This document shows positions 1-64,000 of a stretch of 64,000 nucleotides of DNA, in pieces. This DNA comes from Bacteroidota bacterium. GTDB lineage: Bacteria; Bacteroidota; Bacteroidia; Chitinophagales; Saprospiraceae. Every line of letters starts with the position of its first letter. Positions within the stretch are counted from its first letter, which is position 1. The notes beneath the pieces were generated by a model, which saw only the letters and a list, made by a program, of their open reading frames with translations, was not told the origin of the DNA and did not search any database. The stretch lies in contig JASBVF010000025.1 of NCBI GenBank assembly GCA_030147525.1, forward strand, positions 1 through 64,000, written 5' to 3'. Position numbers and translations under genes: made by a program.

Positions 1-166
1 TGGCACCCGGCGACTCTTTTAAGGCATCGCCGGAGGCTCTTTGCTATGATACAAGCCGCTACACTGGCACCCGGCGACTCTTTTAAGGCATCGCAGGAGG
101 CTCTTTGCTATGATACAAGCCGCTACACTGGCACCCGGCGACTCTTTCAAGGCATCGCCGGGTATG
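1..166. repeat. 64-bp tandem repeat, about 2.6 copies
   Basis: A 64-bp unit beginning TGGCACCCGGCGACTC starts at 1, 65 and 129. The first two copies differ at one base (CGCC/CGCA near position 31 of the unit); the third follows the unit for about 35 bases and then diverges. The array may continue left of the window. Open reading frames across it are by-products of the repeat length and are not supported as genes. Confidence 0.9.
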
Positions 167-296
167 ATAACCCGGCCTACCGGAAGCGAAGGAAGTTTGC
201 ACCAGTCCATTTCACCTTAAAGAGGGTAAGACTGCAAAATTTTAAACAGTCCCGGCTTACGAAAACCCGGCATTAAACAATTGAAAATCAGTCTGT

Positions 297-345
297 CGGC
301 CTACTCGCCTACTCGCCTACCGGCCTACTCGCCTACTCGCCAAAA
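297..345. repeat. CCTACTCG word array overlapping a gene end
   Basis: Direct copies of CCTACTCG, with CCTACCGG variants, run through this stretch. The array supplies the last few codons and the stop of the minus-strand glycosyltransferase gene. The lead-in AAAATCAGTCTGT recurs near 59106 in front of a similar CCTACCGG/CCTACTCG array, so this is one member of a dispersed family. Confidence 0.8.
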
Positions 346-1204
346 GGCCCAGCTTGTACAGATCGAACACCTTCAGACTCGGAGCGCCGGAGCGCAACTG
401 TGCGGCCATCCGGTTTTTAAAAAGGCGGAAGAAGAGGAAGAGCGGGAAGGTCAGTCCCCAATTTTTACATTTTATAAAAACACGCAGCAGCTTCGTTTCG
501 ATGGGTTTACCCTGCCGCCAGAGCAGGTGCAGATTTTCGATCCCCTGTTCGGTTTTTTTCAGGAACACATCCACCGGTTCCAGACCGATGTGTTCCAGCG
601 GATTGTCGATGTGGATGATTGGAATCTGCCTTTGCTTCAGTTCCATGCCGAAGAGCGTGTCCTCGTGGCCGTACTGCGTGAGGGTTTCATCAAATAAAAT
701 ATCGAGCAACAGCTGTCTGGGTATCACAAAGTTATTGGTCATGAAATGATGCCACGGCGACCGGCTGCGTTGCGCTGCGGTCATGAACTCCCGGTGCGTG
801 CCGTAGTGCCAGTGAAAATACAGCGCCGGATCATCGGGCGGATGCGGGGCATAACACCGGCCGCCATACACCAGCGAACCGGGTTGCAGGTGGTCGAGGT
901 AGTTTTTGATAAAATGCGGCGAAACAGTTTTGCTGTCGCAATCCATCAACAGCAGCCAGGGATACCGGGCCGCCCTTCCCAGCGCATTCCGGATGGCCGA
1001 GCGCCCCAGGTTGTGCGGCAGTTCCCGGTAGGTTACCTTTTCCAGCTGCGCCACTTCCCGGTTTTTTATTTTAAAACCTTCCGCCGATCCGTCGTCGAAA
1101 CAAACGATTTCATACTCCACACCGCAATCCCTGCACTGCGCCTGCAAGTCCATGACCAGCGGCCGGATGTCGAAGTTGTAGATGGGAAGGAGGATGGATA
1201 GCAT
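317..1204 (-). CDS. Family 2 glycosyltransferase
   Basis: A 295-residue GT-A fold glycosyltransferase. It starts MLSILLPIYN and has the nucleotide-binding DDGS at residues 37-40, a DCD (DxD) metal motif at 88-90 after WLLLM, and a GHED-type acceptor-site motif in the middle. The C-terminal third is basic and hydrophobic (a WGLTFPLFLFFRLFKN segment), suggesting peripheral membrane attachment. The start at 1204 was chosen over an upstream in-frame codon at 1267 because the extra residues are only translated word-repeat DNA. The sugar donor and acceptor cannot be read from sequence; transfer onto an envelope polysaccharide or lipid is typical of the family. The final residues (RRVGR) are encoded inside a repeat array, so the C-terminus may be recently altered. 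Confidence 0.88.
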   Translation of the reverse strand: MLSILLPIYNFDIRPLVMDLQAQCRDCGVEYEIVCFDDGSAEGFKIKNREVAQLEKVTYRELPHNLGRSAIRNALGRAARYPWLLLMDCDSKTVSPHFIKNYLDHLQPGSLVYGGRCYAPHPPDDPALYFHWHYGTHREFMTAAQRSRSPWHHFMTNNFVIPRQLLLDILFDETLTQYGHEDTLFGMELKQRQIPIIHIDNPLEHIGLEPVDVFLKKTEQGIENLHLLWRQGKPIETKLLRVFIKCKNWGLTFPLFLFFRLFKNRMAAQLRSGAPSLKVFDLYKLGLLASRRVGR

Positions 1205-1464
1205 TGATGGTTGGATGGTTGGATGGTTTGATGGTTTGATTGTTTGATGGTTAAAGGGGCGTCGCATTATTTCATCCAGAGATTCTCACGCTCTTCCCGA
1301 TGTGGCTTCCCTTTAATTCTTGTCCCGAATTCACTCGGGAGGATGGGGGGCTGCATACCTGCGAGCTTCCCCGTGTGGTTCCCCTTTAGGGGTCAGGGGC
1401 GTACGCTCCCAGAAAAACAATCAAACAATCCAGCCATCCAACCATCAAACAATCCAGCCATCTA
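1205..1464. repeat. Inverted word arrays in the glycosyltransferase/mqnE divergent spacer
   Basis: Positions 1205-1256 repeat the word TGGTTGGA/TGGTTTGA; positions 1418-1464 carry the complementary words CCATCCAAC and CATCAAACAATC. The two arms can pair around about 160 nt. The middle holds GTTCCCCTTTAGGGGTCAGG (near 1380-1399), which recurs inverted near 55436-55456. No gene is supported in this 330-bp spacer. Confidence 0.75.
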
Positions 1465-1504
1465 AAATTACCTTTCAAATAAAACTGAAAGTTTAGATTA
1501 CTGT

Positions 1505-1512
1505 TACCTTTA
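1505..1512 (+). promoter_or_regulatory. Bacteroidota -7 box upstream of mqnE
   Basis: TACCTTTA lies 22 nt before the mqnE ATG and matches the TAnnTTTG consensus except at the last base. A -33 element is not clear. Confidence 0.5.
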
Positions 1513-1534
1513 CGCCCGCAAAAATGCAAAATAG

Positions 1535-2731
1535 ATGATCAGTAACGAAAAAATCGAATTCCTGCTGCAAGATCCGGCGTTGAAACCGGAATTGCGCAGC
1601 ATCGCAGAGAAAGTTTTTAACCAGGAACGCATCACGCCGGACGAGGGGATTTTACTCTACCGGGAAGGCGAGTTGGGGTTCGTGGCTTCTCTCGCCAATC
1701 ACATCCGGGAGCGGATGCACGGCGACGATACTTTTTTTAACCGCAACTTCCACATCGAGCCCACGAATGTCTGCGTGTACGATTGCAAGTTTTGCTCCTA
1801 CTCCCGCCTGATCAAAAAACGGGGCGAGGGCTGGGAGTACACGCTGGAAGACATGATGGACATCGTGAAGAAGTACGACGGACAGCCGGTGACGGAGGTC
1901 CACATCGTGGGAGGTGTGCTGCCGCAATACGACTTGCAGTTTTATGCCGAGTTTTTTCAAAAAATAAAAGCGCACCGGCCCGACCTTCACGTGAAGGCGC
2001 TGACGCCAGTGGAGTACCATTATATTTTCAAAAAAGCCAAGGTCAGCTACGCCGAAGGCATGAAGATCATGAAAGAGGCCGGGCTGGATTCCATGCCGGG
2101 CGGCGGCGCTGAGATTTTTCACCCGGACATTCGACTGCAGATCGCTGCGGATAAATGCACCGGCGATCAGTGGCTGCAAATCCATGAGGAGTGGCACAAG
2201 CTCGGCGGACGTTCCAACGCCACCATGCTCTACGGTCACGTGGAAGGCTACGAGCACCGCATCCATCACCTGGAGGAGCTGCGCAAGTTGCAGGACCGGA
2301 CGGGCGGATTCCAGACGTTCATCCCGCTGAAGTTCCGCAACCAGGACAACCAGATGTCGCACCTGCCCGAAGTGAATGTGATCGAAGACCTGCGGAATTA
2401 CGCCATCAGCCGTATCTACCTCGACAATTTCAGCCACGTAAAGGCTTACTGGCCGATGATCAGCCGGAACATTGCGCAGCTGTCGCTGTCCTGCGGCGTG
2501 GATGATATCGACGGTACCATCGATGATACTACCAAGATTTATTCCATGGCCGGCTCCGAGGAGCAAAACCCGGCCATGAGCACCCGGGAACTGGTGAACC
2601 TGATCCGCCAGGTAGGCCGGCGCCCCATCGAACGGGACACGCTCTACAACGTTATCAAAGATTATACGGACGAGGTGTTCGAAGAAGATACGCAGTTCAA
2701 GGGCTACGTTGCCCTGCCTGTCGTTAATTGA
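1535..2731 (+). CDS. mqnE: Aminofutalosine synthase (radical SAM)
   Basis: A 398-residue radical SAM enzyme that joins 3-[(1-carboxyvinyl)oxy]benzoate, the product of MqnA, to SAM to give aminofutalosine in the alternative menaquinone pathway. The 4Fe-4S motif CxxxCxxC is at C80, C84 and C87 (NVCVYDCKFCSYS). SMPGGGAEIF at 186-195 and the later NATMLYGHVEGYEHR and GGFQTFIPLKF segments are MqnE-like; MqnC proteins differ here. Length matches the family. It is followed by mqnA after an 84-nt spacer that can fold into a hairpin, and a -7-like box lies 22 nt upstream. The substrate of one gene is the product of the other, so the pair is functionally coherent. mqnB/mqnC/mqnD are not in the window. 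Confidence 0.95.
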   Translation: MISNEKIEFLLQDPALKPELRSIAEKVFNQERITPDEGILLYREGELGFVASLANHIRERMHGDDTFFNRNFHIEPTNVCVYDCKFCSYSRLIKKRGEGWEYTLEDMMDIVKKYDGQPVTEVHIVGGVLPQYDLQFYAEFFQKIKAHRPDLHVKALTPVEYHYIFKKAKVSYAEGMKIMKEAGLDSMPGGGAEIFHPDIRLQIAADKCTGDQWLQIHEEWHKLGGRSNATMLYGHVEGYEHRIHHLEELRKLQDRTGGFQTFIPLKFRNQDNQMSHLPEVNVIEDLRNYAISRIYLDNFSHVKAYWPMISRNIAQLSLSCGVDDIDGTIDDTTKIYSMAGSEEQNPAMSTRELVNLIRQVGRRPIERDTLYNVIKDYTDEVFEEDTQFKGYVALPVVN

Positions 2732-2815
2732 GGATTGGAGGATTGAGGGATTGGAGGATTGAAGGCTTTTGCCCACCTCCAATCCTTCAATCCTCCCATC
2801 CTCCAATCCTTTCAA
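2728..2815. repeat. Intra-operon word-repeat hairpin between mqnE and mqnA
   Basis: The words GATTGGAG/GATTGAGG on the left arm are mirrored by CTCCAATCC/TTCAATCC on the right arm with a TTTTGCCC loop. The structure begins at the mqnE stop codon and ends immediately before the mqnA ATG, so it could affect mRNA processing or mqnA translation. Confidence 0.8.
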
Positions 2816-3589
2816 ATGAAGCTAAAAGTCACTGCTGTCAGCTATTTGAATACGAAGCCGTTTTTGTACGGCATTTTCAAAAGCGGCCTTGCTGAGGAGA
2901 TAGATTTACAATTGGACATACCTTCCGAGTGCGCCCGGAAGCTTTCAACCGGCGAAGCGGACATGGGACTGGTACCCGTGGCTGTCATTCCTGAAATGCA
3001 GACGCCGCATATCATTTCCGATTACTGCATCGGCACGGAGGGCACGGTGAAAACGGTTTGCGTTTTCAGCGAAAGGCCGATCGAAGAACTGACGCATCTT
3101 TACCTCGATTACCACTCCCGCACTTCCGTGGAGCTGGTTAAAGTTTTACTGAAAAAACACTGGCGCCTCTCCCCTGCCCTGTTGCCGGCAAGGCCGGGTT
3201 TTGAGGATAAAATCAGCGGCACGACCGGCGCCCTCATCATCGGCGACCGGGCTATCGGGCTGGAAGGTCGCTACCCTTTCGTTTACGATCTCGGCGAAGC
3301 CTGGATGGAATATTCGGGGCTGCCGTTCGTATTCGCTGCCTGGGTCAGCAACCGGCAGCTGCCGGAGGAATTTATCGCCCGCTTCAACCAGGCCCTGCAA
3401 TCGGGCATCGACCTGATACCGCAGTTGATGTTCCTGCTGCCCTCGCCGCAGCCGGGCTTCGATCTGTCGAAATATTTCACCGAAAACATCAGCTACCGCC
3501 TCGACGCCGGCAAGCGCAAGGCGCTGAAAATGTTCCTGCAATCGCTTACTCAGGCCCGGCAGCCGGCATTTGAGGCTGTGGGGCTGTAG
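2816..3589 (+). CDS. mqnA: Chorismate dehydratase
   Basis: A 257-residue MqnA: removes water from chorismate to give 3-enolpyruvyl-benzoate, the first step of the futalosine menaquinone route. The N-terminus has the characteristic SYLNTKPF at residues 9-16, and the protein has the periplasmic-binding-protein-like two-lobe sequence of the family (MGLVPVAVIPEM, SRTSVELVKVLL, LIIGDRA, DLGEAWMEYSGLPFVFAAWV). The ATG at 2816 is preferred because the 19 residues before it come from the word-repeat spacer. Same strand as mqnE, probably co-transcribed. Confidence 0.95.
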   Translation: MKLKVTAVSYLNTKPFLYGIFKSGLAEEIDLQLDIPSECARKLSTGEADMGLVPVAVIPEMQTPHIISDYCIGTEGTVKTVCVFSERPIEELTHLYLDYHSRTSVELVKVLLKKHWRLSPALLPARPGFEDKISGTTGALIIGDRAIGLEGRYPFVYDLGEAWMEYSGLPFVFAAWVSNRQLPEEFIARFNQALQSGIDLIPQLMFLLPSPQPGFDLSKYFTENISYRLDAGKRKALKMFLQSLTQARQPAFEAVGL

Positions 3590-3610
3590 CCTCCGGCAAT
3601 GAATATTTCC

Positions 3611-3618
3611 TACATTTG
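3611..3618 (+). promoter_or_regulatory. -7 box of surE
   Basis: TACATTTG, a full match to TAnnTTTG, is 18 nt before the surE ATG. It implies that surE has its own promoter despite being only 47 nt behind mqnA. Confidence 0.6.
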
Positions 3619-3636
3619 CCCCTTCAATTATCCTTC

Positions 3637-4431
3637 ATGAAGCACAGACCATTAATCTTAGTTACCAACGACGACGGCATCAACGCCCCCGGCCTGAAGG
3701 CGCTGGTAGAAGTAGCCCGTGAACTGGGCGACGTCATCGTTGTCGCTCCGGACTCCCCGCAGTCGGGACAGGGGCATGCCATCACGCTGAAAGATCCGCT
3801 CCGTTTAAAAAAAGTGAAACTCTTCGAAGGCCTGGAAGCCTGGGAGTGCAGCGGCACGCCCGTGGATTGTGTGAAACTCGGCAAGCATATCGTGCTGCAT
3901 CAGCGGGAAGCCGATCTTTGTGTGTCCGGCATCAACCATGGCTCGAATGCTTCCATCAATATCCTGTACTCCGGCACCATGTCGGCGGCCATGGAAGCTT
4001 CCCTGGAAGGTATCAACTCCATCGGTTTTTCCCTGCTCGATTACTCCTGGGATGCCGACTTCGAACAGGCCAAGCCTTTCATCCGGCAGATCATGGAACA
4101 TGTGCTGGAACACGGCATTCAGCACTCCCGGCTGCTCAATGTGAACATTCCCAACCTGCCCACCGAAGAAATCAAAGGCATCAGGATTTGCCGGCAGGCC
4201 GAAGCCCGCTGGATCGAGCGCTACGTGGAATCCATCGATCCCCGTGGCCAGAAATACTACTGGCTCACCGGCGATTTCATGAACCAGGACCACGACGAAG
4301 ACACCGACGTCTGGGCGCTGGAAAACGGCTACCTCTCCGTCGTCCCTTCCGGCCACGACCTGACGAGCTACAAAGCCATCGCCCCGCTGAAATCCCTGGA
4401 AAAAACGTTATTAACGATGAACGATGAATGA
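3637..4431 (+). CDS. surE: 5'/3'-nucleotidase SurE
   Basis: A 264-residue SurE phosphatase, which hydrolyses nucleoside monophosphates and is linked to stationary-phase survival. The metal site is visible: VTNDDG with D12 and D13 at the N-terminus, the serine in PDSPQSGQGHAIT, and SGINHGSN supplying the further metal-binding Asn. The family signature NILYSGTMSAAMEA follows. The start at 3637 was chosen because it begins the conserved strand (MKHRPLILVTNDDG). The stop lies inside the left arm of a word-repeat hairpin. Confidence 0.95.
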   Translation: MKHRPLILVTNDDGINAPGLKALVEVARELGDVIVVAPDSPQSGQGHAITLKDPLRLKKVKLFEGLEAWECSGTPVDCVKLGKHIVLHQREADLCVSGINHGSNASINILYSGTMSAAMEASLEGINSIGFSLLDYSWDADFEQAKPFIRQIMEHVLEHGIQHSRLLNVNIPNLPTEEIKGIRICRQAEARWIERYVESIDPRGQKYYWLTGDFMNQDHDEDTDVWALENGYLSVVPSGHDLTSYKAIAPLKSLEKTLLTMNDE

Positions 4432-4487
4432 TAAATGATGAACGGTAGCAACGTTCATCATTCATCGTTCATCATTCATCATTACCC
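4414..4487. repeat. AACGATGA/TTCATCAT hairpin after surE
   Basis: Words AACGATGA, ATGATAA and ATGATGAACG on the left are matched by CGTTCATCATTCATC on the right around GTAGCAA. The near-perfect stem probably terminates or stabilises the surE transcript; there is no clear T-run. Confidence 0.75.
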
Positions 4488-4495
4488 TCATTCGT

Positions 4496-4792
4496 TTGGA
4501 AAAGAATTCAATCATACTCGGCCTTTTGATAGGATTATTGCTGCCCGCTCTGGGCTATGCCCTTTTCTTTGGAATATTTGAAGGCCTGGACGCCCTGGGC
4601 TGGATGAGTTCCAAAGGTTTCCGTCCCATGTTCCGGGAACGGACGTGCGGGGTACTCGCCATTGCGCTTTGTGCTTTCGCCCTCAATTTTTACCAGAAAA
4701 GATACCTCCACGACACCGTCAGAGGGCTGGTAGTCATGATCACGTTGTGGGTCGTCGTGTGGATCGTTTTATTCGGGAAGTATATCTTTTAA
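4496..4792 (+). CDS. Small three-helix membrane protein
   Basis: A 98-residue protein with three hydrophobic segments: roughly 6-26 (ILGLLIGLLLPALGYALFFG), 52-63 (GVLAIALCAFAL) and 77-98 (GLVVMITLWVVVWIVLFGKYIF), separated by short basic loops. It starts with TTG at 4496, directly after the surE hairpin; the next in-frame ATG would remove the first helix. I do not recognise a named family. It lies convergent to the tryptophan dioxygenase gene, with a large inverted repeat between them. Expected in the inner membrane; function unknown. Confidence 0.7.
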   Translation: MEKNSIILGLLIGLLLPALGYALFFGIFEGLDALGWMSSKGFRPMFRERTCGVLAIALCAFALNFYQKRYLHDTVRGLVVMITLWVVVWIVLFGKYIF

Positions 4793-4809
4793 AATAATGC
4801 AAAGACTGT

Positions 4810-4890
4810 CTCCCGCAGATTTCGCAGATTGCCGCAGATTTTAGCATTTCACAAAAAAAGATCTGCGGCAATCTGCGAAATCTGCGGGAG
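4810..4890. terminator. Perfect 30-bp inverted repeat between convergent genes
   Basis: The arm 4810-4839 (CTCCCGCAGATTTCGC...) is perfectly complementary to 4861-4890 (...GCGAAATCTGCGGGAG) around a 21-nt A-rich loop. Each arm is built from repeated CGCAGAT words. It lies between a plus-strand gene ending at 4792 and a minus-strand gene ending at 4979, so it most likely acts as a bidirectional terminator. Confidence 0.8.
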
Positions 4891-4892
4891 CC

Positions 4893-4978
4893 CCCCTCCA
4901 ATCCTCCAATCCCTCAATCCCTCAATCCTTCAATCCTCCAATCCTCCAATCCTCCAATCCTTCAATCCCTCAATCCTT
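4893..4978. repeat. CCTCCAATC / CCTTCAATC direct array
   Basis: About ten direct copies of a 7-9 nt word (CCTCCAATC, CCCTCAATC, CTTCAATC) fill the space up to the stop codon of the tryptophan dioxygenase gene. The same words occur at 2728-2815 in mirrored form. Confidence 0.85.
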
Positions 4979-6022
4979 CTAAAAACCCAGCTTCGCCTCC
5001 AGTGCAGCCGGGATGGCCGGCAAGTTTTGCCGTTCGATCAAAAAGCTCGTCAAAGCAGCTATCTCCTTGAAAATATAGTGTTTATCCAACGCCCCTTTGA
5101 GGTATTCCTTACCCGAAGAACCGCCCGTACCCGTGCGGGTACCGATCATGCGGTGCACCATGTTCATGTGGCGATAACGCCAGGTAGAAAGTTGCTCGTC
5201 GATTTCGAGGAGGTAGTTGAGCAGTTGAAACGGCAATTGCAGCATCGGGTAACCCCGGTAGAGTTTGATGAAAAGCGCAGCCCGGCAGGCTTTCGGGCTG
5301 AGGCGCCGTTCGGCGTCCGGGTTTTCAGGGAAAAACGTTTCATCAAAAAAGCGGATGTTATGGCGCTCGTTGGGCATGAGGCTGTTCAGGTAAGTCATCC
5401 GGTAATCCTGCCAGAAAGGATGCAGGTCGACGTTGGCCTGCGGGTAATTCGAGTGGTAGTTTTGCCAGTTTTCCTTTTCATCAAAAAACGGCATGCGCTC
5501 CAGCCAGGTATTCACGAGATCGAGCAGCGAAGGTTTCTGCTCCGAGTTTTTGATCAGTTCCACATGCTCCGGCCGCAGTTGCGACAGGTAATACTGCTGG
5601 GCGTGCCGCTCAGAGTAACGCAGGCCAAGGCGAGCTTCCGCAATTTTAAACTGCCAGCTCTGAAAGCCTGAGGCCGGCCGCAGGAAGTTCCTGAAATCCA
5701 GAAAATCCATAGGCGTCATGGTTTCCATGATATCAATCTGATGCACGGCCACCCGCAGGATGGTCGCAATGCGGTTCATGCGGTGTACGATGGTTTGCAG
5801 GTCAGGCGAATTGTCGTTGATCACCTGCTTGCTCATGATATCGCCGATGGATTCGATTTCAAATAAAATCTGCTTGAACCACAACTCATACGCCTGGTGA
5901 ATGATGACGAACAACATCTCGTCGTGGGCATGGGCGCCCCTCAGGTCGCTCTCCAGCTGTTGTGCGCCGAGAATTTTATCGAGTTGAAGGTAATCGGAAT
6001 AGTGAACTTCTTTGGTCTGCAT
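4979..6022 (-). CDS. kynA: Tryptophan 2,3-dioxygenase
   Basis: A 347-residue haem enzyme that opens L-tryptophan to N-formylkynurenine, the first step of the kynurenine path. The substrate-site segment IIHQAYELWFKQ places His42 where the family has its conserved active-site His; the haem-ligand His is H290 in MNMVHRMIGTRTGTGG, which also holds the conserved TRTGTGGSSG loop. Length is somewhat longer than the ~280-residue proteobacterial enzymes, with an insertion in the middle (about 165-215). No other kynurenine gene is nearby, so it may feed NAD or catabolic steps encoded elsewhere. It is divergent from lpxB. Confidence 0.95.
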   Translation of the reverse strand: MQTKEVHYSDYLQLDKILGAQQLESDLRGAHAHDEMLFVIIHQAYELWFKQILFEIESIGDIMSKQVINDNSPDLQTIVHRMNRIATILRVAVHQIDIMETMTPMDFLDFRNFLRPASGFQSWQFKIAEARLGLRYSERHAQQYYLSQLRPEHVELIKNSEQKPSLLDLVNTWLERMPFFDEKENWQNYHSNYPQANVDLHPFWQDYRMTYLNSLMPNERHNIRFFDETFFPENPDAERRLSPKACRAALFIKLYRGYPMLQLPFQLLNYLLEIDEQLSTWRYRHMNMVHRMIGTRTGTGGSSGKEYLKGALDKHYIFKEIAALTSFLIERQNLPAIPAALEAKLGF

Positions 6023-6147
6023 GAAAACTTGGTTTTACTTTGGCAAAAATTTCAGGGCCGAAAGTACGGCTTTGCCCCTCAAAATCCATCATCCATGCTG
6101 AAACATCCGTCAAAATCCTCCATCGCACAACTGAAAACCAGTCGTTT

Positions 6148-7275
6148 ATGAAATATTACATTATCGCCGGTGAAGCCTCCGGCGACTTGCACGGCTCCAA
6201 CCTCGTCAAAGCTCTGCGTGCGGAAGACCCCGCCGCCGAAGTGCGCTGCTGGGGAGGCGACCTGATGGCTGCCGCCGGCGCCGAGGTGGTGAAACACTAC
6301 CGTGAACTGGCCTTCATGGGATTTGTGGAGGTGGTGAAAAACCTGTCTACCATCCGCCGGAACTTTCGGACATGCAAGAGCGACATCCTTAGCTTCCGGC
6401 CCGATGCCCTGATTCTCATCGACTATCCCGGCTTCAACCTTCGCATGGTGAAATGGGCCAGACAGCAGGGTCTTCGGGTATTTTACTACATCAGTCCGCA
6501 GCTGTGGGCCTGGCACAGCAGCCGGGTCAAAATCATCCGGGATGCCGTGGAGCGCATGTACGTGATTCTGCCATTTGAAAAGGAATTTTATGAAAAACAC
6601 GGCGTGGAGGTGGAGTACGCAGGCCACCCCCTGCTCGATGTGGTGGATACGCAACCTGCCCGGCCCGATTTTTTTCAAAAAAACAACCTGACGGAAGGCA
6701 AACCCATCATCGCCCTGCTGCCCGGCAGCCGCCGACAGGAGATCCGGGGCATGCTGTCCGTCATGGCTGCTTTGGCGCCCGGTTTTCCCGGCTATCAGTT
6801 CGTGGTGGCGGGAGCCCCTTCCATGGATACTGCCTTTTACCAGGAGGTGCTGCCGGCTGCCGGTGATCTGAAAATCGTGGAAAACCAAACCTATGCCCTG
6901 CTCCGGCATGCCACCGCTGCACTCGTTACCTCCGGCACGGCTACCCTCGAAACTGCGCTGTTCAGGGTTCCGCAGGTCGTTTGTTACCGAGGCGGGCGGA
7001 TATCTTACTGGCTGGCTAAATGGCTGGTCAGCAAAGAGTTGAAATTCATTTCACTGGTCAACCTGATTATTGGCAGGGAATTGGTCAGAGAGCTGATCCA
7101 GGAGAACCTGACCGTGGAAAACCTCCGGTTCGAACTGTCTAACATTCTCACCGAAGCTAACCGGCAAAATATCCTGAACGGTTACGATGAGCTCCGGCAA
7201 AAGCTGGGCGAAGCAGGCGCTTCCGGGAGGGTCGCACGGTCGATGGTGAGGTTGTTGAACAGGGAGGAGGAATGA
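6148..7275 (+). CDS. lpxB: Lipid-A-disaccharide synthase
   Basis: A 375-residue GT19 family enzyme; condenses UDP-2,3-diacylglucosamine with lipid X to make lipid A disaccharide at the inner membrane. Family signatures are clear: IIAGEASGDLHGSNLV at the N-terminus, IDYPGFNLR, YYISPQLWAW, the LLPGSRRQEI nucleotide-site loop and TSGTATLETAL near the C-terminal lobe. The ATG at 6148 begins the conserved first strand; the longer upstream reading includes non-conserved residues. It shows the organism makes lipid A. Followed after 50 nt by a lipoprotein gene. Confidence 0.95.
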   Translation: MKYYIIAGEASGDLHGSNLVKALRAEDPAAEVRCWGGDLMAAAGAEVVKHYRELAFMGFVEVVKNLSTIRRNFRTCKSDILSFRPDALILIDYPGFNLRMVKWARQQGLRVFYYISPQLWAWHSSRVKIIRDAVERMYVILPFEKEFYEKHGVEVEYAGHPLLDVVDTQPARPDFFQKNNLTEGKPIIALLPGSRRQEIRGMLSVMAALAPGFPGYQFVVAGAPSMDTAFYQEVLPAAGDLKIVENQTYALLRHATAALVTSGTATLETALFRVPQVVCYRGGRISYWLAKWLVSKELKFISLVNLIIGRELVRELIQENLTVENLRFELSNILTEANRQNILNGYDELRQKLGEAGASGRVARSMVRLLNREEE

Positions 7276-7325
7276 GGGATGAGAGATTTCAAACAGTCAT
7301 TTAATCATCATTAAAATACCCTTTT

Positions 7326-7976
7326 ATGAATCTGAAAACTTTCTTTTATCTGGCCGCTGTGCTTGCTGTGGGCCTTTCTTTCTCCAATTGCGCTTCGCTG
7401 ACCGGCTACCAGACTGCCCGCACGGTTGGTGAAGGCAACGGCGAATTGATCGCTTCGCTGAATGTTTCACAAACGCCGGAATTTGACTTCGACAACAACG
7501 ACACGACGGACGTGGAGAATTTTTTCTTCCCAAACATTGAGGTAAGCGGACGCTACGGGGTCATCGAAAAGCTGGACATCGGTCTTCGTTTGAATACGAA
7601 CTTCAACGTGGCATTGGATGCCAAATACCAGTTCATCGGCGACCGTGAATCGCCTGTGGCAGTAGCGGCCGGTTTTGGCGTAGGCACCTTCGGACTGGTG
7701 GCGGCGCTCTGGAATGTACAGATTCCGCTGTTTTTCTCCTTCCACCCTTCGGAGAAAGTGGACATTTACATTGCCCCCAGGTATATTGCCCAATTCGCTG
7801 CCGGGGATTTCACCGGCTCCCTGAATTATTTCGGCGGAAATGCGGGGATCATGTTCGGCAAACGAACGAAGTTCGGCTTTGATGCGGGCATCTACAACAT
7901 CAGTGCCGCCCGGCAGGATGTGTTGCCCATCGCCACCTTCGGCTTCGGCGTGAAAATACCGTTTGGGAATAATTAA
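7326..7976 (+). CDS. Outer-membrane beta-barrel-like lipoprotein
   Basis: A 216-residue protein with a lipoprotein signal (MNLKTFFYLAAVLAVGLSFSNC, predicted lipidated Cys22). The rest is made of alternating amphipathic strands with aromatic ends (VSGRYGVIEKLDIGLRLNTNFNVALDAKYQFIG, FFSFHPSEKVDIYIAPRY) and ends FGFGVKIPFGNN, as in small eight-strand-like barrels of Bacteroidota. No enzymatic motif. Downstream of lpxB on the same strand. Probable envelope structural role; family not recognised by name. Confidence 0.75.
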   Translation: MNLKTFFYLAAVLAVGLSFSNCASLTGYQTARTVGEGNGELIASLNVSQTPEFDFDNNDTTDVENFFFPNIEVSGRYGVIEKLDIGLRLNTNFNVALDAKYQFIGDRESPVAVAAGFGVGTFGLVAALWNVQIPLFFSFHPSEKVDIYIAPRYIAQFAAGDFTGSLNYFGGNAGIMFGKRTKFGFDAGIYNISAARQDVLPIATFGFGVKIPFGNN

Positions 7977-8056
7977 TGGTTAATTGTTAATGAGTAATGG
8001 TTAATGGTTAATGGCGTGCGCACCATTAACCATTACTCATTAACCATTAAAAATTA
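7977..8056. repeat. TTAATGGT / ACCATTAA hairpin between convergent genes
   Basis: Words TTAATGGT, TTAATGAG and TTAATGGC on the left are mirrored by CACCATTAACCATTACTCATTAACC on the right around GCGTGCG. It sits exactly between a plus-strand stop (7976) and a minus-strand stop (8060), consistent with bidirectional termination. Confidence 0.8.
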
Positions 8057-8059
8057 AAA

Positions 8060-8962
8060 TCAAGGGTTTCTGATCGTGATGTCTCCGAAAGATATTTTGA
8101 TGGAAATGTTGGAGGAGCCGATTTTGGAGGAGAAAATGGCTTTCTTCAGCTGGTCGGTATTTTCGAGGTAGTTGAATTTCAGGTTGTTCGGCACGGAGAT
8201 ATTGCCGTAGTGGGCGGTGAGCGTGTAGCCGTAAAAGTTCGGCTTAGGATCGAAGAAATAGACGTCCGACTTTTCGGCGTCGATGTTCAGGCTGAGCAAT
8301 TCAGGGCTAGGATTGGTAAAAAACTTCAGCACGCCGTATTGCGAATTGATATTCCAGGTGCCTTTGATGTCGTACAGTGTCAGGTCGGAGCGCCGGGAGT
8401 TGATCGTGACGTCGCCGTCGATATCTTTCCCTTCCACATCGCCGAAGCGGGTGCTGATGCCGATCTTTCCCCGCAGATTTTCCAGTCCTATTTTTGAAAA
8501 CTCGCTGTTGATGCGCAGGGCGCTCGTCAGGTTGCTGACGTGGGTGAGGCCGTAGTTGTTTTTAAGATAAACCGGACAATCTTCCGGGAGGATGATGGTG
8601 TAAATTGCTTTGAGGTCGGACACCGGCTTTTTCTTGCCCTGCGGCACATTCACATAGTTGCGGAAGTATAACTTTTTGCCGTGCTGCTCGGAGGTGTAGA
8701 CCATCATTTCGAGGTCGGCCTGGGCCGTTTTTTTATCAGGGTGCTTCGCAATGATTTCCACGACCACCTTCACCTCGTTGCGGCTCCAGGTTTCCACCAG
8801 GATTTCCGCTTTTTCCCCGTCGATGTTCACCTCGTTACCGTTGAGGTAGGGGAAGGTATTTTCCACCGTTTTGGTCACCACCTGAAAAGTGGTTTGTGCG
8901 GCAAGCCCTGAGCAAACGGGCAGGCAAAACAATGGCAATAAAAACTTCAGGATATTTTTCAT
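8060..8962 (-). CDS. Exported DUF4097-like beta-helix protein
   Basis: A 300-residue protein with a signal peptide (MKNILKFLLPLFCLPVCSGLAAQ) followed by repeated short strands such as LRINSEFSKIGLENLRGKIG, TRFGDVEGKDIDGDVTINSRRSDLTLYDIKG and AHYGNISVPNNL. This is the pattern of the DUF4097/putative auto-transporter adhesin beta-solenoid. It is the last gene of a sigma, anti-sigma, exported-protein operon, an arrangement common in Bacteroidota where the exported protein may be an output or sensor of an envelope stress response. The role is inferred from context. Confidence 0.75.
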   Translation of the reverse strand: MKNILKFLLPLFCLPVCSGLAAQTTFQVVTKTVENTFPYLNGNEVNIDGEKAEILVETWSRNEVKVVVEIIAKHPDKKTAQADLEMMVYTSEQHGKKLYFRNYVNVPQGKKKPVSDLKAIYTIILPEDCPVYLKNNYGLTHVSNLTSALRINSEFSKIGLENLRGKIGISTRFGDVEGKDIDGDVTINSRRSDLTLYDIKGTWNINSQYGVLKFFTNPSPELLSLNIDAEKSDVYFFDPKPNFYGYTLTAHYGNISVPNNLKFNYLENTDQLKKAIFSSKIGSSNISIKISFGDITIRNP

Positions 8963-8973
8963 TTCAAATACGG

Positions 8974-9030
8974 ATTTGTGTATTCGGGTGTTTGCGTGTC
9001 TGAAGGCTCAACCAGGCAAATACCCGAACA
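8974..9030. repeat. GTATTCGGGTGTTTG hairpin inside the sigma operon
   Basis: TTTGTGTATTCGGGTGTTTG on the left is mirrored by CAAATACCCGAACACAC on the right. It occupies the spacer between the anti-sigma stop and the exported-protein start. The words resemble those at 22190-22276. Confidence 0.7.
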
Positions 9031-9035
9031 CACCA

Positions 9036-9659
9036 TCAAATCAACATGACCATCATTTTCTTCAAAATGCCGGTTCTTTCCAATTCAATTTCCTTGATTT
9101 GTGTGATCAGTTCAGGGTCGGAGCCAAAGGCGCCGACGGCTTCTTTCAGTTCTTCCTTGGCGGAAGTGAGTTCTTCCAGTTCCTGCTGCATTTGCCGGAA
9201 TTCCGGTTGTTCGCAGATGTATTTTTTTCCTTCGCAAATGGCCAGGTATTCCTGAAACACCTCCTCGTCTTCGTCCCAGTCATGTTCCAGCAGCAGCGGG
9301 TCTACAGTTTCTTCCGAATAACTGATAGTCACGTTATCCGGTTGGATGGTTGAAGTTTTATTCAACTGCCAGTAAGCCACCAGCAACAAAGCCAGTGAAG
9401 CTGCCACTGCCAGCGCCTGTTTCCAGCGCATCGCCACCAATTTGCCCTTCGCCGGTGCGGACAATTGCTGTTCGATGCGATCCCAGACATTGGCCGGCGG
9501 CTCGTATTGCGGCAGCGACTTCAGCAAAGCTGAAGGAATGTGGTCCGCTCGTTCCCCGCTGATTTCGTCCTCAATTTTCATCCAGAGATCATCCGGCGGC
9601 TGATGCTCCTTGAGCGAGGAAAGCGCTTCTACCAATGTTTTTTTGTTATGCTCTTTCAT
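9036..9659 (-). CDS. Membrane-anchored anti-sigma-like protein
   Basis: A 207-residue protein with an acidic cytoplasmic N-terminal part (residues 1-77), one transmembrane helix at about 80-97 (ALAVAASLALLLVAYWQL), and a periplasmic part ending in a coiled coil (FRQMQQELEELTSAKEELKEA) and a hydrophobic tail. It sits 59 nt behind an ECF sigma gene, so it is very likely its anti-sigma partner, but no zinc-anti-sigma HxxxCxxC motif is present. The N-terminal repeats PPDDLWMKIEDE and PPANVWDRIEQQ are a visible internal duplication. Confidence 0.75.
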   Translation of the reverse strand: MKEHNKKTLVEALSSLKEHQPPDDLWMKIEDEISGERADHIPSALLKSLPQYEPPANVWDRIEQQLSAPAKGKLVAMRWKQALAVAASLALLLVAYWQLNKTSTIQPDNVTISYSEETVDPLLLEHDWDEDEEVFQEYLAICEGKKYICEQPEFRQMQQELEELTSAKEELKEAVGAFGSDPELITQIKEIELERTGILKKMMVMLI

Positions 9660-9682
9660 TGCTGTGAATTTTAAAATCCGTT

Positions 9683-9724
9683 CCTCTCACCCTCTCACTC
9701 TCTCACCTTCTCAACCTCTCAAAC
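9683..9724. repeat. CTCTCACC word array
   Basis: Direct copies of CTCTCACC, CTCTCACT, TTCTCAAC and CTCTCAAA run between the sigma stop and anti-sigma start. Unlike most other arrays it has no mirrored arm. Confidence 0.75.
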
Positions 9725-10255
9725 CTCATCCTTCAAAATCTCCCTGAGCCGTTTTTTGGAATAAAACAACTGCGATTTGGAGGTTCCTTCGGAAATGCCG
9801 AGCAGGGCCGCCACTTCTTTATGGCTGTAGCCCTCCACTTCGACGAGGGTGAAAACCGTCCGGTAGCCGTCCGGCAGGGAGAGTATTGCCTTTTCGAGGT
9901 ATTCGGCATCGAGGTAATGGCCCCAATCGACCTGCGCACCGGGCGGCAGGTCATCCACCGATTCGAAAAACTTTTTGTCTTTACGTAAATGGCTGTATGC
10001 TGTTCGCACGACGATGGTCTTAATCCAGGCGCCCAGCGTAGACTCCGCCCGGAAGGACGACAAGCCCCGAAAGACCTTGACAAAAGCATCCTGCAACACA
10101 TCATTGGCTTCCTCGAAATCTCCCGTAATCCGGTAGGCGAGCGTGTACATAGCCTTCTTGTACTTGTCGTACAGTTTTTTCTGTGCCAGTCTGTCTTTTG
10201 CCAAACAGGATTGCACGAGTTCCGCCTCGGTCATGCCAATCTGGTAGTTAGTCAT
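9719..10255 (-). CDS. ECF-type RNA polymerase sigma factor
   Basis: A 178-residue sigma-70 family protein. Region 2 covers about residues 20-90 (LYDKYKKAMYTLAYRITGDFEEANDVLQDAFVKVFRGLSSF) and region 4 about 120-175 (LEKAILSLPDGYRTVFTLVEVEGYSHKEVAALLGISEGTSKSQLFYSKKRLREIL), the helix-turn-helix that reads the -35 element. Regions 1 and 3 are missing, as in ECF factors. It heads an operon with a membrane anti-sigma protein and an exported beta-solenoid protein. A TATTTTTG box lies about 25 nt upstream. Confidence 0.92.
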   Translation of the reverse strand: MTNYQIGMTEAELVQSCLAKDRLAQKKLYDKYKKAMYTLAYRITGDFEEANDVLQDAFVKVFRGLSSFRAESTLGAWIKTIVVRTAYSHLRKDKKFFESVDDLPPGAQVDWGHYLDAEYLEKAILSLPDGYRTVFTLVEVEGYSHKEVAALLGISEGTSKSQLFYSKKRLREILKDEV

Positions 10256-10278
10256 TGATGCAGTTCGATTTCAAGTTA

Positions 10279-10286
10279 CAAAAATA
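10279..10286 (-). promoter_or_regulatory. -7 box of the sigma operon
   Basis: TATTTTTG on the minus strand, matching TAnnTTTG, ends 23 nt before the sigma ATG. Confidence 0.55.
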
Positions 10287-10349
10287 AGGTGCCGGCAAAC
10301 GCTGCCGGGGTTGTACCCCCGCAGCGATGAAGGTAGTTTTTTTAATGAA

Positions 10350-10436
10350 AAAATGGAATGCAGCTACAACACCGCATTCCATTTCGGGATATTGGGACGG
10401 GACACCAATATCTCAATATCCTGATATTCTAATTTC
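10350..10436 (-). terminator. Hairpins downstream of the barrel protein gene
   Basis: The stem TGGAATGC (10354-10361) with GCATTCCA (10374-10381) is followed on the minus strand by TTTTTTCATT, a usable intrinsic terminator. Just upstream, 10388-10430 is another mirrored word pair (GATATTGG with CCAATATC). A third hairpin, CGCTGC..GCAGCG, lies near 10299-10325. Confidence 0.7.
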
Positions 10437-11060
10437 TTAAAACGAGAATCCCGCCGTCAGCACCCATCTGGTGGGAGCGTCGGAGAACTTCACGTCATTG
10501 CCACCGATGCGCATGTGCTCGCCGAACTTGGTAAAGTTTCCTTCGTAGCGGAGATCCACCAGGATTTTCCAGATGTCGAGGCCCACGCCAGCCTGGTAGC
10601 CCATGGTAAAGTCATTGAATCTTTTTTCGTAACCGGAAACTTCATCTTCGATTTCCGATTTGCTGGCCACGTAAACATGACCTACCGGCCCACCTTCCAA
10701 ACGAAGCGGACCGAGCTTGAATCCAAGCATGAGCGGGATGTCGAGGTTGCGGTATTTTTCGCTTAAAACTTTGTCCATCAGGCCGCTCTGAAAGTCAGTG
10801 ACAGCAAAATTAACGGTGGACGAATTCAGCAACAATTCAGGCTGAAGGTATATCCGGTCGGTGAGGGAAGCTCTGGCAAACACGCCAAAGTGGAAGCCGT
10901 AGTCGGCATCCTGGATGGCAATTTTGACGCCGTCAGACTGAACGGATTCTTTATTCAGATTCATGGAACTCAAGCCTGCCCGCAGACCGTAGCGGATTTG
11001 TGCCTCTGAGTTCATCGTAAAAAACAAAAGCGCAATTACTAAAAATGCTAATTTTTTCAT
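10437..11060 (-). CDS. Outer-membrane beta-barrel protein (PorT-like family)
   Basis: A 207-residue protein with signal peptide MKKLAFLVIALLFFTMNSEAQ and a small barrel of the OMP_b-brl_2 type: it begins IRYGLRAGLSSMNL, continues DYGFHFGVFARASLTDRIYLQPELLLNSS, LDIPLMLGFKLGPLRLEGGPVGHV and ends RWVLTAGFSF. This pattern is typical of many Bacteroidota porin-family proteins with no known substrate. It stands alone, with a terminator behind it and engB divergent in front. Confidence 0.85.
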   Translation of the reverse strand: MKKLAFLVIALLFFTMNSEAQIRYGLRAGLSSMNLNKESVQSDGVKIAIQDADYGFHFGVFARASLTDRIYLQPELLLNSSTVNFAVTDFQSGLMDKVLSEKYRNLDIPLMLGFKLGPLRLEGGPVGHVYVASKSEIEDEVSGYEKRFNDFTMGYQAGVGLDIWKILVDLRYEGNFTKFGEHMRIGGNDVKFSDAPTRWVLTAGFSF

Positions 11061-11219
11061 GGTGATATGGTTTTGATGATAGATCTGTTAAACGATGCAA
11101 TTTTTCAAAATGATGTACAGCCGAATAAATTTCCCCTACCTGTTAACTCGCTTTAACGAATACTTTACCATTCCTTAAGAGCTGTGGACAGCAGAAGCGG
11201 CAGATACACCAAATTGAGT

Positions 11220-11227
11220 TACATTTG
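11220..11227 (+). promoter_or_regulatory. -7 box of engB
   Basis: TACATTTG, a full match to TAnnTTTG, 68 nt before the engB ATG. Confidence 0.55.
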
Positions 11228-11295
11228 CGGCCGGAGGCCAAATGCTGACGCCCTGACCCTGATCACGTAAAATTTTGTACCAAAAAACAAGCGGC

Positions 11296-11901
11296 ATGGA
11301 TATCATTGATGCGAAATACATGGGGAGCTTTCCCCAATACGAACTTTGCCCGGAAGCAAAACTGCCCGAATATGCTTTTATCGGCCGCTCGAACGTGGGC
11401 AAATCCTCATTGATCAATACAATTTGCGAACGAAAAGGACTTGCGCACGTCTCGAAAAAACCCGGTAAAACGCAGGCCATCAACTTTTACCAGATGGATG
11501 AAAGCTGGTACCTGGTGGATTTGCCCGGCTACGGCTACGCCAAGACTGCCCGGAAAAGGAGGAAAACATGGGGCCGCATGATTTCAGAATACCTGCTCCG
11601 CCGCCCGACTTTGCAATGTGCTTTTGTACTGATCGACGCCAATGTGCCTCCGCAGGACCTCGACCGGGAATTCATCAACTGGCTCGGTGAAAACCGGATT
11701 CCTTTTGTGCTCACTTACACTAAAGTGGACAAGTTGACCAAAAATCAACTGGCCAGTAACCTGGCAGCTATTCGCAAATCGCTGCTGGAATTCTGGAGTG
11801 AGTTACCGCAGGAATTTATCACCTCATCCGAGCATAACATTGGCAGAGACGACATCATTGATTTCATCAGTGATCTGAATAAAATCGTACCTGACAAATA
11901 G
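11296..11901 (+). CDS. engB: Ribosome biogenesis GTPase EngB/YsxC
   Basis: A 201-residue GTPase needed for 50S subunit assembly. G1 is GRSNVGKSS at residues 30-38, the G2 threonine lies in KKPGKTQAINFY, G3 is DLPGYGYA, G4 is TKVDK and G5 is around TSSEHNIG. The full set and the family-typical K(P)GKTQ and LPGYGYA are present. An in-frame TTG at 11275 is possible, but the ATG at 11296 gives the usual N-terminus. Followed 63 nt later by plsB on the same strand. Confidence 0.95.
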   Translation: MDIIDAKYMGSFPQYELCPEAKLPEYAFIGRSNVGKSSLINTICERKGLAHVSKKPGKTQAINFYQMDESWYLVDLPGYGYAKTARKRRKTWGRMISEYLLRRPTLQCAFVLIDANVPPQDLDREFINWLGENRIPFVLTYTKVDKLTKNQLASNLAAIRKSLLEFWSELPQEFITSSEHNIGRDDIIDFISDLNKIVPDK

Positions 11902-11964
11902 GATTTTTTGTTTTTTGGCATTGAACAAAGTGACCTAATCAAATCTAAAAATCGAACGGTAGCC

Positions 11965-13674
11965 ATGGCAGAAGGTTCAAAAATCTATCCTCACGTCTTT
12001 CCGGATATGGAAGAATGGCCGATCTATAAATTACTGGCCGATCGCAAGAATTTCGTGGAGGAAATTGACAGCTTCACCTACAAACGCCTGCTGAAGCTGC
12101 ATGGCGATGAAATTCACGACATCATTGCCTCCACGATCTATCTGGAACGTATCCGGATCAAAGAAGAACCCTGGAAAGTAGACCCGCCCAATGAGTATGC
12201 CTTCTGGAAAAAAATGAGCCGCAAACTGCTCGGCAAATCCCCGCAACCTTCTGAAGAGGAAGCCAAATCCGCTGCGGAGTCTGTCTTGCGCACCATCATT
12301 CACCGCTATTCCGAAGAGATTGTCGGAACCTTTCGCATCTCCACGTTTCTGTTTGCCCGCACATTTTTAACAGTATTCTTCAACCGCCTGCTCAACACGG
12401 CTGCCGGCCGGAACATGAAGCGGATTTTCGGTAGAAAATACAAAGTTTACGAACGTCTGCTGACCAAAGGCGAAGTAGAAAAACTGCGTTCACTGATGAC
12501 CAAAGGCACCGTCATCATCGTACCGACGCACTCCAGCAACCTCGACTCCATTCTCATCGGGTATGCTTTGGATACCATCGCAGGCCTTCCGTCCTTCTCT
12601 TACGGCGCCGGCCTGAACCTCTACAATACCGGCTACACCGCCTACTTCATGAACCGCCTCGGCGCTTACCGGGTGGATCGCCGGAAGAAAAACCCTGTTT
12701 ATCTCGAAACCCTGAAGGCCATGTCCAATCTGTCTATTCAGCGGGGAACGAACAGTCTGTTTTTTCCGGGAGGCACCCGCAGCCGGTCCGGTGCTCTGGA
12801 AAATAAGCTCAAAATGGGACTGCTCGGTACGGCCATGGAGGCCCAGCGGGCCATTTACCAGCAAGGCCGCTCCGAGAAAATATTCATCGTGCCGCTTATC
12901 CTCAGTTACCACGTCGTGCTGGAAGCGAAATACCTCATCGAACAGCACCTGCAAAGGATTGGACGTGAGCGCTACATCAAGTCGAGGGATGAGTTTTACA
13001 GCCTTCGAAAACTGCTGAAGTTCGGCTGGAATTTCTTTTCACAACCTTCGGAGATTACGCTTTCCTTCGGTAAACCGCTGGACGTACTCGGTAACTTTGT
13101 GGATGAAAACGGCAACAGTACCGACCGTTTAGGCAACCCGATTAACGTGAGGGACTACTTCCTGACTGATGGCGAAGTGACTGAAAACCTGCAACGGGAA
13201 TCGGAGTACACCATCATGCTGGCCGACCGCATCGTCGAACGTTACCACAAGGAAAATATCGTGTTGACCAGCCACGTGGTCGCTTATGCTGCTTTCATTA
13301 TTTTAAGAAAGGAAAACCCCGGCCTTGATCTCTTCGGCGTCCTGCGCCTGCCACCGGACGACTACATTTTTCCGATGGATGCCATGCGGGAAGTTGTCGG
13401 ACAATTGAAGGATGAACTGATTGATATGCGGGAAAAAGGCAGAATCAAGCTATCAAGGCAAATCATGTTCGACGTGGACGACCTGATCAAAGACGGCGTA
13501 CGCAAGCTGGGCGTTTATCATGTTGAAAAGCCGTTGGTTATTAATCAAAAAGGCCAGCTTGCCAGCCAGGATTTCAAGCTGTTGTATTTCTACCACAACC
13601 GCCTCGACAATTACCGGCTTGATAAAAAACTGAATTACAACAAAGTGCAGATGGAAGAGGCAATGGAGGTGTAG
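11965..13674 (+). CDS. plsB: Glycerol-3-phosphate acyltransferase-like protein (PlsB type)
   Basis: A 569-residue acyltransferase. The catalytic HxxxxD is H189-SSNL-D194 (THSSNLD) and the substrate loop is PGGTRSRSG at 268-276, where PEGTRSRSG is usual. C-terminal residues are alpha/beta with no membrane helix. The ATG at 11965 follows a region unlike coding sequence, so the upstream start at 11908 is not favoured. It acylates the sn-1 position of glycerol-3-phosphate in phospholipid synthesis by family assignment; shorter than E. coli PlsB (about 800 residues) but typical for Bacteroidota. Likely co-transcribed with engB. Confidence 0.85.
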   Translation: MAEGSKIYPHVFPDMEEWPIYKLLADRKNFVEEIDSFTYKRLLKLHGDEIHDIIASTIYLERIRIKEEPWKVDPPNEYAFWKKMSRKLLGKSPQPSEEEAKSAAESVLRTIIHRYSEEIVGTFRISTFLFARTFLTVFFNRLLNTAAGRNMKRIFGRKYKVYERLLTKGEVEKLRSLMTKGTVIIVPTHSSNLDSILIGYALDTIAGLPSFSYGAGLNLYNTGYTAYFMNRLGAYRVDRRKKNPVYLETLKAMSNLSIQRGTNSLFFPGGTRSRSGALENKLKMGLLGTAMEAQRAIYQQGRSEKIFIVPLILSYHVVLEAKYLIEQHLQRIGRERYIKSRDEFYSLRKLLKFGWNFFSQPSEITLSFGKPLDVLGNFVDENGNSTDRLGNPINVRDYFLTDGEVTENLQRESEYTIMLADRIVERYHKENIVLTSHVVAYAAFIILRKENPGLDLFGVLRLPPDDYIFPMDAMREVVGQLKDELIDMREKGRIKLSRQIMFDVDDLIKDGVRKLGVYHVEKPLVINQKGQLASQDFKLLYFYHNRLDNYRLDKKLNYNKVQMEEAMEV

Positions 13675-13757
13675 GGTTAGCGGCGAAAAGGATTTGAGAA
13701 CATATTTTCCCGGTGATCAGCAATTTATAGGGCGGGCCTTTAAAGGTATCTGAGCAA

Positions 13758-14894
13758 TCACCTTTGATCCAGTATTTGCTCCAATACCTTCTCCGTTTTA
13801 CCAAAGTAAGAACTTAAAACTGACAGGGAAAATCCAAACTGCTTCAGCTGTTTCACCAGATACTGTTCAACTGCTTGAGGTGTTCGCAAAGTTCTGGCAG
13901 TGGTAATGGATGAGCGCAGGCCTTCCACTTTTTTATCAGCACTGTTCTTTCTGAATTCCCGGACGAATGCCAGGCTAAGCCCACTGATATCAGCAATGGT
14001 TTCTTCATTGAAATTTTTGATAATGAGTTTGACGAGCAGGTTTATCTTTTCTTCAAGGTGAGAGATCATACGTTCTTTTTCTATACCGACCTCCATACCT
14101 TTTTCCATACCTTTTTCCATACCCTCCTGTATCAGAGTATTCCATAAGCTGCCGGCAATTGGTTCGATCATTTTAGGTAATTTTTTAGTGAAATCCTGAA
14201 ATTCTTTCCCTTCGTAACGAAAGGCCTGAAAAATGTAAGTCAAAAGACTGCGCAAGAAGAATAATTTCCGGGCCTCGTCCATTTCCTCTTCGACAAATAT
14301 AAAAATCTCCTGTGAGAATTGTTCTATGAACTCCTTGTCATTCTTGTGCTTAAAAACCAGAAACGCACTTCGCAGGTACAAACTGGCGCTTTGATGGATG
14401 ATCAGGTCATCTGAAATATCCTTCAGGTCGATCAATTCAAAATCAAAGTGTGGAATGTATTTTTCAAACCGCTGATCGGGCATTTCAAAAAAGCTGACAA
14501 AACTCCGTTTTTTCCATTTACCCTCTCCGTGATAGACAACTATCGGCAGCACCAGTGTAAGCAACTCGTTTGATTTGTATTGATGGTCGTAAGCCTCGGT
14601 CAGGTAACGCAAAAGCTGGATAAAAATATTCTTCGGAATGTAACTCTTATGCTCCAGCAGGAACGATAGTTTTAAGCTACCTTCCCGGTCTTTCCATTGA
14701 CAGGAATAAATAATATCGGAGAAATACTGCCGCAGGTTTTCATTGATGAATGAATCCGGCTCTTTTTTCAGCGTGCTGAAATCAAGGTGAGAAGCGATCC
14801 AGGAGGGCAGGAAGTTTTTTAGAAAAGCCTCTACCTCAGCAGGCATCGAAAATGTAACTTTAAAGAGATCGTCGTGCGGTGTGTTTTCTTTCAT
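13758..14894 (-). CDS. Rpn/YhgA-type PD-(D/E)XK nuclease (recombination-promoting)
   Basis: A 378-residue protein of the Rpn family (formerly Transposase_31). It opens with HDDLFK, followed by FLKNFLPSW, and has the nuclease core with D60 (FSDIIYS) and E81-H-K83 (FLLEHKSYIPKN). Residues 255-275 carry a repetitive GMEKGMEKGMEVGIEKE segment common in this family, coding for a helical tail; the C-terminus ends in a helical domain. Rpn proteins are calcium-stimulated DNA endonucleases that act in trans on recombination, and some are considered mobile or defence-linked. No inverted repeats mark an element here. It is convergent with plsB. Confidence 0.85.
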   Translation of the reverse strand: MKENTPHDDLFKVTFSMPAEVEAFLKNFLPSWIASHLDFSTLKKEPDSFINENLRQYFSDIIYSCQWKDREGSLKLSFLLEHKSYIPKNIFIQLLRYLTEAYDHQYKSNELLTLVLPIVVYHGEGKWKKRSFVSFFEMPDQRFEKYIPHFDFELIDLKDISDDLIIHQSASLYLRSAFLVFKHKNDKEFIEQFSQEIFIFVEEEMDEARKLFFLRSLLTYIFQAFRYEGKEFQDFTKKLPKMIEPIAGSLWNTLIQEGMEKGMEKGMEVGIEKERMISHLEEKINLLVKLIIKNFNEETIADISGLSLAFVREFRKNSADKKVEGLRSSITTARTLRTPQAVEQYLVKQLKQFGFSLSVLSSYFGKTEKVLEQILDQR

Positions 14895-15008
14895 AGTTTG
14901 CCAGGGCTCAAGGTTTTAAGGGAGAAAGATAAATGCATTTCGTGTCTTTTCAAGTAAAACCCAAAACCCTGAACACATAAAAATTCCCCTAAAGCCTAAC
15001 CTCGTCTC

Positions 15009-16112
15009 TCATTTCAAAAAACCCCGCACTCCCGGTGGACGGATCAATTTCGAAATATGCGAAGCCACCAGCTTGATTTCATTTATGTCTTTCGTCTCTG
15101 CAATTTTTGACTTTGTAAGAATGAAATCCAGGAAATGACGGGCTTCCAGCGTGTCGAATTGCATGGAATATTCGAAGTAAAAACCCAGATCTTCCAGCGG
15201 CATGCAATGGGTAAAAACATAGGTCTCCCGCCAAAGATCGTAGTAAACGATAAAGCGGGGCCGTGGAAAAACATTACTGAACACATTGAGAAACAGCGGC
15301 GACTCCAGGTAGCGCTCGTTGTCGTAACCAAAGATATTGGCCTCGTAAGCCGGATAGTACAGAATCTGGCAACTGATACCCACCTCCATCAAGGCCTGGC
15401 CCAACTTCATCAGTTTTTCACTCAAAACTTTTACAGGAGTCCGTTCCTCCGAAAAATGCTGGTACTTGATCCAGTCCCCTGATTTGAGATCGTAAAACTC
15501 TACCTCCTCCGGCTTGCCGATGCGAAGCTTGTAATCGAACCGCTGATAGCCGGGCACCACATAGCCCGGATAGTAGTAGTCGTAACCCAACTCCATTCCG
15601 AACTGAATTTCCTGCAACATCGTGAACAGCCCAAGGCTGTAAGACGAATAATCCGGATCGTAAACACCCTTGATACTGGCCAGGCTTTTTTTACCCAAAT
15701 CAAAAAAGCTGAACGCTATCAGGCGTTTTCTGTCGTAAACGGATACCTCGTAGGAAGAGAAAATGTTATACTCGACATTGTCCATCAGGCTGGCTGTAAG
15801 CGTTGGTGAAAGCCGGCCATTAAAGTGGTCTTTGTAATACTGGAACAATCCTTCCTTTTCCACATCGATGACACCCGGCCGCACAACTACCCTGAAATCC
15901 TGGTGGATTTTATTCATGATCTTCCGCAGGCTTTTCCTGAAGCGGTAATTTTTAAGCGGGAGTCTGGTCCAGAGAGGGGAATACAGGTTGTCTTCAAAAA
16001 ACAAAAAATGGCAGGTAAAAATAGCCTGCCCCATGCGATACCATGCTTTGCGCAGGTACTCATCGAGTTCTTCACCAGTGATAGATCCAGGGAAATGTTT
16101 TTCAGTAAACAT
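15009..16112 (-). CDS. Arginyl-tRNA-protein transferase (ATE/Bpt)-like protein
   Basis: A 367-residue protein whose middle resembles the GNAT-like C-terminal domain of arginyl/leucyl-tRNA-protein transferases: SVYDRKRLIAFSFFDLGKKSLASIKGVYDPDYSSYSLGLFTMLQEIQFGMELGYDYYYPGYVVPGYQRFDYKLRIG, covering about residues 118-200. In ATE enzymes the matching block reads YDPDY-SLG-...-YY-GYYI-...-YK. An N-terminal Cys cluster typical of full ATE is missing and only about 100 C-terminal residues are unrelated. A role in N-degron tagging is possible but unproven; the resemblance is by eye. Confidence 0.6.
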   Translation of the reverse strand: MFTEKHFPGSITGEELDEYLRKAWYRMGQAIFTCHFLFFEDNLYSPLWTRLPLKNYRFRKSLRKIMNKIHQDFRVVVRPGVIDVEKEGLFQYYKDHFNGRLSPTLTASLMDNVEYNIFSSYEVSVYDRKRLIAFSFFDLGKKSLASIKGVYDPDYSSYSLGLFTMLQEIQFGMELGYDYYYPGYVVPGYQRFDYKLRIGKPEEVEFYDLKSGDWIKYQHFSEERTPVKVLSEKLMKLGQALMEVGISCQILYYPAYEANIFGYDNERYLESPLFLNVFSNVFPRPRFIVYYDLWRETYVFTHCMPLEDLGFYFEYSMQFDTLEARHFLDFILTKSKIAETKDINEIKLVASHISKLIRPPGVRGFLK

Positions 16113-16143
16113 TTAAACAGTTGGAGGTTATGCTCAGCCAGTG

Positions 16144-16151
16144 TATTTTTG
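16144..16151 (+). promoter_or_regulatory. -7 box of the small exported protein gene
   Basis: TATTTTTG, a full match to TAnnTTTG, 47 nt before the ATG at 16199. Confidence 0.5.
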
Positions 16152-16198
16152 GCGGTGTTCACAATTGAACGAATAAGACATAAAACAATCCATTTTTC

Positions 16199-16651
16199 AT
16201 GAAAGCGCAAAGCATCCTTCTCGCATTTTTTGTCCTAACTACACCATTTATGGCATTCACTCAGGAAAAACAGCGTGAACTAACGCCTGAGCAGCAAATC
16301 GACCTGCGGAGGGGAACACTGGAAAACTTTGACAATTACCTGCTTCGTCTGGAGGCTGCCTTTCAGGAAAATGAGCTGCAAAGCATGGAAGATATCCGCA
16401 CCGAGCTTGTAAAAATTATGGCCGGTGAAATAAAATCCACCCAAAAAACATTTCACGAAAACCCTCTGGCCCAGCAGGCTTCCGGCCTTTTCAAAAGCCA
16501 ATCCCAACGCTTGAACGACTTCACGGCCTATCAATTTTATACCCTCAAAGATCAACCTGAAAATCAAAAAACCGCCCCGTTTTTCACCACCCTCAACCAC
16601 TTCAGGCAAGGAATCACCGAAGCCATTCAGGCCATGGAAACAGCTCGTTAA
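16199..16651 (+). CDS. Small exported helical protein, unknown family
   Basis: A 150-residue protein with a signal peptide (MKAQSILLAFFVLTTPFMAFTQ) and a mature part of amphipathic helices rich in Gln, Glu and Leu (LTPEQQIDLRRGTLENFDNYLLRLEAAFQENELQSMEDI). No Cys, no known motif. It is divergent from the ATE-like gene and immediately upstream of folC, which follows on the same strand. Function not recognised. Confidence 0.7.
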   Translation: MKAQSILLAFFVLTTPFMAFTQEKQRELTPEQQIDLRRGTLENFDNYLLRLEAAFQENELQSMEDIRTELVKIMAGEIKSTQKTFHENPLAQQASGLFKSQSQRLNDFTAYQFYTLKDQPENQKTAPFFTTLNHFRQGITEAIQAMETAR

Positions 16652-16701
16652 GGGATTTGAAATCAGTTCCCGCAATTCCTAATCACAAGCCAATCACCGT
16701 T

Positions 16702-18003
16702 TTGAAATCCCGTTATCAGCAAGCACTGGACTACCTTTACGCACAACTTCCGATGTTCCACCGCATCGGACCGGCTGCATTTAAAAAAGACCTGACCAAC
16801 ATCCGGGCCTTTTGCGAACGCCTCGGCCAGCCTGAACTTAAATTTCCCTCCATCCACATCGCAGGCACCAATGGTAAAGGCTCTGTTGCGCACATGCTCG
16901 CCGCCATTTTTACCGCCAGTGGTTTTAAAACCGGCCTCTACACCTCGCCGCACTACCGGGATTTCCGGGAACGGGTGAAAATTGACGGGCAGTTCGTTCC
17001 CAAAAAACAGGTCGTGGAATTTGTGGACGAGCACCGGACGTTTTGCGAAGCACTTAAACCCTCCTACTTCGAATGGACGGTCGCACTGGCATTCGATTAT
17101 TTCGCCAAAGAAAAAGTAGACATCGCCATCGTCGAAACCGGCCTCGGCGGCCGGCTCGACTCCACCAATATCGTTACCCCGCTGCTCAGCATTATTACCA
17201 ATATCGGCTATGACCACATGAATTTGCTGGGAGAAACGCTGCCGCTCATCGCCGGTGAAAAAGCAGGGATTATCAAGCCAGGTATCCCGGTCGTCATCGG
17301 TGAAACACATCCTGAATCACGGCCGGTTTTTGAACAAAAAGCCGGTGCGGAAAAGGCGCCCATCGTTTTCGCCGATCAGCATTTCAAAGCGGTTTTGATC
17401 AAAAAAACAGACACGCACGCCACGTATGAAATAAAAAAAGACGGGCAAACCATTTTTGAAAGCCTCTCCCTCAACCATCTCGGCGATTACCAGCAGAAAA
17501 ATCTTTCCACCGTCCTGCAATCCATCGAAACACTGGAGCAGCGCTACCCTGCCCTGCTGCCGGCCGGCCGCCTTAACGTGACTGACGGCCTTTATTTTTT
17601 GAAAAAATATTCGGGTTTCCTTGGAAGATGGGAGTTCATCAGCCTTAAGCCCCGCATCCTCTGCGACAGCGCTCACAACGAAGACGGCATCCGTATGGCT
17701 ATGGAGGGCCTTAAACAAATGACGTTCGAAAAACTTCACTTCGTACTCGGGACAGTCAACGACAAGCCGCCCGCCAAGCTGCTCGCCCTGCTGCCCACTG
17801 ACGCAACTTATTATTTTGCCAAAGCCAACATCCCCCGTGGCCTCGACGCCAATGTACTGCGGCAGGCAGCCGTAGCTTTTGGTTTAAAAGGTAAGACCTA
17901 CGCCAGCGTCCGCCATGCGCTCGCAGCTGCCAAACGCAAAGCCGGGGAAAACGACCTGATCTATGTCGGAGGTAGTATTTTTGTGGTGGCGGAGGTGGTT
18001 TGA
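16702..18003 (+). CDS. folC: Folylpolyglutamate synthase / dihydrofolate synthase
   Basis: A 433-residue FolC of the Mur ligase family; adds glutamate to folates and may also join dihydropteroate with glutamate. The P-loop is GTNGKGSV at residues 55-62 and the family loops TGLYTSPHYRDFRERVKIDG, VETGLGGRLDSTN, ITNIGYDHMNLLG and LCDSAHNEDGI are intact. The start is a TTG at 16702, giving KSRYQQALDYLYAQLPMFHRIG, which matches the usual Bacteroidota N-terminus; an upstream TTG at 16657 is a second choice. No ATG is available before residue 18. The gene is convergent with the lipoprotein gene that follows. Confidence 0.93.
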   Translation: MKSRYQQALDYLYAQLPMFHRIGPAAFKKDLTNIRAFCERLGQPELKFPSIHIAGTNGKGSVAHMLAAIFTASGFKTGLYTSPHYRDFRERVKIDGQFVPKKQVVEFVDEHRTFCEALKPSYFEWTVALAFDYFAKEKVDIAIVETGLGGRLDSTNIVTPLLSIITNIGYDHMNLLGETLPLIAGEKAGIIKPGIPVVIGETHPESRPVFEQKAGAEKAPIVFADQHFKAVLIKKTDTHATYEIKKDGQTIFESLSLNHLGDYQQKNLSTVLQSIETLEQRYPALLPAGRLNVTDGLYFLKKYSGFLGRWEFISLKPRILCDSAHNEDGIRMAMEGLKQMTFEKLHFVLGTVNDKPPAKLLALLPTDATYYFAKANIPRGLDANVLRQAAVAFGLKGKTYASVRHALAAAKRKAGENDLIYVGGSIFVVAEVV

Positions 18004-18092
18004 CCGGGTTAAACCAATACGATCAAAAGAGAAGACATTTCCACTGTATGCCGTAAAAGCCTTTGCATTCCGTCGGCGAAAACATTCCATGT

Positions 18093-19136
18093 TCACTGGT
18101 ACTGGATATACACCGGCTTCGGCACCAATTCCAGTATCTCTTCCGGCTGCATTTCCGTTTTGGCATTCACCTTCCGGGTGTCGTGTTTGTAAAAGACTTT
18201 AAAACCGGCGAACTGCACCGGCTCCGGATAAATGACCTGCCGATAGGTCGCTTTTTTGTAGGCCCTGCCACCCCACCCGTCCATATGCATGACGAGCTGC
18301 ACATCCGGCAGCAATTTTATGTCCTGATAATTGGTGACCATGCCCTTCGTAAAGCGATGAACGACCAAAATCTTTGGCGGAAGCTGGTGTTGTTTGACCA
18401 ACCCGGCCAGATATTGCGCAGCAAAATTGATATCCTCCGCATCGAATGTCCCGACCTGTTTGCCTGGCCGGACGCCGGTTTTCATGGAAAACTCCGGATC
18501 GATCCCCAAATGCACATTCGGCATCGAAAGGAAGGTATCCAAAGCCGGCAACTCCTCCTGCAAGGTGCTCCACCCTACCTGGATATCCAACATCACGATG
18601 GCGTCAATCTTTTTGGCTAAAGTCAAAGCTTTTTCAATTTGCTCCCGGGGCATGCGTTGCCGGTATTTATTTCCCCGCCCGGGGTCCTGTTGCGCCGTGA
18701 CGGCAATGTAATGGATGGCAGGTAAAACAGGCGCCAGCGAATCAGCCTGCTCCCAACGGGCGACTTCAGTTTGCAGCAGTTCCAGCATTTCCGCTTCCGG
18801 CAATTCGCCCAGAATGCCCATTTGTTTTGAATAAAAATTCCCGTAAAATGCCACCACCCGCTGAAATGGCAATATGGCCGCCGCATCAGGATACGGCATC
18901 GTGATAGACTGCCAACGCCCGGTTGAATCGCCGGCGCCAAGGGCTTTGACCAATTGGTCAAAAGCTGCGGTATCCAAACCATGCAGGCTGTCAATGGGAG
19001 GCACGATAACTTCGTGAGCGGGAGCAGGCAATTCACGACCCTGCGTGTTCGTGCAGGCCGAATGAAAGAGCGCCAATGCACAACAGATTAGTGAAAACTG
19101 CAACGGCCGGCAGTAAAAAAGCAGGTTTTGAGGCAT
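18093..19136 (-). CDS. TIM-barrel-like lipoprotein, conserved unknown
   Basis: A 347-residue protein with an N-terminal hydrophobic stretch ending SACTN, so a likely lipoprotein with Cys28. The mature part has conserved-looking motifs: VVAFYGNFYSKQMGILGE, PVLPAIHYIAVTAQQDPGRG, DAIVMLDIQVGWSTLQEE, VHLGIDPEFSM, PPKILVVHRFTKGM and LVMHMDGWGG, in the order expected of a (beta/alpha)8 barrel with Asp/Glu at strand ends. I recall similar blocks (FYG...LGVLGE, ALDPEW, HMDG) in hypothetical proteins of Actinobacteria, but no function is known to me. It sits 48 nt downstream of the GH13 gene on the same strand and may share its transcript. Confidence 0.7.
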   Translation of the reverse strand: MPQNLLFYCRPLQFSLICCALALFHSACTNTQGRELPAPAHEVIVPPIDSLHGLDTAAFDQLVKALGAGDSTGRWQSITMPYPDAAAILPFQRVVAFYGNFYSKQMGILGELPEAEMLELLQTEVARWEQADSLAPVLPAIHYIAVTAQQDPGRGNKYRQRMPREQIEKALTLAKKIDAIVMLDIQVGWSTLQEELPALDTFLSMPNVHLGIDPEFSMKTGVRPGKQVGTFDAEDINFAAQYLAGLVKQHQLPPKILVVHRFTKGMVTNYQDIKLLPDVQLVMHMDGWGGRAYKKATYRQVIYPEPVQFAGFKVFYKHDTRKVNAKTEMQPEEILELVPKPVYIQYQ

Positions 19137-19184
19137 GTTTGTTTTTTGTTTTTAAAGGATAAAGCAAAACCAGGCGGCATCCGC

Positions 19185-20564
19185 CTACTGTTTTTTCAAC
19201 AACAAATATTGATAAGCCGTGAAAGAGACTGACCCGCCCAGCGTCAGCGCGTCACCGGTAAGTGCATTAATCCATGCAGAATTTTGCAGGCCGGCCGGTA
19301 AAGTAAAATTCACAACATCATCCCTGACATTCACCAGTACCAGTATTTCCTCTCCCTGATAAGTTCGGGTAAAACAGGCCACATCGCTTGCCGGATAAAA
19401 CGTTATCATCCCCCGCCGGGCAGCCGCCGTTGAAGAATAAACCCCCAGGATAGACTTGTACGCCTCCAACATGTCGGGATTGGCGCTCCAGTCAATCGGC
19501 GATTTGCTGAAAAAAGGCACGTTGCTGACCCGCCCTACCTCCTGGCCAGTATAGATCAGAGGCACACCGCTCATGAAAATCTGCGTGACCGACGCAGCCA
19601 GCGCTCCTTTTTTACCGTTGAAAAGGACCATTGGCGTTTGATCCCAGGCTGACTCATCGTGGTTGGTGGTGAAGCGCAATTTGTGCTTACCGGCCGGAAT
19701 ATCGCTGTATTCGTTAAAGTGTACGGTTTGCAAATTTCCGGCGGGTTGTCCGTTAAAAATGTTTTTAAGGGCCCCGTAAAAATTCCAGCTGAAGGTCAGA
19801 TCAAAGCCTGCGCTGAAGTGATCGTCCCGGTCGCCTTCAGCCAACATGACAATTTTCCGGCCGGGTACTGCCCTCAAAGTATCGATGGCTGCTTTCCAGA
19901 AATCGAAGGGCACTCCGTCGGCGTAGTCGCAGCGGTAACCATCCACATTGGCTTCCAGCACCCAATATTTCATAGCGTCGATCATAGCTTGCCGCATGTC
20001 AGCATTACTAAAATTCAGGTCTGCCACATCCTGCCAGTTGGTTCCTGCCGGATGAATGATGTTTCCGTTTGCATCCTGCGTGTACCAGCTTTTGTTGCTG
20101 ATCCAGGCATGATCCCAGGCTGTGTGATTGGCCACCCAGTCGAGCATGATGGCCATACCTCTTGCATGTGCTTCATCCGTCAATTTTCTGAGATCTGCAA
20201 GGTTGCCATATTCGGAACTGACGGCCTTAAAATCCTTCACGGAATACGGCGAATTCACGGACCGGATCGTCCCGATGGGATGAATGGGCATCAACCAGAT
20301 CACATTCACGCCCAGCGCCTTCAATTCATCCAGCCGGGCAATGACGCCCTGCAGGTTGCCGCCTGTGCTGAAAGCCCGAAGGTTTACTTCGTACATGACA
20401 ATGTCTTCATTATCAGGCACATTGGCGAAGGGCATTCCATATTGCTGATAAACAGAATCCTGCCCGCCAACGTCATTTACGGGCTTAACGGGGTCGTCTT
20501 TTTTACAGGAAAAAGCTAAGAGCAGCAGGAAAGAAAATAGAAAGATGCGGTTCATTAATTTCAT
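19185..20564 (-). CDS. Alpha-amylase-family (GH13) lipoprotein
   Basis: A 459-residue GH13 glycoside hydrolase. The lipobox LAFSC gives a lipidated Cys20. Catalytic residues are visible: nucleophile D213 in DGYRCDYAD, acid/base E243 in MLAEGD, transition-state stabiliser D303 in TTNHDES; the first conserved region is DWVANHT around 142-148. A short C-terminal beta domain follows (ILVLVNVRDDVVNFTLPAG). Domain B is small. It probably degrades starch-like glucans at the cell surface or in the periplasm. It lacks a starch-binding module and SusC/SusD neighbours, so it is not part of a visible polysaccharide-utilisation locus. Confidence 0.93.
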   Translation of the reverse strand: MKLMNRIFLFSFLLLLAFSCKKDDPVKPVNDVGGQDSVYQQYGMPFANVPDNEDIVMYEVNLRAFSTGGNLQGVIARLDELKALGVNVIWLMPIHPIGTIRSVNSPYSVKDFKAVSSEYGNLADLRKLTDEAHARGMAIMLDWVANHTAWDHAWISNKSWYTQDANGNIIHPAGTNWQDVADLNFSNADMRQAMIDAMKYWVLEANVDGYRCDYADGVPFDFWKAAIDTLRAVPGRKIVMLAEGDRDDHFSAGFDLTFSWNFYGALKNIFNGQPAGNLQTVHFNEYSDIPAGKHKLRFTTNHDESAWDQTPMVLFNGKKGALAASVTQIFMSGVPLIYTGQEVGRVSNVPFFSKSPIDWSANPDMLEAYKSILGVYSSTAAARRGMITFYPASDVACFTRTYQGEEILVLVNVRDDVVNFTLPAGLQNSAWINALTGDALTLGGSVSFTAYQYLLLKKQ

Positions 20565-20892
20565 GATTTTTGATTTGTTGCTAAGCGGTAAAGATCGTTG
20601 AAGTTTCGGTTATTAATATTGACAGGAGGCGATTTAACATAAAAGGTTTCAACCGGGACGTTAAGGCCTCATTAAGGAGAAACACTTCCCGGAAACTTTT
20701 TTTCACAAAACTTTCATTTCACCCATTTTCATCGTCTTGCGGTATGTTTTCCAACTCCCGAACGATCCACCGTTTGGTGGCTAAACTGATTGCTTTTTGT
20801 GCTTCCATTTTTTGCATTTTTATCCGCAAAATCTGTCAAGCTATTTCAGGAATAGACACAGATAAATAATTGGAGCGCAGTGCATAAAAATA
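20565..20892. other. Spacer with no recognised gene
   Basis: About 330 bp separate the GH13 start from the sucC terminator. I see only a short inverted pair (CCACCG/CGTTTGGTGG near 20768-20780) and no promising reading frame or clear -7 box. Confidence 0.5.
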
Positions 20893-20919
20893 AAGGGAGG
20901 CGCTGACGCTACCTCCCTT
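20893..20919 (-). terminator. Terminator of sucC
   Basis: Stem AAGGGAGG (20893-20900) with CCTCCCTT (20912-20919), followed on the minus strand by TATTTTTATGC. It lies 45 nt after the sucC stop. Confidence 0.8.
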
Positions 20920-20963
20920 CATTTTTTCCGGTACCCGGATGGTATTTTTAAGTCCTGGCGTAA

Positions 20964-22172
20964 TTACGCCTCTGCCAGTACCTGGCTCACCAAATCCGCC
21001 GCTTCCTGCAGCAAAATGGCAGAGTGTACTTTCAGGCCTGACTCGTCGATGATCTTTTTCGCAATATCGGCATTCGTGCCTTGCAGACGCACGATGATGG
21101 GAACGTTGATGTTGCCCATGTTTTTGTACGCATCCACAACACCCTGTGCCACCCGGTCGCAACGAACGATACCTCCGAAAATATTGATCAGGATGGCTTT
21201 CACCGCCGGATCTTTCAGAATAATGTGGAAGGCTTGCTCCACCCGCTCAGCGTTGGCGGTACCACCGACGTCGAGGAAGTTGGCAGGCTCACCACCGGAC
21301 AGTTTGATGATGTCCATCGTCGCCATGGCAAGACCGGCGCCGTTCACCATACAACCCACGTTGCCGTCGAGTTTGACATAGTTAAGGTCAAATTCTTTGG
21401 CTTCCACTTCGGTCGGGTCTTCCTCGTCCTTGTCACGCATGGCTTCGAGGTCGGGGTGACGGTAGAGGGCGTTTTCATCGAGTGAAACTTTGCAATCTAC
21501 AGCTACGATACGGTCGTCCGCAGTTTTCAATGTTGGATTGATTTCAAACAAAGTCGCATCGGCGCCGGTAAAGGCTTTGTACAAACTCTGGATGAACTTC
21601 ACCATATTTTTGAAAGCCTGGCCGCTGAGGCCGAGGTTGAAGGCAATCTTGCGGGTCTGGAAGGCTTGCAGCCCCAGTTCGGCATCGATGTATTCTTTGT
21701 GCACGAGGTGCGGCGTTTCTTCGGCCACCTTTTCAATGTCCATCCCGCCCTCCGTGGAGTAGATGATGACGTTGCATTTTTTCTCACGGTCCATGAGGAT
21801 GGAAACGTAGTATTCTTTGCATGCGTCGAAATCAGGACGGTAGCTGTCCTCAGCGATGAGAACTTTGCGCACCAGCTTGCCTTCTCCGTCCATACCTCCG
21901 GGCGTTTGCGGAGTTTTGAGCATCATGCCGATGATGTTACCGGCGTGTTCTTTGAGCTGGTCGAGGTTTTTGGCGAGTTTGACACCGCCGCCCTTTCCAC
22001 GGCCACCGGCGTGGATTTGAGCTTTAACGACGACAACATCGGTTCCGGTTGCTTCCCGGATTTTATTCCATGCGGCTACTGCCTCTTCGACGTTGTGGGC
22101 GACAACGCCTTCCTGGATGGCTACGCCGTAGCTCTTAAGAAGTTCTTTTCCCTGGTATTCGTGAAGATTCAT
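20964..22172 (-). CDS. sucC: Succinyl-CoA synthetase beta subunit, ADP-forming type
   Basis: A 402-residue ATP-grasp enzyme of the TCA cycle that, with SucD, converts succinyl-CoA to succinate with ATP or GTP formation. The N-terminus is MNLHEYQGKELLKSYGV; the nucleotide-binding HAGGRGKGGGVKLAK, the NPLxxT-type INPTLKTADDRIVAVDCKV and the GGT, INIFGGIVRCDRVAQGV loops are as in SucC. Length is normal. sucD is not adjacent. A word-repeat hairpin lies between it and the TonB receptor gene upstream on the same strand, and a terminator follows. Confidence 0.95.
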   Translation of the reverse strand: MNLHEYQGKELLKSYGVAIQEGVVAHNVEEAVAAWNKIREATGTDVVVVKAQIHAGGRGKGGGVKLAKNLDQLKEHAGNIIGMMLKTPQTPGGMDGEGKLVRKVLIAEDSYRPDFDACKEYYVSILMDREKKCNVIIYSTEGGMDIEKVAEETPHLVHKEYIDAELGLQAFQTRKIAFNLGLSGQAFKNMVKFIQSLYKAFTGADATLFEINPTLKTADDRIVAVDCKVSLDENALYRHPDLEAMRDKDEEDPTEVEAKEFDLNYVKLDGNVGCMVNGAGLAMATMDIIKLSGGEPANFLDVGGTANAERVEQAFHIILKDPAVKAILINIFGGIVRCDRVAQGVVDAYKNMGNINVPIIVRLQGTNADIAKKIIDESGLKVHSAILLQEAADLVSQVLAEA

Positions 22173-22185
22173 GTATGAAATTGAT

Positions 22186-22276
22186 TTATGTGTTTGTGTT
22201 TGTGGGTATTTGTGTGATTGTGAGGTGTCCGGTCATTTCACGACCACCTGCACACTCAAACACCCGAACACTCAAA
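22186..22276. repeat. GTGTTTGTG / CACTCAAACACCCG hairpin
   Basis: Words GTGTTTGTG, GTATTTGTG and GATTGTGAG on the left are mirrored by CACCTGCACACTCAAACACCC and CGAACACTCAAA on the right. It fills the spacer between the TonB receptor stop and the sucC start, both on the minus strand, and might terminate the receptor transcript. Confidence 0.75.
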
Positions 22277-24596
22277 AATTAAACGTCAGTCCAATACTCG
22301 GCATAATCGGCAACTGATTTACCCTTTGATTGCGCACCCGGTCGAAGTAAAAAATATTATCCCTGTTGTACAGGTTTGTGGCGCTGGCCACCGCTTCGAG
22401 GCTGGAATGCTTGTTAAAGGTAATCACTCTTTTCAGCGAAATGTCCAACCGGTGATAATATGGTAATCGACCTCCGTTTCGCTTTTTATCCAACACAACA
22501 CCCAGGTCGCCGTTTCCGGTCAGAGGATCGGAGTCAAGGCCATCCTGGAAGCTGAAGTTATTGTAAAAACCCTGCGTTTGGGTGAACGGGAAACCGGAAC
22601 CAAGGTTCCAGCGAACAGCCGCCTCCCAATCGTTAGAAGCGCCAAATTTATAAGTTACCAGCAAATTCATGTTATGCCGGCGGTCAAAAACTGTAGGATA
22701 AACTTGTTCGCCATCGTCCCGGTCGACGTAAGCATGCGAATAAGTACCCCAGAAATAGAACTTCCGGGTCTCGTAACGCAGTGTAAAATCAATACCATAA
22801 GCCTCGCCCGTTTCCGTTACAAAGTTCGGATCGGTAGCGTTGAGTTTGTTGCGGTTGATCTGGATGAGCTGGGTGAAATTTTTGTAGTAAGGCTCTACGT
22901 TCAGTTCCAGTTTCTTGGTCAGGTCGATCTCCGTTCCGAACACGGCATGCCATGCTTTCTGCAGGCGGTGAGGTGCGGGTTCCGAGCTGTTTGGCAGGGT
23001 TACCCGTTCTTCAGGCCCAGTGAGGAAACCGACGAAGAGGTTGACCACATCCAGTTCGTTCACGCTGCTGATAAGGTTTTGAGAGTAACGGCCTCCGGCC
23101 ATTTTTAACCGGAAATTATCCGATACATTATACTTGGCGCCGAAGCGGGGCTCCAGGTTAGAGGCGGATTGAGAGGGGTAAAACTGCATCCTCAGGCTCG
23201 GCTCGATAACCCAGCCGCCTACCCGGTATTTCAGTTTTACAAAACCCGCCAGCTCCGTCGTGAAGCTTTTTTGGCGAATGGTATTACCAATAAAGTTGCG
23301 GAATTGAAAATCCGTATCCATCCCATTGACCTCAAACCCGTATTTCACTTCGTTGTTCAGGCCGTAGTAAGTGAAGTCCAGCAACACGTTGTAGTTGCTG
23401 ATGCTGCTCGTACGGGGTGTTCCTTCGGCTTCCTGCAATTCGATATCGTACTTAGAGTAGGCCGCAGTACCGCCGATAACGAGGTTAGAGTTTGGTGGAA
23501 TCAGGGTGAAGTTAGCGCCACCACCGGCTGTGTTCCAGCCCAGGCTTGCCACGCCGATGTAGTCTACATTATCGTTGAAATTGAAGCCGAACAGATTGAG
23601 CTTGCTACCGTTGGCACTCACGAAAGACAGCTTGCCATAGAGGTCCGTAAAATTAAAAGGCAGCCTTTGAAGGTCTTCGCCACCCACGGCCGTGTCATTG
23701 TTGAATTTGTAAAAAGAGGTATCCACTGCGTAAGAATACAGCATTGGAGATGTCTCGTTGATGTAGGAGTGCTTAGCTGTCAGCAGAAAGGAAGTGCTTC
23801 CCCCACCCTCCTTGAATTTTTTGATCGGACCTTCCAGCACGGTCTTCGCCTGGAATGGATTGGCACTGACGAGGCCTGCCAGGCGGGTTTTGTTGCCCTC
23901 CCGTGTCTTCAGGTCGATGACAGCCGAAACCCTACCACCGTATTCTGCATTGAAACCGGCCGTGAGGACGTCCACGGTTTTGATGGTTTCCGTTTCAAAA
24001 ACAGAGAAAAAGCCAATACTGTGAAAAGGGTTGAAAATCGTCATGCCATCCAGCAAGATCCGGTTCTGAATAGGCGAACCGCCCCGGATGTAAATCTGTC
24101 CGCCCTGATCGCCGGTGGAAATAATGCCCGGTAATACCGGCAGGTACTGCGCAATGTCCGCCTGACCACCGGTTCCCGGCAGCGACTTGATCTGGTTGGC
24201 GGTGACAGTTACCTTGGAAACCTGCACATCCGAGCGGGCCTTTTCCCGACGGGCGGAGAGTTCCACCGTTCCCAGCTGCACGGCATTTTCCTTCATCATC
24301 AAACGCTGGTTGACGATGCCTCCGTCCACAACGTTAATGGCCACAGCCACGCTGTCGTAGCCGATGTAAGTTCCAACGAGTGTATATTTTCCGGCAGGAA
24401 CGTTACCGATGCTGTAAAATCCATCCTCGTCCGTGTTGGCGCCAATGGTAGTGCCCAGCAAGAGTACCGTTCCAAAAATGATGGGCTCGCCTGTGTCTTT
24501 ATCGTAAACGTTACCTCGAATTGTACCGCCTTTTTGTGCAAGAAGAGAGACTGAAAACAAACAAACAATCGGGAGTAGAATCAGTATTTTTTTCAT
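22272..24596 (-). CDS. TonB-dependent receptor with carboxypeptidase-like N-terminal domain
   Basis: A 774-residue outer-membrane receptor. After the signal peptide (MKKILILLPIVCLFSVSLLAQ) comes a CarboxypepD_reg-like domain at about 25-105 (GTIRGNVYDKDTGEPIIFGTVLLLGT), then the plug at about 125-235 (QYLPVLPGIISTGDQGGQIYIRGGSPIQNRILLDGM), then a 22-strand-type barrel ending in an aromatic residue (PSIGLTFNF). No TonB-box transport substrate can be assigned; no SusD partner is adjacent. A TATATTTG box lies about 53 nt upstream. Ordinary nutrient receptor by appearance. Confidence 0.92.
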   Translation of the reverse strand: MKKILILLPIVCLFSVSLLAQKGGTIRGNVYDKDTGEPIIFGTVLLLGTTIGANTDEDGFYSIGNVPAGKYTLVGTYIGYDSVAVAINVVDGGIVNQRLMMKENAVQLGTVELSARREKARSDVQVSKVTVTANQIKSLPGTGGQADIAQYLPVLPGIISTGDQGGQIYIRGGSPIQNRILLDGMTIFNPFHSIGFFSVFETETIKTVDVLTAGFNAEYGGRVSAVIDLKTREGNKTRLAGLVSANPFQAKTVLEGPIKKFKEGGGSTSFLLTAKHSYINETSPMLYSYAVDTSFYKFNNDTAVGGEDLQRLPFNFTDLYGKLSFVSANGSKLNLFGFNFNDNVDYIGVASLGWNTAGGGANFTLIPPNSNLVIGGTAAYSKYDIELQEAEGTPRTSSISNYNVLLDFTYYGLNNEVKYGFEVNGMDTDFQFRNFIGNTIRQKSFTTELAGFVKLKYRVGGWVIEPSLRMQFYPSQSASNLEPRFGAKYNVSDNFRLKMAGGRYSQNLISSVNELDVVNLFVGFLTGPEERVTLPNSSEPAPHRLQKAWHAVFGTEIDLTKKLELNVEPYYKNFTQLIQINRNKLNATDPNFVTETGEAYGIDFTLRYETRKFYFWGTYSHAYVDRDDGEQVYPTVFDRRHNMNLLVTYKFGASNDWEAAVRWNLGSGFPFTQTQGFYNNFSFQDGLDSDPLTGNGDLGVVLDKKRNGGRLPYYHRLDISLKRVITFNKHSSLEAVASATNLYNRDNIFYFDRVRNQRVNQLPIMPSIGLTFNF

Positions 24597-24648
24597 AAAA
24601 GCTTTTTGCGAAGAACATTAAAGCTGGTGTGCTTTTCTTAATCGGGCG

Positions 24649-24656
24649 CAAATATA
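24649..24656 (-). promoter_or_regulatory. -7 box of the TonB receptor gene
   Basis: TATATTTG on the minus strand, full match to TAnnTTTG, about 53 nt before the receptor start. Confidence 0.6.
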
Positions 24657-24785
24657 AAAGTCTCCGGCCGGAAGAAGGGACTTAATACTGTCTATTTAAA
24701 AAATGAATGCCGGGAAGAGGAAATTTGTCGCGAGGCTTGCGAGGGGGTATCTGACGGGCAGGGAATCGGGGGTCGGACAGGACAT

Positions 24786-24820
24786 CAGACTTTCCAGGCC
24801 ATTGCAGCCTGGAAAGTCTG
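24786..24820. terminator. Perfect 14-bp hairpin after the giant secreted protein
   Basis: CAGACTTTCCAGGC (24786-24799) pairs with GCCTGGAAAGTCTG (24807-24820) around ATTGCA-type loop. It follows the minus-strand stop at 24841. There is no T-run, so termination is not certain. Confidence 0.6.
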
Positions 24821-24840
24821 TGAACTCGAAGCAGCCCGGG

Positions 24841-27800
24841 TTAGTTTTTCCGGGCGGCCTCTACCCTGTTCACAAAGGCCTGCGCAGTGGAAGGCTCAAC
24901 AGGCTGAACTTCGTACTGCTCGCCGTCGGGCATTTTAAAAATCTTATCCTTGTCTTTCAGGCCCAGCAACTCATCCATAAAACGGGTGTTGTTCGACACC
25001 ACGTTGAGGATGCCCTGCTTGTAGCCGAAAAAGTAGTACTGCTGGCTGGGCGACTTCAGGTAAATGTAGAGCCGGTCGTCATCGTTTGTCGGCATTTTTA
25101 CCTCGATGTAGGCCGTGACGTTGGTGTTGATCATTTCACCGTCAATACTCACAAGGCCCAGTTTTTCTTTGTTGGAAACAAAAGACTGGTAGTCCCGGTC
25201 CCAAATCATCGGCACATTGTCGAAGAGCACAGTGAAAGGATTAAACTTTTTAGGCAAAGTCAGCGTCCCGATGCTGATCCCGTCGATCACCCTTTGCATT
25301 TCCTCGTTCGCAGGGAACATTTCACTCACTACCTTGCGGTAAAAAGGCATGTCCTTGGCGTACACGATCGGGTTGGCATCGAAGGTGCTCGACTTGAAAT
25401 CAGTGATCATGATTTTAAGCAGGTTGTCGGGGATGATAACCTTGGCGCCAAGCATGGCTTCCATGCTGAGTTTTGAGTCCATGGCGCTGGTGCCCATGAG
25501 GGTGTCGGTGACCAGTTCGCCAAATTCGGTTTTCACAATGCCGGCAGCGGATACGCTCACATACTTGAGGGCGCTGCCGAGATTGAGCTTTCCATCCATT
25601 TCAATCTTGCCTGTTTTATTGTCAAATACCAGCTGACTTCCACGAGGTACCGCAGCGCCGCCGAACATGCGCATCGAATCGGCAAAGATGAATTTATCGG
25701 TTTTTTCATCGAACTGCAAGATTCCTTTCACCGCCAGGATGGGCCTGTCCTTCCGGAAAAAAAGCGGCGCCATCACCCGAGGGTAAACCGTGGCCGTCTC
25801 CTTGCTGAGAAACAGGCCGGTGAACAGCTGCTCTCCTTCGGGGTTGAGCGGGGTGTCATACGGGATGGCAAGGTCATTTTTGTCACCTTCGCAGTTGATG
25901 GAAAACCAGTGCCGGTTAGGCAGGGTTTCAGACTGCAATTCGGCAAAACCCTTGAAACCAAGGTTAGGTTTTTCAGCGCTCAGGTTAATCGTGCCCTGAA
26001 ACTTGGTTTTGTGATCAATGAAAAATTCACTGCGCTGGCTGATCTCACCGGTGGCACGGGTCACGGAGCGTTTGGTGCTGCGGGATCCTTCTCCCACCCT
26101 TGTGCCGACAATCTCGGCAAATTCAATCTCCTGCTTTTTGTTGCCAATGTTGTATTCATAAAAACCGCTCGCACGGTATTCTTTTCTACCTAAAATATTG
26201 ACAGTGGCACGGTTGATCACGTGGTATTGATTGATGGTATCCGCCACGATGCGCGCATTGGTCAGCTGGCCCATCACGGCGCCGGGTTGTATTTCAATAT
26301 TGCCGTTTTCCGTGTAAACGAAGGCGTCGGAAGTAACGATGTAGGGCACGCCGCCCACTTTCAGCAGGTTGGTTTTCAGGTCGTAAAAGGCAGTTTTACC
26401 CTGAAACCGCAATGAATCCTGATCGGGGTGAATGGAGAGAAAGCTCCCCATTTTGCCTTCGAGTGCATTGAAAGTTACCGTCTCCTCGGCCATATCCCAG
26501 TCAAATTCGTTGAAGGACGTCTGATACTGGTTGTAAGGCAATGTGGTGTTGAGGAATTCCGCATTGGCCCGGAAGCTGCCTTTCTGATCGTCAAAGTCAA
26601 CGATACCATTCAGGTTTTCGGTCGTCAGGGCGAGTGCATCGGCGTTGAATGCCTTGATCTTCAGGTCGGTCGTATCTGCGCTGGCAGAGTGCGCGCCGAA
26701 ACTGAACAGGTTGGACAACATGCTGGCCTTGTCCCAGTCGAAAAGTCCGTCGGCCTTCAAACCGCCGGGGGTCAGGATCAAAGTACCTTTCAAGGTGTGA
26801 ACGCCCTCCTTGAAGAGTTCGAACGGCGCTTCCTTCGAGGTCACATACATACTATCCTGGTAAGGCCTCCAGTCGATGGTCACGTCAAAGCCACGAACCT
26901 GGGGCACTGCAATTTTGCTGGCCCGGTCTTCTTCCAGGTCGAAGCGCTCGGCACTGCCGGTGAGCTGCTTGGGCCTGAAAATAAGATCTTCCGAGTCGAT
27001 ACGGGCGCCGAGGTAGTTGAGGGTGCCTTGACCTAAAAAGCCCCTGTTACTCAGGTCCATGGCTCCGGTGAAGTTACCCTTGCCCTGGTAGTTGGGATAG
27101 CCTTTGGCGGGGGTCTTGGTAGCAAAACCAAGCGAAGTATCCTCCCGAATCACGATCGTTTCATCAAAAACCGGGAAAATACCGGCCGAATGCATCTTGC
27201 CTTTGAACTTGACATCGTCTCTTGTGAAACGATCCAGACTGTTGAAACTGAAAGGGTTCAGTTTGAAATAAAAAGAGTCACGGATGTAAACGTCACCCTG
27301 TTTATTGTTATAATCATAAAAAACATAGGGGTTGTTCTTGCTTTCCATGGACGGGAACATGGCGATCTCCTCCCGGCCCGATTTGTTCGACGGGGCATCG
27401 ATCAGCAACACGCCGCTGAGATGCTCAATGCGGGAGCCCAGGGAGTAGGCCTCGGGCACACCCCGCTTATCCACGTTACCGGTAGGCAGGTACAGGTCGA
27501 AATAGCGCACAGAATCCAGGCGTACCTGGAACTTGTTGTAGTCGAAATGAAAATCCTTTCCCTGGATGAGGCTGAAGCCCGCAAACAGGCGGCCGTCAAA
27601 ATCCATGTCCCGGTTTTGCTTCAGGCGCACCACGTCGCCGTAAGGCTTCAGGCCGACCCGCTGCAACTGGCTCAATTCGATATTGGTCACGCCGTTGACG
27701 GCGATGGTTTTGTCTTTCAGGTCAAAAATGGCATTGGTTTGCTCGGTCTCAGAGTTAACCCTCAGGTTATCGAAGTCCACCTTCTTTTGGGAAGCATCAG

Positions 27801-29370
27801 CATAATGGAAGATTTTATCCTTGAGTTCCACCATTTTATCGGTTGCATCGTAATTGATGAAACCTTTGGATACGAGATCGTAGAGCAGCGAGTTGATGTT
27901 TTCGACAGAAAACTTTGGGTTGAGTTTTTTGGCCAGAAATTCAGCTTCAATGATTTTATCGCCCGTTTCCTGGTAAGCTACTTTCATGAGAGCGATGGGG
28001 TTGGTCGTGGAAATATTCTGAAGGCGGTAATAGTCGCTTTCCTGAAAGTATTTCAAAGACTCAAACACTGCCGGAGTGGCGGCATTGGAGAAACCCACTC
28101 CACGGCGGCCGATGTAAATACTGTCCCGATCGAGCAGAAAGTCCAGTTTTTCAGCGTCGATATTAATTTGGTGCAGGGAGTTGAAAAACGGGTTCCGGTC
28201 GCTTCCCCGTTTACCCCGGGAGAGTTGAAGTTCCCGTTTACGGATATCAAAACGAACGTTGACGGACGGGTGGTAGATTGAGTCCTGATCGAAGTAGAGC
28301 GTTGATTCCACACTCTCCCCGACGATGAGTTCTTCCTGTTTGATGGCAAATAATTCAGCCTTGCCCCGGTAGGTCAATTGTTTCTTTTCGTTGTACAATG
28401 TGAATTCTGCCCGGTTCTTCCGGGAACCAAAACCGTACACTGTGGTACCCTGCAGGCGAAAACCACCGGTGAACCGCACGCCTTCCCCGATATTTTTGAT
28501 TTCCAGAATATCCTCTTTCGACTCGAAACGGGGGTAAGAGCCTTCCGTAGCCAGGTTTTGTGAAACGAGTTTGTCGCTGAAACTACCCTCCACCACCTTT
28601 GAACCAAAGAAAAGCGGATAGTGCATTTTCACGGTTTTCACATCGTAGAGACTCTTTTTGGTTTCGATCTCATATTCGGTCAGCTCGGCGTAAACGTCCG
28701 AGTCGAGGCCGAGGCGCTCCCAGGAGACAATACCGCCTTTTCCCTTCCAGATTTCTTCCACAGGTGAGTAAACACCGGAGGTATTTTTGATCACGATGGA
28801 GTCCTGCCCCCGGGTTGCGATAAGGTCGAGTTTGTCGTACCTGACGAGCGGCATTTTGTTTTCATAAACCAGATCGTAACGGGAGGCATTGGCGAGCCAG
28901 TTGGTACCGATATCAGAAGCTCGCAGCGCATTGCGTTCAAGAAAAGGATAACTGAAATCCAGAAAATCCTGAAAGGGTTTGAGCCGCCGGTTTTCAATAT
29001 TGACCAGGAGGCTGTCGAGGATGTTATGCCAGGTTTTGAAACGGGTTTCACCCAATTCACTCTTTTTAACAACGGAAAGCGCCGTCAGATAATCCGTAAA
29101 ATACGGGTTGGCCGTCATACGCTGTTCGAGCATTTTATCGCCCGTCAGGCGGATGCGCATCATCTCAATTTCGGAATACACGCCGTTTTTAACGCTTTTC
29201 TCAAAGTCCTTGAAAACGTTCTCCATCTTTGAGTTTTTGGTAGCTGTCATGAGGGTTTCCAGCTCTTTGACGAACGTGTTCTGGTCTTCCGAAAATTTTT
29301 CCAGCTTTTGCGCTTGTGCAAGGGTGATTGAAAAACAGATAAAAAGGATAGTGCTAAACCAAAATTTCAT
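24841..29370 (-). CDS. Giant secreted beta-rich protein, unknown family
   Basis: A 1,509-residue protein. The start at 29370 gives a clean signal peptide (MKFWFSTILFICFSITLAQAQ). The N-terminal ~130 residues are helical; from about residue 230 onward the sequence is a long series of short alternating strands with recurring phrasing (YFDLYLPTGNV, GKGNFTGAMDLSNRGFLGQGTLNYLGARIDSEDLIF, GFDVTIDWRPYQDSMYV, KIEMDGKLNLGSALKY), resembling AsmA/LptA-like beta-groove proteins. No Cys lipidation site, no T9SS tail, no transmembrane helix beyond the signal. It starts 45 nt after prmA and may be co-transcribed with it. Function unknown; a periplasmic lipid-transfer role is one guess. Confidence 0.8.
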   Translation of the reverse strand: MKFWFSTILFICFSITLAQAQKLEKFSEDQNTFVKELETLMTATKNSKMENVFKDFEKSVKNGVYSEIEMMRIRLTGDKMLEQRMTANPYFTDYLTALSVVKKSELGETRFKTWHNILDSLLVNIENRRLKPFQDFLDFSYPFLERNALRASDIGTNWLANASRYDLVYENKMPLVRYDKLDLIATRGQDSIVIKNTSGVYSPVEEIWKGKGGIVSWERLGLDSDVYAELTEYEIETKKSLYDVKTVKMHYPLFFGSKVVEGSFSDKLVSQNLATEGSYPRFESKEDILEIKNIGEGVRFTGGFRLQGTTVYGFGSRKNRAEFTLYNEKKQLTYRGKAELFAIKQEELIVGESVESTLYFDQDSIYHPSVNVRFDIRKRELQLSRGKRGSDRNPFFNSLHQINIDAEKLDFLLDRDSIYIGRRGVGFSNAATPAVFESLKYFQESDYYRLQNISTTNPIALMKVAYQETGDKIIEAEFLAKKLNPKFSVENINSLLYDLVSKGFINYDATDKMVELKDKIFHYADASQKKVDFDNLRVNSETEQTNAIFDLKDKTIAVNGVTNIELSQLQRVGLKPYGDVVRLKQNRDMDFDGRLFAGFSLIQGKDFHFDYNKFQVRLDSVRYFDLYLPTGNVDKRGVPEAYSLGSRIEHLSGVLLIDAPSNKSGREEIAMFPSMESKNNPYVFYDYNNKQGDVYIRDSFYFKLNPFSFNSLDRFTRDDVKFKGKMHSAGIFPVFDETIVIREDTSLGFATKTPAKGYPNYQGKGNFTGAMDLSNRGFLGQGTLNYLGARIDSEDLIFRPKQLTGSAERFDLEEDRASKIAVPQVRGFDVTIDWRPYQDSMYVTSKEAPFELFKEGVHTLKGTLILTPGGLKADGLFDWDKASMLSNLFSFGAHSASADTTDLKIKAFNADALALTTENLNGIVDFDDQKGSFRANAEFLNTTLPYNQYQTSFNEFDWDMAEETVTFNALEGKMGSFLSIHPDQDSLRFQGKTAFYDLKTNLLKVGGVPYIVTSDAFVYTENGNIEIQPGAVMGQLTNARIVADTINQYHVINRATVNILGRKEYRASGFYEYNIGNKKQEIEFAEIVGTRVGEGSRSTKRSVTRATGEISQRSEFFIDHKTKFQGTINLSAEKPNLGFKGFAELQSETLPNRHWFSINCEGDKNDLAIPYDTPLNPEGEQLFTGLFLSKETATVYPRVMAPLFFRKDRPILAVKGILQFDEKTDKFIFADSMRMFGGAAVPRGSQLVFDNKTGKIEMDGKLNLGSALKYVSVSAAGIVKTEFGELVTDTLMGTSAMDSKLSMEAMLGAKVIIPDNLLKIMITDFKSSTFDANPIVYAKDMPFYRKVVSEMFPANEEMQRVIDGISIGTLTLPKKFNPFTVLFDNVPMIWDRDYQSFVSNKEKLGLVSIDGEMINTNVTAYIEVKMPTNDDDRLYIYLKSPSQQYYFFGYKQGILNVVSNNTRFMDELLGLKDKDKIFKMPDGEQYEVQPVEPSTAQAFVNRVEAARKN

Positions 29371-29414
29371 TATGTCAGGTGATTGAAAATGGACGATTTG
29401 ACAACGGCCCGGGA

Positions 29415-30239
29415 TCAAAGGAGTTTCCCAACAATCGCCAGCCAGTTGTTTCTTTTTTTCGTTTCGAGGACCTCGAATTGATGTAAGGTCAGTGCTTTTT
29501 TCATCAGTTCCTCGTCTTCGAGAATAAAACCTGAAACGACAAGCGTGCCGCCAGGTTTCAACATCCGTGATAACGTGGGCAGGGAATCCAAAATTACATT
29601 GCGGTTGATATTTGCAAGAATAATGTCATATCCATTGCCGGGAACGGCTTCCAATGTGCCGTGGAAAGCAGCGATGTTGTCTACGCCATTAACACCGGCA
29701 TTCTCCAGTGTGTTCAGATAGGACTCCTCTTCAATGTCCACTGCATCGACATGAGCAGCACCCAGTTTGGAGGCAAGAATGGCCAGCACGCCCGTTCCGC
29801 AGCCGTAATCAAACACCCTGGCGCCTTTAAACGGCAGTGATTCCATGGCCTGCACGACCATCCAGGTCGTTTCGTGGTGGCCTGTACCGAAGGCCATCTT
29901 GGGGTTGATGACCAATTCGAAGCGCACATTTTCGAGCGGCGGGTGAAAATCTGCCCGAATTCCGCAGAATTCTTCCACTACAACAGGGTGAAAATTGGTC
30001 TCCCATATCTCATTCCAGTTTTGGCCGGGAATGAATTCCTTTTCAAATGTGAAACCGTAATCCTCTTTCAGTTCGTCGAGGTAGGCTTCGATACCGGGTG
30101 TGAACTCAGCAGCCGGCAGGTAGGCATCGAGCCCTGTCTCCGATTCCTGAAAGGTATCAAAAGGCTGGGCAGCGAGCAATGCCATGACGATCTCCGCAGT
30201 GGCCGGGTCGGTGTTAATCTGAAATTTGTAATAATCCAT
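29415..30239 (-). CDS. prmA: Ribosomal protein L11 methyltransferase
   Basis: A 274-residue SAM-dependent methyltransferase that trimethylates ribosomal protein L11. The SAM motif I is VFDYGCGTGVLAILASKLG, followed by VDAVDIEEE and post-motif LANINRNVILD; the GTGHHETTWM segment before motif I is the PrmA signature (usually GTGxHxTT). Length is close to the family's 290. It is part of a minus-strand run of four genes (coiled-coil, DinB-like, prmA, giant secreted protein). Confidence 0.93.
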   Translation of the reverse strand: MDYYKFQINTDPATAEIVMALLAAQPFDTFQESETGLDAYLPAAEFTPGIEAYLDELKEDYGFTFEKEFIPGQNWNEIWETNFHPVVVEEFCGIRADFHPPLENVRFELVINPKMAFGTGHHETTWMVVQAMESLPFKGARVFDYGCGTGVLAILASKLGAAHVDAVDIEEESYLNTLENAGVNGVDNIAAFHGTLEAVPGNGYDIILANINRNVILDSLPTLSRMLKPGGTLVVSGFILEDEELMKKALTLHQFEVLETKKRNNWLAIVGKLL

Positions 30240-30393
30240 GATTGGGTGGGTAATGGAAATGGTGTTGAAATTTAAACCTGAAGAGAAAGTACTTTAAGAA
30301 AATGCCCGGCTTTAACCAGTTTAAAATAAGTCCGAATTCCTGCCGGCTTTTTCAAAGCAGATACGAAACTGAAGTCTCGCAAATCTGCCTGTG

Positions 30394-30909
30394 TTATTCG
30401 CTTTTGTGTTGCCCCCAATGTTTCAACGTGGAAGGCGCAACACCAATGGCTTGATTGATTTCCAGCTCCGGACAGGCAGCCCTGAGGCCCATTTTGATCA
30501 TTGCCAGATGATGAACGGCATGATCGTAAGCATACATCAGCTCCCGCCCAACAGTGGAAACTACGACAGGGCGATCTTCATTCAGCTCGGCTGAAAAGTC
30601 GGCAATGACCTCGAGGCTTGCCTGCTCGTTCATGCCGGCCACTTTTGCCGCACAGCCTGACAGCACTTTGGCGGCCTGCAATGGTTGCGTTTCAACCTGT
30701 ACGTCCCGCTCCCGCTTGGCGTAATCAACCCGGCCCTCCTCCACTCCTTTGAGCAGGCAGGTATAAAAATCAATAATGTGACGGAAGTGCTGACCGATGG
30801 AAGATCCGTTAAAAATGGAGAGTGGTTGGGCGTAAGTTCCGGCATCTATTTTACCCAATAAATCGGTCATTTGCAGGATGATGATGTCCGTTCCCTGTTT
30901 GCAATTCAT
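30394..30909 (-). CDS. DinB-like superfamily protein
   Basis: A 171-residue four-helix-bundle type protein. The start at 30909 gives MNCKQGTDIIILQMTDLLGKI. Conserved metal-ligand histidines of the DinB/YfiT fold are visible: SIGQHFRHIIDF near the middle of helix 2 and YDHAVHHLAMIK in helix 4. Function of these proteins is often unknown; some are bacillithiol- or mycothiol-dependent S-transferases. No partner is evident. Confidence 0.8.
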   Translation of the reverse strand: MNCKQGTDIIILQMTDLLGKIDAGTYAQPLSIFNGSSIGQHFRHIIDFYTCLLKGVEEGRVDYAKRERDVQVETQPLQAAKVLSGCAAKVAGMNEQASLEVIADFSAELNEDRPVVVSTVGRELMYAYDHAVHHLAMIKMGLRAACPELEINQAIGVAPSTLKHWGQHKSE

Positions 30910-31028
30910 GTTTTTGAAAAATAATTGATAAACGAGATTTCCCGCCTGTTGGTCGTTGGTTAAGCGGGGGTGAATTTGGTTTGGCGGTTTTGAAAGTCTG
31001 CCGAACATTTGAGCATACCTGAAAGACT

Positions 31029-31592
31029 TTACAGGTACTGCTGGATGTGTTGCAAGTCGAGGTCAATCTGATTGACGATGCTCTGGTGCGTATGTTCAAA
31101 GTTGTCCTTTGTGGCCTGTATCTTGTTCATTTCTGCGGCAATGGTATTGTCGGCATCATCGATGGTGGCCTGTGATTTGGCTATCTGGTTTTGCAACTTT
31201 TCAATTTGTTGCTTCCAGGCTTCGATCTGCGCTTTCAGCTTTTCCACCTCCTGTCGTTTGGAGTTGACCCGTTTCTGAAGCTGATTGTTCAGGGCCAGGT
31301 CGAACTGTTCCTTTTCTTTCACCAGCACAGCTTTATAGTGCTGGGCAGTGGATACCAGTTTGTCCTTCGTCAGGCCGACCGTGGAAGCTGTTGCGTAGGC
31401 AGACTTAAATGCGGTATCCTCCGGAATGTTCATTTGAGCCAGGCGCCCAAGCGACATTTTAAACTCCAGGTAATCGAAGCCGGGAAGGTTGTTTTTCTCG
31501 AGGGCATGGGTCAAAAAGTCTACGCTTTTTTCATCCAGGCCGTGGGTATTTCCAAAAATTGATTTCAAATCTTGCTGCATATCAGGTATCAT
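31029..31592 (-). CDS. Coiled-coil protein, unknown family
   Basis: A 187-residue protein, with a globular N-terminal half (LTHALEKNNLPGFDYLEFKMSLGRLAQMNIPEDTAFKSAYATAS) and a long coiled coil from about 95 to 170 (LQKRVNSKRQEVEKLKAQIEAWKQQIEKLQNQIAKSQATIDDADNTIAAEM). No signal peptide. The start could instead be the ATG at 31580. A TATCTTTG box 12 nt upstream suggests it heads the run down to the giant secreted protein. Not recognised beyond general conservation in Bacteroidota. Confidence 0.7.
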   Translation of the reverse strand: MIPDMQQDLKSIFGNTHGLDEKSVDFLTHALEKNNLPGFDYLEFKMSLGRLAQMNIPEDTAFKSAYATASTVGLTKDKLVSTAQHYKAVLVKEKEQFDLALNNQLQKRVNSKRQEVEKLKAQIEAWKQQIEKLQNQIAKSQATIDDADNTIAAEMNKIQATKDNFEHTHQSIVNQIDLDLQHIQQYL

Positions 31593-31603
31593 TGGTGAAG
31601 GGA

Positions 31604-31611
31604 CAAAGATA
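31604..31611 (-). promoter_or_regulatory. -7 box of the coiled-coil gene
   Basis: TATCTTTG on the minus strand, full match to TAnnTTTG, 12-24 nt before the two possible starts. Confidence 0.6.
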
Positions 31612-32012
31612 GAAAAGAGTTGGTGAGACGGAATAAAAATGCAGGTTGGTTACAGGCTCTATTTTATAGACGAAATTCCTGCCGGCATGGCTAATGGCAA
31701 TTTTTGTTGTTGGAAAACAAGGCCTGCCTTCCTGTGACAGGTTTTGAAAGATGCTGAAATTAAATGATTGATAACCCGCACTTTACACACCCTTCACAAT
31801 AAATCAGCCCTCAGCCTGTCCGAGCCGTTTTAAAAAAGCATGTTAACCTGACGTCCTGCAAGCTCCCTGCCTCGCCATTCAACAATAAAAAAATGTTTTT
31901 AAAATCTAAAAGTGAACCTTTTTCAAAATAAAATTCGTTGGGTAAAACATTTCCGCATATTAACTAATCATTAAATGTCGGAAAGCCAACCAGCTTAACG
32001 GTACATTATTCC
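31612..32012. other. Spacer with no recognised gene
   Basis: About 400 bp between divergent genes. It is A/T-rich in its right half (AAAATAAAATTCGTTGGG near 31927) and holds no protein-like reading frame. Confidence 0.5.
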
Positions 32013-32020
32013 TACCTTTA
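32013..32020 (+). promoter_or_regulatory. -7-like box of ykuK
   Basis: TACCTTTA, one base off TAnnTTTG, 20 nt before the ATG at 32041. Confidence 0.5.
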
Positions 32021-32040
32021 GGCTATTAAAAAATCAGCCC

Positions 32041-32514
32041 ATGGATAAATGGCGAAAACTCAACGGCGAAATACTGCGTGCGCCGATAAAAGAAGCAGTA
32101 GAACAAACGATCATACGGGAAACCGAAGCTGGCCACCGTTTAAAGGTTTGCATCGGTTCCGATTCGCAGGTCAGAACCGGCGTTGTCGAATTTGCGACGG
32201 TCATCGTGTTTTTGCGGGAGAAGAAAGGTGGATTTATGTTCATCAATAACTCCAAAATGGAAGCCCGGATCGGCTTGAAGGAACGTATGATTTTAGAAGT
32301 AGCAAAGTCTGTCGAAATTGCTTACCACCTGTGCGACTTGCTGGACAAATACCACGTTGAACTGGAAGTCCATGCCGACATCAACACGGATCCGGCATTT
32401 CAATCCAATCGTGCATTGCGGGAAGCAATGGGTTACATTCTCAGCATGGGATTTGTTTTCAAAGCAAAACCAGACGCCTTTGCCAGCACTTCCTGTGCCG
32501 ACAAGGTCGTTTAA
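32041..32514 (+). CDS. RNase H-like YkuK family protein
   Basis: A 157-residue protein of the YkuK/DUF458 family with an RNase H-like fold. The first acidic residue is D41 in the motif CIGSDSQVRTG, and later acidic positions occur in HADINTD and at the C-terminal end. The order FATVIVFLREKKGGFMFINN, LKERMILEVAKSVEIAYHL fits the family. Predicted nuclease-like but not experimentally assigned as far as I know. A -7 box 20 nt upstream suggests a single-gene unit. Confidence 0.8.
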   Translation: MDKWRKLNGEILRAPIKEAVEQTIIRETEAGHRLKVCIGSDSQVRTGVVEFATVIVFLREKKGGFMFINNSKMEARIGLKERMILEVAKSVEIAYHLCDLLDKYHVELEVHADINTDPAFQSNRALREAMGYILSMGFVFKAKPDAFASTSCADKVV

Positions 32515-33281
32515 GCCAATGCTTGTAAAGGAAAAACGGCAGCGCCTGCACGCCCATTCTCAGGCCGGCAGGCGCTGCAACTGTTTCTCATATTGCAGTA
32601 AGAAAACAGACCAGTGCCTGCTCACATGACTGCCTGCTTTTTTTGTAAAAATGTCTCACGTTTCTCAAAGAAAAAAGACAACGGATTGTTCAGGCATCTC
32701 CCTTCGGTTCAGAGAGCGCTCTCCGCAGCTAAAGCAGACAAACTTAAAACATGCTCAAATTATCCAGACAAGGGGGAGTTAATCATTAAACTTTTGGCGG
32801 TTGCCATCGTTCTCTAAAGAATGTTATAATTTTTGGAAATTTGTTGCCAGAATTCTGACAAAAACAAGGCGTCATAATCTATTTGAAAACAGGATTGAGT
32901 AAAATTTTTGTAAAAAAAAAACAAACAATCTGGCTACATAATTTTTGGCTATATCCTTGAAAGGAAAAAGGTGTTCGACAAGGCGTAATAAAGCCAAAGA
33001 TGCTATCTGTTTACAGTTTTGTGACTAAACTTTTCCCTCATAAAAAAAAATTAATTTCATTTTTGCCCCAATGTATTTTCAGTTTATTGAAGTACAAAAT
33101 TTAGTGCAATCAAAAAATATCCCAAAAGTTCTGTAAAAACCCTTTGATCGATGCTGTAGTTTTCGATAAAAAAGTTCAATTACAGCCTCTCTTGACTCCT
33201 TTAAATCTACATACTCCACCAAAGCCTTCTGATTAAATTTTTGGGATAGCAATTTTTCACACAACAAAAATCTTAGAGAAC
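32515..33281. other. Long A/T-rich spacer upstream of the AP2-like gene
   Basis: About 767 bp, falling from near 50% to well under 40% G+C after 32800, with poly-A and poly-T runs (AAAAAAAAACAAACAATC near 32916). A minus-strand frame at 33079-33267 (62 residues) has some protein-like texture but no start-site or homology support. The drop in composition suggests inserted DNA. Confidence 0.55.
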
Positions 33282-33857
33282 GTGCTTTACAAAGTAAAAC
33301 TAAAAAATGCGGACGAACATGTCTTGCTGGACGATCGCGTCTACGAATGGCTTACGTCAGACGCGTACCTAACCAAAGTTGATTTTATCAACAATCTACG
33401 TAAGCATTCAAGCGGCTGTGCTGTTTTTCAGAAAACCTGGAAAAAGAGCGATGGCAGTTTCAAAACTGAAACTATTTATCTTCACAAGATCATCGCCGAG
33501 AAATTCCTGATTCATCAGAAGTCGAAAGAAAACAACCTTGTTGGCGCTAAAAACGGGAACAAGCTGGATTGCCGGCTGGAAAATCTCGTTTACCGCTCAA
33601 GAGCAGTTTCCAGTCGCAAAAGAAAAACCAGCAGTAAAACTGGATACACCGGTGTTTATCAGGAAAACAACCGCTTCAGAGCAGTCATTTCCATCGACGG
33701 TAAATCTGTTCATATCGGAATGTTTGACACCGCAGAGGAGGCAGCACTTGCCTACAACCGAAAGTCCAAGGAAATCTACGGTGAAACCGGAAAGCTCAAT
33801 GCCATCAAAAGGCAAAAGCCGGATGGGGCCATGGAACCGATGAACCAGGGCAGTTAA
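33282..33857 (+). CDS. AP2-domain protein with degenerate HNH-like region
   Basis: A 191-residue protein starting at GTG. The N-terminal ~30 residues (VKLKNADEHVLLDDRVYEWL) match the DD-x-x-x-E/Y-x-L entry of HNH/AP2 homing-endonuclease relatives. Residues 66-105 (LHKIIAEKFLIHQKSKENNLVGAKNGNKLDCRLENLVYRS) line up with the HNH stretch (H-A-F-VNHIDGNK-NR-ENLE), but the catalytic His-Asn-His is not kept (NNLVGAKNG where NHIDG is expected). Residues 118-172 (SKTGYTGVYQENNRFRAVISIDGKSVHIGMFDTAEEAALAYNRKSKEIYGE) are a bacterial AP2 DNA-binding domain. It looks like a homing endonuclease that lost its nuclease and may serve as a DNA-binding protein. Confidence 0.8.
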   Translation: MLYKVKLKNADEHVLLDDRVYEWLTSDAYLTKVDFINNLRKHSSGCAVFQKTWKKSDGSFKTETIYLHKIIAEKFLIHQKSKENNLVGAKNGNKLDCRLENLVYRSRAVSSRKRKTSSKTGYTGVYQENNRFRAVISIDGKSVHIGMFDTAEEAALAYNRKSKEIYGETGKLNAIKRQKPDGAMEPMNQGS

Positions 33858-33978
33858 AATCGTCAAACACCTGCGGCCGGTGATTTGATTTACTGATTTA
33901 CAGAAATTCCTGTAAAAAATGAGTCAAATCACTGGCCCAAATTATGGTCGAAGTTCCAATTCTCCCTATCATTGCGGC

Positions 33979-35013
33979 ATGGAAATAAAAAACGATCTAT
34001 TACTCCGTGTGCTGCAAGGCGAGACAACAGAACGCCCGCCAGTTTGGCTGATGCGCCAGGCCGGACGTATTCTACCTCAATACCGTGAATTGCGCAATAG
34101 CCTGTCCGGTTTCAAAGAATTGGTGACACGCCCTGAGCTGGCCGCTGAAGCCACCATTCAGCCGGTCGACGAACTTGGCGTTGATGCTGCTATCATTTTT
34201 TCCGACATTCTCGTCATTCCTGAAGCGATGGGATTAGATTACGAGATGGTTGAAAAAAGAGGACCTTCCTTTCCAAAAACAATCAAGAACATTGATGATG
34301 TAAAAGCGCTCGACAGCGGAAGCATTGCCGCTGAACGGCTGGATTACGTTTATCAGGCTTTGCAGCACACCAAAACCGGTCTTGCCGGCCGGGTGCCGCT
34401 CATCGGATTTTCCGGGGCTCCCTGGACGCTGCTTGCCTACATGGTGGAGGGCGGAGGCAGCAAGACTTTCTCCAAAGCCAAAAAATTCCTCTACACTCAA
34501 CCGGAAGCTGCCAAACTTCTCCTTTCCAAAATTACCGATACCATCATCGCTTATCTGAACAACAAGGTGAAGGCCGGTGCTGATGTAGTCCAGGTATTTG
34601 ACTCCTGGGCAGGTATTTTATCTCCTGATCTCTACCGGGAATTTTCCCTGCCTTACATTGCACGGATTTGTACGGCGATGGAAGATGTACCTGTCATCGT
34701 TTTTGCAAAAGACGGCTGGTTTGCACTAAATGAAATTGGCCGGTTGGATTGCCAGGCCGTCGGACTGGACTGGACGGTCAACCCCCAACTCGGCAGAGAA
34801 TGGGTTGGATCTGAAAAGGTGCTGCAGGGTAACATTGACCCCTGCCTGCTTTACGCTGATTTTACCACGATTCGCAAACACACGATTGAAATGCTAAAAG
34901 CTTTCAACGGCAAGCACATTGCCAATCTCGGACACGGTGTTTACCCTGACACCCCGCTCGATAACGTCCGTTGTTTTGTTGATACCGTACAGGAATTCAG
35001 GTACGTTCACTGA
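33979..35013 (+). CDS. hemE: Uroporphyrinogen decarboxylase
   Basis: A 344-residue haem-pathway enzyme that converts uroporphyrinogen III to coproporphyrinogen III. The N-terminal MRQAGRILPQYREL motif (family RQAGRYLPEY, with Ile for Tyr), FSDILVIPEAMGL with the catalytic Asp, GFSGAPWTLLAYMVEGGGSK and FDSWAGILSPDLYREF are all in place; the C-terminus ends ANLGHGVYPDTPLDNVRCFVDTV. The ATG at 33979 is chosen because the 20 residues before it are not conserved. hemB is in the same window about 9 kb away but on the other strand. Confidence 0.96.
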   Translation: MEIKNDLLLRVLQGETTERPPVWLMRQAGRILPQYRELRNSLSGFKELVTRPELAAEATIQPVDELGVDAAIIFSDILVIPEAMGLDYEMVEKRGPSFPKTIKNIDDVKALDSGSIAAERLDYVYQALQHTKTGLAGRVPLIGFSGAPWTLLAYMVEGGGSKTFSKAKKFLYTQPEAAKLLLSKITDTIIAYLNNKVKAGADVVQVFDSWAGILSPDLYREFSLPYIARICTAMEDVPVIVFAKDGWFALNEIGRLDCQAVGLDWTVNPQLGREWVGSEKVLQGNIDPCLLYADFTTIRKHTIEMLKAFNGKHIANLGHGVYPDTPLDNVRCFVDTVQEFRYVH

Positions 35014-35064
35014 GCAAGGGTAATTTTTCAACGATAATTTACTGCTTATCTGCCCCGTCCTTTC

Positions 35065-35072
35065 TACCTTTG
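35065..35072 (+). promoter_or_regulatory. -7 box of accD
   Basis: TACCTTTG, a full match to TAnnTTTG, 60 nt before the accD ATG. Confidence 0.6.
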
Positions 35073-35132
35073 GCGGCAGAATCTTGCTTCAGGTGCTAAT
35101 TTTTCATTGAAAAAAGAAAATCAAAAACGCCA

Positions 35133-35984
35133 ATGGGTTGGTTCAAAAGGTTGAAAGACGGTATCCAAACCGCAACAAAATATAAGAAAGAAACGCCGGA
35201 CGGGCTTTGGTATAAATGTAAATCCTGCAACGAGTTGAGCACGATGAAAGAGGTGCGTGCCAACTTCTTTAAATGTCCTAAATGTGATTATCACATCCGC
35301 ATCGGTTCACACGACTACTTCGACCTGATTCTGGAAGAAGGCTACGTCGAACTTTTTACTGATCTCGTGTCTAAAGATTCTCTGAATTTTGTTGACCTAA
35401 AACCTTACACACAACGACTCGCCGACGAACATAAAAAAACCGGCCTCTCGGACGCCCTCGCAGTTGCAGCCGGTGATATCGGCGATAAAAAACTCGTAAT
35501 TGCCGCCATGGATTTCACCTTCATCGGCGGCTCGATGGGCACCGTAGTGGGTGAAAAAATTGCCAGAGCTATCGATTTCTGTATCGAGCACCACGCTCCA
35601 CTCCTCATCATATCCAAATCCGGCGGCGCACGCATGATGGAGTCCGCTTACTCCCTGATGCAAATGGCTAAGACCTCTGCCAAGCTTACCCAGCTCTCCA
35701 AAGCAGGCCTCCCCTATCTGTCTTTCATGACCGACCCTACTACCGGAGGCGTCACCGCTTCCTTTGCTATGCTGGGCGATCTGAATTTTGCTGAACCGAA
35801 TGCCCTCATCGGATTTGCCGGCCCAAGGGTCATCAAAGAAACGATCAAACGTGACTTGCCGGAGGACTTCCAGACTTCCGAATTTCTGCTTGAACACGGC
35901 TTCCTCGATTTCATCGTCAACCGGAAAGATCTCAAGCAGCGACTGCTGGACCTGCTGGAAATGTTTGATAACAAGCAAAACTGA
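35133..35984 (+). CDS. accD: Acetyl-CoA carboxylase, carboxyltransferase beta subunit
   Basis: A 283-residue AccD; transfers carboxyl from biotin to acetyl-CoA, forming malonyl-CoA for fatty acid synthesis. The four-Cys zinc finger is C29, C32, C48, C51 (YKCKSC...FKCPKCDYH). The crotonase-fold core has GSMGTVVGEKIARAI, ISKSGGARMMESAYSLMQMAKTSAKL, and DPTTGGVTASFAMLGDL motifs. Length matches the family. It has its own -7 box. accA is not adjacent. The end is 2 nt from the convergent DUF2905 gene. Confidence 0.95.
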   Translation: MGWFKRLKDGIQTATKYKKETPDGLWYKCKSCNELSTMKEVRANFFKCPKCDYHIRIGSHDYFDLILEEGYVELFTDLVSKDSLNFVDLKPYTQRLADEHKKTGLSDALAVAAGDIGDKKLVIAAMDFTFIGGSMGTVVGEKIARAIDFCIEHHAPLLIISKSGGARMMESAYSLMQMAKTSAKLTQLSKAGLPYLSFMTDPTTGGVTASFAMLGDLNFAEPNALIGFAGPRVIKETIKRDLPEDFQTSEFLLEHGFLDFIVNRKDLKQRLLDLLEMFDNKQN

Positions 35985-35986
35985 TC

Positions 35987-36214
35987 CTATCCTAAAAACT
36001 TTCTTACTATCCGTAAAATAACCGATACAACGATGCTCGCCAGTATCATCGTTGTAATGGGAAAGTAGAACCTGAAGTTTTCCCGCTCTATGCTGATGTC
36101 GCCGGGCAGGCGGCCTATCCAGTGCATTTTATCGTGAAAAAAGTAGATCAGCACTCCTGCCAGCAGAATGCACGCACCGATGAGAATGACCAATTTACCT
36201 GTATCCGCATTCAT
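35987..36214 (-). CDS. DUF2905 family small membrane protein
   Basis: A 75-residue protein with two transmembrane helices, about 7-25 (LVILIGACILLAGVLIYFF) and 48-66 (TTMILASIVVSVILRIV), separated by the family signature IGRLPGDISIERENFRFYFP. The ATG at 36214 gives MNADTGKLVIL; the upstream one at 36256 adds residues not typical of the family. Inner membrane; function unknown in the family. It is convergent with accD with virtually no gap. Confidence 0.88.
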   Translation of the reverse strand: MNADTGKLVILIGACILLAGVLIYFFHDKMHWIGRLPGDISIERENFRFYFPITTMILASIVVSVILRIVRKFLG

Positions 36215-36296
36215 TTTATTAAAACTTTTGACTCCAACCTGATTAGCAAAAAACAATCGGGTGACTTTAATTCACCGCCCTGCCAAGGTATCAAAA

Positions 36297-36328
36297 AGCA
36301 AGCGGCTGCCCGAAGACAGCCGCTTGCT
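36297..36328 (-). terminator. Terminator of the 2,072-residue T9SS cargo gene
   Basis: AGCAAGCGGCTG pairs with CAGCCGCTTGCT around CCCGAAGA; read on the minus strand it is followed by TTTTTGATACC. It lies 40 nt beyond the stop at 36368. Confidence 0.85.
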
Positions 36329-36367
36329 AATTATTTAATGTTTATCCGTGGAATCTCAGGATGGGTT

Positions 36368-39300
36368 TTAATCCATCAAAATCATTTTACGAGTCGCTGT
36401 AAAGTCTTTGGTATCCAAACGATAGTAGAGCACACCGGTAACGTTCAGTTCGTCACGGCGAAGTTTTACTTCGTTGTAACCTTTGGCAAAATCACCGCTC
36501 ACCACTTTCACAACTCTGCCAGAAATATCAGTGATGGTCAGGGTTGCACCGGCTGCCTCCGGAAGCTGGAAACCGATGGTTGTGATATTGTTAAACGGGT
36601 TGGGCGTATTCTGATAAACTTCAAAGCCTGCCGCAATACCAGCATTACCAATCTGCAACTCTACGTCCATTAACTCAAGGCTCGCATTGTAAGCCTCCGC
36701 TTTGGTGAAGCGAGAGTTCAGACGAAGCAGATCGCTCAGTTTACCGTCAGCTTTGGCGACGAAGGTCAATCCGAAGACTTCCCCTTCGAAGCGCCGTGCT
36801 GTACCGTCGTGCTGATTCCAGCTTGCCGTGATGGCGCCCTGGCCGAGCAAAGTCAAACCGAAGTTTTCTTCTGAAACGACACCCGGAACAACTGACAACA
36901 AGTCCAGTTTATCTGTGTCAAAGTTCAGGGTAAACTGGAAGCCTGCAATGTCAGCTCCTGCAATGGTAAACGGCACCGTGAATGTTTCGCCTTTTTTCAC
37001 TGAAACATTTTCTGTTTCCAAAATCAAAGTGCCGCCCGTGCTTCGCTCATCGCTTCCTGAAGTCAGCTGACCCGGCAGCGCACTACCATTAACATCCCCG
37101 ATTTTAACACCCCGGAAGTTGGCATTCAACTGGCCTGCTGCAACATCATTCATGTTAATCAGTTCAGGAAACGTTGTCTGCCATGGGTTAGCCGGGTTCG
37201 GGAAGAAGAAGTTTTTCCTCACAAACCGCCAGGAAGTATTGTTTGGAAGCTCGTCGTAAATGAACAGGATCAGTTTCCGTAACTCAACCAGGTCGAAAGT
37301 GGTGACAGACTTGGAATTGTTGGCATCCGCTGCAATCAGCTTGTAAGGTGAATTCAGCAACTGGGTGCCAAGAATGTGCTTGGAAATCAGCACAAGATCA
37401 AAAGTCGTCACACCGTTCAGCGGGTTGATATCCTTGGATGGAAGAATCGTGTAATCACCGCCGGGAATAACATTGGAAAACTGGTACATGCCATCCGTGG
37501 AAGTCATTGTATTAGCAGACATGGTGCCTCCAAGGTGCACTTGAACATCCTGAATTCCCTGATCGCTCTCGTTGGTAATAAATCCACCCAGCGTAATAAG
37601 CGGATCCTCACAAAACAGCATATTGTCATTGATGGTGACAGTCGTCTGGCAGAAATCCTGATTTCCAGCCTGATCTGTTACCCATATATTCACCAGGCTC
37701 AAGCCAACATGGTTACATCCAAAAGTGAAGCTTTTGTCATTCACATTCTCTGAGAACGAAAAGACCAGATCGCTACTCGCCGTACAGTTATCAAAACTTC
37801 CCTCGTTAAGGTCGCTGGCCCAGACTTCCACAGATGGGGGAGTCATGTTCATCAGCGATACGATCAGACCGTTTTTACAGTAAGGCGTCGGCTTTTTGCA
37901 ATCCTTCACCGTGATGGTCGTATTACAAACTGCCTGATTGTTGCAATTATCGATAGCGGTGTACTTCACTTCGTAAGTCCCCGGAGCAACGTTGGTGTAA
38001 GGACCAAATCCTGTGAGCGTAGAACCACCAATTTTGATTTCCGGCGTAATGTTAACGATGCTGCTGCAATCGTCAATTGCAGGCGAAGGAAGCGTAATCG
38101 CAGCTGTGCAGGTATTATTGCTGATGCAAACATCCGGAATCTGGCAGCCGTCAGCAAAAACCGGATCAACATTGTCGATCACCTTGATAGTTTGCTGGTA
38201 AACGATATAGCCGTCCCATGGGTCGCTATCAGGATCTGTATCAGGATTAGTGGCCTGCGTAGCTGCAGACGCACCTGGTTTTGACTTTGGTGAAACACGC
38301 CAGCTGTCACGGAAAGTACGGGTATCGCAATCTCCGTCGCCATCAAAATCGCAAGGCTCGGTCGGGAAAGCCAGCTGAAATTCCCGCTCGGATGATTCGA
38401 CAACTTCCTGGTCGATTTCCGTACCCACTACGCACCAGTTGATGATCGTCCAGGTACGCAGGATTTTATAACAGGCATCCGGCACGGTGTTGAAGACTTC
38501 ATCTTTGAAAGAGACTCCAACCAGTTCGCAGGTTTCATGAAAAATCTCCGGCTCGCCAAAATCAGGAACCTGCGTTCCGCAAGTCACTGTGATGTCGGCA
38601 GGAAACTCCACGACCCAATCAGAAACATGATCGATGAAAATGGTCTGGTTGCAAGGTGTTGAAGTATTACCGGCAGCATCGGTAGCTGTCCAGGAGCGGG
38701 AAATCGTGCCTTCGAGACACTGATCGATATTGGTACTGAAATTACGATTAATCGTTGGAGCACAATTATCGCTGAAGACGGGCGATCCGAAGAATGCATC
38801 CAAAAACTGACTCTTGGCAGCAGCCGTGGAAAGCTGGTCAAGTTCCGTCTCGAGGTTTTCTGCGTAAAAATCGCAGGTAATCCGCTGATTGGCAGGGCAG
38901 CTTACGAGTACCGGTGAAATTTTATCCTGAACATATACCTGCACCATACAATCGTTGGTGTTTTGAAAACAATCGTATACACGGAAGACCACCGTCACCG
39001 GGTTGTTTGCTACATCGTTACAGCAGAATCTGACGGACGGACCGAATACGAGGTCGTTGTGGCCGTCGTCACAAGGATCGGTCATACGGCGGACTTCAAA
39101 CTTGTCCACGCAGCAGTTGTCGTAGCTGCCATCGTCGAACGTGGAAGCGAACACCTCGGCAATTCCATCGCTGGAAAGGTTCACGTCAGTAATTTCATCA
39201 CAAATAGCAATAGGTGAAATGTTATCCACCACCACCAAAGTGACATCTTTCGAGGTGAAATTACCACATCCGTCCACTGCTGTGATGGTGATCGTGTGGT

Positions 39301-42300
39301 TACCCAATGGAAGACCCGGAGCTGGAATCACGCCGCCCACCGCTTCGCCGATCGGTGTAAAAATATGCACGGCCCCGACACCTGTACAATTATCAGTTAC
39401 TACCGGCGCAGGAATCAGACCTGTAGAACGGCATGGCTGCGGGTGAACACCCGGCACGTTAGCTACAACAGTAATGGTGTTGGGAGCTGCGATAGTTGGT
39501 CCCTGCGTGTCAATCACTTTGATCACCTGAATGTTATCCTCTCCCCCGACACCGGTGGTAATCACCTGACCGGTACACCAGTCCAGTACGGTCCAGGTAC
39601 GCACGATTTTGAAAACACCTGAAGCACCATTGCAGATTTCCAGGATTTCATCGGAATGTACATAACCGTACTGACAGAATTCGCCATCAATATTGCTGGG
39701 GATTCCGGAACCGGTGTTGTTAAGGATCGAGTTGGAAAGGTTCGGGTTGACGTCAATGTCAGGGTCGCTCGGATCTGTATCCACGATGGATGGATGCAGT
39801 TTGGCGGCTTTGATAATGTTTGGCTTTGAAGCATACTGAGCACACTGCCAGGTGATGTCGGAAGGGAAGTCCACTTCCGTCGGTCTGGTCACAGTGATGA
39901 TCTCCGTGCAAGGCTGAGAAGTGTTCCCGTAATCGTCATAAGCAATCCAGACCCGGCGGTATTGTACCTGGTTGTCATCGCAGGCATCATCATCGATGAG
40001 CACGAGTTCCACGAGGTTCAGCGTCGGTGTATTGTCGCAGTTGTCGGTTACGGTTGGTTTTGGCACCTGGTTGATATTCTGGGTGCAGGCGACGGTTCTG
40101 TTTTGGCAATTGACCACCGGAGCCAGTTTATCTTCAGCGGTGATCTGACCCCAGCAGGAGTTACCAGTGTCCGGGTCCGTAACTTTTACGGTGTAGGTGG
40201 TTCCGATATTCGAGCAGTTCAGTGTGTTGCCAATCGAGACGCCGTTGCCCGTCATAATTTCCACGATGTAGTCATCATAGCAACCGTAAGGTCCGCCTTC
40301 CAGTACCATATCTGCGCCAATGACAGCTGTGCCAGACTGATCGAGGGAAGCCTGAACGAGATCGTTGCAGGTAAGGGTGGTAGTCGGGTTCGGGAATTCT
40401 ATCACTTCCAAATCAAATGTACAAGTGGACGAATTTCCGTTTATGTCGGTTGCTTCAAAGGTAAATGTATAAATGCCAATCGGAAACAAACTCCCACTAG
40501 TAAGGCCACCAATTTGCGTGATCACTGGATCCGAATCACAATTGTCTGTAGCTGTAATATCAAGAAAAACAATTGTTTCACAATCTCCAGGCCCTAAAGT
40601 TACATCTACCGGTGGACAGCTTAACATAGGTGCTTCAGCATCCTCGATAGTGATTGTTTGTGAAAAGACAGCATTTGAGCAGGTGGCGCCAGCATTGGAA
40701 GTAAATGTATTGATCGGAAAGGCGCTTGCGCCAGCAGCTGCATTTGTTGAAAAACCATCCAACGCATTCGGGCCACTGAAGGTCCAGTTGCCCAATTCAA
40801 AAAAAGCAGCGTCAGGACCGGTATTATTTATACGGTAAGCCCAGCCATCCGTATATTCCCAGGGTTCGCCTGAGCCGTCCTGGTTGATGTCGCCGAAAAC
40901 ATCGATCACGACTCCATTGCAGAAAAGTTCGATGGCGTCATCGCCATTGATGGAAGTTGCGAAAGTGGCAACGTAAGTGGGTGGAAATCCAAAATAAGAG
41001 GCGAAGGTGATAGACTCGGTAGCCACCCAAATCCGGGTGCCCTGCGTTACAGCTACCGCAGGAAAGGTAAATTCCTGCCCGTCGCTGCCGCCTCCGTTGT
41101 TGGCGGAGCCAAATCCGTATGCACTCAAATCGGGAATATCGGCGAGTACATAAAATTCTACTGCCTTTGGCAAGCCGCCCGGTTCGTCGCCATCGACAAC
41201 ACCGGAAATGACCATGTTACCACATCCTGTAACGGTGTTTGTTACTACATAAGTACCACAATCAGATGCTGCAAGACTGATTTCGCCGGTTGCCGTGTTC
41301 AGCCCAAGAGTCGGACCACCTGATGAAACTAAATAAGAATACAGCCCATCAGTCCCAGTAGTATGACTAACAACGGGATTTGCGCCGTTGGAAGGAAAAT
41401 TAGTTGCCCCGTAGGAAAACTCTGCATCAGCGCTTTCAAGTATAGTAATATTTACGTCATCAGATGCACTCAGACAAACACCGCCCATACCCTGAACAGT
41501 CCAGGTCAGTGTAACAGCCGAGCCGATTTCTGCTGCAGCAGGTGTGTAAGTCGCATTTGGATCGGTTGTACTGCTGAACATACCTGCACCTCCGGTCCAT
41601 GTTCCCATCCCGCTGGCAGAGAGCTGAACGATATCGCCTTCGCATACCAATTGGTTAGGGCCGGCGTCTGCTGTAGGCGGAGCAACTATTTCAATGGTAA
41701 CGGTACAAGTCACAGTAGTTCCACCGGAAGTGTAGGTTCCAATCGGGAACGGCGTTGCAGCAGTAGCGTTAGATGTTTCATTATCCAATGCATTGATGCC
41801 ACTGAAAGTCCAGTTCGCCAAAACGAAAGGTGTACCGTCGGGGCCGGTGTTGCTTACACGGTATGCCCAGCCGTCCAGGTATTCCCAGGGTTCGCCGGTA
41901 CCGTCAACGCCCACCACGCCAAACTCATCTATCACGGTCGCACCATTAAAAAGACGAACCGCATCGTCACCATTTACATTGATCGCATTGCTGGTGTAAG
42001 TTGGGTTGAAACCAAAAAAAGTATTAAAGCTTGCAGCATCCGTGGCCACCCAGATAAAAGTTCCTGCCGTGACGCTCACCGCAGGGAAAGTGAAGGTTGA
42101 GGTAGGTGTGGTTGCGCCGTTATTGAAGTTGGAAAAGCTGTAAGCACTGAGATCGGCTATGTCATTTTTCACATAAAACTCGATGGCTTTCGGCACGCCA
42201 CCCGTCAACGGGCCATCGACTATACCAGTAATAAGGATCGTCCCTGCGCCGCCGCCGCCGGTAGTCACTGAATTGGTGACCTGGTAAACACCCGGGTCGC

Positions 42301-42586
42301 TCAAAGCAAGCTCAATCGCTCCGGTCAGTGCATTCAGAGAAAGCGTCGGCCCACCTGAAGTCACCGTAAAAGAATAAACCCCGTCCGAGCCGGTCGAATG
42401 ACTCAGCACCGGATTTGTTGCGCTGTTCTGGCAATACTGAGCCTGGTCGTAGGAAAATTCAGCTGCGGGATCGCATTGTGCCTGGGCAGAGAGGCTGTTT
42501 ACTGTCAGGGATGACAGCGTAAAAAGTAGAAAAAGCTTGAGTGAGCCCCATACAGAGCCCGTGTGTGTAAGATTCGTTTTATTCAT
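36368..42586 (-). CDS. Very large T9SS-exported multidomain adhesin-like protein
   Basis: A 2,072-residue protein with a long signal peptide (ending NSLSAQAQ near residue 37). Two lamin-tail-like modules, about 42-290 and 388-630, are clear internal copies (both GDDA..LF, GEPWEYLDGWAYR / GEPWEYTDGWAYR and NWTFSG.NALD). A HYR-type domain follows at 650-729 (CPPVDVTLGPGDCE...DITATDNCD), then many more Cys/TDN repeats to about 1660. A CarboxypepD/SpaA-like part (1664-1720), a dockerin-like stretch (1720-1835, two PLNGVTTFDL / NNSKSVTTFDL repeats), a cohesin-like domain (1850-1987) and a type-A T9SS sorting domain (1988-2072, TDISGRVVK, YYRLDTKDFTATRKMILMD) end it. Likely surface or secreted adhesion/matrix protein. 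Confidence 0.9.
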   Translation of the reverse strand: MNKTNLTHTGSVWGSLKLFLLFTLSSLTVNSLSAQAQCDPAAEFSYDQAQYCQNSATNPVLSHSTGSDGVYSFTVTSGGPTLSLNALTGAIELALSDPGVYQVTNSVTTGGGGAGTILITGIVDGPLTGGVPKAIEFYVKNDIADLSAYSFSNFNNGATTPTSTFTFPAVSVTAGTFIWVATDAASFNTFFGFNPTYTSNAINVNGDDAVRLFNGATVIDEFGVVGVDGTGEPWEYLDGWAYRVSNTGPDGTPFVLANWTFSGINALDNETSNATAATPFPIGTYTSGGTTVTCTVTIEIVAPPTADAGPNQLVCEGDIVQLSASGMGTWTGGAGMFSSTTDPNATYTPAAAEIGSAVTLTWTVQGMGGVCLSASDDVNITILESADAEFSYGATNFPSNGANPVVSHTTGTDGLYSYLVSSGGPTLGLNTATGEISLAASDCGTYVVTNTVTGCGNMVISGVVDGDEPGGLPKAVEFYVLADIPDLSAYGFGSANNGGGSDGQEFTFPAVAVTQGTRIWVATESITFASYFGFPPTYVATFATSINGDDAIELFCNGVVIDVFGDINQDGSGEPWEYTDGWAYRINNTGPDAAFFELGNWTFSGPNALDGFSTNAAAGASAFPINTFTSNAGATCSNAVFSQTITIEDAEAPMLSCPPVDVTLGPGDCETIVFLDITATDNCDSDPVITQIGGLTSGSLFPIGIYTFTFEATDINGNSSTCTFDLEVIEFPNPTTTLTCNDLVQASLDQSGTAVIGADMVLEGGPYGCYDDYIVEIMTGNGVSIGNTLNCSNIGTTYTVKVTDPDTGNSCWGQITAEDKLAPVVNCQNRTVACTQNINQVPKPTVTDNCDNTPTLNLVELVLIDDDACDDNQVQYRRVWIAYDDYGNTSQPCTEIITVTRPTEVDFPSDITWQCAQYASKPNIIKAAKLHPSIVDTDPSDPDIDVNPNLSNSILNNTGSGIPSNIDGEFCQYGYVHSDEILEICNGASGVFKIVRTWTVLDWCTGQVITTGVGGEDNIQVIKVIDTQGPTIAAPNTITVVANVPGVHPQPCRSTGLIPAPVVTDNCTGVGAVHIFTPIGEAVGGVIPAPGLPLGNHTITITAVDGCGNFTSKDVTLVVVDNISPIAICDEITDVNLSSDGIAEVFASTFDDGSYDNCCVDKFEVRRMTDPCDDGHNDLVFGPSVRFCCNDVANNPVTVVFRVYDCFQNTNDCMVQVYVQDKISPVLVSCPANQRITCDFYAENLETELDQLSTAAAKSQFLDAFFGSPVFSDNCAPTINRNFSTNIDQCLEGTISRSWTATDAAGNTSTPCNQTIFIDHVSDWVVEFPADITVTCGTQVPDFGEPEIFHETCELVGVSFKDEVFNTVPDACYKILRTWTIINWCVVGTEIDQEVVESSEREFQLAFPTEPCDFDGDGDCDTRTFRDSWRVSPKSKPGASAATQATNPDTDPDSDPWDGYIVYQQTIKVIDNVDPVFADGCQIPDVCISNNTCTAAITLPSPAIDDCSSIVNITPEIKIGGSTLTGFGPYTNVAPGTYEVKYTAIDNCNNQAVCNTTITVKDCKKPTPYCKNGLIVSLMNMTPPSVEVWASDLNEGSFDNCTASSDLVFSFSENVNDKSFTFGCNHVGLSLVNIWVTDQAGNQDFCQTTVTINDNMLFCEDPLITLGGFITNESDQGIQDVQVHLGGTMSANTMTSTDGMYQFSNVIPGGDYTILPSKDINPLNGVTTFDLVLISKHILGTQLLNSPYKLIAADANNSKSVTTFDLVELRKLILFIYDELPNNTSWRFVRKNFFFPNPANPWQTTFPELINMNDVAAGQLNANFRGVKIGDVNGSALPGQLTSGSDERSTGGTLILETENVSVKKGETFTVPFTIAGADIAGFQFTLNFDTDKLDLLSVVPGVVSEENFGLTLLGQGAITASWNQHDGTARRFEGEVFGLTFVAKADGKLSDLLRLNSRFTKAEAYNASLELMDVELQIGNAGIAAGFEVYQNTPNPFNNITTIGFQLPEAAGATLTITDISGRVVKVVSGDFAKGYNEVKLRRDELNVTGVLYYRLDTKDFTATRKMILMD

Positions 42587-42743
42587 GAGATTATAATTTG
42601 CAAAAAAACAGAACAGGCCATGTGTTGGCCATACGAATTAAGCAACTTCCTGAGAAGTTCTACTTTTTGATGTCTTTAACCTTTGAAACTAATCGGTAAG
42701 TGGGAAAGGGCCGGAAAGCTGTATTTTTAATTTTTGCCCGGCT

Positions 42744-42751
42744 CAAAGATA
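42744..42751 (-). promoter_or_regulatory. -7 box of the T9SS cargo gene
   Basis: TATCTTTG on the minus strand, full match to TAnnTTTG, about 158 nt before the start at 42586, leaving a long untranslated leader. Confidence 0.55.
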
Positions 42752-42986
42752 GGGCTTATCCCCTTAAAATTCTTTCCCGGTTCCAAAAAATACAAGGATT
42801 TTATTCTGATTTTTCTATTTTTTAACACTAAAAAGAAACATTTTCTGTGTTTTAGGAGTAGACAACAGTATGTTTTTTACAAAAAATAATTTTTATAAAA
42901 ATTTGATAAAGAAAGGCTTAGACTATAACCAACCAAAAAAGTTAAAAAAATATTAAAAGATATTTTATTTTTTTAAATACATAACT
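42752..42986. other. A/T-rich divergent spacer
   Basis: The region from 42770 to 42980 is very A/T-rich with long T-runs (TTTTTTTAAATACATAAC just before a -7 box). No gene is supported. It separates the large T9SS cargo from the small plus-strand frames. Confidence 0.5.
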
Positions 42987-42994
42987 TACATTTG
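42987..42994 (+). promoter_or_regulatory. -7 box in front of small frames
   Basis: TACATTTG, full match, 39 nt before an ATG at 43034. Confidence 0.55.
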
Positions 42995-43033
42995 CATTGC
43001 ACAATCGATAACTAACTACTACTACTGCTACTG

Positions 43034-43252
43034 ATGGATCACACTACTCGAGACAAAAGAAAATTTTGGAGCACTAAAATGCTACAGAAATTACATGGGT
43101 TAATGATTTCCCACACTGTTGAAACACTGAATCACTACGCTACTGAAACACTTGACTTCCACGATTGCAGTGACCATTGCGATTTTCACCCACGGTTCGA
43201 CGTGGCTTTACCTGTATTTTCAGATTTCTGCCAAACCGGAGACCGGTTCTGA
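43034..43252 (+). CDS. Possible small protein, weakly supported
   Basis: A 72-residue frame starting MDHTTRDKRKFWSTKMLQKLHGLMIS and ending CQTGDRF. It has three Cys and many His (HDCSDHCDFH) but no signal, helix or known motif. The only support is a full -7 box 39 nt upstream. An overlapping TTG-start frame at 43152-43472 is equally likely by sequence, so the transcript may instead be a leader or non-coding RNA. Confidence 0.25.
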   Translation: MDHTTRDKRKFWSTKMLQKLHGLMISHTVETLNHYATETLDFHDCSDHCDFHPRFDVALPVFSDFCQTGDRF

Positions 43253-43569
43253 GTCCGATTATTTTTTTTTGCATCAAAACGGGCAAGCTTTTTCCGTTCA
43301 GGCAATTTTGATTCCGGCTTTGAAACACTCAGAATTATCCGTTTGCTTTCAAGCCAAATGTAACTTTCTTTTTCCCATTTTTAAATCAAGTGAAGCTACC
43401 TCTCCACAAGCGGAGTTGTTAGATTTTATGTTTCCAGCGGGCGACATGGATGACAACATTCTACTGCTGTGAGAGATTCTACTTATTTTGGTAGTTTCTG
43501 AAGGACAATGACGAGTACGCATGAACGAAAACTTATTGTAATCCTAATTATTCTCACGTTTGTAAACCC

Positions 43570-43728
43570 ATGAACAGTATGTACAGCAAAACTACTCCTC
43601 ACACTGGATTGGAATATTTTTCCAATGACGTTACACTATCAAAGAAAAACAAATTTGTAGAAGCACTTTTCCCTATACTCATGATCGCCGTAGGATTAAC
43701 CGGCATCCTTCTTTTTTTCAATAGTTAA
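43570..43728 (+). CDS. 52-residue single-helix membrane protein
   Basis: ATG at 43570 opens a 52-residue frame, MNSMYSKTTPHTGLEYF..., ending in a hydrophobic helix ALFPILMIAVGLTGILLFFNS (about residues 32-52). The helix is preceded by the basic KKNKF, fitting a C-terminal membrane anchor with the N-terminus in the cytoplasm. An A-rich leader precedes it. No known family. Small single-helix proteins like this are often missed by annotation. Confidence 0.45.
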   Translation: MNSMYSKTTPHTGLEYFSNDVTLSKKNKFVEALFPILMIAVGLTGILLFFNS

Positions 43729-43809
43729 GTACCTTCAGCGGGTACTGCCTGTTTTAGAAAAAACACAAGTCAATTCGGTCTCGTAAAACACGAGAGTTAT
43801 TTGAATCAA

Positions 43810-43855
43810 AAAAAAAGCCCCCGGTGAATTTTTCTCCGGGGGTTTTGCTTTTAAC
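43810..43855. terminator. Bidirectional terminator of hemB
   Basis: Stem CCCCCGG / CCGGGGG around TGAATTTTTCT, flanked by ten A on the left and TTTTGCTTTT on the right. On the minus strand (hemB direction) it ends in a T-run of ten. Confidence 0.88.
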
Positions 43856-43862
43856 GGCCTGC

Positions 43863-44846
43863 CTATCGTTGCCTTTTGGCAAAGTCTTTTGCGAAATAGG
43901 TAATAATCACATCCGTTCCGGCCCTGCGAAGACTCAACAGCGTCTCCGGCATAGCCTTTTCAAAGTCAAGCCAACCGTTCTGACAGGCTGCAATGAGCAT
44001 GGCACATTCTCCGCTGACATGATAGGCGGCAATGGGCAACTCAAAGTTTTCCTTCAGTAAATGGATAACGTCGAGATAGTTGAGTGCAGGTTTTACCATC
44101 AGGAAATCAGCGCCTTCCGTGGTGTCGAGTTCCGCTTCGATGAGTGCTTCCCGTTTGTTGGCAGGGTTCATCTGGTAGGTCTTTTTGTCCTTTGGAATGT
44201 CTTCCGATTCTCTGGGCGCACTGTCCAGCGCATCCCGGAAAGGACCGTAAAATGCGCTGGCATATTTGGCCGTGTAAGCCATGATGCCTGTATCGGTAAA
44301 ACCTGCCTCATCCAGCGCTTCCCGCATCACCCCTACCCTTCCGTCCATCATGTCGCTCGGACCGAGGATGTCGAAACCGGCAATTGCCTGGGCTACGCTC
44401 ATTTTAGCCAAAACGGGCAGCGTCTCATCATTTACAATTTTACCGCCTTTGACCACTCCGTCGTGACCATCAACGCTGTACGGGTCCATGGCCACATCGC
44501 TGATGAGGCAGGACTCGGGGAAGCGTTTTTTAATTTCCATTGCAGCCTTTAGGTAAAAATTCTTCGGGTCGTAGCTATAGGTTGCCATTTTATCTTTGAA
44601 CTGATCGGGCACGGCCGGAAACATAATGAAATTGGTCAGCCCGAGGTTCATGCATTCGTCCACCTCTTTCAGCAGGTTGTCGAGAGAAAAGCGGTAAATA
44701 CCGGGCAGCGATGGCACTTCATTTCTCACATTGGAACCATCGACTAAAAAAAGCGGAAAAACAAGATGTCCGACTTCAAGGTGCGTCTCCTGGGCAAGTC
44801 CCCTGATGGCAGGGCTGACTCTGTTTCTTCTGGGTCGTCTTAGCAT
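43863..44846 (-). CDS. hemB: Delta-aminolevulinic acid dehydratase, Mg-type
   Basis: A 327-residue porphobilinogen synthase. The Schiff-base lysines are K194 (YTAKYASAFYGPFRDA) and K252 (FLMVKPALNYLD). The metal-site loop reads SDVAMDPYSVDGHDG, with Asp where the zinc enzymes have Cys (DVCLCxYTxHGHCG), so it belongs to the magnesium-dependent class. Start at 44846 (MLRRPRRNR) is chosen over an upstream ATG at 44906. A TATTTTTG box lies about 42 nt upstream and a strong terminator 10 nt downstream, so it is a single-gene unit. Confidence 0.95.
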   Translation of the reverse strand: MLRRPRRNRVSPAIRGLAQETHLEVGHLVFPLFLVDGSNVRNEVPSLPGIYRFSLDNLLKEVDECMNLGLTNFIMFPAVPDQFKDKMATYSYDPKNFYLKAAMEIKKRFPESCLISDVAMDPYSVDGHDGVVKGGKIVNDETLPVLAKMSVAQAIAGFDILGPSDMMDGRVGVMREALDEAGFTDTGIMAYTAKYASAFYGPFRDALDSAPRESEDIPKDKKTYQMNPANKREALIEAELDTTEGADFLMVKPALNYLDVIHLLKENFELPIAAYHVSGECAMLIAACQNGWLDFEKAMPETLLSLRRAGTDVIITYFAKDFAKRQR

Positions 44847-44887
44847 GGCGTTTTGTTTATTTCGTTTTAGTGAAAATTTCAAAAACC

Positions 44888-44895
44888 CAAAAATA
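44888..44895 (-). promoter_or_regulatory. -7 box of hemB
   Basis: TATTTTTG on the minus strand, full match to TAnnTTTG, 42 nt before the hemB start. Confidence 0.55.
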
Positions 44896-45312
44896 AGGAT
44901 TGCCACCTATGCAAAGGATGATGAACATCAGTATGCCGGAATGTTGCAGAATTTTTACGTTGAACTTTCCTTCAGGCACTCATCCGGCACTTATTCAGGA
45001 AGTCCCCCTTTGCTTCCCCAAATCCCCTGAAATGCCTGTTTTAAATGCAACCATCACGCCTGCGATCAGCTGATCGGATTGAACCTGTCTTCACTGCGTA
45101 CGTTTGACAAAAAAACAGCGTGCCGGCAGCTTCCTGCGCATGAACAACTACCTTTCAACGGACTGCTGAATCGGCAAACCCCTATAATTTATCTGCATTT
45201 ACCGGGTCCGTATGCAGGTAGAACAGCCGAATCTTCGCATAATAAAAGCTCCCGTCCGTAATCTTTCTTGTTTTTAAAAAGAACAAGCATTTTCATCAAT
45301 AAAATAATCATT
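44896..45312. other. Spacer with no recognised gene
   Basis: About 417 bp between divergent genes. Reading frames here (for example 45079-45261) show no protein-like features. No array or hairpin of note. Confidence 0.5.
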
Positions 45313-45492
45313 ATGAATCGTACATTTTTCATCAACCTGGCAGCAGCAATTTTACTTTTCATCGCCCTGGCAATGGTCATTATTGCCTTTCAAATCAAAG
45401 CCATTGCCCCTGGTCTTACTGCTCTCGGATTCATTTTTATTGCCATGGTCTTTTTCGTGCTGAATGCCAGCAATAAGTCCCGGAACACCTGA
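45313..45492 (+). CDS. Two-helix small membrane protein
   Basis: A 59-residue protein from the ATG at 45313 (MNRTFFINLAAAILLFIALAMVIIAF) with two transmembrane segments, about 7-26 and 34-51 (LTALGFIFIAMVFFVLNA), joined by a short QIKAIAPG loop. No further motif. Similar short membrane proteins are common in Bacteroidota and have no assigned role. The upstream 15 residues of the longer frame are not expected to be translated. Confidence 0.6.
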   Translation: MNRTFFINLAAAILLFIALAMVIIAFQIKAIAPGLTALGFIFIAMVFFVLNASNKSRNT

Positions 45493-45702
45493 ATAGAAAA
45501 TTGATTGGCGCCTCTCTGTCTTCCTGTTATCCTTCAAGCCGGGCCTCAGTCATTTAGCATGACTTTCAACATCCTGAATGACAAAAACTTCATTTTTACT
45601 GCGTTGGTCTTTCAATACCGTGAAGCCAGCGGGCAGGCCAGATAAACCGGATTTCATAAATCGAACAGCCGCTATTAACTTCACGGCAAAATTTACAACA
45701 AC

Positions 45703-46239
45703 ATGAAAATGGACCTTTTTAACCTGAACCGCAGAATTTCACACTACAAAGAAATTTTATCAAACACGGAGACCTATCGCAAAGCCTGGCAGGAGCAACT
45801 CAAAGACGAGATTGTTCGTTTTTTGAATGAGGTCAATCAGCAATTCGAATTAAATGCACGAATCGACATCCGGACCGACCTTGAAAACCTGGAAGCCGTC
45901 GTTTTCTCGCTGGGTGCTTCGAAAAGCGGCATGTATCAACGGGTCGATCACGGTGTGGACGTCCACCTGATCAAACACAATGGCTCGCTGATCTATCAGC
46001 AGTTGTTCAACGGCAAAGTCATCGTCATCATTCAATATCCTTTTATCGAAAACTACGGCCAGCCCCGCCCGCCAAAAACTGTCGCCATCTACCGGCCTGA
46101 AGAGCTGAAAGAACCGTTTTTCGTTCGTCACCTCGAAGAGTTCATCCAGGAAATTACCGAATGGGAAGATTATGATGACGACGAACCTAATAAGCGCATC
46201 GGTTTTGATCTGAATTTTGGAGCGCTTGAGGCCAAGTGA
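45703..46239 (+). CDS. Conserved-looking cytoplasmic protein, unknown family
   Basis: A 178-residue acidic protein. The N-terminal third is helical (RISHYKEILSNTETYRKAWQEQLKDEIVRFLNEVNQQFELNARI), the middle is beta (RTDLENLEAVVFSLG, GSLIYQQLFNGKVIVIIQYPF), and the tail is acidic (EWEDYDDDEP). No signal peptide or catalytic motif. Start at 45703 or 45709. It precedes an IS200-like transposase remnant that overlaps antisense to its last codons. I do not recognise the family. Confidence 0.65.
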   Translation: MKMDLFNLNRRISHYKEILSNTETYRKAWQEQLKDEIVRFLNEVNQQFELNARIDIRTDLENLEAVVFSLGASKSGMYQRVDHGVDVHLIKHNGSLIYQQLFNGKVIVIIQYPFIENYGQPRPPKTVAIYRPEELKEPFFVRHLEEFIQEITEWEDYDDDEPNKRIGFDLNFGALEAK

Positions 46240-46256
46240 TGTGTTGGCTGTTGGCC

Positions 46257-46382
46257 GATATGCGAACGACTGTACGAAAACGCACCGTAACCCGGTTGCC
46301 ATTCAAATGCGAATTTTGAAAAACGGTTTTCCCTGATGTATGCTTTGGTCGCCTTTTTGATTTCCCGTACCAACTCGGATAA
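46257..46382 (-). pseudogene. Remnant of an IS200-like (Y1) transposase
   Basis: The minus-strand translation reads LSELVREIKKATKAYIRENRFSKFAFEWQPGYGAFSYSRSHI. The order of helix + FxWQxGYGAFSYSxS is characteristic of IS200/IS605-like TnpA and REP-associated transposases. The tyrosine and HUH parts are missing: upstream sequence (IYSGENTPPAEA) is not transposase-like and downstream is antisense to a neighbouring gene, so only about 42 residues remain. It marks a past insertion event. Confidence 0.7.
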
Positions 46383-46483
46383 CGCCTCGGCGGGTGGTGT
46401 ATTTTCACCGGAATAAATCCGGTGCTGTGGGCGGGGCATGCATTGCACATTGCCAAACTGCAAAACTGCCAACTAAAAATTCA

Positions 46484-46491
46484 TAACTTTG
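46484..46491 (+). promoter_or_regulatory. -7 box of dusB
   Basis: TAACTTTG, full match to TAnnTTTG, 16 nt before the dusB ATG. Confidence 0.6.
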
Positions 46492-46507
46492 CCCCGCTTT
46501 TTTAAAA

Positions 46508-47509
46508 ATGACTATGGTTAAGATAGGAAATGTAGAACTCGGGGAGTTTCCCCTGTTGCTGGCGCCGATGGAAGACGTCAGCGACCCACCCTTCCGACGG
46601 CTTTGCAAAGAGTACGGCGCCGACATGATGTACACGGAGTTCATCAGCGCCGACGGGCTGGTACACGATGCGGATAAAAGTTTCAAAAAGCTGGAAGTAT
46701 TCGACTACGAACGCCCCATCGGCATCCAGTATTTCGGCGGGCAACTGGAGAGCATGATCCAGGCGGCGCACATCGTTGAAAACGCCAACCCTGACGTCAT
46801 CGACATCAACTACGGCTGCCCGGTGGCCAAGGTCGCCTGCCGCATGGCCGGTGCCGGCCTGCTCCGGGATATCGATAAAATGGTCGAACTGACTGCTGCT
46901 GTCGTCAAAAGCACGAAAAAGCCCGTAACCGTTAAAACCCGCCTCGGCTGGGATGATAACACGATCAACATCGTGGAAGTGGCCGAGCGATTGCAGGACA
47001 TCGGCATCCAGGCAATTTCCATCCACGGCCGCACCCGTAAGCAGATGTATAAAGGCGAGGCCGACTGGACCTACATCGCCAAAGTAAAGGAAAATCCACG
47101 CATGACCATCCCGGTCTTCGGCAACGGCGACATCGATTCGCCGCAAAAAGCCGTGGAATACCGCAACCGCTACGGTGTGGACGGCATCATGATCGGCAGG
47201 GCCAGCATTGGCTATCCGTGGATCTTCCGGGAGATTAAACATTTTATGAAAACCGGCGAAATGCTACCCCCGCCGACCACAGAGGAAAGAGTAAACGCAG
47301 CCCGCCAGCACCTGCAACATTCCATCGAATGGAAGGGTGAAAAACTTGGCGTGCTCGAAATGCGGCGCCACTACACGAACTACTTCCGGGGTTTCCCCAA
47401 CATCAAGCATTACCGCAGCCAGTTGGTCACGGAGATGGAACCGGAGGCCCTGTTTGCCATCCTCGATGAAATTATGGAGCAATACAGCGAATTCGAAATG
47501 GCAGCATGA
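46508..47509 (+). CDS. dusB: tRNA-dihydrouridine synthase
   Basis: A 333-residue FMN enzyme reducing uridines in tRNA D-loops. The catalytic Cys is C104 in DINYGCPVAKVACRMAGAG; FMN-site residues lie in LLAPMEDVSDPPFRRL and VFGNGDIDSPQ and the tRNA-binding helical domain is the last ~90 residues (HYTNYFRGFPNIKHYRSQLV). DusB is the most likely subtype. Start at 46508 uses ATG after a full -7 box. The gene ends in a word-repeat region before cca. Confidence 0.94.
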   Translation: MTMVKIGNVELGEFPLLLAPMEDVSDPPFRRLCKEYGADMMYTEFISADGLVHDADKSFKKLEVFDYERPIGIQYFGGQLESMIQAAHIVENANPDVIDINYGCPVAKVACRMAGAGLLRDIDKMVELTAAVVKSTKKPVTVKTRLGWDDNTINIVEVAERLQDIGIQAISIHGRTRKQMYKGEADWTYIAKVKENPRMTIPVFGNGDIDSPQKAVEYRNRYGVDGIMIGRASIGYPWIFREIKHFMKTGEMLPPPTTEERVNAARQHLQHSIEWKGEKLGVLEMRRHYTNYFRGFPNIKHYRSQLVTEMEPEALFAILDEIMEQYSEFEMAA

Positions 47510-47606
47510 GGGAAGTAGGCCGTTAGGCCAGTAAGCAGGTAGGCCAGTAGATGCCGTGGTCAGCCGGGATTCGGGATTCAACATTCATCGTTCATCATTC
47601 ATCGTA
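47510..47606. repeat. AGGCCAGTA and TTCATCG word arrays
   Basis: GTAGGCCGTTAGGCCAGTA-type words run from 47510 to 47550, then CATTCATCGTTCATCATTC words from 47579 to 47606, ending before the cca start. The second set shares its words with 4414-4487. Confidence 0.75.
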
Positions 47607-47612
47607 GCAACC

Positions 47613-49070
47613 TTGGTTTTCAACATACAACCGCACGAAAGAGAAGTTTTCAACCTGATCGCCAAAGCAGCCAGGCAGATTAACGTGCCGGCCTTCGTCG
47701 TCGGCGGATATGTCAGAGACCGCCTGCTGGCAAGACCCACCAAAGACATCGACATCGTCTGCGTCGGTGATGGCATCAAACTGGCTAATGAAGTTGCATC
47801 GCTGCTCAGCCCTCGCCCGAGGGTCGCTTTTTACAGCCGGTTCGGTACGGCGATGCTGAAGCATAAAGACATGGAGATTGAATTCGTCGGCGCCCGCAAG
47901 GAAAGTTACCGGGCCGACAGCCGGAAACCCGACGTGATGACCGGCACGCTGGAAGACGACCAACTTCGCCGGGATTTCACCATCAATGCACTAGCCGTCA
48001 GCCTGAATGACGAAGACTTTGGCAGCATCATCGACCCTTTCGACGGCTTGCAGCACCTGGAACAGAAGATCATCAAAACGCCCACTGAACCGGGCCGTAC
48101 CTTCGCCGATGATCCGCTGCGCATGATGCGGGCCATCCGCTTTTCCACCCAGCTGGGTTTCAGAATTGAAGATGAAACACTACGGGCCATTTCAAAATAC
48201 CGCAATCGCATTCACATCGTTTCGCAGGAACGCATCACGACAGAGATCGAGAAGATTTTAATGGCTTCCAAACCCTCCATCGGGTTCAAACTGCTGTACA
48301 ACACCGGGTTGCTTCAGATTATTTTTCCTGAAATGACAGCCCTGCAAGGCGTGGAAGTAAGAAACGGCATCGGCCACAAAGACAACTTTTACCATACCCT
48401 TCAGGTCGTCGATAACCTCTGTAAAAAGAGCAACGACCTTTACCTCCGCTGGGCTGCCGTGCTGCACGATATCGCCAAGCCGCCTACCAAACGTTTTCAC
48501 CCGCAGGAAGGCTGGACTTTTCACGGCCACGAACACCTGGGCGCCGCCATGGTACCCCGCATTTTCAAAAAGCTGCGCCTGCCGATGAACGAAAAAATGA
48601 AGTTCGTTCAGAAAATGGTGGCGCTGCACCTCCGCCCCATCGCCCTCACCAAAGAAGAAATCACAGACAGTGCCGTCCGCCGGCTGCTCTTCGACGCCGG
48701 CGACGACATCGACTCGCTGATGCTGCTCGCCGAGGCGGATATTACCTCCAAAAATGATTCGAAAGTAAAACGCTACCTGCGCAACTACGAGTACCTGCGC
48801 CAGCGCCTGGTGGAAGTGGAAGAGTCCGACCGGATGCGCAACTGGCAACCGCCCGTCTCCGGTATCGACATCATGACCACCTTTGACATTCCGCCCTCCC
48901 GTCCGGTTGGAACCATTAAAAATGCCATACGGGAGGCCATTCTGGAAGGTGAAGTGAAAAACAACTTCGAAGCGGCCTATCAGTATATGCTGGAAAAAGG
49001 CAGGGAACTGGGGCTGGAAGCAAAGACGATACTGACGGAAAGTACCGTGGAGGAAGAGAAAAAAAATTAA
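47613..49070 (+). CDS. cca: CCA-adding enzyme / tRNA nucleotidyltransferase with HD domain
   Basis: A 485-residue class II tRNA nucleotidyltransferase. The nucleotidyltransferase signature is VVGGYVRDRLLARPTKDIDIV (GG...DxD) near the N-terminus, followed by RRDFTINALAV and DDPLRMMRAIRF. The central HD-type part has WAAVLHDIAKPPTKRF and FHGHEHLGA. The gene could complete CCA ends and has an added HD phosphohydrolase. The start is uncertain: the TTG at 47613 (VFNIQPHEREVFNLI) avoids translating the word array, whereas an upstream GTG at 47556 would include it. Confidence 0.92.
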   Translation: MVFNIQPHEREVFNLIAKAARQINVPAFVVGGYVRDRLLARPTKDIDIVCVGDGIKLANEVASLLSPRPRVAFYSRFGTAMLKHKDMEIEFVGARKESYRADSRKPDVMTGTLEDDQLRRDFTINALAVSLNDEDFGSIIDPFDGLQHLEQKIIKTPTEPGRTFADDPLRMMRAIRFSTQLGFRIEDETLRAISKYRNRIHIVSQERITTEIEKILMASKPSIGFKLLYNTGLLQIIFPEMTALQGVEVRNGIGHKDNFYHTLQVVDNLCKKSNDLYLRWAAVLHDIAKPPTKRFHPQEGWTFHGHEHLGAAMVPRIFKKLRLPMNEKMKFVQKMVALHLRPIALTKEEITDSAVRRLLFDAGDDIDSLMLLAEADITSKNDSKVKRYLRNYEYLRQRLVEVEESDRMRNWQPPVSGIDIMTTFDIPPSRPVGTIKNAIREAILEGEVKNNFEAAYQYMLEKGRELGLEAKTILTESTVEEEKKN

Positions 49071-49318
49071 CCATCCAAGCCTGTTTACGTCCACGTTTTT
49101 GTCATAATGCGAGAAAATGTTTCACTGTTCTCACCAACCGAACCTAAAGCTTTCCCATATCATTCATTCATTTCATCTTGGCTGCTGCCATGGTATTGTT
49201 CAGCGCTGCCGACCATACCCAGACTAAGATCGGGGATACATACCGAAATCTTTCGACGCTGTTGCCAACCTGGTCATGATCGCTGACCTTCTGAATCCGG
49301 CATTAATTTGAGGTGTAA
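49071..49318. other. Spacer with no recognised gene
   Basis: Nearly 250 bp with no frame or repeat worth naming; it leads to the promoter of the esterase gene. Confidence 0.4.
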
Positions 49319-49326
49319 TATATTTG
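49319..49326 (+). promoter_or_regulatory. -7 box of the esterase gene
   Basis: TATATTTG, full match to TAnnTTTG, 37 nt before the ATG at 49364. Confidence 0.6.
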
Positions 49327-49363
49327 CGCCCAAAACAGCCATTCACCAAACAGCTCTCATCGT

Positions 49364-50341
49364 ATGAAAAAACTGCTTTTACTTTCAATCCTCGGATTAA
49401 CGCTCCTGACAACAGGGTGCAAAAAAGCGAATTCGGAAGTTCCTGCTCCGACAGAAAATACGGAAGGCACCTATTTCAGAACGATTAAAACGAGTGACGG
49501 ACAAGACAGGGAGTTCATCGTTTACATACCTGCATCAGCAGCCGGACAGCAGGAAGTGCCGGTGTTGTTTGTCATTCATGGCACCAATCAAACCGGACAA
49601 GTCTTTTACAACAACCCAAACCTGTGGAATCCCAAGGCGGATCAGGAAGGGTTCATCCTTGTGTATCCAACCGCCCTGGTATATTGTCACTACGACAATG
49701 GCGTGGAGAGAACGACCACCAAATGGGCAGCCGGAGACCTTGGCGAAACAGATGTGAACATGGGCGCATTGCCGCTGTGTCCGGGCGAAGTATTGAAAGA
49801 CGACATGCTATTTTTTGACGAATTGATTTCAACCATCAAAGAGGATTATGTCGTGGATGAAAAGCGCTTCTACGTTACCGGTTTTTCCAACGGAGCGCAA
49901 ATGAGTGCCCGGTTAGCCGCCCAGCGACCGGAAGTATTTGCCGCTGTCACCGTTCATGCCGGTAATCTCTCCGCTTTTATCACGCCTTCTTTGTCTGCCA
50001 GGCCTATGTCGATGATGATTACGGTAGGCGCTGACGACGGCTTGTTTTTAAATGCCATCGGCGCATCCGGTCCGGTCCCCGTGGATTCTACGATCATGGA
50101 TTTTCCGGGGGTGGTGAATTTATTGCAGGCATTTTTAGCCATCAACGGCTTGGATTTCGAATACAGCTATTCCAAAACCCAATATTTCGGGAAGGATATC
50201 GCCGATTTTATTTTTCAAACGAGCAACGCCGGCGGGAATAACAGCGTAAGGTTTGTCCTGATCGACGGGCTGGCACACAGTTACACGAATATACTCATTG
50301 ATCCGTTTTGGACTTTTCTGGAGGGGCAATCGCTGCCATGA
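49364..50341 (+). CDS. PHB-depolymerase/feruloyl esterase-like lipoprotein
   Basis: A 325-residue alpha/beta hydrolase. A lipobox (LLTTGC) gives Cys19. The nucleophile S175 is in GFSNGAQMS, the oxyanion region is HGTNQTG, and candidate acid and base are in VGADDG and DGLAHSYTN. The layout (nucleophile elbow, then D, then H) matches the LpqC/PHB depolymerase type of CE1-like hydrolases, where a typical substrate is an ester of a polymer or side-chain. Substrate cannot be chosen from sequence. Single-gene unit with its own -7 box. Confidence 0.85.
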   Translation: MKKLLLLSILGLTLLTTGCKKANSEVPAPTENTEGTYFRTIKTSDGQDREFIVYIPASAAGQQEVPVLFVIHGTNQTGQVFYNNPNLWNPKADQEGFILVYPTALVYCHYDNGVERTTTKWAAGDLGETDVNMGALPLCPGEVLKDDMLFFDELISTIKEDYVVDEKRFYVTGFSNGAQMSARLAAQRPEVFAAVTVHAGNLSAFITPSLSARPMSMMITVGADDGLFLNAIGASGPVPVDSTIMDFPGVVNLLQAFLAINGLDFEYSYSKTQYFGKDIADFIFQTSNAGGNNSVRFVLIDGLAHSYTNILIDPFWTFLEGQSLP

Positions 50342-50460
50342 GGTTTGAGGTTTTATGGTTTGGTGGTTTTATGGGAAAACGCTGCGGTGACCATGCGGTT
50401 TGGGCGACCACGAGGGTCGCCCTGTATGGTGGTCGCCCTGCCTCATGGTTCAGGCCTGAT
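50342..50460. repeat. TGGTTT words and GGGCGACCACGAGGGTCGCCC palindrome
   Basis: Words GAGGTTTTATGG and TGGTGGTTTTATGG open the region, followed by GGGCGACCAC/GAGGGTCGCCC (about 50401-50421), a nearly palindromic hairpin. A closely related copy lies inverted near 55184-55206. Confidence 0.65.
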
Positions 50461-50464
50461 CCTT

Positions 50465-51385
50465 TTATTGAAATGACTTGACCCGCACAAAATTCCCCTC
50501 CCGCAGCTCCTGCTCGCCATTCCACCGGTAGGCCACCAACTCGCCGCCTTTGGCTACGCTGTAATCCAGACAGCAAACCGAGGGGCTTTGCAAGGCAGGT
50601 TCGCCACGGAGCCAATAGTGGCCGATGAAGACCGGCTTCTCCGCTTCCGGCGGATAATGGTAAGTATCAAAAAAAGAAGCAGGCAGGGGTTTCGATGAAA
50701 ACCGGCCGCCGAGGCCATAGTCCGCATAGGTAAGTCCACGGGGAGATTTCCACCATTGGATGCGCATCTCAGTGCGAACGTGGTTGTCCTTGTCCCGGAA
50801 AATCTCGCCCAGCGGCAGTTGTTTTTCGATGCCTTTGAGCAGAATTTCCAGTATCTCGTAAGCTTCAGCGCCTTTTTGGGCGGATTCATGGAGAAAGGTT
50901 TCGGTCAAGCGATTACCCCTGACCTGGTCCCTGACACGATCGATGAGTTCCGGATGCCAGCAGGCATGAATGACCCGGAATTCGTCCAGTTCCAACCAGA
51001 GTGGCAGTTGCTTCATCCATTGCAGGTATTCGTCCAGCTCTTCCGGATCATCCCTGAATGCATCGAGGGTGGCGCTGTGCTGTTGGATGTTTTTATCGGT
51101 ATGCGGCCGGAGCGGCTTACCGTCCGGGCCTTTGGTATGGAAGCAGATGGCATTGTACTCGTGATTGCCCATGACGGCAAGAGCGTGGCCGGCATCGATC
51201 ATACCCCTGGCAATCTGAAGTGTTTCCCTGATTTGTGGCCCACGATCGATGAAATCGCCGAGAAAGATGACCCGGCGCTCAGGATGGGCATACACGCCGG
51301 AGTGGCCGGGTTGGTAGCCAAGCTGCGTGAGCAGAGCCTTGAGTTCGCCGGCATGGCCGTGAATGTCTCCGATGAGGTCGTACAT
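50465..51385 (-). CDS. PPP-type metallophosphoesterase
   Basis: A 306-residue calcineurin-like phosphatase. Metal motifs: GDIHGH at residues 6-11, GDFIDRGP (about 46-53) and GNHE (about 78-81), then the His in IHACWHPE and GHYW at the C-terminal end. It resembles the bis(5'-nucleosyl)-tetraphosphatase/PrpE-like branch (symmetrical diadenosine tetraphosphate hydrolase) or a protein phosphatase. MYDLIGDIHGHA at 51385 is preferred; an ATG at 51409 adds MSQKIKNT. A -7 box at 51431-51438 is 45 nt before. Confidence 0.85.
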   Translation of the reverse strand: MYDLIGDIHGHAGELKALLTQLGYQPGHSGVYAHPERRVIFLGDFIDRGPQIRETLQIARGMIDAGHALAVMGNHEYNAICFHTKGPDGKPLRPHTDKNIQQHSATLDAFRDDPEELDEYLQWMKQLPLWLELDEFRVIHACWHPELIDRVRDQVRGNRLTETFLHESAQKGAEAYEILEILLKGIEKQLPLGEIFRDKDNHVRTEMRIQWWKSPRGLTYADYGLGGRFSSKPLPASFFDTYHYPPEAEKPVFIGHYWLRGEPALQSPSVCCLDYSVAKGGELVAYRWNGEQELREGNFVRVKSFQ

Positions 51386-51430
51386 GGTGTTTTTTATTTT
51401 TTGGCTCATAACGAGCTTGAAGGGAAGATT

Positions 51431-51438
51431 CAAAAATA
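51431..51438 (-). promoter_or_regulatory. -7 box of the phosphatase gene
   Basis: TATTTTTG on the minus strand, full match to TAnnTTTG. Confidence 0.5.
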
Positions 51439-51466
51439 AAGGAAAGACCTGAGCAGGTGATAAAAA

Positions 51467-51503
51467 AAATGAGCCTGCCCGGATACCACCGGGAGACTCA
51501 TTT
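51467..51503 (-). terminator. Terminator of the lectin-type T9SS cargo gene
   Basis: AATGAG..CCCGG pairs with CCGGG..CTCATT around ATACCA; on the minus strand it is followed by a T-run of eight. It lies 22 nt beyond the stop at 51525. Confidence 0.8.
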
Positions 51504-51524
51504 CCATTAACATTCTGCTAATTA

Positions 51525-54500
51525 TCAGAACACAACCAGTTGTGCTGTTCTCATTTCACCATCTTCATAAAGTGAAACAAGGTAAATACCGTTCTTGACC
51601 CGTAGTTGTTCCAGGTCGATACTCACCTGATTCGCTCCTTCTTCCAGTTCCATTTCCAATACCAGTTCGCCAAGTACATTTCTGACCATCAGGTTGGCCG
51701 TTTCCGCATGGCGGGTAAACTGTATCGTCACCTCCCGGTTGGCAGGATTCGGGAACAGGCTAAGTGTAGATTCATCCGCATGTCCGACTGCATGATGACC
51801 ATGGGCCGTTGGCGCTGCCATGCTTTGACCGCTACAGGACTGGCAAGGACCGACCGGATCATTGTGATTGTTGAAGTGGGCCGGCAAGGCATTCTTATTG
51901 ATGCAAAGCGTATTGCTGTTGTGGCAAATGTTAATCTTGTTGTTGGCACATTTCCAATCCTCGCTGTAATCTGCATACGGCAGCAGCTGGCTGCAATCCG
52001 GTATACCGTCGCCAATCGGGTCACCGTTGGTATCGTAGGCGCCAGCTTCATCAACGCTGTCATCGCCGCCGGGGCAGACATCGCAATAGTTGCCCACGCC
52101 GTCGCAGTCGTCGTCGTCATCGGCTACCAGCGGGTCGTTGTCATTCGTGTCGGGGCAGCCGTCGTTGTCGTCATCCGTATCGATGCAGTTAAGCTCGCCG
52201 TCTCCATCCGTATCCACCTCATCGGCAGGGATGATTCCGTCGCAGTCATTGTCCTTGCCGTCGCAAAGTTCCGGTGCTCCGGGATAGACCGTGTCGTCAC
52301 CATCGTTGCAGTCTGTATTATCAGCTACATAACCCTCCGGTTGATCGCAGATAAAACCGCTAACGCTGTTGCCTGGGTCGCCAAAACCGTCATTGTCAGT
52401 ATCAGCGTACCAGGTGGCTTCAAAACCTTCATCCACATCACCATCGCAGTCATTATCCACGCCATCGCAGACTTCCGTTGCATCCGGATTGATGTTAATA
52501 TTGCCATCGTTACAATCTGTATTATCAGCTACATAATCTTCCGGTTGATCGCAGGTGAAACCGCTGATGCTGTTATTCGGGTCGCCAAAACCGTCATTGT
52601 CGTCGTCAGCGTACCAGGTGGTTTCAAAACCCTCGTCGATGCTGCCGTCGCAGTTGTTATCGATGCCATCGCAGATTTCAGTAGCATTGTGAGAAATAGC
52701 CGCATTGAACGGTTCACAATCCGTTGCGTCCGGGTCTCCGTCATTGTCATCATCCGGGTCGCAGACATCGCCGATAAGGTCCCCGTCAAAATCTTCCTGA
52801 TTGGGATTAGGCGTTTCAGGACAGTTATCCGTGATATCGGCAACACCGTCATTGTCCGTGTCGGGCAACAGCGCTACGTCGTTGCCGTCGCCGCCGACAT
52901 ACGTAATGAGGTACGTTTTTCCGTCGATAACCAAAGAGGTGCCTTCCGGCAAACCTTCAAAAGTACCACCAACAGGATCGGTTCCGTCGTTATCGATGAT
53001 CATCAGCACACCTGAAGGCGTGCCGGCAGCGTAAATTTCAAGGAAACTTCTATCAATGATCACCTCGCCAATGACCACGATCAGGTCATGCTCTGTGGGT
53101 GTTGTTTCATATTCCAGAATAGCTTCAGGCTCCAGTTCTAAAATCCCTTCGATGGTCATGGTGCCGGGAGAGTTGCCGGGCGCTATTTTACCACATTTTC
53201 TGATCCTCATCAAGGCAGCCATAAAACCGCTGCCTTTCATCTTGCCCTGACATTCCACGCTCACTGCGACCGGCGGAGAGGCGGGCGTGGGCGGCGTAAG
53301 GCTTTTGCCATCCAGGTTTAATGTTCCCTGTGTTACGGCTATCTCCTTAGCCTCGCTGTTATCGCCCAATTTGACCTCGCCGCCCTGTTTATCCACTTCT
53401 ACCATGGCGCTGCCTTTGGATTTTAAGACCTGGGAATAGTTGCCAAACATTCTGAAGAAACTATTCGTGCTGGGCGTCATCTTTTTCTGCATAGTGAGGT
53501 TGCCTCTTACTGACATCTTCTTCCTGTTTAACCAGCTGGAAAACATGGAGGTTCTGGACTTGACGACTACGTTGTTGTCAACCTGCAGATTATCCTCCAG
53601 GGTGATTTCATCGTCATCCGTCGCATCTACTTCCAGATCGTGCAGTGGAGCTTTACTGTTGACTTTGACCGGACCTTTGAAAATCACCGTTCCCGTTCCC
53701 TTGTTGAAAGAGCTTAACTTCTTGATGGCAAACAATTTACTGACGGCCAGTTTTTTCGCATGGAGTTTTACGACACCATTATAATCAGTGTTGGTCGTTA
53801 AACTTTTGATGTTGACGTCCACGTCACAATTAACTTCGCTGGATGTCGCAGCGTTAAACACAACCTCATCATTAACAGAAGGTACCTGACCACCAGTCCA
53901 GTTGCCGCCGGTACTCCAGTTAGTATTGCCGGTGTTGTTGGTCCAGGTAAGGGTAGGATCTTCGGTGAAAGATTTACTGCTAATACAGACAGTTTGGTTG
54001 TTGGTAGCAGCTCCGGTGGCAGCGGTAAATCCCCAGAATACCATTTTCTCGCCGTTGAAAATGTTGGCGACGATATCATCCGTGTAGTCGATACGAACGA
54101 TACCATCCAGCGTAACCTGCAGCCTTTTGGTGGTTGCATTCCAATCAATGACGACCGGGTGGTCGTTACCGTCTTCGAGGTTGGACAGACCGAAAGGCCC
54201 TTGCAGGTTATTGGACGATGCATGATTGAGCACGCCGTTTTTTACCAGGGCAATATGGTCAGAATACGGGTCATTTAAGTCCACGTTTTGCCAGGTGTCA
54301 AATTCAACGGCAAGGCTGGGTGAGATGTTCTGAAAGCCCAATCCTCCGCCAATAGCGCCAATTCCGTTGCTCACCGGTTGCAGGACAAAGCCTATTCCGT
54401 CAGCGCCGTTAGCGTCAACCGTGCCCAGGTTAACTGTCCCTTCGATATGCATGTTATGGCTAAGGTCAATTTTGCTGATGTACCATATGGCACCGGCTGA

Positions 54501-54755
54501 CGAATTGACGTTTACCTGGGTTAAGCGATAACAATCGTTACCAAAATTCAAAACATTGCCGACTGTTACATATTGCGCCCAGGAGCTAACCGGAGCCAAT
54601 GCAAATCCGGCTATAAAGGCGGCCAGCAGCACGGCCTTCATCTTTCCTTTAAATGACGTTGATTGTTTTGAAAAATGGGTCCGCTCCTGCGCAGACAATG
54701 GATGGTAAGCTCCGGTGTCCTTACTCCGGACAGACGGAAGTAGTTGTTTTTTCAT
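51525..54755 (-). CDS. T9SS-exported lectin-domain protein with calcium repeats
   Basis: A 1,076-residue protein. The N-terminal extension of about 38 residues precedes a normal signal (KMKAVLLAAFIAGFALAPVSSWAQ). A legume-type lectin domain covers about 63-265 (DGIGFVLQP, PSLAVEFDTWQN, NDPYSDHIALVKNG). A beta-rich middle with autotransporter-like repeats follows. Thrombospondin type-3 repeats start at about 632 (DTDNDGVADITDNCP), then two or three MopE/PF11617-type metal-binding repeats (ICDGIDNNCDGSIDEGFETTWYADDDNDGFGDP) at about 690-850. Residues 998-1076 are a type-A T9SS tail (LSLFPNPANREVTI...YLVSLYEDGEMRTAQLVVF). A secreted or cell-surface, carbohydrate-binding, calcium-dependent adhesin is the best guess. 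Confidence 0.9.
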   Translation of the reverse strand: MKKQLLPSVRSKDTGAYHPLSAQERTHFSKQSTSFKGKMKAVLLAAFIAGFALAPVSSWAQYVTVGNVLNFGNDCYRLTQVNVNSSAGAIWYISKIDLSHNMHIEGTVNLGTVDANGADGIGFVLQPVSNGIGAIGGGLGFQNISPSLAVEFDTWQNVDLNDPYSDHIALVKNGVLNHASSNNLQGPFGLSNLEDGNDHPVVIDWNATTKRLQVTLDGIVRIDYTDDIVANIFNGEKMVFWGFTAATGAATNNQTVCISSKSFTEDPTLTWTNNTGNTNWSTGGNWTGGQVPSVNDEVVFNAATSSEVNCDVDVNIKSLTTNTDYNGVVKLHAKKLAVSKLFAIKKLSSFNKGTGTVIFKGPVKVNSKAPLHDLEVDATDDDEITLEDNLQVDNNVVVKSRTSMFSSWLNRKKMSVRGNLTMQKKMTPSTNSFFRMFGNYSQVLKSKGSAMVEVDKQGGEVKLGDNSEAKEIAVTQGTLNLDGKSLTPPTPASPPVAVSVECQGKMKGSGFMAALMRIRKCGKIAPGNSPGTMTIEGILELEPEAILEYETTPTEHDLIVVIGEVIIDRSFLEIYAAGTPSGVLMIIDNDGTDPVGGTFEGLPEGTSLVIDGKTYLITYVGGDGNDVALLPDTDNDGVADITDNCPETPNPNQEDFDGDLIGDVCDPDDDNDGDPDATDCEPFNAAISHNATEICDGIDNNCDGSIDEGFETTWYADDDNDGFGDPNNSISGFTCDQPEDYVADNTDCNDGNININPDATEVCDGVDNDCDGDVDEGFEATWYADTDNDGFGDPGNSVSGFICDQPEGYVADNTDCNDGDDTVYPGAPELCDGKDNDCDGIIPADEVDTDGDGELNCIDTDDDNDGCPDTNDNDPLVADDDDDCDGVGNYCDVCPGGDDSVDEAGAYDTNGDPIGDGIPDCSQLLPYADYSEDWKCANNKINICHNSNTLCINKNALPAHFNNHNDPVGPCQSCSGQSMAAPTAHGHHAVGHADESTLSLFPNPANREVTIQFTRHAETANLMVRNVLGELVLEMELEEGANQVSIDLEQLRVKNGIYLVSLYEDGEMRTAQLVVF

Positions 54756-55027
54756 AGTTAAACAGAATTTAATGGTTATAGAATATTTCAGCTTAACCAG
54801 GCAGGTTTACCGGCGGGCAAACAGACTGATTTTCATTTGTTTATAACCGGGCGCTTCTCATACCCTTTTCCCTTTGAAATATTTGTTAAAGGGCAACAGG
54901 TGTGGCTGCTGCGAACCAGTCGCAATGATTAATGGGGTACAGCCGAATGAACAGGTGGTTCTTAAAGTGGAGTGAGTCAGTGTGTGGATGTTTTCATTTG
55001 ATTTTTCATTGTTATAAAATGATGCGA
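54756..55027. other. Leader region of the lectin gene
   Basis: About 270 nt between a -7 box (55028-55035) and the start at 54755 is presumably untranslated leader. No small frame is supported. Confidence 0.45.
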
Positions 55028-55035
55028 CAAAGATA
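55028..55035 (-). promoter_or_regulatory. -7 box of the lectin gene
   Basis: TATCTTTG on the minus strand, full match to TAnnTTTG, about 273 nt before the start. Confidence 0.5.
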
Positions 55036-55183
55036 GGGCAGTAAAAAACCGGCCGGTATCACATTTTAATGTGATGCAGGAAAAACGGGATGCAGTCGTA
55101 ATGGTCTGCTGAATTCAAAAAAATGAGGCGCTGCATGATACATCCATTGAAACCGGGCTTCCATTTCCAATTTTTTCCCGCCC

Positions 55184-55250
55184 TCGTTGGAGCGACCCTC
55201 GTGGTTGCCCAATTCATCCGGCCATCTCGCATGGCGATCGCCCCGCCTTT
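55184..55250. repeat. GGGCGACCACGAGGGTCGC-like dispersed element, inverted copy
   Basis: Sequence near 55184-55206 (GGAGCGACCCTCGTGGTTGC) is the reverse complement of the element at 50401-50421, with two differences. Confidence 0.6.
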
Positions 55251-55253
55251 TGC

Positions 55254-55377
55254 AAAAAAAAAAAGGCAGCTACCGAAGTAGCCGCCTGCTTATGCCAAAA
55301 TATATGCAAATACAAATGAAATGTACAAAGAAAAGTAACTTGCGAAAAGCACGGCCGATCAACATTGAAAACCCGCC
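55254..55377 (-). ncRNA. Promoter-hairpin-T-run cassette, copy 1
   Basis: Read on the minus strand: a conserved block AAGTTACTTTTCTTTG, then CATTTGTATTTG, a short variable spacer, and the hairpin GGCGGCTAC-TTCG-GTAGCTGCC (55265-55286) followed by a T-run of eleven. The same set of blocks is at 59705-59830. It may be the terminator of the EAD-like gene 340 bp upstream, a small RNA with its own promoter, or a mobile element end. The annotation as RNA is a hypothesis. Confidence 0.4.
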
Positions 55378-55626
55378 TTTTGGGGTGAAAAGGGATCCCT
55401 TTTGAGCAATGTCATTAACTTAAGCGAGACGACACACCCCTGACCCCTAAAGGGAGCACCATCACAAACATGATGTTTGGCCTTTCCTGATTTTCTTTTG
55501 GGGTATTGCAGGCAATTACAACCAACAGGATCAGCAGAAAAATCGGGATCTTACTATTTTTTATTTTCATAAAACAAGGTTTTCAGTGCAGGTTTCTACT
55601 CAACCCATCTCAACCCTCATCCAAAA

Positions 55627-57744
55627 CTACTGCTCATAAACCTCGTAATAGCCTTTCGACACCAGAAAGTACCGCCCTCCTTTCACCGGTTTGTAATCGC
55701 TGAAGGTCAGCGTGATTTCATCCCCCTGGTTCATCGTGAAATAATGGCCGTCGGCCTGCCCCAACTCCCCGTGCGACGTTTTGTACCTGGTGATCACTCC
55801 GTCGTCGGTGATGTGATGGACCTCAACCAGGTCAATGTGGGAGGTTTCAGGGTCAAGCTCACGGATCTGGAGGCGTCCGTCAAACTGAGACAGCGAAATG
55901 GTGTCCCGTCTTTCTTTTTCAGGCGCATTGACGTTGAACAGAAAATGATCTTCCATTTGCCACGTATCCATATCGGGATTGTAAGTGAAAGCGTAGGGGC
56001 AGCTGCCGATATCTTCCCCGTTGTAAATCAACAGTGAATTCGGGTCTTTTTGACGAAAGGCAAAACGCTCGATTCCCACGTCCACTTTTGCGATTTTATA
56101 GGACGGGCCGTACACCCATAACTGTTTGGGCTTCTTCGGCTGGCCGTATTCCGCAGCGAATGATTCGAAAACGATGCGCAAGGGAATCATCAGTTTTTCA
56201 CCTGCCGGAAGCCGGTGCCTCGGGTACAGCTTCACGGACTCCGGTTCGGTTGTTTCCAGTTTGGCATTGTCCTCCTCCAGCGATCTTAGGGTCATAGCGC
56301 CGTAGGATTGCAGGTAAAAGGAATCGATTTCAATGCCTGCCGTTGTGTTGTTTTCGACCACGGCAACCTGCACGTACATTTTAGGATAATACAGGAAGGA
56401 ATTATCGGCAATGCAGCCGTCGGGCACTATGCTCATAATCTCAAGCCTCAAAAAATCGTCGGGCACATGATTCCGGCCCACATAACTGAGAAACCGAAGC
56501 TGAGAACTGTAAACCTGTTCCTGCGATGCATCTGCCAGGCCGGCCAGGTCTTCTTTTTTCGGATAAATACTGGCGCCGTTCAGCTTATTTTCATTGTAAT
56601 ATTGAATGGCATTCATGTAGCCGTCAGGGCCTTCCAGGCCGGGGGCTCCGGTGATAATCTTCTTTAAAGTGGCAGCCGGAAGGCTTTTGCCGTCGATTTT
56701 CCACCGGTCGGAGTTGATCAAAGGCGTCCAGACGGACAAGTTCTTATCAGATTCACTTTTGTAATATTCCGCAAAAGGTATATTCACTTCATTTTCGCCC
56801 AGACCAGCACGCCACACTTCGCCGTATTTTTCATAAATCAGCTTCAGTTCTTTCAATAAATCATTGTTGATCACATGCGGCTTTCCCCGAAAGGTCTTCT
56901 CCCAGGTATCATCCACACCGTTATACGATCCGGTTTTTCTGACATAGCCCGTCCGGGTTCCGTTCACCAGCCAGGTAACAGACTCCTGTTTCAGATCGTA
57001 ATAACTCACATCGAACGGAGGATCGCCCGGCGGAAGCCTCAGCTGCAGCACCTGCAATCCGTTTTCCAGACCGGCAGTATCCAACTGCACCTTGCGGCCT
57101 TCCACGAATGCAGTCAGTGAGAATCCTTTGATCTTTTTGGTGTTTACATCATCAAACCTGAACTGCCCGCTCACATCCGTAAAGGATTCCAGCAGACCGC
57201 CATCTTCATCGCTGTAAACTACCTTGGCGCCATTCACCGGCTTTTCAGCGCTGCTCACCACGAATCCGCTCAGCGGCGCCGACTTGGGCACCAGGAAGGG
57301 AAACAACACGGCCGCCGTGGTCGCCAGTATGATCGTGACGACAAGAATACCCACCCGCATTTTGTAATTCGTCGTCACCACTTTATCCCTGCCGATATTA
57401 TCGCCCGTTCCGCTGTGTTTTTGCTGTATCACATTGCCTGTTCCCGAAAACTCGAACCGGCTGATCTCCTCCGCAATGACCGGGTCAGCTGCATGGCTGT
57501 CGATATCGTTCAGGATGCCGAGCAGCGCAAAGCGAATCTGGTTTTTCGTCAGATTTGAGTTTTCGTAGCTGATGGTCCCACGGTTGATGTCGCTGAGCAA
57601 CTCGTGGTGTTTGGCTGATTGAAGAAGGACGTCATTGAGTTTCGGGCTGCCTGCGAACAAGGCTTTCATTTGACTGATGGCCTGGTCTATTTCATTATCC
57701 GCAATAAGATTCCCAATGTGTTCGGTTAGTTTGTTTGCTTCCAT
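55627..57744 (-). CDS. Membrane protein with N-terminal effector-associated (EAD11-like) domain
   Basis: A 705-residue protein. Residues 1-87 (LTEHIGNLIADNEIDQAISQMKALF...LSDINRGTISYENSNLTKNQIRFALLGILNDID) match the pattern of the EAD11 death-like effector-associated domain. Residues 99-122 hold glycine-loop GTGNVIQQ and GDNIGRDK motifs, which follow EADs in such proteins. One transmembrane helix spans about 131-152. A CarboxypepD_reg-like domain follows (SGFVVSSAEKPVNGAKVVYSDEDGG, 158-235), and about 460 unrecognised residues with mixed alpha/beta character end in GGRYFLVSKGYYEVYEQ. No nucleotide-binding or nuclease motif is seen. EADs pair effectors with a partner carrying a matching EAD; no such partner is in the window. 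Possible conflict or signalling protein. Confidence 0.72.
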   Translation of the reverse strand: MEANKLTEHIGNLIADNEIDQAISQMKALFAGSPKLNDVLLQSAKHHELLSDINRGTISYENSNLTKNQIRFALLGILNDIDSHAADPVIAEEISRFEFSGTGNVIQQKHSGTGDNIGRDKVVTTNYKMRVGILVVTIILATTAAVLFPFLVPKSAPLSGFVVSSAEKPVNGAKVVYSDEDGGLLESFTDVSGQFRFDDVNTKKIKGFSLTAFVEGRKVQLDTAGLENGLQVLQLRLPPGDPPFDVSYYDLKQESVTWLVNGTRTGYVRKTGSYNGVDDTWEKTFRGKPHVINNDLLKELKLIYEKYGEVWRAGLGENEVNIPFAEYYKSESDKNLSVWTPLINSDRWKIDGKSLPAATLKKIITGAPGLEGPDGYMNAIQYYNENKLNGASIYPKKEDLAGLADASQEQVYSSQLRFLSYVGRNHVPDDFLRLEIMSIVPDGCIADNSFLYYPKMYVQVAVVENNTTAGIEIDSFYLQSYGAMTLRSLEEDNAKLETTEPESVKLYPRHRLPAGEKLMIPLRIVFESFAAEYGQPKKPKQLWVYGPSYKIAKVDVGIERFAFRQKDPNSLLIYNGEDIGSCPYAFTYNPDMDTWQMEDHFLFNVNAPEKERRDTISLSQFDGRLQIRELDPETSHIDLVEVHHITDDGVITRYKTSHGELGQADGHYFTMNQGDEITLTFSDYKPVKGGRYFLVSKGYYEVYEQ

Positions 57745-57747
57745 GAA

Positions 57748-57806
57748 ATTGTTGAGATTGTTGAGATTGTTGAGATTGTTGGGATGGTAGAGATTGTTGG
57801 GATGGC
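57748..57806. repeat. GAGATTGTT word array
   Basis: Words TTGAGATTGTTGAGATTG and GTTGGGATGG repeat directly upstream of the EAD-like gene start. Confidence 0.75.
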
Positions 57807-57831
57807 AGATGAGGGTTGAATTGGAAATAAT

Positions 57832-57910
57832 TTCCCGCTAATTTTCGCAAAGTCTCGCTAAGTCATACTTGGCGTGACTTTGCGAAACCTTAGCATAACC
57901 TTTGCGGGAA
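57832..57910. repeat. Hairpin with permuted words
   Basis: TTCCCGCTAATTTTCGCAAA...CTAAGTCA (left) and TGACTTTGCGAAA...CTTTGCGGGAA (right) share complementary ends, but the internal words TTAGCG and TTTGCGAAA are in a different order in the two arms, so they do not pair throughout. Confidence 0.65.
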
Positions 57911-58072
57911 TCTTTCTTTTCAAGCGAAAAGATAATAATAACAGGATGCTTCCCAGCATTATTCACCTGTTAATTGCAGACTTCCTTCTAAATCCACGAT
58001 GGAGCGCAGGCCCTGGCAACCGTGCAGGGCACAGGTTCTGGCAAGCGTTTCATCGGCGCCATGCCCGACTCA

Positions 58073-58131
58073 AACCCATCAAACCCCTCCAACAAATCAA
58101 ACCCCTCAAACCCCTCAAACCCCTCCAACAA
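58073..58131. repeat. AAACCCCTC word array
   Basis: Words CAAACCCCTC, CAAACCC and CTCCAACA repeat directly; no mirrored arm. It lies between the EAD-like and TonB-domain gene regions. Confidence 0.75.
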
Positions 58132-58213
58132 AAAACACCGGATCTTCCATCAGAAAACCCGGCGTTAGTTCAGAAAGAGCAATTACGCCAAAAAGCACCA
58201 TGGAATAACTCTT

Positions 58214-58873
58214 TTACAGCGCCCTAAACCGAACCGGCAGCGTCACGATCACCGCAACAGGCTCCCCATCCACCAGGGCAGGTTCCCATTCCGGCATTTC
58301 CAGCACGGCATTCAAAGCTGCCTGACCGCAGCCCTCGCAGCTTTCCCGTTTCGACTCCACCCGGCGGACGGAGCTGATCCTCCCGTGTTGATTGATAATG
58401 AAAGTCACATGCTCAAGCCCATCCGTTCCGGTCTGAAGTTCCTTTTCCGGGTATTCGATCTGTTCGTTCACCCAGGCTTGCAAAGCTTCGTTCGAACACT
58501 TTTCCGGATCATCCGCTTGCAGGCAGTCTTTCGAAAACAGGGGCGGACGATCCGTTTGCGTGACGGTGTAAACCACAGGCTTCGCTTTTACCGCCGGCGC
58601 CTTTTGCTTACCGGACGACTTAACTTCACCTGCTGCTTTTTGATCGACAGGTTCCGCCCCCCGGTAATCGTAGGTGTACCATTCTGCATTCCGTTCATTA
58701 ATGGCATGTTGCCTGAACGTAGAGACGCCTTCCGGGTCTTCCTGCATTTCAGGCGTGGCTTCCGGCTGCGTGCCGGACGTTTCTTCTTTTTGACCGGATT
58801 CGCAGGCAATGAAATAAAGAGCGAACAGGATTATGAAAGTATACACCGTGAACATCCAATTAAATTTTCTCAT
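58214..58873 (-). CDS. TonB-C-domain lipoprotein
   Basis: A 219-residue protein. The N-terminal hydrophobic segment ends FIACES, consistent with a lipoprotein (Cys24). A long linker rich in charged and Pro residues (about 25-125) leads to a TonB C-terminal domain (VTFIINQHGRISSVRRVESKRESCEGCGQAALNAVLEMPEWEPALVDGEPVAVIVTLPVRF). The domain usually contacts TonB-dependent receptors from the inner membrane; here the protein may be a TonB-family paralogue attached by a lipid. Two extra Cys (CEGC) sit in the domain. Confidence 0.82.
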   Translation of the reverse strand: MRKFNWMFTVYTFIILFALYFIACESGQKEETSGTQPEATPEMQEDPEGVSTFRQHAINERNAEWYTYDYRGAEPVDQKAAGEVKSSGKQKAPAVKAKPVVYTVTQTDRPPLFSKDCLQADDPEKCSNEALQAWVNEQIEYPEKELQTGTDGLEHVTFIINQHGRISSVRRVESKRESCEGCGQAALNAVLEMPEWEPALVDGEPVAVIVTLPVRFRAL

Positions 58874-59704
58874 GACAATGATTTTTTATTGGTGAAAATG
58901 GAAGCGTACAATCAGCAGCCAGGCCCGGGCCGCAGGGCACAGGAATTTCACCCCGGCTCATGGTCCGGTATGGCCTGTCCGACCCCGAAGCGGCCGAACG
59001 CTGTACGGCATTGATTAAAAAGGGATGATGATTATTCAGTTGTTCATAACCTTCGTGTTTATACCCGAAGTAAAGTGGTTTGCGAAAATGGACGACTTTA
59101 AACAATTTAAAATCAGTCTGTTTGCCTACCGGCCTACTCGCAAACCGGCCAACTTTAGGTATAGGTTATTGAATACAATCCTTATGGCGAAGTCAAATTA
59201 TCATCATAAACTGAGAAGCTTGCATTATGGAAAACCGGGCTTACCCGCTTACCTGCCTAGAACGGTTCCTGCGCCGCAGATGTTTACCGCCACCTGCGGG
59301 ACCTGCAAAATGGTAAGTCATGTGAATGAGGGGTTGAAGGTGCCGTCAGGTATAGCATGACGGTCGCAAAAAAGGGTATATTCTACCGGCATTTCGTGCC
59401 TGACGGCCCCTTTTTGCCCGGTTTCAACTCCTGATGGGCATCCGTAACTCTTCAGTAGTAAAACCGGAAAGCAGCAGCTGGCAAATCGCCGGAAAATCCG
59501 CTCATATTCCCTTGCCACTGATTGATTAACCTTGCTTTGAAAAACTTTTTGCCGCTAATTTCACCAATTTTACACGAATTAAATTCGATACAATTAGCGC
59601 AATTTGTGGCTATCAGCATGTAAGGAATATGAGCCGGAAAATCAGACCGGCCGCAGGGGTCTGCCCTTGTAGCCCGGCAACTGCGAAAAGACTGACCGCC
59701 GGAC
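58874..59704. other. Spacer with dispersed repeat words, no recognised gene
   Basis: Holds the lead-in AAAATCAGTCTGT and CCTACCGGCCTACTCGC words at 59106-59150, copies of those at 283-345. The stretch near 59541-59600 (CGCTAATTTCACC, ACACGAATTAAATTCG) is A/T-rich. No frame is supported. Confidence 0.5.
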
Positions 59705-59830
59705 AAAAAAAAAAGGCAGCTACCGAAGTAGCCGCCTGACTTTATGACTAAATTAGAACAAATACAAATGTAACATGCAAAGGAAAGTAACTTGTGCAAG
59801 GCACGGCTGTTCAAAATCAAAAACCAGCCT
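59705..59830 (-). ncRNA. Promoter-hairpin-T-run cassette, copy 2
   Basis: Same blocks as 55254-55377. Here the promoter-like box reads TACATTTG (full -7 match) and is followed, after about 36 nt, by GGCGGCTAC-TTCG-GTAGCTGCC (59715-59736) and a T-run of ten. It lies 7 nt after the stop of the CarboxypepD_reg-type gene at 59837. Terminator function is likely; small RNA is a hypothesis. Confidence 0.45.
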
Positions 59831-59836
59831 GCCCGC

Positions 59837-60787
59837 CTACTCTCCCGCCTCCGGCATCAGCAATACCTCGATGCGGTTGATCTTCCCCTGCGTCACTCTT
59901 GTCTGCAGACCTGCTGCACTGACAAAGCCCGCTTTGGTGACTTCCCAGTCGTAAAACCCGTACCGCACAGGCCGGAAGGACACCTCGCCTTCGATTTCGG
60001 TTTTGCCCTGCTTTTCCACGTGGCGGGTCACCCCCTTTTTATCCGTGTAAGTAATACGGGTGGCGATGTCGGCCTGGTAAACAGGTACCTGTACGCCGTT
60101 GGGCCGCAGTTCCATCACCTGAAAAAGCAGCTGCGTCACCGTTCTGCCGGGCAGGTCGATCTGACGAAGCAAGTTGTACTTATCCACGATCTCCTGCTCA
60201 TTGGGGATGCTGTTGACCAGCGGATCCAGTTGACTTTCCATCAGGGCAATGATTTGCCGGATTACCTTATTCTCCATGGAAACACCAGCGCTGATGCCGG
60301 CACGCTTCAGCTTTACAGCGCTGGACCAGATATCCCATAACGCCATTTTTTCATTGGCCGTAGTGATCATCCCGGGCGTAAGTCCGAAGGGTTCCAGCGA
60401 GGTCTTCAGTTCGTCCGCTTTAGAAATGAGCGCTGAGCAAATCGGTTTCACATGCTCCTGGTTCAGCCGGTTCAGCTGGCTGTAGGATTTTTTCGCCATG
60501 TCCAACAAGAGCAGGTTGCCCGTGCTGGCTGCATACGCACGAAGTGGTTTGGCCAAATTGAAGGTGGCCATAGCCAGCTCCGATTGCACCTTTTTCTTCG
60601 TACTTGTGGTAGCTTTAGTCGTCTGCAAAGAATCGAAGGATTCGATGCTGACCGTTCCAAACAGGGTAATAATCTGGGTAAATACGGTTTCGATCATTGG
60701 AATGACGAAGAATTTACCAGACTTTTCAAGGATGAAAATGATCACAGCTGTGATCATTTTGAGACGTGCACCATTCAGTGATGTCAT
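59837..60787 (-). CDS. Carboxypeptidase-regulatory-like-domain protein
   Basis: A 316-residue protein. Residues about 60-215 are a helical domain with the sequence pattern AMATFNLAKPLRAYAASTGNLLLLDMAKKSYSQLNRL...ISKADELKTSLEPFGLTPGMI that I know from a Bacteroidota family with a C-terminal CarboxypepD_reg-like part; residues about 220-310 form that part (EIEGEVSFRPVRYGFYDWEVTKAGF). The start is uncertain: 60787, 60757 or 60697 are possible, and no signal peptide is clear. Function unknown. Confidence 0.65.
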   Translation of the reverse strand: MTSLNGARLKMITAVIIFILEKSGKFFVIPMIETVFTQIITLFGTVSIESFDSLQTTKATTSTKKKVQSELAMATFNLAKPLRAYAASTGNLLLLDMAKKSYSQLNRLNQEHVKPICSALISKADELKTSLEPFGLTPGMITTANEKMALWDIWSSAVKLKRAGISAGVSMENKVIRQIIALMESQLDPLVNSIPNEQEIVDKYNLLRQIDLPGRTVTQLLFQVMELRPNGVQVPVYQADIATRITYTDKKGVTRHVEKQGKTEIEGEVSFRPVRYGFYDWEVTKAGFVSAAGLQTRVTQGKINRIEVLLMPEAGE

Positions 60788-61059
60788 GTAAAAAGAGTTT
60801 TCATTGTCCCGTGTTTCTGGCGATTAGCTTTCAAGGGTCTCGTTCAAATTCGACGGGGTTTGTAAATAATATTATCGGATTCTACATATCAAATTATTTG
60901 CCAATTCTATCTTCCTGAAAAACATTTTTTTACGCTGACAATAAATATCCGGACTTTATACCCTGACCGGGGTAGATGAACAGAGATTGTTGCGGATGGC
61001 ACGGCGGCGAGAGGGCTTTGCGAGGCAGGTGACGCAGGTAGGGAGAGGGGGTGATCCCC
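60788..61059. other. Spacer with no recognised gene
   Basis: The rightmost bases up to about 61115 join a dispersed repeat. No protein-like reading frame is seen. Confidence 0.4.
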
Positions 61060-61115
61060 GCTGGCCCAAGGTTTTCCCATTGAAAAAAAATCTTCCGCTC
61101 CTGCCAGTTTGCAAC
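61060..61115. repeat. Dispersed CTGGCCC..TTTTCC element, inverted copy
   Basis: GCTGGCCCAAGGTTTTCCCA and CCAGTTTGCAACCGGCACTT here are the reverse complement of GTGCCGGTTGCAAACCGG...TTTTTAGCTGGAAGACTTGG at 61220-61288. A third copy, direct, is at 62290-62332. Confidence 0.65.
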
Positions 61116-61214
61116 CGGCACTTCTACACCCGTCTTTTAAAGCCAAAACTTTTTTTCCAACATCTCAGGCATCGCTTGTAATGCCAAAGAAGTGTGTCGT
61201 CTTGATTGTCGCTC

Positions 61215-61290
61215 GCAGAAGTGCCGGTTGCAAACCGGTAGGAGGAGAGTTTTTTTTTAGCTGGAAGACTTGGGGCCAGCAGGACAACCG
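61215..61290. repeat. Dispersed GGAAGACTTGGGGCCAGCAGG element
   Basis: GTGCCGGTTGCAAACCGG, TTTTTTTTTAGCTGG and AAGACTTGGGGCCAGCAGG, with copies at 62290-62332 (direct) and 61060-61115 (inverted). Confidence 0.65.
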
Positions 61291-61324
61291 GAAGTCCCGC
61301 CAGCATTGTTGCCCAACACCGGTA

Positions 61325-61684
61325 TTACCCTTTGAAGCAGTGATATTTATCCTCATCGATACATTCCAGTATCTTTTCCAGGTCGTCTGATTCCGGAAAT
61401 GGCTTGTATAACTCCCATTTCCCGCTGGCTCTCAACCAGTAAAGCTTCCAGACGCCGGAGGATTTTACAAAACGAATTTGAACATAAGGATGATGGCGAA
61501 TGATCGTTTTATCCTCCCAATCGGGCCGGATTTCAAAAAACTCGATCACCCTGCCATCGTAGGTGTAGCCAATGTCAAGCATGTTTCGGATGTGTTCCGG
61601 CGGCCGGATGAATTCATGGTATTCATACAACAGGGCGTGAACCTGTTCAGCGGAAGTTGCAGAGGTCTTGTTGTTTGATTTCAT
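61325..61684 (-). CDS. DUF3024 family protein
   Basis: A 119-residue protein. The domain pattern FFEIRPDWEDKTIIRHHPYVQIRFVKSSGVWKLYWLRASGKWELYKP...CIDEDKYHCFKG matches DUF3024 with its characteristic FEIRP, W-YW-R and DEDxYGCFxG-type end. The ATG at 61684 is preferred over 61714. It follows the short 50-residue gene in the same direction. Function unknown; many genomes carry single copies. Confidence 0.85.
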   Translation of the reverse strand: MKSNNKTSATSAEQVHALLYEYHEFIRPPEHIRNMLDIGYTYDGRVIEFFEIRPDWEDKTIIRHHPYVQIRFVKSSGVWKLYWLRASGKWELYKPFPESDDLEKILECIDEDKYHCFKG

Positions 61685-61735
61685 TTTCTCAATTTTTTGA
61701 CACTGAGGGAACAAAAAATTTATGCAGGCAAATTG

Positions 61736-61888
61736 CTAATAACCATGATCACAAACAGCATAAACAAAAGCATATTTCCGGTAAAAATCCAGCAATACCC
61801 ATTCTTTTTCGGCGAAGGTGGCAACATCGTCCAGTGCTTTGCGGTGTGGCCGGATGCGGGGGAGGATGGATTTCAGGTAGTTGATCAT
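61736..61888 (-). CDS. 50-residue coupled small protein
   Basis: A frame MINYLKSILPRIRPHRKALDDVATF... and ...EWVLLDFYRKYAFVYAVCDHGY. Its ATG overlaps the stop of the DUF6804-like gene in the sequence ATGA, which indicates translational coupling. The KALDD..EWVLLD pattern loosely recalls the start of a longer Bacteroidota protein (LD...WVLI...), so this may be a truncated copy of it. No such frame longer than 50 residues exists here. Confidence 0.5.
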   Translation of the reverse strand: MINYLKSILPRIRPHRKALDDVATFAEKEWVLLDFYRKYAFVYAVCDHGY

Positions 61889-62178
61889 GACTTTGGCGGT
61901 TTGTTAAAGAGTGAAAGAACCAGTCCGGCGCCGACGATGACGTCCACCATGTTCCAGATTCCACGGCCGAGGACTACTTTGAAAAACGGCTGAAAAAGTA
62001 AGGCCAGGAGCATGAAAATGTAACCGGCCGCAGCTTCCTTTCGATCGAAACTGACGAAGGCCAGGTATGCAAAGCCGGCCATACCGATAAACCTTACCAG
62101 TTGGTAGTAGCCGTAAGGCATGTCCAACAGGCAGATGAACAGCAGGGCGGCGAGGATGATTTTAAGTGGGCGTTCCAT
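61885..62178 (-). CDS. DUF6804-like membrane protein
   Basis: A 97-residue protein with three or four hydrophobic segments: LKIILAALLFICLLDMPYGYYQLVRFIGMAGFAYLAFVSF, GYIFMLLALLFQPFFKVVLG, MVDVIVGAGLVLSLF. The MPYGYYQLVRFIGMAGFAYLAF block is the signature I associate with DUF6804. Start at 62178 (MERPLKIIL) or 62205. Its stop overlaps the next gene's ATG. Probably an inner membrane protein; role unknown. Confidence 0.72.
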   Translation of the reverse strand: MERPLKIILAALLFICLLDMPYGYYQLVRFIGMAGFAYLAFVSFDRKEAAAGYIFMLLALLFQPFFKVVLGRGIWNMVDVIVGAGLVLSLFNKPPKS

Positions 62179-62289
62179 TTTCTTTTGTTTGGTTTTGGTG
62201 ATCAAATCTATTCTACGGCAGGAGGAAGCGCTGGGTTCGTTGATGAGTTTAGAATTCTGGTGAAAGGGGGAAGCGGGAGCAGGGAGGTA

Positions 62290-62332
62290 CGAGCGGGAGT
62301 TTTTTTCAGCTGGAAGACTTGAGGCCAGCAGG
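62290..62332. repeat. Dispersed GGAAGACTTGAGGCCAGCAGG element, direct copy
   Basis: AGCGGGAGTTTTTTTCAGCTG and GGAAGACTTGAGGCCAGCAGG repeat the 61250-61288 sequence. It lies in the spacer between the AT-rich gene and the DUF6804-like gene. Confidence 0.6.
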
Positions 62333-62382
62333 TACGTGGCGCAGCCTCACACGAGCGCATGTTTGGTGCCAGCAGGGAAATG

Positions 62383-63315
62383 CTATTCACAATTTATATC
62401 GATTAAATCTTCTAATACAGAATACTGTGTCATAGATCCTAAAGGAGTCATGACCTCGTCTTCTTCAGATAAATCATTTCCAATTTCAAAATGACAATCC
62501 TCTTTTTTAATATGCAAAATATTAACTATTGTCGATAAAAACTCACGATAATCACAAAATAGATTATCTGTACTATAATAGTATGCATGTAAACAGTTAT
62601 ATACTTTTCTTGTATGACAAGTTCTAATCGCCCCTATATTAGATTGATTATAGTATTGAATTAGATAGTCATTATCAGAATCGCTTTTATTAATCAATTC
62701 TTTAAAAGTTGCCTTTTTAAACTTTTTGGAAATGACCCACATATTACCGTCATTGGTAGAGATGTCGTTGATTCTAAATTCAAAATCACTATTTGAAGGT
62801 ATTTCAAAAATAACTTCCCGCACTTTCTGATTCCCCTCTTCTGCAAAAACAGATACGTTAAGTTTTTCCGGAAAAAACCAACTTAATGTATCTCTTTGAA
62901 TTGCCATTGGCTGACCGTATTTTGATACGATAAAATCAACGTTATTCCCAACTTGAAAGTCGTAAAAGCAGTTTTTTAGTTTGTCATCTAGTGGGTCAAC
63001 TTGGCGACCTTTTAAAACTACTGGGACCCATAATAAAACCAATGCACCAAGTATCGCTAAATTTTCCTTTTTACTAAATGCTCTGATTTTTACTACTTTG
63101 TTTTGGTCATCTACCCAAGAAATCTTTCCCATTTTCATCAGAATCCGAACGAACGAATAGGTTAATACAAAAAAGACCGTAACTATAATTGCAATTGTCG
63201 AATCAACTATGCTGATGGCATTGCTAAGTGCGTCAAGTAATGAACCTAATGCGGTTATTCCGATCAACAAATTACCGCCATTCTCAATGAGTTTCTGATG
63301 AAATGGTTTTTCCAT
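62383..63315 (-). CDS. AT-rich two-helix membrane protein downstream of hsdR
   Basis: A 310-residue protein with two N-terminal transmembrane segments, about 33-57 (AISIVDSTIAIIVTVFFVLTYSFVRIL) and 86-103 (LAILGALVLLWVPVVLKG), and a cytoplasmic or periplasmic C-terminal part with a pattern DFQVGNNVDFIVSKYGQPMAIQRDTLSWFF. The DNA is visibly A/T-rich (roughly a third G+C) compared with hsdR next to it (about half). It starts 12 nt behind hsdR, probably in one transcript. The C-terminal pattern may belong to a family known in databases as ETEC_3214, but my recollection is weak. Candidate for transferred defence cargo. Confidence 0.7.
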   Translation of the reverse strand: MEKPFHQKLIENGGNLLIGITALGSLLDALSNAISIVDSTIAIIVTVFFVLTYSFVRILMKMGKISWVDDQNKVVKIRAFSKKENLAILGALVLLWVPVVLKGRQVDPLDDKLKNCFYDFQVGNNVDFIVSKYGQPMAIQRDTLSWFFPEKLNVSVFAEEGNQKVREVIFEIPSNSDFEFRINDISTNDGNMWVISKKFKKATFKELINKSDSDNDYLIQYYNQSNIGAIRTCHTRKVYNCLHAYYYSTDNLFCDYREFLSTIVNILHIKKEDCHFEIGNDLSEEDEVMTPLGSMTQYSVLEDLIDINCE

Positions 63316-63326
63316 AATTTATCCGA

Positions 63327-64000
63327 TCAATAATACTCCAGAATATACCCATACGCCCGATCAAACAACACCTGATCCTTGTGCAATTTATACTTCAACA
63401 AGGCCCTGCGCAAAGCCTGTTGTACATCACGCTCTCCACCGGAAGTTTGCTGCCAGCCGGGGAAACGCACGACCCGTACAATGGCGTCAATATCCTCCAC
63501 AATCCTGCCTACTACCGCAGGCGTTTGGTCGGTCTTCAGTTCCAGAAACAAATCGGTGAGGGCTGCCTTGGGTGATTTCTCTTCCACCAATTGCTCCAAT
63601 TCCTTTTCGGCCTGCACTGTTTCACGGGCTATTTTACAAAGCTCCTTCACGAACTCAATGGAGGTGATCAAACCTTTCTCCGCTTTATCCCGCAGTGCTT
63701 CCAGGCGTTCGCTCAGTTTCTTGAAAACAGGATGAACGTCATACCTTTTGAACCTGGAAATGAGTATTTTCTCCAGATGCTTGGCGTTCTTTGGGTCGGG
63801 GTTATTGAAGATGTCTTCAATCACATCCGCATCGAGGACGAACTCTTCCAGTTGGTGCACTTCGCCGACGTGGATGTGCTCGTGGATGAGTTTGGTGGTC
63901 TGGGCGCCGAGCGTGAACCACAGCAGTTTGCCGATATTGTCGGAGGCAGGGCGGACGGACTCGAAGACCTGTGAAAGCCAACGGTAATCCACCTGGAAGG
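63327..64000 (-). CDS. hsdR: Type I restriction enzyme R subunit, C-terminal part
   Basis: The reading frame is open to the right edge (preceding residues FQVDYRW), so the gene continues beyond the window. About 224 residues are visible: DYRWLSQVFESVRPASDNIGKLLWFTLGAQTTKLIHEHI, DADVIEDIFNNPD...KHLEKILISRF, RLEALRDKAEKGLITSIEFVKELCKIARETV and a final GWQQTSGGERDVQQALRRALLKYKLHKDQVLFDRAYGYILEYY. This is the C-terminal region of HsdR (DUF3387/EcoR124-type C-terminal helical domain), which binds HsdM/HsdS; the nuclease and helicase parts must lie further right. A complete restriction-modification locus is expected there. Confidence 0.88.
   Translation of the reverse strand, partial: FQVDYRWLSQVFESVRPASDNIGKLLWFTLGAQTTKLIHEHIHVGEVHQLEEFVLDADVIEDIFNNPDPKNAKHLEKILISRFKRYDVHPVFKKLSERLEALRDKAEKGLITSIEFVKELCKIARETVQAEKELEQLVEEKSPKAALTDLFLELKTDQTPAVVGRIVEDIDAIVRVVRFPGWQQTSGGERDVQQALRRALLKYKLHKDQVLFDRAYGYILEYY

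Follow-up and report, generated by a model that had tools for sequence, protein, structure and literature searches.

The window analysed here, a stretch of 64,000 nt from a member of the Saprospiraceae (Bacteroidota), carries between its genes strings of short words repeated in tandem and hairpins whose arms are made of such words (Table 1). Fifteen arrays in the window score at least 14, with periods of 7-9 nt plus one of 12, against none in 10 dinucleotide-preserving shuffles, and the tandem word arrays seen in the preliminary description are therefore real. They had been placed in nearly every spacer of the first 10 kb. In per-spacer shuffle tests, with array significance taken as p<=0.01, nine of the 11 spacers in the first 10.4 kb presented a significant array or hairpin: seven had a significant array, 8963-9035 and 10256-10436 had a significant hairpin only, and the remaining two, 3590-3636 and 6023-6147, had neither. 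The arrays at 47510-47612 and in 57745-58213 were also confirmed; the one claimed at 22186-22276 was not (22173-22271: lag-8 p=0.043, hairpin p=0.57).

Table 1. Word arrays and hairpins of the window
Feature	Positions	Strand	Remarks
8-nt array (GCCTACTC on +)	299..341	-	overlaps stop of minus-strand gene 317-1204; G-rich strand leaves gene
8-nt array GATGGTTG	1206..1252	+	2 nt upstream of start of minus-strand gene 317-1204; divergent spacer
8-nt array, reverse complement of 1206..1252 word family	1415..1462	-	upstream of mqnE
Word hairpin GAGGATTG ... CAATCCTC	2730..2803	.	between two co-directional genes; begins at stop codon
Word hairpin AACGATG ... TTCATCA	4412..4484	.	after surE; surE stop codon inside first arm
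Hairpin of CGCAGATT words	4810..4890	.	in convergent spacer; words mix G and C; treated as exception to polarity
Longest array, 8-nt CCTCCAAT	4895..4979	-	up to stop of minus-strand gene 4979-6022; G-rich strand leaves gene
Spacer with short weak 7-nt array (AGGGATG)	7276..7325	+	p=0.003
Word hairpin TTAATGG ... CCATTAA	7973..8057	.	fills convergent spacer
Spacer with imperfect hairpin, GTGTTTG-like words	8963..9035	.	array p=0.06, hairpin p=0.000
8-nt array CCTCTCAC	9683..9722	-	at stop of minus-strand gene 9719-10255
Spacer with weak hairpin (p=0.007)	10256..10436	.	10370-10440 folds no better than shuffles
7-nt array CGGGATT then CATTCATC	47565..47603	+	two sides are different words; without hairpin
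9-nt array TGAGATTGT	57744..57803	+	directly upstream of start of minus-strand gene 55627-57744
Short hairpin, 21-nt arms	57843..57887	.	same spacer as 57744..57803 array
9-nt array CTCAAACCC	58070..58129	-	85 nt downstream of stop of minus-strand gene 58214-58855

In a sample of 1.13 Mb, 41 of 58 arrays were located in spacers, and several of the remaining 17 overlap gene ends or sequence ends. The arrays have the characteristics of long simple sequence repeats or heptamers of the STRR type, being tandem units of 5-11 nt beyond chance and mostly intergenic. Mirrored hairpins of 25-40 bp, which had been described in at least seven places, are fewer: four in the window have arms of at least 25 nt (2730-2803, 4412-4484, 4810-4890 and 7973-8057), and the stretches around them gave fold z-scores of -7.6, -8.2, -13.1 and -8.6, respectively. 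The hairpin at 8963-9035 has arms of 21 nt (z -5.5 for 8970-9038); 10370-10440 (z -0.7) and 47565-47606 (z +1.3) fold no better than shuffles.

In this bacterium and several relatives the arrays follow a strict rule of orientation. The G-rich, C-poor strand runs outward from the gene in 71 of the 71 counted arrays that lie no more than 20 nt from one gene edge, a count which leaves out arrays with |G-C| <3, periods outside 6-11 and five arrays within 20 nt of both edges, and which is partly non-independent, since the Sphingobacteriales loci are centred on the mqnE junction and many of their arrays lie there. These 71 arrays include start-side and stop-side cases and cover all spacer classes (49 co-directional, 13 convergent and 9 divergent). 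The genome of the window alone contributed 30 of 30 outward arrays within 20 nt. Among sites selected by a phrase, 80 of 83 within 20 nt of an edge point outward, and beyond 60 nt the orientation of arrays is 7:5. Moreover, 64 of 68 word hairpins have a G arm first and a C arm second, against 94 versus 85, with 32 ties, for other hairpins. The unit is 7 or 8 nt in 64 of the gene-edge arrays and 9-11 nt in the other seven.

Genes were called with our own hexamer script rather than with a standard annotator, and an array was sometimes absorbed into a gene (for example at L035). Nine of 12 period-7 arrays at least 30 nt inside called genes are C-rich in sense; such arrays can be read through as coding, and the definition of the edge could therefore yield part of the polarity at stops. 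On the start side an NTG codon is absent in sense from 32 of 40 arrays, whereas reversal would give 36 of 40 at least three such codons. In array-free spacers G is already scarce upstream of starts, with an outward G/(G+C) of 0.59-0.65 in the first 20 nt, and no such skew exists in the first 20 nt at stops (0.48-0.54). The supply of stop codons was rejected as the whole cause of the polarity, since no stop codon in any frame comes from 7 of the 31 arrays at stops, and 16 of the 31 would provide one in the opposite orientation. Convergent spacers obey the outward rule in 13 of 13 arrays though a start codon is absent there. The edges of 13 tRNAs, taken as a translation-free control, had no array within 60 nt. 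Polarity on the stop side has no sufficient cause among those examined; whatever cause we give for the orientation, above all there, is one that we infer.

The words had been regarded as private to each spacer, which is wrong. A 23-nt phrase of spacer 1205-1462 matches the genome at 31 places when up to 3 mismatches are allowed, and a GATGAATGATG string gives 57 matches with up to 2, overlapping registers counted, with none for the backward controls; in two word searches over 296 genomes, backward-read controls gave matches in 8 and 4 genomes. The words belong to families that are found again at unlinked junctions and in other species. As multi-word phrases are common to unlinked junctions, local slippage alone is insufficient, and the suspicion that the pattern is hard to explain by simple slippage was well founded. 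The words were also considered as Chi-type recombination octamers, which was rejected, the observed/expected ratios of 16 words in the genome's own coding DNA being 0.75-1.19.

The content of the junctions changes rapidly between relatives. Four sister genomes of Mucilaginibacter, with proteins 95-100% identical to the query, have four different fillings at one junction upstream of one gene; after another gene the family has changed in one of the four, and the same family has been kept by three sister genomes at one junction. One orthology query, which found its gene in one of four genomes, was left out. At the mqnE junction at least 25 state changes were counted on the MqnE tree, using word classes assigned by eye, ten classed rows of which failed the automatic array test. 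A step of a single unit was also seen, one 7-nt unit being present in L090 and absent from L103. Comparisons of phrase-chosen sites are uninformative on conservation, the sites having been picked for their phrase match. The preliminary description would have preferred neutral slippage if relatives kept neither position nor word class and the arrays had no orientation bias or 3' ends. On this the outcome is mixed: the word has often changed in sister species, yet its place is commonly filled again, and near edges the bias of orientation is complete in our counts.

The arrays have the look of rapidly changing repeats under a strict rule of orientation, not of transcription terminators. We tentatively favour, with somewhat less than even confidence, dispersed families of short words that are copied between junctions and keep one orientation near genes, the hairpin being mainly a by-product. 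The gene-edge arrays are dispersed strings of short words, long simple sequence repeats with a unit of 7-8 nt. New junctions would take up copies of strings present at other junctions, probably by way of recombination, or of template switching, between arrays, which would afterwards change in unit steps, the content of a junction being quickly replaced. Near genes only the orientation with the C-poor, G-rich strand outward survives: at start codons it would free the leader of G and of additional start codons, and at stop codons the copying of whole units may bring it along. Since the arrays at the two edges of a spacer are usually outward-facing members of the same family, the spacer forms a hairpin, and this would be mainly the by-product of two outward arrays. 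The word families, their place at gene edges, the orientation, the turnover and the lack of terminator marks are established; the copying route is one that we infer, no event having been caught and no donor traced. A comparison of masked cores among 57 array spacers of the window's own genome gave 18 matches, interpreted as leftover words, and whole-unit movement is therefore not demonstrated there.

Word hairpins could instead be selected RNA structures between genes, acting as bidirectional terminators or 3'-end stabilisers, and their strong predicted folds and their presence in 20/288 convergent, 42/1370 co-directional and 6/404 divergent spacers are consistent with this. However, T-runs (at least 4) follow them at only 2/42 co-directional and 4/40 convergent ends, compared with 37/121 and 63/150 for other hairpins, and co-directional stems have fewer sense G-U than A-C mispairs (25 versus 57; 20 versus 15 in convergent stems). 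Without T-tracts and a G-U excess, they do not resemble classical terminators, and the selected terminator class suggested by the preliminary description is not supported. In addition, Rfam has no match within the window, many word hairpins lie inside likely operons and the words change between sister species, so that we consider such a role quite improbable. Equally little credence is given to the idea that spacers fold away, the stem setting the stop codon beside the next start and keeping translation of the gene pair coupled. Array-bearing mqnE junctions often run from the stop codon to the next ATG, array-free ones are often tight, and a coupling role was proposed for cyanobacterial repeat hairpins (PMC2670836). 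Nevertheless, convergent and divergent spacers have word hairpins with nothing to couple, and the co-directional stems lack a G-U excess in this case too.

Local slippage that makes an array, followed by intrastrand template switching that copies it into the other arm, is unlikely, albeit that slippage plus quasi-palindrome correction is a known mutational process and that most hairpins have the same word family on both arms. When arms of one junction were compared with the same family elsewhere, permutation gave p = 0.027, 0.86 and 0.20 (15, 14 and 9 junctions), the first for one family of the window's own genome; the arms are at most slightly more alike, and local mirror copying is weakly supported. 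Against it are also the phrases common to unlinked junctions and the junctions whose two sides differ in family (L333; 47510-47612 and 57745-58213 in the window). REPIN-like miniature mobile elements, moved by an IS200-type (Y1_Tnp) transposase, are very improbable. REPINs, associated with RAYT transposases, are described as having a conserved short palindrome beside the transposase gene (Bertels and Rainey 2011, PMC3116915); like them, the words form dispersed inverted pairs around a core and hairpins in extragenic space, and all word-rich genomes are among the eight of 14 genomes with Y1_Tnp matches above 80 bits, such matches being absent from the other six. But each genome has many word families, and unlike in REPINs no conserved palindrome beside the transposase gene was found for the word arrays in 20 stretches around Y1_Tnp matches, where a word-like array occurs in three and hairpins of other sequence in nine; these flanks leave RAYT mobility unsupported. 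One word-like array lies about 180 nt from the best Y1_Tnp match of the window's own genome. Presence of full-length Y1_Tnp goes with array-rich genomes. We also give a low probability to a novel end-extending or end-copying activity that would write C-poor words outward from gene edges, in the way that telomere repeats run 5' to 3' towards an end. It would act on 3' strands at spacer breaks, taking words from other junctions, and a filled spacer would become two outward-facing caps; a process at DNA ends accounts better than one at the transcript level for a rule that does not differ among starts, stops and convergent junctions.

Whatever their origin, the word arrays are a many-word variant of the heptamer repeats of Xanthomonas and Nostoc PCC 7120 (GGGAATC / GGGGA(C/T)T), the closest known system (Rehm et al. 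2015, PMC4692102). These heptamers are reported as mostly intergenic and 0-50 bp from ORFs; they lie on the non-coding strand when upstream of an ORF and on the coding strand when downstream, and some overlap a stop codon; two Xanthomonas genomes have 70 and 75 inverted pairs, few such pairs are reported for Nostoc, and length and sequence differ between relatives (PMC4692102). The arrays described here share the 7-nt, mostly intergenic location near ORFs, the outward G-rich strand (71/71 within 20 nt), the inverted pairs and the variation between relatives, whereas that study reports one quadruplex-forming family per organism and here there are many words, of 7, 8 and 10 nt. Read by eye, the listed arrays do not show the four tracts of at least three Gs expected of quadruplex heptamers, most words lacking GGG. 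Quadruplexes are unlikely as a general cause, because the rule holds for many unrelated words, most without G-tracts. Cyanobacterial STRR sequences resemble the arrays described here as 7-nt repeats able to form hairpins between genes, for example hupS-hupL (PMC2670836). By contrast, orientation followed no rule in six Nostoc plasmid stretches (290 kb), where 8 arrays pointed outward and 9 inward and word hairpins were absent. The TAACTGA repeats of Beggiatoaceae, reported also from five Bacteroidetes, are likewise intergenic heptamer arrays, patchy across lineages and strain-specific, but consist of a single word, mostly as direct repeats (169 direct sets versus one indirect repeat) and mainly upstream of starts (MacGregor 2015, PMC4679880).

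The outward preference, formerly reported for one quadruplex heptamer family, is found here with many unrelated words in Bacteroidota. The fast turnover is a warning against taking word hairpins for conserved terminators or regulators. Any annotated genome can serve to test the rule, which sharpens the old and vague question of the purpose of heptamer arrays into that of why the C-poor strand leaves the gene at both ends.

The preliminary description had reported arrays of short words in spacers, and these were borne out: a lag-match scan found 15 arrays with a score of at least 14 in the window (positions 1-64000 of G000:C57) and none in 10 dinucleotide shuffles. The survey of the genome to which the window belongs (7,084,418 bases in 59 contigs) covered 1,134,333 bp (16%), with genes called, and gave 58 arrays (41 lying in spacers) together with 117 hairpins, of which 112 were placed in spacers and 41 had word-periodic arms. 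The presence of arrays is patchy even within the genus, as one genome (G004) had no spacer arrays in 160 kb whereas another (G007) had 10 in 80 kb. Two C-rich arrays within one called ORF of contig C10 may be truly intragenic, or else the ORF is a fusion made by gene calling.

An array was considered G-outward when G exceeded C on the strand running from the gene into the spacer. This was the case for all 71 arrays at a distance of 20 nt or less from one gene edge, 30 from the window's own genome, 27 from other Saprospirales-type samples and 14 from Sphingobacteriales and others; 49 were in co-directional spacers, 13 in convergent and 9 in divergent ones. In the counts made here the rule near gene edges is complete, with 5-6% C and 30-34% G on the outward strand. 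Farther away, G-outward arrays numbered 6 vs 2 opposite at 21-60 nt and 7 vs 5 beyond 60 nt. When sites were picked by phrase match and not by polarity, 80 of 83 were G-outward within 20 nt, and in the three exceptions a second gene edge was only 13-21 nt away. In 64 of 68 spacer word hairpins the G arm came first and the C arm second, and among other hairpins this order was seen in 94 vs 85 reverse, with 32 ties; plain hairpins leaned the same way in the window's own genome alone (47 vs 22, 7 ties) and the opposite way among convergent ones of the Sphingobacteriales sample (4 vs 14, 4 ties). Six Nostoc plasmid stretches (290 kb) showed no orientation preference (8 outward, 9 inward) and no word hairpins.

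At gene starts, the G-outward orientation excludes G and NTG codons from the leader, and array-free spacers are G-poor upstream of starts but balanced at stops. Keeping G and NTG out of the leader is a plausible selective cause at starts. For stops, above all in convergent spacers, no sufficient cause was found; whole-unit copying, a reading-frame edge effect and a DNA-end process are candidates. As for the hairpins, for which a selected terminator class had been one suggestion, no good case could be made: they seldom end in a T-run, and the stems of co-directional word hairpins carry 25 sense G-U vs 57 A-C pairs, so that neither intrinsic termination nor selection on RNA pairing is indicated. 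Two arms that share a junction resemble each other little, if at all, more than they resemble arms at other junctions. The hairpin follows as a consequence of two outward arrays of one family.

The words are not private, as had been claimed, but fall into families. A 23-nt phrase from the divergent spacer at 1205-1462 had 31 matches in its own genome with up to 3 mismatches, and its backward-read control had none. A 25-nt phrase whose unit is irregular had 25, 7, 55 and 41 matches (up to 3 mismatches) in four Mucilaginibacter genomes, and another phrase 12-37 in each of four genomes, both with a control of 0. Of 296 Bacteroidota genomes, 26 and 22, from several families, had matches to two window words, vs 8 and 4 for the backward control. 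In Mucilaginibacter genomes, GTCATTG words alternate with a motif similar to ACAGCGCAGCGAAATGAC at several junctions (the mqnE spacer in L090, L103 and L105; also L275, L280 and L295).

Turnover was followed at the mqnE 3' junction in the window and 80 named loci, among which the window's nearest MqnE relatives are mostly Saprospiraceae MAGs. The fillings range from an overlap or a few bases up to hairpins of twelve word classes, assigned by hand and in part near variants of each other; on a quickly built MqnE tree of 81 rows they imply a minimum of 25 class changes and 14 changes of presence. TAG is the ending in 23 of the 28 rows passing the array test vs 10 of the 53 others. Many Saprospiraceae and Mucilaginibacter (among L028-L110) carry arrays at this end, and the next gene differs between the two groups. 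Comparison of orthologous spacers gave a mixed answer. Words are often replaced: each of the four sister Mucilaginibacter genomes (100, 98, 96 and 95% identical to the query protein) has its own filling upstream of the first gene compared, and one of these resembles another genome's filling on its left side and belongs to a different family on its right. After a second gene, GTCATTG words in three genomes give way to GTTCATTG words in the fourth (89% identical). After a third, GTCATTG was kept in all three genomes where the gene was found (of four searched, with the limit applied here). Downstream of surE, the window has a word hairpin, whereas the spacer of L007 is 34 bp long and array-free and that of L013 forms a hairpin from a different word. 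Since the match of relatives to SurE stops at about residue 263-267 of 271, the array supplies its last residues and stop.

Other repeats were also noted. Palindromes resembling GCCGGGTATGATAACCCGGC occur close to a weak Y1_Tnp match in the window's own genome (L323), a likeness suggesting that GCCGGGTATGATAACCCGGC may be a REP-type element; the palindrome of L311 is likely a REP of its own.

Positions of individual features in the window and in compared stretches
Location	Position	Feature
Window	1-158	64-bp tandem repeat, 2.5 copies
Window	157-176	compact palindrome GCCGGGTATGATAACCCGGC, right after the 64-bp repeat
Window	4410-4442	end of the surE frame, lying inside a word array
Window	52300-52687	tandem repeat of 204 bp (1.9 copies; 82% matches) within large ORF 51525-54755
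Window	57745-58213	single spacer whose left and right sides carry different words of 9 nt, both G-outward; unrelated short hairpin between
G000:C10 (own genome)	~204024 and ~204849 (joined stretch 184024 and 184849)	two C-rich 7-nt arrays in the same called ORF, 4131 nt
L311 (Mucilaginibacter)	1398-1509 and 2020-2048	compact palindrome ATAGCGATGGGTTT/AAACCCATCGCTAT flanking a Y1_Tnp gene on both sides

Very small mobile repeats of cyanobacteria were reportedly described by Elhai and others in 2008. No description of the present word arrays in Saprospiraceae or Mucilaginibacter was found among the literature matches listed. In the relevant passages of related papers, the heptamer is the commonest long unit (Mrazek et al. 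2007, as cited in PMC4679880 and PMC4692102), TAACTGA arrays are known from five Bacteroidetes (MacGregor, PMC4679880), and mention is made of hairpin-forming STRR in cyanobacteria (PMC2670836) and of heptanucleotide elements in Geobacter (PMC2700814). The passages on GGGAATC of Xanthomonas (Rehm et al., PMC4692102) give the same strand preference as in our arrays, and inverted pairs also occur there. The word arrays described here are real, patchy and of fast turnover, and are a variant of the known heptamer-type repeats, with no good case for a terminator class.
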